Source of the DNA: Spirochaetaceae bacterium
Lineage (GTDB): Bacteria > Spirochaetota > Spirochaetia > Treponematales > Breznakiellaceae
NCBI GenBank assembly: GCA_031279895.1
Contig: JAITHR010000054.1
Location: 1 to 13,749 of the forward strand
DNA: 13,749 nt
Direction: 5' to 3'
Notes under the pieces: model-generated
What the model saw: the letters and a program-made list of their open reading frames with translations, nothing else
Database searches by the model: none
What the model was told of the DNA's origin: nothing
Shown: one piece after another, positions 1 through 13,749 of the stretch
How the letters are laid out: every line of letters starts with the position of its first letter
Position numbering within the stretch: position 1 is the first letter of the stretch
Position numbers and translations under genes: made by a program

Positions 1-160
1 GAGGGGACAGTCGTGCGGCGCGAGGGGACAGTCGTGCGCGGGGCGGGGGACAGTCATGCGGGGCGGGGGACAGTCATGCGAAGCGGGGGACAGTCATGCG
101 AAGCGGAGGACAGTCATGCGAAGCGGGGGGACAGTCGTGCGAAGCGGGGGGACAGTCATG
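1..160. repeat. Tandem array of about 8 units, 20-22 bp
   Basis: Eight copies of a unit centred on GGGGACAGTC(A/G)TGCG start at about 6, 27, 49, 69, 89, 109, 130 and 151, so spacing is 20-22 bp. The unit tail alternates between CGGGGC and AAGCGG. There is no unique spacer between copies, so this is a satellite-like array and not CRISPR. The 42-bp array at the other end of the window (13545-13749) contains the same GACAGTCGTGCGCGGGGC segment in the same orientation. Open frames across it are repeat artefacts. Confidence 0.9.
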
Positions 161-190
161 GCTGCGGCTACGCTTGCGCGTGTAAGAGAC

Positions 191-212
191 GCGGGGAGGC
201 CAGCCTCCCCGC
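191..212. other. Perfect GC-rich palindrome (10-bp stem, 2-nt loop)
   Basis: GCGGGGAGGC at 191-200 and GCCTCCCCGC at 203-212 are exact reverse complements separated by CA. There is no T-tract on either side, so it is not a standard intrinsic terminator. It lies downstream of the minus-strand lipoprotein gene that ends at 320 and could mark or stabilise a transcript 3' end. That role is inference. Confidence 0.75.
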
Positions 213-232
213 ACCCCACGGTAGCGGCTTCT

Positions 233-345
233 TGCGGAGCGCCCTCTCAGCGGACTGCTACTGCTTTGAGCCGCGTATCAGGAAGCTTTTGTGCCGCCCG
301 CCGCCGGCGGGCAGGAAGCTTATATGCCTCCCGCCGCCGGCGGGC
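233..345. repeat. Degenerate copy of the composite repeat plus two GCC-rich palindromes
   Basis: The stretch around 233-300 aligns by eye with the middle of the 102-bp composite repeat seen at 11579-11680: it shares GCG(G/A)AGCGCC, ACTGCTTTGAGCCGCG and the GAAGCT(T/G)TTT segment. Two copies of CCCGCCGCCGGCGGG follow, near 298-312 and 329-345. The second lies inside the 3' end of the lipoprotein gene and encodes the end of its PPAAGGI tail. Confidence 0.6.
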
Positions 346-748
346 TGGCGGCTGCGGGCTCGACCGGGCCGATCCAGGGGCTGTCCACGCTGGCGCCGTA
401 ACACAAGCGCCGCGCCATAATATAGCGGGATACCAATGAGACGTCGTGAACCGTCGGCGGAATGGTAAACCGGCTGTTATGCGCGCCGGATACGCCGTCG
501 CGGATATGATGTATCGTGATTTTGTCGGAAGAGTAGTACCAATGAACGTCTCCTATCAGAGCGCCGGAACCGACCGCGCTGAGTGTCTCCCCCACTTTGG
601 CGCGCCCGCTCACCGAAAGCGCGGCGCGGTTGAGTGTATCCTCCTCTATGCCGCACCCGGCCAGCATAAGACAGACCGCCGCTTTTCCCCATTTCTTCCC
701 TACACTTCCCGCTACGCGCAGCAAAGCCGGCAAAAACCGTGTACCCAT
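320..748 (-). CDS. Short lipoprotein, possible single Ig-like domain
   Basis: This is a 142-residue predicted lipoprotein. A basic N-terminus precedes a hydrophobic stretch and a lipobox, LMLAGC, with the candidate lipidated Cys at residue 32, so the mature protein would be membrane anchored. Residues 43-130 resemble one bacterial Ig-like repeat of the kind that starts 'VSGxAKVGETLSA', continues with 'VHWYYSSD', and ends with a strand like 'RFTIPPTVHDVSLVSRYIMA'. That assignment is by eye. The ATG at 748 has a strong ribosome binding site (GGAGG about 7 nt upstream on the minus strand). The last residues (about 134-142, SPPAAGGI) are encoded by a GCC-rich palindrome of the local repeat family, so the native 3' end may have been replaced. 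No other gene shares an obvious operon with it. Function is unknown. Confidence 0.65.
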   Translation of the reverse strand: MGTRFLPALLRVAGSVGKKWGKAAVCLMLAGCGIEEDTLNRAALSVSGRAKVGETLSAVGSGALIGDVHWYYSSDKITIHHIRDGVSGAHNSRFTIPPTVHDVSLVSRYIMARRLCYGASVDSPWIGPVEPAAASPPAAGGI

Positions 749-911
749 GCCCTTCCTCCGTATTATTTTCCCTCTATGGTTTTATGGTGCGCGTCGATAC
801 ATTTCGCGGCGCGTCTTTTTCCCGTGCGGCCCGCTTTGCGGCGCGAGACAGAACCGTACCCCGCCGCCGGCGCTTCCGTATTTGCTCTGTCCCCGCGACA
901 AAGGTACGCGG

Positions 912-945
912 TTCCGCGACAGGCGCTTCTCTTCCTGTCGCGGAA
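912..945. other. Perfect 12-bp inverted repeat with 10-nt loop
   Basis: TTCCGCGACAGG (912-923) and CCTGTCGCGGAA (934-945) are exact reverse complements. The hairpin lies between two minus-strand genes, about 165 bp upstream of the lipoprotein start at 748. Neither side has a T-run, so a simple intrinsic terminator is unlikely. A protein-binding site, an mRNA end or a repeat element are possible. The rest of 749-980 shows nothing else recognisable. Confidence 0.75.
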
Positions 946-980
946 TGTCCTCTCCCTAAAACGGCGAGTCCTCTCTCCAG

Positions 981-1108
981 CGCAGGGACACGTATCCCCA
1001 AGGCGCGGACACGTATCCCCATCACGCGGGCTTGCACCCGCAACACGCGGGCTTGCACCCGTGAGGCGCGGGCTTGCACCCGTAACGCAGGGACACACCA
1101 CGCTAATG
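981..1108. repeat. 21-bp tandem array with dyad units
   Basis: Six units start at 981, 1004, 1025, 1046, 1067 and 1088. The first is 23 bp and the rest are 21 bp. Two unit types alternate: one with GGGACACGTATCCC and one with GCGGGCTTGCACCCG. In both, a G-run and a C-run face each other (GGGA/TCCC or CGGG/CCCG), so each unit can form a small hairpin. No spacers are present. Confidence 0.85.
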
Positions 1109-1271
1109 CGCCTCCAAGCGGTCAACGATTACGGTGAGCCGCTTTACAGGACGCCGTTTAAAACCGCCGCCGTCTCCGACGGTTCCATAAGCGTCATGCG
1201 AAGCGCCTCCAAGCGGTCAACGATTACGGTGAGCCGCTTTACAGGATGCTGTTTAAAACAGCCGGAGGCTG
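1108..1271 (+). repeat. Composite repeat, one partial and one complete 102-bp copy
   Basis: A 62-bp segment at 1108-1169 recurs at 1203 onwards with few changes (95-bp offset). The second copy is part of a complete 102-bp composite at 1170-1271. The composite starts with hairpin CCGTC-TCC-GACGG (1170-1182), continues with ATAAGCGTCATGCGAAGCGC, and ends with hairpin CAGCC-GGA-GGCTG (1259-1271). It aligns without gaps to 11579-11680. Positions 1239-1271 lie inside the 3' end of the ankyrin lipoprotein gene. Confidence 0.85.
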
Positions 1272-1985
1272 TGCCTTCAGGTAGTCGTATACCCTGGTAT
1301 GCCCTTTCTCACGGGCCGCGTCAGCCGGGGTTTTGTTTTCGCTGTCCCGTGTACGCACGTCGGCGCCGTTCTCAACCAGAAACCGCGCCACCTCAAAGCG
1401 GTTCCGGTCCGCAGCCAGCCATAACGCGGTCCGCTTCCGGTTATCAGAAATCTCAATGTCCGCGCCGTTTTCCACCAGAAACCGGACGCTCTCAAGCTCG
1501 CCCTCACCGGCAAAAAGCGCCAGTATCGGATGATAGGACTCGCGCTCTCCCAGCAGCAGCGCGGAGGCATTCGGATCGGCCCCCTGCTCAAGCAGAAAAC
1601 GCGCCACGTCCAGCCGCCTTAAAAGCAGCGCCGGACGCAGCAGCGGGGTGCTGTACCATGTGTCCCGCGGACCCATGGAAACCCGCCCGTTCACATCCCC
1701 GCCGTGCTTTATGAGTAGCTCCAAGACCCGAATGGTATGGCGGGCGTTAAAACCGGGCGTCCAGTCAGGGTTTATCGCGTCTCCCATACATTCCACCGCG
1801 TTCATCCGCCCCGCGTGCGCCGCAGCAAGACGGGTCATGGCCTCAAAATCATTCGCGGCCATTGCCCTTTCAAACGCCGCGGTATTCCGCTTGACCGCCT
1901 CGGCGCCGGTATTCTTTTCAGAGGCGCAGCCGGACAGAAGCAGCGCCGCAGCCACCACGCGCACACCAATCACTATGTTTCTCAT
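1239..1985 (-). CDS. Ankyrin-repeat lipoprotein
   Basis: This 248-residue protein has a short signal peptide with lipobox LLLSGC (Cys 20), so it should be exported and lipid anchored. Ankyrin repeats fill most of the mature chain. Clear repeat cores are VLELLIKHGGDVN (87-99), LDVARFLLEQGADPNA (125-140), LESVRFLVENGADIEISD (164-181) and FEVARFLVENGADVRTRD (197-214), with a last helix pair around 217-237. Ankyrin repeats usually bind proteins, and no catalytic motif is seen. The ATG at 1985 has a good ribosome binding site (AGGGGGA about 5 nt upstream) behind a purine-rich leader. The last ten residues, QPPAVLNSIL, and the stop codon come from the 3' half of the composite repeat at 1170-1271 read on the other strand. 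The plausible native end is near LKA at 236-238. The binding partner is unknown. Confidence 0.92.
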   Translation of the reverse strand: MRNIVIGVRVVAAALLLSGCASEKNTGAEAVKRNTAAFERAMAANDFEAMTRLAAAHAGRMNAVECMGDAINPDWTPGFNARHTIRVLELLIKHGGDVNGRVSMGPRDTWYSTPLLRPALLLRRLDVARFLLEQGADPNASALLLGERESYHPILALFAGEGELESVRFLVENGADIEISDNRKRTALWLAADRNRFEVARFLVENGADVRTRDSENKTPADAAREKGHTRVYDYLKAQPPAVLNSIL

Positions 1986-2083
1986 TGGTATCCCCCTTTT
2001 TTCTTTCTTCCCTTTCTTATCTTTCTTCCATAAAAACAGAGCGGCTCATGGCAGACGCAGACAGACTAGCCGTGCGAGACGCG

Positions 2084-2121
2084 CCGTCTCCGACGGTTTC
2101 ATAAGCGTCATGCCACGCGCC
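2084..2121 (+). repeat. Partial composite repeat (5' part)
   Basis: The hairpin CCGTC-TCC-GACGG (2084-2096) is followed by TTTCATAAGCGTCATGC, matching the first ~35 bp of the 102-bp composite at 1170 and 11579. After about 2112 the match fades. It lies about 100 bp upstream of the ankyrin gene start. Between them, 1990-2035 is a pyrimidine-rich tract that forms the purine-rich leader of that minus-strand gene. Confidence 0.75.
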
Positions 2122-2149
2122 CCGAACAACAACTGTCCCCTTACCGTGC

Positions 2150-2501
2150 GCACAACAACGCACGGCTCCCGAACCGCCAGAGGCTGCGCGAGAGCGTAGC
2201 CGCGCCTCAACAGCACTGACGCGCTCACCGGACAGGGTGTTGCACCACTTTGAAGCAACAGGCGGCCCTGTTTGAAACAGCCGGAGGCTGGCTGCGCCTG
2301 GGCGGCAGCCGGTAATGTAACCGGACAGGGTGTTGCACCACTTTGAAGCAACAGGCGGCCCTGTTTGAAACAGCCGGAGGCTGCGGCCATGCTGAAACAG
2401 CCGGAGGCTGGCCGCGCCTGGGCAGCACTGACGCGCTCACCGGACAGGGTGTTGCACCATTCGGAAACAACACGCGGCCATGTTTGAAACAGCCGGAGGC
2501 T
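2150..2501 (-). repeat. Cluster of three core repeat units, inverted relative to 12715-13195
   Basis: Three copies of a 31-bp core that begins GTGTTGCACCA and ends CGGCC lie at 2237-2267, 2330-2360 and 2449-2479. Each core can pair GTTG(C) with (G)CAAC. The cores are followed by GTTTGAAACAGCCGGAGGCT, giving CAGCC-GGA-GGCTG hairpins at 2278, 2371 and 2398 and an imperfect one at 2490. The same units occur in reverse orientation at 12715-13195. The match also covers the flanking segment near 2150-2172 (reverse complement of GGGAGCCGTGCGTTGTT), which recurs near 13166-13182. Long open frames here merely repeat with the DNA. Confidence 0.9.
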
Positions 2502-2544
2502 TAAAAATTTTTTTTAAAAAAGATACAATTCGTGCAAGAAATGC

Positions 2545-2572
2545 TTGACAAGCCCAATCGCATCCCCATAAT
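2545..2572 (+). promoter_or_regulatory. Predicted sigma70-type promoter P1 for the rimP operon
   Basis: A perfect -35 TTGACA (2545-2550) and a -10 CATAAT (2567-2572, five of six matches) are separated by 16 bp. An A/T tract (A5-T8-A6, 2503-2521) lies upstream. The predicted start, about 7 nt past the -10, is near 2579, inside the heptanucleotide tract. This is a sequence match only. Confidence 0.6.
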
Positions 2573-2573
2573 T

Positions 2574-2621
2574 CGTTTGTCGTTTGTCGTTTGTCGTTTG
2601 TCGTTTGTCGTTTGTCGTTTG
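2574..2621. repeat. Heptanucleotide microsatellite (CGTTTGT, nearly 7 copies)
   Basis: Six exact copies of CGTTTGT run from 2574 to 2615, followed by a partial CGTTTG to 2621. The tract begins one base after the -10 box of predicted promoter P1, so the RNA would start within it. Copy-number change by slipped-strand mispairing would alter the first bases and length of the leader. Confidence 0.95.
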
Positions 2622-2787
2622 GGTCATACTATGCCCTGAGAGGAACGCGGTGTTATGAAAGAGAGATAGTGGAAAGTACATTATGAAAAAGCATACTAAC
2701 AAACCAATGGCGGCACGGTCAAGCGCCGCGGCGCAGGCGGCTTACAGGCGCAACGCGGGATGTTTACGGAACAGGCCGGCCAACCGG

Positions 2788-2816
2788 TTGACAAAGGTTT
2801 TCGGTATTGATACTGT
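2788..2816 (+). promoter_or_regulatory. Candidate second promoter P2 upstream of rimP
   Basis: A perfect TTGACA at 2788-2793 is followed, after 17 bp, by TACTGT (2811-2816, weak, three of six). An alternative -10, GATACT, lies at 2809-2814 with a short spacer. A start near 2823 would give a leader that begins just before the terminator/antiterminator at 2826-2870. The -10 is poor, so confidence is modest. Confidence 0.35.
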
Positions 2817-2825
2817 TAGGGAACA

Positions 2826-2870
2826 GTCGAACATTCGTCATAAAAGAGGGTCGTTCGACGGCCCTTTTTT
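2826..2870 (+). terminator. Leader attenuator: intrinsic terminator with competing upstream arm
   Basis: GGGTCGT (2848-2854) pairs with ACGGCCC (2858-2864) around a TCG loop (seven pairs, one G-U) and is followed directly by six T residues (2865-2870), a textbook intrinsic terminator. Upstream, GTCGAAC (2826-2832) is the exact reverse complement of GTTCGAC (2853-2859), which lies inside the terminator. The two helices are mutually exclusive, as in terminator/antiterminator attenuators. The rimP start codon is 64 nt downstream, so operon transcription must read through. Regulation by NusA, which stimulates intrinsic termination, is inference. Confidence 0.7.
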
Positions 2871-2933
2871 ATCGAAAAATGTGGAAAGACCGGGAAAAAC
2901 GCGGAAATCACGTAGGGAAAACAGGAGACGCCG

Positions 2934-3395
2934 GTGCGGTTCACCCCCAAAGAAAAAGACCCTTTATTCGATGCAGCGGACGAGATCGTGCGCGGCCTGG
3001 GTATGTCCCTGATAGACCTGTCGGTGTTTCGAGGAAAGGCAGGGGTTCAGGTGAAAGCGGTGATCTGTAAAGGCGGCGTAATAAGCGTGGATGACTGCTC
3101 AAACGCGCACCGCGCCTTGATTCCCCGTCTGGAACTGGCCTTTTCAGGCCAAAACCTCTCGGTCGAAGTGTCCTCGCCGGGCACTGACCGGATTATTAAA
3201 GACGGCGCCGAACTTACGCATTATATCGGACGGGGGATCCGCTGTTTCAGAACGGATATTTCCGATTGGTCCGGCGGTATTCTCCAATCCGCCGATGAAA
3301 ACGGGCTGGCGCTTAAAGGAAAGGACGGAATGATACCATTAAAATATGAGGTTATCGCCAAAGCGAAATTAGATCGCGCAGAGGAGGAGGGTTAG
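2934..3395 (+). CDS. rimP: Ribosome maturation factor RimP
   Basis: RimP binds the free 30S subunit and helps its late maturation. The product is 153 residues, about the usual family length. Family landmarks are visible: SVDDCSNAHRAL (51-62), corresponding to the conserved 'DDC' loop of the N-terminal domain, and EVSSPGTDR (78-86), the conserved end of that domain. The rest is the small SH3-like C-terminal domain, ending in an acidic tail. The GTG start at 2934 is chosen because AGGAGA sits about 6 nt upstream and the N-terminus lines up with the family. Three bases separate its stop from the nusA start, so the two are co-transcribed and probably translationally linked. This is the standard rimP-nusA order of many bacteria. 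Confidence 0.95.
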   Translation: MRFTPKEKDPLFDAADEIVRGLGMSLIDLSVFRGKAGVQVKAVICKGGVISVDDCSNAHRALIPRLELAFSGQNLSVEVSSPGTDRIIKDGAELTHYIGRGIRCFRTDISDWSGGILQSADENGLALKGKDGMIPLKYEVIAKAKLDRAEEEG

Positions 3396-3398
3396 CCC

Positions 3399-4868
3399 GT
3401 GGCAATAGATGTGTCTGAAGCAATCCAGCATCTCATGCAGGATCGGGGGATGTCCAGGGAACTCATCCTGCAAACCATTGAAAAAACCCTTGTGGCCGCG
3501 TATAAACGCAGGTACGGAAACCTGGAAAACGCGGTGGTCAGGTTTAAAAACGACCGCGAGGTTTCGATTTACGCAAAAAAGAAAATTGTTGACAGCGTCT
3601 ATGACCCGCTTTCCGAAATAGAGGTAGAAGAGGCGCTGGAACTTAACTCGGAGGCGGAAATCGGCGACGAGATACTCATCGAGATTGACCCCACAAAGTT
3701 TGACCGCGGCGCGGTGCAGAGCGCCAAACAAACCGCGAGGCAGTCTATTCGGGAGATACAGAAAGATACCCTCTATTCCGAATACAAAGAAAAGATAGGG
3801 GAGATTATCATCGGGTATTATCAGCGGGAACAGAACGGCATGATCTATGTGGACCTCGGAAAACTGGAAGGCACGCTGCCCAAGAAGTTTCAGTCCCCGC
3901 GGGAAGTGTACCATACGAACGACCGGATAAAGGCGCTTATTGTTGACGTGGAAAAGAACGAAAAGTCCGCAGGCATCAAGGTAACGCTTTCAAGAACCCA
4001 TACCGAGTTTGTGCGGGCTATTTTTGAGGTGGAAGTGCCGGAAATCTACGATAAAACCGTGGAGATTCATAAGATCGTCCGCGAGCCGGGGTACCGTACC
4101 AAGATGGCGGTGTATTCCAATCAAAAAGACGTGGATCCGGTGGGCGCCTGCGTGGGTCTCAAAGGGGTGCGGATACAGACGGTCATAAAGGAGCTTGAGG
4201 GGGAAAAGATAGATGTGCTCAAATACGAGGTTGACCCGCGCAAGTTCATTATCAACGCCCTTTCTCCGGCGGAGGTTCGGGATGTTATCATCCTGGACGA
4301 GAACAAGCGCCAGGCCCTGGCGGTGGTAAACGAGTCCCAGCTTTCTCTGGCTATCGGCAAGCAGGGGCTTAACGTGAAACTTGCCAACCGGCTGGTTGAC
4401 TGGAATATCGACGTGAAAACCGATTCCCAGGTGGCGCAGATGGATATTAAAGCCGAGTCCCGCCGGGCGGTTTCCGAACTTTTCGGCGACGAAATTTCCC
4501 GGGTTTCCGAACTTCCCGGGGTGGATAAAACGGTAGTGGCCATCCTTCTGGAACACAAAATCGACTACATCGAAGACTTTATCTCCCTTTCGGCGGAGGA
4601 GCTTGCGGCCATAGGCGCTCTAACGACGGAACAGCTTGATACGCTGCGGAAACTGATAGACGAGTATGTGGAGATTATTGAGGAAGAGGAAGAGGATGCG
4701 CCGGCGCAGGGGGCGGACAAGCCTGCGGGACCGGATTCACCTGCTTTGTCTGAGGCGGAGGAATCCGAAGAGTACGAGTGTCCCGAATGCGGGGCCAAAA
4801 TAACCCTTGAGATGACCAAATGCCCGCTCTGCGGTATCGGGTTGAGTTTTGAATATGAGGAAGAATAA
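3399..4868 (+). CDS. nusA: Transcription termination/antitermination factor NusA with C-terminal Cys4 zinc-ribbon-like tail
   Basis: NusA binds RNA polymerase and nascent RNA, modulating pausing, intrinsic termination and antitermination. The order is standard: RNAP-binding N-terminal domain (about 1-125), S1 domain (about 134-199), then KH1 and KH2 (about 205-345), with GxxG-type loops GLKG (253-256) and GKQG (320-323). A helix-hairpin-helix-like segment follows (about 365-425, SELPGVDKTVVAILLEHKI), then an acidic linker. The tail is notable: CPEC (461-464) and CPLC (475-478) form a Cys4 motif that looks like a small zinc ribbon. It stands where many proteobacterial NusA proteins have acidic repeat domains. 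The start is GTG at 3399 with a strong GGAGGAGGG site 7 nt upstream. The protein has 489 residues and all core domains are complete. Confidence 0.98.
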   Translation: MAIDVSEAIQHLMQDRGMSRELILQTIEKTLVAAYKRRYGNLENAVVRFKNDREVSIYAKKKIVDSVYDPLSEIEVEEALELNSEAEIGDEILIEIDPTKFDRGAVQSAKQTARQSIREIQKDTLYSEYKEKIGEIIIGYYQREQNGMIYVDLGKLEGTLPKKFQSPREVYHTNDRIKALIVDVEKNEKSAGIKVTLSRTHTEFVRAIFEVEVPEIYDKTVEIHKIVREPGYRTKMAVYSNQKDVDPVGACVGLKGVRIQTVIKELEGEKIDVLKYEVDPRKFIINALSPAEVRDVIILDENKRQALAVVNESQLSLAIGKQGLNVKLANRLVDWNIDVKTDSQVAQMDIKAESRRAVSELFGDEISRVSELPGVDKTVVAILLEHKIDYIEDFISLSAEELAAIGALTTEQLDTLRKLIDEYVEIIEEEEEDAPAQGADKPAGPDSPALSEAEESEEYECPECGAKITLEMTKCPLCGIGLSFEYEEE

Positions 4869-4871
4869 ACG

Positions 4872-4897
4872 AGGCGCGCTTTTTTAAAAAAGCGCCT
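4872..4897 (+). other. Intercistronic hairpin between nusA and infB
   Basis: AGGCGC (4872-4877) and GCGCCT (4892-4897) flank T6A6, which can zip up as well, with only a GC insertion (4878-4879) breaking symmetry. The hairpin starts 4 nt after the nusA stop and lies 22 nt before infB. No U-tract follows on the plus strand, so it is more likely an mRNA processing or stability element than a full terminator. Confidence 0.65.
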
Positions 4898-4919
4898 GAA
4901 ATCTTTATTAAGGTAGATT

Positions 4920-7673
4920 ATGACTGAGGAATTAGAAAAAAAACAAGAAAAGGCGGAACTCATTAAAAAGCACGGGCCGGAGATTACAGAGGAGGCCGCG
5001 AAAGCGCCTGCGGAAACCGGGGAGCGCCCGCCTCGGAAAAAAGTAGTCAGGGTGAAAAAAGCGCCCGCCTCTGATTCGGAGCCGGTCGCGCCGGCGCACC
5101 GGAAAAAAATTGTTACCGCCGTGTCGCAGGGGGAAACGACGCACCTCGCGTCCAGGGGCAGAATAGGCGGCGCCGGACAAAGCCCCGGAAAGGATTCGGC
5201 GCAGGCCGTGGAACCGGCTAAAGAATCTTTTTCTCCCGCGCCTTTGGTTCCGGCGGCGGGTTCTTCAGTCGCCTCTTCAGCCTCAGTACCAACCCCGCCT
5301 ACAGTCTCGAAAGAATCCACCAAAGAAAGCCCCGGCCCCAAAGAGGGGAAAGGGCCGGATCAAATCCAGCGCACTGGCCCGTTTCCCCGGGGCGTGTCGT
5401 CTTTGCCGACCACCCCGCGCCCCAACGCGGCGGCGGGCAAGGTCGGCGGCAAGTTCGTGGGGCCCCGACATTCGCGGGACGAGGGGCATCAAAACCGGAG
5501 CGGCGCCGGCACGTTCCGACCGCGCCCCAACGCACCGGTTGCACGGACAGGGGGCAAGTTCGTGGGGCCCCGAACCGCCGAAAGCGGTCAGTCCGGCGGG
5601 CCGCGCCACTTTAGCGGACCCGGCGGACCGCGTCCCCGGGGAAGGCCGGGTTTTCAGGGAACTCCGCGTCCCGGGGGCTTTAATCCCCCGCGTCCCGGGG
5701 GCGGCCTCAATCGCCCCGGCGGGCGTCCGCCCATTGCAGGGGCGGCAGGTACGACCCAAAGCTCGCCCATTCTCGACCCCAAGGGAACTGCCAAAAAGAC
5801 CTTTAAGGCCAAAAAGCCCGTGTACACCAGACGGGACAAAGAGCTGGAAATGGAGGAGAAACTCCTTCAGACCAAGAAAAAAATCGCCCATACCGTCAAT
5901 CCGGTGCCGAAATTCATTGATATTATGGAGGTGGTTTCGGTCTCCGAATTGGCGCGGAAGATGAACCTCAAGGCCTCGGATCTTATTCAGAAACTTATGA
6001 GTATGGGCATGATGGTTACGATTAACGAGCAGATCGACGCGGACACCGCCACGCTTTTGGCATCCGAGTTCGGCGCCGAGGTGCGGATTATAAGCCTTTA
6101 TGACGAGACGGTTATTGAGACCGGCGCGGATGATGAAAGCGACATGACAACCCGCCCGCCGGTGGTAACGGTCATGGGACACGTTGATCACGGCAAAACG
6201 AAGCTCCTTGACGCCATCCGTAGTTCCGACGTGGTGGCCGGCGAGTTTGGCGGCATTACCCAGCATATCGGCGCCTATATCGTGGATACGCCAGGCGGCA
6301 AAATCACCTTTCTTGATACCCCGGGCCATGAGGCGTTTACCCGTATGCGTGCCAGAGGCGCGCAGGTAACGGACATTGTGGTGCTGGTGGTGGCTGCTGA
6401 TGACGGGGTTATGCCCCAGACCATCGAGGCAGTCAACCACGCCAAAGAAGCGAATGTTCCTATCATCGTGGCGGTAAACAAGATAGACAAGCCGGAAGCC
6501 AATCCCGATCGGGTCAAGAGCCAGCTTTCCGAGCTGGCCCTCCAGCCGGAGGAGTGGGGCGGCCAAACCATGTTTGTGGAGCTTTCGGCGCTCCGCAAGG
6601 AGGGGCTGGACAAACTTATTGACTCTATCTTGCTACAGGCGGAGATGCTTGATTTGAAAGCCAACTGCAACCGGCAGGCAGAAGGCAAGATTCTCGAATC
6701 CCGCATTGACCACGGGCGGGGCATTGTGGCGACCGTTATGGTACAGAAAGGGACTCTCAAAATCGGGGACTCTTTTGTGGCCGGCGTGTGGCCCGGCAAG
6801 GTGCGGGCGCTTTTCAATGACAAGGGCGGACGGGTTAATAAGGCCACGCCCGCCATGCCTATCGAGGTTGTGGGCTTTGAGGGGGTACCAAACGCAGGGG
6901 ATCCGCTCCAGGTGGTAGAGGACGAAAAGACCGCCCGGGGCATTTCCGCCAAACGGCAGGAACTTAAGCGCTTTGAGGATGCCAAGAACACCAAGAAGAT
7001 AACCCTTGATAATCTTTACGACACCATAAGCGACGGCGCCATTCAGGAACTTAAGGTTATTATTAAAGCCGACGTGCAGGGTTCCACCGAAGCGCTGCGC
7101 TCAAGTCTGGAAAAACTTTCCAACAAGGAAGTCAGGCTGAACGTGATTCAGGCGCTGCCCGGGGCCATTAACGAAGGAGACGTTGACTTGGCTATCGCCT
7201 CCAACGCGATAATCATCGGGTTCAACGTGCGGCCTGTTCCCAAGGCGAAACAGCTCGCGGAACAGGAGAAGGTTGACATACGGAAATACAACGTTATTTA
7301 CAAAGCGGTTGAGGAAATACAGCAAGCCATGGAAGGGATGCTCAAGCCGGACACGAAAGAAGAGGTTATCGCCACGGTGGAAGTGCGGCAGACGTTCAAG
7401 ACCCCCAAGTTCGGCACTATCGCAGGATGTTATGTGCAGACCGGTACGGTGAAGCGCAACGCAAGCGTCAATGTTATTCGGGACGGCATCGTGGTGCATA
7501 CGGGAAAGATTTCGTCCTTGCGGCGTATTAAAGATGATGTGAAGGAAGTGGCCGCGGGTTATGAGTGCGGCATAGGATTTGATAATTTTGACAGTATACA
7601 GGCGGACGACCAGCTTGAAGTCTTTGAAATCGTGGAAATCGCCAGAAAACTGACCGCCGGCCAGCCCGCGTAG
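4920..7673 (+). CDS. infB: Translation initiation factor IF-2
   Basis: IF-2 is the GTPase that places initiator tRNA on the 30S subunit and promotes subunit joining. The 917-residue protein has a charged N-terminal part, then a low-complexity Pro/Gly/Arg-rich region (about 140-275), the IF2 N-domain (about 332-388), the G domain (about 412-580), and the C-terminal domains II, III and IV. GTPase motifs are intact: GHVDHGKT (420-427), DTPGH (466-470), NKID (520-523) and SAL (556-558). In the low-complexity part, PRPNA...GGKFVGPR occurs twice, 35 residues apart (about 166-183 and 201-218). The ATG at 4920 has AAGG about 6 nt upstream. Only 51 bp separate it from nusA, with none of the small genes often found between them. 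It is the last gene of the operon: rbfA and truB, frequent downstream partners, are absent here. Confidence 0.98.
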   Translation: MTEELEKKQEKAELIKKHGPEITEEAAKAPAETGERPPRKKVVRVKKAPASDSEPVAPAHRKKIVTAVSQGETTHLASRGRIGGAGQSPGKDSAQAVEPAKESFSPAPLVPAAGSSVASSASVPTPPTVSKESTKESPGPKEGKGPDQIQRTGPFPRGVSSLPTTPRPNAAAGKVGGKFVGPRHSRDEGHQNRSGAGTFRPRPNAPVARTGGKFVGPRTAESGQSGGPRHFSGPGGPRPRGRPGFQGTPRPGGFNPPRPGGGLNRPGGRPPIAGAAGTTQSSPILDPKGTAKKTFKAKKPVYTRRDKELEMEEKLLQTKKKIAHTVNPVPKFIDIMEVVSVSELARKMNLKASDLIQKLMSMGMMVTINEQIDADTATLLASEFGAEVRIISLYDETVIETGADDESDMTTRPPVVTVMGHVDHGKTKLLDAIRSSDVVAGEFGGITQHIGAYIVDTPGGKITFLDTPGHEAFTRMRARGAQVTDIVVLVVAADDGVMPQTIEAVNHAKEANVPIIVAVNKIDKPEANPDRVKSQLSELALQPEEWGGQTMFVELSALRKEGLDKLIDSILLQAEMLDLKANCNRQAEGKILESRIDHGRGIVATVMVQKGTLKIGDSFVAGVWPGKVRALFNDKGGRVNKATPAMPIEVVGFEGVPNAGDPLQVVEDEKTARGISAKRQELKRFEDAKNTKKITLDNLYDTISDGAIQELKVIIKADVQGSTEALRSSLEKLSNKEVRLNVIQALPGAINEGDVDLAIASNAIIIGFNVRPVPKAKQLAEQEKVDIRKYNVIYKAVEEIQQAMEGMLKPDTKEEVIATVEVRQTFKTPKFGTIAGCYVQTGTVKRNASVNVIRDGIVVHTGKISSLRRIKDDVKEVAAGYECGIGFDNFDSIQADDQLEVFEIVEIARKLTAGQPA

Positions 7674-7680
7674 CCCGAAA

Positions 7681-7702
7681 CGCGCACGGTTTTTCCGGCG
7701 CG
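7681..7702 (+). other. Hairpin just after infB
   Basis: CGCGC (7681-7685) and CGG (7687-7689) pair with CCG (7695-7697) and GCGCG (7698-7702) around a T5 loop, with A7686 bulged. It begins 7 nt after the infB stop and has no T-tract after it. It may protect or define the infB mRNA 3' end ahead of the true terminator near 7804. Confidence 0.5.
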
Positions 7703-7803
7703 AAGCGGTTGCTGGCGGCGTAGGGGGGAGAGAACCTCCGCTTACCTACAGGTGCTTTTTCAGGTTATTCGCATCGTTACCTAACCGTGTGCGGCCAAAC
7801 CGG

Positions 7804-7823
7804 AACCGCCGGAGGCGGTTTTT
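7804..7823 (+). terminator. Intrinsic terminator of the rimP-nusA-infB operon
   Basis: AACCGCC (7804-7810) pairs perfectly with GGCGGTT (7814-7820) around a GGA triloop, and the T-run continues to 7823. The polarity fits the end of infB transcription. Stem and triloop are the same design as the repeat hairpins CCGCC-GGA-GGCGG (11668-11680) and CAGCC-GGA-GGCTG elsewhere in the window. Confidence 0.9.
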
Positions 7824-7862
7824 CTAAGGTAATATATAAAAGAAAAAGAAAATGGAAAAAAT

Positions 7863-10439
7863 TTACCTGCGCGGCGCACCGCTTGTACGCTCCGCAAGGG
7901 GGTAATAGTGCGCGAGGATCTGTTCCGCGGAAAAGCCCGCCTGAGCCATGCCCGCGGCGCCGCTCTGGTCAAGCCCGACCCCATGCCCCCAGCCGGCGCC
8001 TTGAAAGATAAAGTATTCCGGCGCCCCGTTCTTACCGAGCTTGGCCTGTATGGTAAAGAGGTTGCTCCGCAGCCCCCCCAAACGGCTGCGAATCCGGTCC
8101 CCCTTAATCCGCATAACCCCCAGAGAACCGCGCATTTCTATATCGTGTATCCTGCCTGAAATCCCTCTGCCCCTGCTTATAATGGCGAGTATGTCTCCTA
8201 TGGCGCCGTACTCCGCGTTCCGGCTTTGGATCTCCTCAACCGATACCCACTTTTCCCACCGGTACGCTTGGGTTGAATGGAGATTGGGCATTGACGAGTA
8301 AGATTCTGGGCGGTCCTGTATCCAGCGGGCAAGGCGGTCAAGGGAAAAGGCGGCGGTGCGGGGCGCCGCCAGTTTATCCGGCACCGCCGCGTTAAACGTC
8401 TCGTCTCCCCACACGGAAACGGTATTTTCGCTGTAGCCCCCGTGGTTTGCCGAGTAATAGGCTCTAAAGGGCTTACCGCCGGCGGTAAGATACACGCTTC
8501 TGGTGGCATCCACTGCGGCGGTAGTGGATGCCGCTTCCCCCGTAACGCCCCGGTACGCGGCGGAAAGCACCGAGCCATAGAGGTCAAAGCCCCGCTCCCG
8601 ATACTGTCCCAGATACGCCAGCGTATACGACCGCGCCGCGATTGCCTGGGCTTTGAGCGCCTCCTGGGGCCATGACGAGGGCATTTCGGCGGGAATAACG
8701 CCGTAGAGGTATTCTTCTATATTAAGAATGTTTATCACCGTAACGCGGCTTTCCGCGATCCGAAACTCGATGCTGCCCCGATAGGCGCGGTCTTCCCCGT
8801 TTGACCCGCCTACAATGGTGGTTGTGTCGGGGTTCTGATACGCGAGAACCACAGGAGTATCAGAGGCCAGCACGGTTTGTTCCCCCTGATTCTGTATGAG
8901 AAGCCTGCTATTCTGCCGGCTTATCCACAACTGCTCGGAGCCGTTTCCGTTGAATACCGCGCCGGCTCCGCCGGTTTTCAGGGTATACGGCCCGCCGGTT
9001 TTTACGGTAACAAGGGTCTGCCCCTCCATAAGCCCCACGCGCACCGTTACCAGATCCGGCTGGCGCAAGGCCCGCACCACAGGCGGCACCGCGCTGATCC
9101 GGCGGCGTTCCGGCGCTTTTCCCCCGCTTTCCAGCGGCATCATACCCGCAGCTTCCGCAAGGCTTTCGGCAATGCGGCTGTTCGCGGGAAAATACCGGCG
9201 GGCGCGGCTGAGATAGGAGTGGGCTTCCTGATACCGCCTCTGGCGCAGGAGCGCAAATCCCAACGGGAAAAGGGCGATACGCATTTCCGCATCCTGACGG
9301 AGGGCGGTTCTGAAGCAGGTTTCCGCTTCCGCATAGTTAAAGAGCGGCGCGCCGGCAAGTATTTCCCCCAGGAGCAGCCAGCCTAATGGCCGGAAACTCT
9401 CCGCCCCAAGGCTTTTTCGCAGGAGGGACTCGGCTTTTTCCCACTCCCCCCGGTCCCGCCGCAGCAGCGCTTCATAAAACAGGGTTTCGGCGGTTTCTTG
9501 GGAAAGGGGGAGGAGGGCCAGGGCTTTCCGGTCGTCCCCGACACGGCAGAGCGCGAGAAAAAGTTCCCGCTCCGCGTCGGCGGAACGGGGCCGGATACGC
9601 TCAAGAGCCTCCGCAGCGCGTCTTCCCTGTCCGGTTTCAGCGTAGAGGCGGGCTAGTTCCCCGTTAATGCGCTGGTTTTCCGGTTCGGCTTGAAGGAGCG
9701 CCTCAAACTCCCGAATACTTTCCTCCGCATTGCCTTGATAATACCTCTCGATACCCCGCGCCTCGGATCCCGAGCGGGAGAGCGGGCTTTGGGACCCGGG
9801 GGACGGTGAGTAGGACATGATTGAAAACGGGCCGACAGCACCGGCGCCGCCGCCGGGCGGCTCTTGATGCGGGAGCGCGGGCGGCGCGGGATGGGGCAGG
9901 GGCGTTACGGGGAGCGGCGCGTCAGAGCGTTTCCGTGAAACCTGCGGCATCGAGGGCAGGGCCGGCGGCGCGGGTGTGCGGGGCGGATTAACCGGAAGCG
10001 CCGGCGGGGGCGGCGCGGCCTGCGCCAGAATAGCGACAGGCTTGTCCGGCGGGAACGCGAGCCAGGGCGCCGCGTCTGCCGGCGGCTGGGCCGGCGGCAG
10101 GGTGAGGAACGGCCCCGCGTGTGGCGATCGGTCGAAAACGTCGAAAACAGGGAGATGCGGCGCGGGGTTTGCGGAGGGGCGCATACGGTTTGCGGAAGCC
10201 GGCGGCGTTTCTGACGGAGGAGGCTGGGGCGCGGGGTTTGCCGGGGAGCGCGTGCGGTTTACCGAAGCCGGCGGCGTTTCAGACGGGGGGGCGCTGTTTT
10301 GCGCCGCCGGATACGCGGAGTACGCGGTTTCGGTTTCTTGAAAACCCGCCTGTGCGCGGGTGTGCGCGGCGGCGTCCGACGTGGGTGCCGGCGGCGCGGC
10401 GCACGAAAAAAGACTTATAACACATAAAACCAAAAGCAT
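7863..10439 (-). CDS. SpoIID/LytB-family lipoprotein with TPR and proline-rich regions
   Basis: This 858-residue protein is probably secreted and membrane anchored. A short hydrophobic N-terminus ends in LFSC (Cys 13), a lipobox-like site, but lacks the usual basic residues. Residues 15-225 are proline/alanine-rich, with a 23-residue tandem duplication (PPSETPPAS... at 51 and again at 74). TPR-like helices cover about 228-430. A SpoIID domain covers about 465-850, with NIEEYLYGVIPAEMP (573-587), an HGGYSENTVSVWG segment (666-678) and GWGHGVGLDQSGA (816-828). In SpoIID, a lytic transglycosylase of the spore peptidoglycan machinery, the Glu of the AEMP motif is catalytic; here that is Glu 585. 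The relatives in non-sporulating bacteria are thought to act on cell-wall glycan. ATG 10439 is the only possible in-frame ATG after an upstream TAG, has no Shine-Dalgarno site, and lies 6 nt after a TATAAT box. The gene is convergent with infB. Confidence 0.93.
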   Translation of the reverse strand: MLLVLCVISLFSCAAPPAPTSDAAAHTRAQAGFQETETAYSAYPAAQNSAPPSETPPASVNRTRSPANPAPQPPPSETPPASANRMRPSANPAPHLPVFDVFDRSPHAGPFLTLPPAQPPADAAPWLAFPPDKPVAILAQAAPPPPALPVNPPRTPAPPALPSMPQVSRKRSDAPLPVTPLPHPAPPALPHQEPPGGGAGAVGPFSIMSYSPSPGSQSPLSRSGSEARGIERYYQGNAEESIREFEALLQAEPENQRINGELARLYAETGQGRRAAEALERIRPRSADAERELFLALCRVGDDRKALALLPLSQETAETLFYEALLRRDRGEWEKAESLLRKSLGAESFRPLGWLLLGEILAGAPLFNYAEAETCFRTALRQDAEMRIALFPLGFALLRQRRYQEAHSYLSRARRYFPANSRIAESLAEAAGMMPLESGGKAPERRRISAVPPVVRALRQPDLVTVRVGLMEGQTLVTVKTGGPYTLKTGGAGAVFNGNGSEQLWISRQNSRLLIQNQGEQTVLASDTPVVLAYQNPDTTTIVGGSNGEDRAYRGSIEFRIAESRVTVINILNIEEYLYGVIPAEMPSSWPQEALKAQAIAARSYTLAYLGQYRERGFDLYGSVLSAAYRGVTGEAASTTAAVDATRSVYLTAGGKPFRAYYSANHGGYSENTVSVWGDETFNAAVPDKLAAPRTAAFSLDRLARWIQDRPESYSSMPNLHSTQAYRWEKWVSVEEIQSRNAEYGAIGDILAIISRGRGISGRIHDIEMRGSLGVMRIKGDRIRSRLGGLRSNLFTIQAKLGKNGAPEYFIFQGAGWGHGVGLDQSGAAGMAQAGFSAEQILAHYYPLAERTSGAPRR

Positions 10440-10445
10440 ATACGG

Positions 10446-10474
10446 ATTATACTACACATAGCAGGCGCAGTCCA
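10446..10474 (-). promoter_or_regulatory. Promoter of the SpoIID-family gene, predicted leaderless
   Basis: On the minus strand TGGACT (10474-10469, four of six) is followed, after 17 bp, by a perfect TATAAT (10451-10446). The ATG at 10439 is only 6 nt beyond, so the predicted transcription start coincides with the start codon, and no ribosome binding site can fit. Confidence 0.75.
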
Positions 10475-10518
10475 CCGTCTCTTTTACGGCGGCGGCGCGG
10501 CGGCGCGGCGCGGCGGGC

Positions 10519-10547
10519 TTTAAACCTCACGGCAAGACTGGTATGAT
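10519..10547 (+). promoter_or_regulatory. Promoter of the DUF3842-fchA pair, predicted leaderless
   Basis: TTTAAA (10519-10524, four of six) and an extended -10, TGGTATGAT (10539-10547), are spaced by 17 bp. The ATG at 10555 is 7 nt after the -10, so the predicted transcription start falls on or next to the start codon. The upstream ATG at 10543 lies inside the -10 box and would not be in the transcript. A GC-rich CGG-repeat stretch (about 10482-10516) separates this promoter from the divergent one. Confidence 0.55.
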
Positions 10548-10554
10548 ACCGGGT

Positions 10555-10992
10555 ATGAAAGTTATTATTGTTGACGGCATGGGCGGCGGTATCGGAGTGC
10601 AGCTTATAAGCAGAATAAAAGACGCGCTTGCCGGCGAAACCCATAAAGCGGTTGAGCTTATCGCGCTCGGCACCAATTCGGTAGCTACCGAGCGGATGGT
10701 CAAAGCCGGCGCCCACAAAGGGGCCACCGGTGAAAACGCCATCACCGTATCGGCGCCTCTTGGCAGGTTTATCCTCGGTCCTATCGGCATTGTGATTACC
10801 AACAGCATGATGGGTGAGATTACGCCGCTTATGGCGGACGCTATTCTGCGGGCGCCTGGCGAACGCATCCTCCTTCCCCTCCAGAACGACCATTTCCACC
10901 TTGCGGGCCTTGAATCGATCCCCCTTGCGAGAATGATGGATAAGGCGGTGGACATTTTCAAAGAACGGCTTGAGGCGCTGAGAGAGCCGTGA
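10555..10992 (+). CDS. DUF3842 family protein
   Basis: The product has 145 residues and matches the DUF3842 pattern as I know it: an N-terminal VDGMGGGIG (6-14) glycine-rich, Rossmann-like motif, then IALGTNSVATERMVKAGA (about 36-53), KGATGENAI, and GPIGIVITNSMMGEITP (about 70-86). The function of the family is not established. The glycine-rich loop suggests nucleotide or cofactor binding, which is inference. ATG 10555 is preferred to ATG 10543, because 10543 lies inside a predicted -10 box and conserved sequence begins with MKVIIVDG. There is no clear Shine-Dalgarno site. The stop overlaps the next start (GTGA, 10989-10992), so it is translationally coupled with the FchA-like gene, and a shared folate-linked role is a reasonable guess. 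The length fits the family. Confidence 0.9.
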   Translation: MKVIIVDGMGGGIGVQLISRIKDALAGETHKAVELIALGTNSVATERMVKAGAHKGATGENAITVSAPLGRFILGPIGIVITNSMMGEITPLMADAILRAPGERILLPLQNDHFHLAGLESIPLARMMDKAVDIFKERLEALREP

Positions 10993-11621
10993 GATTCGCT
11001 GACTGTACCCTTGCCCGATTCTTCAGCCTCCTCGCCTCCGAAAGCCCGACCCCCGGCGGCGGCACGAGCGCCGCGCTCTGCGGGGCATTGGGCGCGAGCC
11101 TCCTTTCGATGGTGGCGGCAATAAGCGCGAAGAAAAACCCCGCCTGCCCGGGGGATTTCGAGCTGCTTGGCCGGAAAGCCGAAGCCTTGGGGCAGCGCTT
11201 TTTAGATTTGGCGGATGCGGATACCGAAGCGTACAAACGCATTATGAAAACCGTGAAAACTTCCGACGCACAGGACGCACTCAAAGACGCGGTTCTCACG
11301 CCCCATGCGATACTCGGCGCGTCCCTTGAGGGGCTGGCCCTTGCCAAAGACCTTGGGGACCGGTACTACGCCAGTACCGCAAGCGACGTGGGGCTGGCGG
11401 CCCAAAGCTTGCAGGCCGCGTCTGACGGCGCGGAACTGACCGCGCTTATGAACCTCGCCTGTATTACGGACCGGGACTTTCGGACGCGCTACGTTACGGA
11501 AAGCCGCGCCATGCGCGAACAGGCGCTCCGGCTTTCCCGCGAGGTGTATCAGGGCGTCCTTAACCGTCTTACCCCTCCCCGTCTCCGACGGTTTCATAAG
11601 CGTCATGCGAAGCGCCTGTAA
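10989..11621 (+). CDS. fchA: FchA/formimino-THF cyclodeaminase-like protein
   Basis: This 210-residue protein belongs to the cyclodeaminase family, which converts 5-formimino-THF to 5,10-methenyl-THF and ammonia, or, in several acetogens, is annotated as methenyl-THF cyclohydrolase FchA. Landmarks are ESPTPGGGTSAALCGALGAS (18-37), with the conserved TPGGG, and STASDVGLAAQSLQAA (129-144), the family's second signature. Which reaction it carries out cannot be decided from sequence alone. The start is GTG at 10989, overlapping the DUF3842 stop by 4 bp. Residues 198-210 (RLRRFHKRHAKRL) and the stop codon are encoded by the composite repeat at 11579-11680, so the C-terminus looks replaced by repeat sequence. 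No other folate gene lies in the window. Confidence 0.88.
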   Translation: MRFADCTLARFFSLLASESPTPGGGTSAALCGALGASLLSMVAAISAKKNPACPGDFELLGRKAEALGQRFLDLADADTEAYKRIMKTVKTSDAQDALKDAVLTPHAILGASLEGLALAKDLGDRYYASTASDVGLAAQSLQAASDGAELTALMNLACITDRDFRTRYVTESRAMREQALRLSREVYQGVLNRLTPPRLRRFHKRHAKRL

Positions 11622-11680
11622 GCAGGCGACGACTGCTTTGAGCCGCGGGACTTGAAGCTGTTTGGAACCGCCGGAGGCGG
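11579..11680 (+). repeat. Complete 102-bp composite repeat
   Basis: It aligns without gaps to 1170-1271 and has the same length. It carries a 5' hairpin CCGTC-TCC-GACGG (11579-11591), a middle hairpin CGCCTG-TAAG-CAGGCG (about 11715 in the related copy and 11615-11630 here), and a 3' hairpin CCGCC-GGA-GGCGG (11668-11680). In the 3' stem the A-T pair of copy 1259-1271 is replaced by C-G, a compensatory change. It overlaps the fchA 3' end, and the fchA stop TAA lies in the loop of the middle hairpin. Confidence 0.9.
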
Positions 11681-11696
11681 GCCGGCGGCGGCGGCA

Positions 11697-11873
11697 CATA
11701 AGCTTCATGCGAAGCGCCTGTAAGCAGGCGTTGCTTGCTTTGTCACGGTATCATGAAGCTGTTTGAAACAGCCGGAGGCTGCGTTGCTTGCTTTGTCACG
11801 GTATCATGAAGCTGTTTGAAACAGCCGGAGGCTGCTTTGCTTGCTTTGCCGCGGTATCATGAAGCTGTTTGGA
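11697..11873 (+). repeat. 5'-truncated composite plus 53-bp tandem copies
   Basis: A copy without the 5' hairpin runs from 11697 to 11781, ending in CAGCC-GGA-GGCTG (11769-11781). Its last 53 bp (11729-11781) are repeated, apparently perfectly, at 11782-11834. A third partial copy follows from 11835 and loses the match near 11871, seven bases before the amidohydrolase ATG. The identity of the first two copies suggests recent duplication. All of 11622-11877 is repeat DNA. Confidence 0.9.
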
Positions 11874-11877
11874 AAAA

Positions 11878-12732
11878 ATGGAAAAAATTGATTTTCATAT
11901 ACACGTTACGCCCCCTGAGATATGCCGGAACGTTGAGAAATACGCCCGCCGGGAGCCGTACTTCGGGCTTCTTTCGGCAAGCCCGTCCAACCGGTTCGCC
12001 TCCTGCGAAGAGGCCGTGGCGGAGCTTGACCGCGCCGGGTTCGCGCAAGCCGTGGTATTCGGCTTCGGCTTCCGCGATATGGGCCTGTGCCGGATGGTAA
12101 ACGACTATGTGATTGCCAAGACGCGGGAATACCCGGAAAGGCTCATCGGCTTTACGGTCGTGCCGCCCGCGCACCCTGAGAGCGCGCGGGAGATCGCCCG
12201 CTGCGCCGACGCGGGTCTTCGGGGGGTGGGCGAGGTGTTTCCGGCGGGGCAGGGTTTCAGTCTTGAGGATCCCGCGGATACCCGCGTGTTTGCCGGATGC
12301 TGCGTCGAGCGGGGGCTGCCGGTTCTGATACACGCCAACGAACCGGTGGGGCATTACTATCCGGGAAAGACCCCTACGACCCTTGGGGAGCTTGAGCGGT
12401 TTGTGGGGCGCAACCCTGACCTTACGATTATTCTTGCCCACTGGGGCGGCGGGTTTCTCTGGTACGAGATGATGCCGGAGGTTAAAAAGAAGTGCCGGAA
12501 CCTCTATTACGACACCGCGGCGTCGGTTTTTCTCTATGACGAGCGGATTTATAAAGTTGCCTGCGCTGCGGGCATAACAGAGCGCATCCTTTTCGGCAGT
12601 GATTTTCCCCTGGTTTCCCTGTCCCGTTATCTCGACGGCATTGCGCGAAGCGGCGTTTCCGAGGAGGCGCAATCCCTCATTTTAGGCGGAAACGCCGCCC
12701 GTCTTTTCAGCCCCCAGCCTCCGGCTGTTTAA
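11878..12732 (+). CDS. Amidohydrolase-2 family metal-dependent hydrolase
   Basis: The protein (284 residues) has the TIM-barrel metal-hydrolase pattern of the amidohydrolase-2 (PF04909) family, whose members hydrolyse or decarboxylate varied small substrates. The metal-binding set is visible: DFHIH (His 7 and His 9), LIHAN (His 152), AHWGGG (His 188) and GSDFPL (Asp 242). The substrate cannot be named. ATG 11878 is preferred because MEKIDFHIH gives the usual short N-terminus. An in-frame TTG at 11869 would add three residues (MEK). Only a weak GGA lies upstream of 11878. The gene sits between repeats: upstream repeat sequence ends about 7 bp before the start, and QPPAV and the stop codon come from the repeat beginning at 12715. 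The native C-terminus would end near NAARLF, where relatives often finish. Confidence 0.93.
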   Translation: MEKIDFHIHVTPPEICRNVEKYARREPYFGLLSASPSNRFASCEEAVAELDRAGFAQAVVFGFGFRDMGLCRMVNDYVIAKTREYPERLIGFTVVPPAHPESAREIARCADAGLRGVGEVFPAGQGFSLEDPADTRVFAGCCVERGLPVLIHANEPVGHYYPGKTPTTLGELERFVGRNPDLTIILAHWGGGFLWYEMMPEVKKKCRNLYYDTAASVFLYDERIYKVACAAGITERILFGSDFPLVSLSRYLDGIARSGVSEEAQSLILGGNAARLFSPQPPAV

Positions 12733-13195
12733 GCAAGGCCGCCTGTTGTTTCCAAGTAGTGCAACACCGTGTCCGCCGGCGGCGCCGGAGGCACAGCAAG
12801 GCCGCCTGTTGTTTCAAAGTAGTGCAACACCGTGTCCGCCGGCGGCGCCGGAGGCACAGCAAGGCCGCCTGTTGCTTCCAAGTTGTGCAACACCTTGTCC
12901 GGTGAGCGCGTCAGTGCTGTTGAGGCGCTGCTACGCTTCGCGCAGCCTCCGGCTGTTTAAGCAAGGCCGCCTGTTGTTTCAAAGTAGTGCAACACCTTGT
13001 CCAGTTACATTACCGGTTGCTGTTGAGGCGCGGCTACGCTCTCGCGCAGCCTCCGGCTGTTTCAAACATGGCCGCCTGTTGCTTCCAAGTTGTGCAACAC
13101 CGTGTCCAGTGAGCGGGCTGGTTCTTACTAAGGCGCGGCTACGCTTCGCGCAGCCCGCCGCGGTTTGGGAGCCGTGCGTTGTTATGCGCAGCAGC
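12715..13195 (+). repeat. Cluster of five core repeat units, inverted relative to 2150-2501
   Basis: A 31-bp core (GGCCGCCTGTTG ... GTGCAACAC) occurs at 12737, 12800, 12863, 12965 and 13070. Hairpins CAGCC-TCC-GGCTG lie at 12715, 12943 and 13047. Units one and two are followed by a GCC-rich stretch, and units three to five by longer arms containing GCGCTACGCTTCGCG-like sequence. Relative to the cluster at 2150-2501 everything is on the opposite strand. An open frame of about 160 codons across the cluster consists only of repeated units, and is not regarded as a gene. Confidence 0.9.
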
Positions 13196-13200
13196 CTCCG

Positions 13201-13335
13201 GCCCTTTCAGGCGGTTTCACGGCTACTTTAGACAGCCTCCCGACCAATACGCGCCGAATTCCCGCCATGACAAACGGGAGCCCGTCCAGAGTAAACGGGA
13301 GCCTGCCTGAAGTAGCCGGAGAGCCGCCTGAAGGC
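13201..13335. repeat. Long imperfect inverted repeat
   Basis: The 23-bp arm at 13220-13242 (CGGCTACTTTAGAC...) is matched in reverse complement at 13296-13318, with about three mismatches. Outer arms at 13201-13214 and 13324-13335 also pair (CCGCCTGAA...). The loop contains two copies of AAACGGGAGCC (from about 13272 and 13294). The following stretch, to 13388, holds another CAGCC-GGA-GGCTG hairpin (13367-13379) and nothing gene-like. Confidence 0.75.
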
Positions 13336-13388
13336 TGCGGGAGGCCATTCGGGGTGCGTTATGAAACAGCCGGAGGCTGCGGGAGGCC

Positions 13389-13514
13389 GAATGACTCATT
13401 CCTGGTCAAGAATGAGTCATTCCTGGTCAAGAATGAGTCATTCCTGGTCAAGAATGAGTCATTCCTGGTCAAGAATGAAGTATTCCTGGTCAAGAACGAG
13501 TCATTCCTGGTCAA
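13389..13514. repeat. Six 21-bp tandem units with a 13-bp dyad
   Basis: Six exactly 21-bp units begin at 13389, 13410, 13431, 13452, 13473 and 13494. Each contains a dyad GAATGA-G-TCATTC followed by CTGGTCAA. Unit 1 has C for the central G, unit 5 has a variant AAGT centre and unit 6 has C for T, yet GAA/TTC symmetry stays largely intact. There is no spacer variation, so it is not CRISPR. The period of 21 bp is two helical turns. Confidence 0.95.
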
Positions 13515-13544
13515 GAATGGGGCGGGAATAGTCATGGCCGCGTT

Positions 13545-13749
13545 GGAAACAGTCGTGCGCGGGGCGGAGACGAATGTTTTTGTGCCGGAGACAGTCGTGC
13601 GCGGGGCGGAGACGAATGTTTTTGTGTTGGAGACAGTCGTGCGCGGGGCGGAGACGAATGTTTTTGTGTTGGAGACATTCCTGCGCGGGGCGGAGACGAA
13701 TGTTTTTGTGTTGGAGACATTCGTGCGCGGGGCGGAGACGAATGTTTTT
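13545..13749. repeat. 42-bp tandem array running off the window edge
   Basis: Units start at 13545, 13587, 13629, 13671 and 13713, the last cut by the window end. Each has GGAGACAGTCGTGCGCGGGG, then CGGAGACGAATG and a T5-G-T stretch. Units 4 and 5 have CATTC in place of CAGTC. The first half is shared with the left-edge array at 1-160. On the minus strand each unit reads as 14 codons (SPTQKHSSPPRARL), which is open but has no other protein-like support. Confidence 0.9.

Follow-up and report, generated by a model that had tools for sequence, protein, structure and literature searches.

RU-1, RU-2 and RU-3 are enterobacterial mobile repeats whose open frames are fused in frame at the 3' ends of genes, and one such fusion, in an amidase, seems to have cost the gene its normal stop codon; as described in PMC2759123, the units measure 103-168 bp, with 24 annotated loci across several species. 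Rickettsia palindromic elements (105-146 bp) are translated in frame inside ordinary conserved proteins, as described in PMC2229807, while REP and the GTAG- and CGTC-tagged palindromes are described in PMC3733652 as short, often mutually opposed and located near gene 3' ends.

Short palindromic repeats also contribute to gene ends in the window analysed here, a stretch of 13,749 nucleotides from the genome of a Spirochaetaceae bacterium (GCA_031279895.1, contig JAITHR010000054.1). As in the RU fusions, the repeat is translated in frame as the last part of the gene, the native stop is lost and relatives occur without the repeat, but here approximately one gene end in seven is affected in the sampled part of a single genome, mostly with tails of five to six residues. 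The first-pass annotation had likened these repeats to the Rickettsia palindromic elements, with the difference that they lie at gene ends, and the counts agree: only 1/410 hairpins lies mid-gene, as against 38 at gene ends, and 2/410 were found at gene starts. The copies, which are mostly intergenic, resemble REPs as short palindromes near gene 3' ends, but the conserved sequence beside them is TTYCA and not GTAG or CGTC, it is the palindrome that points outward, and no Y1 transposase gene adjoins the copies. Like MITEs they are high-copy and non-coding with inverted ends, but the blocks are mosaic with variable content. The matches listed included no paper dealing with these repeats in treponemes of the termite gut, and the terms palindrom, intergenic and mobile element do not occur in PMC13067680. 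The kind of phenomenon is known, while its extent here is apparently new, at least to us. We consider it probable (roughly 0.7) that small non-autonomous mosaic repeats, amplified in this lineage, replace the last few codons and the stop of neighbouring genes.

Composition of the repeat family

The genome assembly is fragmented, with 292 contigs, and is 75 % complete. Gene ends were counted in 79 contigs (0.50 Mb) with 311 called genes that have a stop and 410 hairpins, using our own simple gene caller script, and a blind 13-mer mask served as a second way of marking repeat-ended genes. Three hairpins with 5-bp stems are amplified, CAGCC-TCC-GGCTG (class A), CCGTC-TCC-GACGG (class B) and CCGCC-TCC-GGCGG (class C), which have a common loop, TCC, and mostly the same foot, TTYCA. 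The class A hairpin occurs in 791 copies in the genome (≤1 mismatch), with 188 in one congener and 0-3 in 37 other relatives, and CAGCCTCCGGCTGTTT in 927 copies (≤2 mismatches) versus 1 for the reversed control. Summed over the copies, the stem arms are matched in 239 hairpins and mixed in 24, and the stems are predicted by folding to be weak (-5.5 to -7.6 kcal/mol). The commonest feet (TTTCATAA, TTTCAAAC, TTTTAAAC, CTTCAGCA and TTCCATAA) contain only two to four T residues each, and the 40 commonest 8-mers 3' of the hairpin mostly begin with TTYCA or CTTCA. A scan of the window against Rfam gave nothing at or above the gathering threshold.

Among 36 multi-hairpin intergenic regions on 59 contigs, the outer hairpin pair was oriented (+,-) in 21, (+,+) in seven, (-,-) in eight and (-,+) in none, and the majority of blocks thus have terminal inverted repeats. 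The mask covers 27.8 % of the intergenic DNA and the exact hairpin is absent from 139/185 intergenic regions, mostly short ones, so that the filling of intergenic DNA by repeats is far from complete.

Repeat-derived gene ends in the window

The following features were distinguished in the window:

320..338, minus strand: GCC-rich repeat GGCGGCGGGAGGCATATAA, closing the lipoprotein ORF at 320-748
1239..1985, minus strand: ankyrin-repeat lipoprotein-like gene (Pfam Ank_2 and others)
1239..1271, minus strand: end of the ankyrin protein supplied by the repeat, tail QPPAVLNSIL plus stop
1259..1271, minus strand: class A hairpin, read QPPAV in the ankyrin gene (seen in the sequence)
2080..2502, no strand: repeat block flanked by the ankyrin gene and rimP
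7806..7826: class C stem followed by TTTTT, after infB
10989..11621, plus strand: FTCD/FchA-like gene (PF04961)
11579..11591, plus strand: class B hairpin in the end of the FTCD gene (likewise seen in the sequence)
11580..11621, plus strand: repeat-encoded tail RLRRFHKRHAKRL and stop of the FTCD protein (relatives finish otherwise)
11579..11866, no strand: repeat block separating the FTCD gene from the amidohydrolase gene (right edge by eye)
11878..12732, plus strand: amidohydrolase gene (Amidohydro_2, PF04909; relatives)
12715..12732, plus strand: class A hairpin and TTTAA, giving QPPAV and the stop of the amidohydrolase
12715..13380, no strand: repeat block 3' of the amidohydrolase gene (right edge by eye)

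The proposal that repeats supply the C-termini of several of these genes was confirmed. The QPPAVLNSIL end of the ankyrin protein and the QPPAV end of the amidohydrolase are both read from CAGCCTCCGGCTG, with orientation and frame identical in the two genes, while the FTCD tail is translated in another frame from repeat sequence beginning CCGTCTCCGACGGTTTCATAAGCG, and its stop TAA sits inside the loop of the folded hairpin CGCCTG-TAAG-CAGGCG. The lipoprotein ORF, which has no Pfam match and was not called as a gene by our caller, indeed closes in the GCC-rich repeat; this type has 15 copies in the sample, and in 1/15 a called gene stops at its TAA. It had further been claimed that conserved family sequence stops near the repeat junction. 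Comparison with relatives, which covered the three proteins other than the lipoprotein, bears this out for the FTCD protein and the amidohydrolase, whose relatives have unrelated ends from roughly the junction onward. The case is softer for the ankyrin protein: its three best non-self matches finish at query residue 239, one residue inside the tail, but weaker matches finish at many positions, a few as far as 245. In three congeners the FTCD and amidohydrolase matches lie 22-41 nt apart.

Repeat-ended genes across the genome

Thirty-seven of the 311 genes end inside an exact hairpin copy, and all gene-end hairpins (38/38) are in gene orientation, which together with the reversed control places these ends beyond chance. 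The mask marks 46/311 gene ends and two gene starts, compared to 5/178 ends in the congener. Further proteins with such ends were found: in 24/311 genes, PPAV or SPTV is separated from the stop by at most one residue. Same-strand hairpins reach 8.9 per kb in the first 10 nt 3' of the stop, followed by 6.6 and 4.6, and then 1.5 (30-60 nt), 2.7 (60-100 nt) and 0.5 (300-500 nt), with no opposite-strand hairpin in the first 20 nt. In the 150 nt upstream of gene starts, 91 hairpins are on the opposite strand and four on the same strand.

The tail bearers include GyrA, PyrD, TruA, PurL and GcvT, ordinary enzymes of many kinds, and since the repeat supplies the last codons and stops, enzymes with no relation to one another share their final few residues. 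Accounts of repeat-gene fusions usually concern isolated examples; in this lineage they involve about a seventh of the sampled gene ends, among them a GyrA homologue and enzymes of purine and pyrimidine metabolism, often with the same tail. This represents a natural experiment on the dispensability of protein C-termini, with the edges of the repeats showing how far the functional part of a gene extends, and the C-terminal residues of proteins in such genomes may not be family traits.

Loss of native ends and the origin of the tails

The C-terminus of GcvT reads YTPAYR followed by the tail QPPAVS, where relatives end in YTPAYRRKPV and YTPVYKRE, while the malic enzyme has KTGVA followed by PSPTVS instead of a terminal KTGVARI. 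The native ends of TruA, PyrD and RpiB are lost in the same way, and in PyrD, GyrA, RpiB, PurL, thymidine phosphorylase, PurN and TruA the best model reaches to within 1-6 positions of its own end. Relatives that lack the repeats but share the tail residues, which would have shown the tails to be native, were not seen: PPAV or SPTV occurs in the last 12 residues of 0/238 homologues (the best 119 of 1797 for the amidohydrolase and the best 119 of 462 for GcvT).

The observations cover amplification, position, orientation, block symmetry, native-end loss and tail-length bias. The mosaic blocks, mostly bounded on both sides by outward-facing 5-bp hairpins (stem of class A, B or C around the TCC loop, with TTYCA as the usual inner foot), occupy a large part of the longer stretches between genes. 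Where a block adjoins the 3' end of a gene, its edge extends to the last needed codon, and the hairpin takes the place of the native last codons and stop. In about a third of the copies, one frame offers a TAA no more than 8 nt from the hairpin; these copies are enriched at gene ends, where they give tails of five to six residues (QPPAV, QPPAVS, PSPTVS). Copies read in another frame, or giving a longer tail, are scarcer there, as would follow from selection against long tails and truncations. Insertion or recombination would be the event and selection the filter, with the tails probably near-neutral.

Tails could also have arisen mainly through recombination between repeats, joining gene ends to foreign blocks rather than by insertion at each gene, which we regard as a distinctly less probable origin. 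Downstream gene order is kept in only 3/14 tail genes, as against upstream order in 8/13 (many flanks are short), and some tails may therefore stem from rearrangement. Similarity downstream of gcvT is absent in the relatives G004 and G005; in the present genome, gcvT is followed by a repeat block and a convergent gene. However, the FTCD, PurN and malic enzyme genes retain their downstream neighbour with the block in between, operon ends lose order in any case, and the order figures come from tail genes alone.

Tail length, frame and hairpin function

In the QPPAV frame, 26/37 copies at gene ends and 121/372 elsewhere have a stop no more than 8 nt away. Gene-end tails have a median of six residues, while all copies read in the three frames would give medians of 16, 31.5 and 33. 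A seven-residue limit on the tail alone predicts 70 % of gene ends in the QPPAV frame, where 31/37 are observed in the QPPAV/PSPTV frame. Short-tail selection accounts for most of the frame bias, which weakens this bias as proof of targeted insertion. Hairpins located just past a native stop are in phase with the gene in 18/31 cases (p 0.006), and 9/31 begin exactly 0 or 3 nt past it; this in-phase excess falls outside what tail selection explains. In the congener, hairpins likewise occur directly after stops, and in two genes the stop TAG is formed in the loop. Along with the density peak at the stop, these observations tentatively suggest that the repeat may dock preferentially at stops, entering outer hairpin first and in codon phase, with some copies bringing a replacement stop. 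If so, essential genes would be occupied harmlessly and a noticeable share of the proteome would have a common C-terminal tag. Whether a mobile repeat adapts to gene ends through its own stop codon becomes testable here. A functional peptide tag was rejected, as the peptides vary with the stem (QPPAV, PSPTV) while pairing is kept, and structure rather than peptide appears to be conserved.

The density peak, the in-phase excess, the matched arms of varying stems and the congener's hairpins and loop stops would also suit a hairpin, spanning or adjoining the stop, that is kept by selection because it adjusts how translation of the upstream gene terminates or how stable its mRNA is; REPs near stops (within 15 nt proposed) are linked to ribosome stalling in Escherichia coli in work cited in PMC12306157. 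This is unlikely, considering that the same hairpins, in opposite orientation, also bound the blocks on the side that lies upstream of genes, that the tail bearers are such varied enzymes and that the stems are weak. It is more doubtful still that the hairpins are intrinsic transcription terminators multiplied at operon ends. T residues follow 31/33 first hairpins within 30 nt past stops, and the class C stem after infB precedes five Ts, but the commonest feet do not provide the T run expected after a GC-rich hairpin, a hairpin upstream of the stop would end the mRNA at the stop, and the hairpins before gene starts mostly face the wrong way. Orientation requires no terminator function, since the blocks mostly have outward-facing outer hairpins, and terminators were rejected as the main reading on the basis of the reversed hairpins at block edges upstream of genes. 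It is scarcely credible that the tails belong to the native proteins or result from the fragmented assembly or the simple gene calls, given their absence from the best-listed homologues, the conserved family frames that lead directly into the repeat and the location of only 4/52 repeat-ended gene stops within 300 nt of a contig edge.

Mobilising enzymes and hairpin orientation

One Y1_Tnp match each was found in this genome and in its congener G005, the former without the tyrosine kept in its G005 counterpart (by eye), and no hairpins of the searched stems occur at the two loci (1.9-3.3 kb). Another Y1_Tnp copy may be missing, as the genomes are 75 % and 62 % complete, respectively; in the same incomplete genomes there was no match to IS110 or the TnpB zinc domain. 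Of the 40 commonest 8-mers that follow the hairpin, none begins with a GTAG or CGTC tag, and with the tag absent, no hairpins at the Y1_Tnp loci and no tyrosine in the match of this genome, REP/RAYT membership was rejected. The letters CGTC are present inside stem B, although not as a tag.

When hairpins in G005 were oriented by the loop TCC, those after stops were opposite to the gene in 4/4 cases and those at gene ends were on the same strand in two and opposite in one. Oriented by the foot TTYC, they were on the same strand in 4/5 and 5/5, respectively. The foot rather than the loop thus marks orientation in G005, and the loop was dropped as the mark there. Applied to 59 contigs of the present genome, the foot-based definition placed 21 gene-end hairpins on the same strand as the gene and one on the opposite strand.

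Extent of repeat-encoded gene ends

The assembly of the Spirochaetaceae bacterium (1.88 Mb; 292 contigs; 75 % complete) was sampled over 79 contigs (502,638 nt), comprising each fifth contig from C5 to C290, those from C3 to C103 by fives with the exception of C58, and the window. Using a custom codon-bias script, which truncates certain genes at their start and failed to call the lipoprotein ORF of the window, 329 genes were called, 311 of them with a stop. Among the perfect hairpins with 5-bp stems and 3-nt loops in 21 contigs (158 kb), the commonest were CAGCC-TCC-GGCTG (class A; 64 copies), CCGTC-TCC-GACGG (class B; 30 copies), a GCC-rich type (26 copies) and CCGCC-TCC-GGCGG (class C; 16 copies). 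The loop is common to classes A, B and C, as, mostly, is the foot (TTYCA). Across 59 contigs, the stem arms of the three classes matched in 239 copies and were mixed in 24 (loop TCC, foot TTY; summed by hand), so that base pairing is preserved as stem sequence changes. Perfect stems with CTC and CCT loops numbered one and zero, respectively. With up to two mismatches allowed, the sequence CAGCCTCCGGCTGTTT was found 927 times and the reversed control once. At one mismatch, 791 copies were found in this genome, 188 in the relative G005 and between zero and three in each of the 37 other genomes searched. In G005 the same stem carries many loops, including GGA (30), GAA (20) and TCC (15) among 92 hairpins with a TTYC foot.

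The 79 contigs contain 410 exact hairpins (class A, 219; B, 161; C, 30), of which 38, each oriented like the gene that it ends, fall in the final 130 nt of 37 genes. These gene ends are dominated by class A (29 genes), followed by classes B (7) and C (1). The first-pass annotation had set these gene-end repeats apart from intragenic precedents, and only one of the 410 hairpins occurs mid-gene; two more lie at starts, and all three are opposite to the gene. A hairpin-blind mask, made up of 13-mers with at least six occurrences in at least five contigs, extends over the stop codon and the two codons preceding it in 46/311 genes, but over the start codon and the two following it in only two; in G005 it covers 5/178 gene ends and no starts. 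By either definition 52/311 genes are repeat-ended, which, scaled by length, extrapolates to about 200 in the whole assembly. A search for further proteins ending in QPPAV had been suggested; 31 of the 37 hairpin tails use the QPPAV/PSPTV frame. A second shared tail, GGGT, is encoded by the GCC-rich repeat and closes five of the genes identified with the mask in the sample.

Four window genes were proposed to end in repeats:
320-748, minus strand, lipoprotein ORF
1239-1985, minus strand, ankyrin protein
10989-11621, plus strand, FTCD/FchA-like protein
11878-12732, plus strand, amidohydrolase

The ankyrin protein and amidohydrolase, as claimed, take their QPPAV ends from the same hairpin sequence in equal orientation and frame. 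The FTCD-like protein owes its terminal residues to a related hairpin, read in a different frame, and has its stop within the loop of a further hairpin. The C-terminus of the lipoprotein is of a GCC-rich type (15 copies in the sample), which is upheld as a repeat only; the protein has no Pfam match. Among named records, the closest to the amidohydrolase are from treponeme and Spirochaetaceae MAGs. The order of the FTCD and amidohydrolase genes is retained in three congeners, with a stop-to-start gap of about 256 nt here compared to 22–41 nt between the two matches there. Both contig ends (1-170 and 13389-13749) hold tandem arrays of other repeat families, with units of about 20, 21 and 42 nt. 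Located 3' of infB (7800-7826) is AACCGCCGGAGGCGGTTTTT, a class C stem trailed by a run of T residues, which is plausibly an intrinsic terminator and possibly the origin of the hairpin.

Loss of native C-termini

Homologues (tblastn, E ≤ 1e-10) were found for at least 18/32 tail genes of the first sample. Eleven conserved tail bearers were compared as a joined query against six relatives, further loci were fetched, and the ends were read. Relative to G005, the native residues past the junction, derived by hand, number 8 in PyrC, 5 in GyrA, 3 in RpiB, 13 in PurL, 2 in M24, 4 in GcvT, 20 in thymidine phosphorylase, -4 in PurN, 4 in malic enzyme, 7 in FTCD and 1 in amidohydrolase (median 4). Other relatives are more variable (GyrA, 2 to 53 residues), and the M24 homologues of five relatives finish three residues short of the junction. 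Family sequence had been noted to halt near the repeat boundary, and a check of whether the tails are lineage-specific had been suggested, the alternative being native tails shared by relatives. Neither PPAV nor SPTV occurs in the last 12 residues of any of the best-listed amidohydrolase (119 of 1797) and GcvT (119 of 462) homologues, and no tail-sharing relative was found among them; 112/119 and 116/119, respectively, end within eight residues of the junction. In the best-listed GcvT homologues, conservation is 96–100 % for the final P, Y and R ahead of the junction and 90 % for the first lost residue, R.

Family models confirm the identities of the tail bearers; GyrA, whose start is missing at a contig edge, scores 814 bits, below the cut-off of 877. 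The best-model match reaches to within 1–6 positions of the model end in PyrD, GyrA, RpiB, PurL, thymidine phosphorylase, PurN and TruA. In the dihydroorotase (L165:693-1952), the match halts 22–24 positions early, and this part of the C-terminus has been given up to the repeat. Because of this early halt, and because thymidine phosphorylase relatives are longer by 14–20 residues, these two proteins have lost more than the other tail bearers. By eye, a CAGCC hairpin directly follows the native stops of PyrC, GyrA, RpiB and M24 in G005, and the G005 amidohydrolase terminates inside CCCCC-ATA-GGGGG. Two further G005 genes (L285 on C56; L315 on C273) end in QP, with the TAG stop arising in the loop of CAGCC-CTA/GTA-GGCTG.

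Orientation, block edges and frame

Gene-strand hairpins occur at 8.9, 6.6 and 4.6 per kb in successive 10-nt steps after the stop, 1.5 at 30–60 nt and 2.7 at 60–100 nt, falling to 0.5 at 300–500 nt, while opposite-strand hairpins are absent from the first 20 nt and then range from 0.6 to 2.5 per kb. The mirror image is seen upstream of starts, where the last 150 nt hold 91 opposite- and four same-strand hairpins (bins summed). In 36 multi-hairpin intergenic regions (59 contigs), the outer hairpins face outward on both sides in 21, on one side in 15 and in reverse in none. The hairpins are block ends, from which their orientation at stops follows, and a terminator role is unneeded. The block edge lies at the stop on the 3' side of genes and mostly 30–150 nt upstream of the start on the 5' side, where promoters and ribosome sites would be expected. 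Filling is partial, with 27.8 % of the intergenic DNA lying under the mask. Exact hairpins are lacking in 139/185 intergenic regions, which are shorter (median 13–28 nt, except 141 between divergent genes) than those with hairpins (274–608 nt).

The QPPAV/PSPTV frame preference (31/37; p = 3.6e-10 against one third) may be compared with what all copies would encode. Read to the next stop, the three frames give median tails of 16, 31.5 and 33 residues, with 37, 15 and 1 % of copies giving tails of seven residues or fewer; observed tails have a median of six, 25/37 being of five or six. Since a seven-residue limit alone predicts 70 % in the QPPAV frame, and copies that reach a stop in this frame within 8 nt are enriched at gene ends (26/37 versus 121/372 elsewhere), selection for short tails is sufficient for most of the bias. 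An in-phase excess among hairpins 0–30 nt past native stops (18/31; p = 0.006, one of several looks) lies outside the reach of such selection.

Precedents, mobility and gene order

In enterobacteria, RU elements have become joined to the ends of genes, in one case apparently at the cost of the native stop (PMC2759123). Translated frames in small mobile repeats have been reviewed (PMC2229807), and REPs within 15 nt of stops are tied to translation control (PMC12306157). The present repeats are of the same kind, but differ in the share of genes involved, the often identical tail and the near absence inside genes.

Y1_Tnp matches number one each in this genome and G005, 8 in G001, 11 in G004, 16 in G003 and none in G002; the congeners G001, G003 and G004 thus have numerous matches, yet lack such hairpins in number. 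G004 and G005 are presumably termite gut genomes. The Y1_Tnp proteins of this genome and G005 look similar, with FATKNP in the former versus FWYVTENP in the latter, and no hairpin was found at either locus. The sole Y1 transposase-like gene of this genome (L220 on C185) is without the tyrosine of its G005 counterpart, which we take to be the catalytic one. Searches of this genome and G005 for IS110 and the TnpB zinc domain found neither.

Gene order at tails is kept for 3/14 genes downstream and 8/13 upstream, as judged on short flanks of tail genes alone, which would fit with repeats at breakpoints. Downstream of gcvT (L194, around 5025), similarity to two congeners is absent, and a repeat block and convergent gene follow here.
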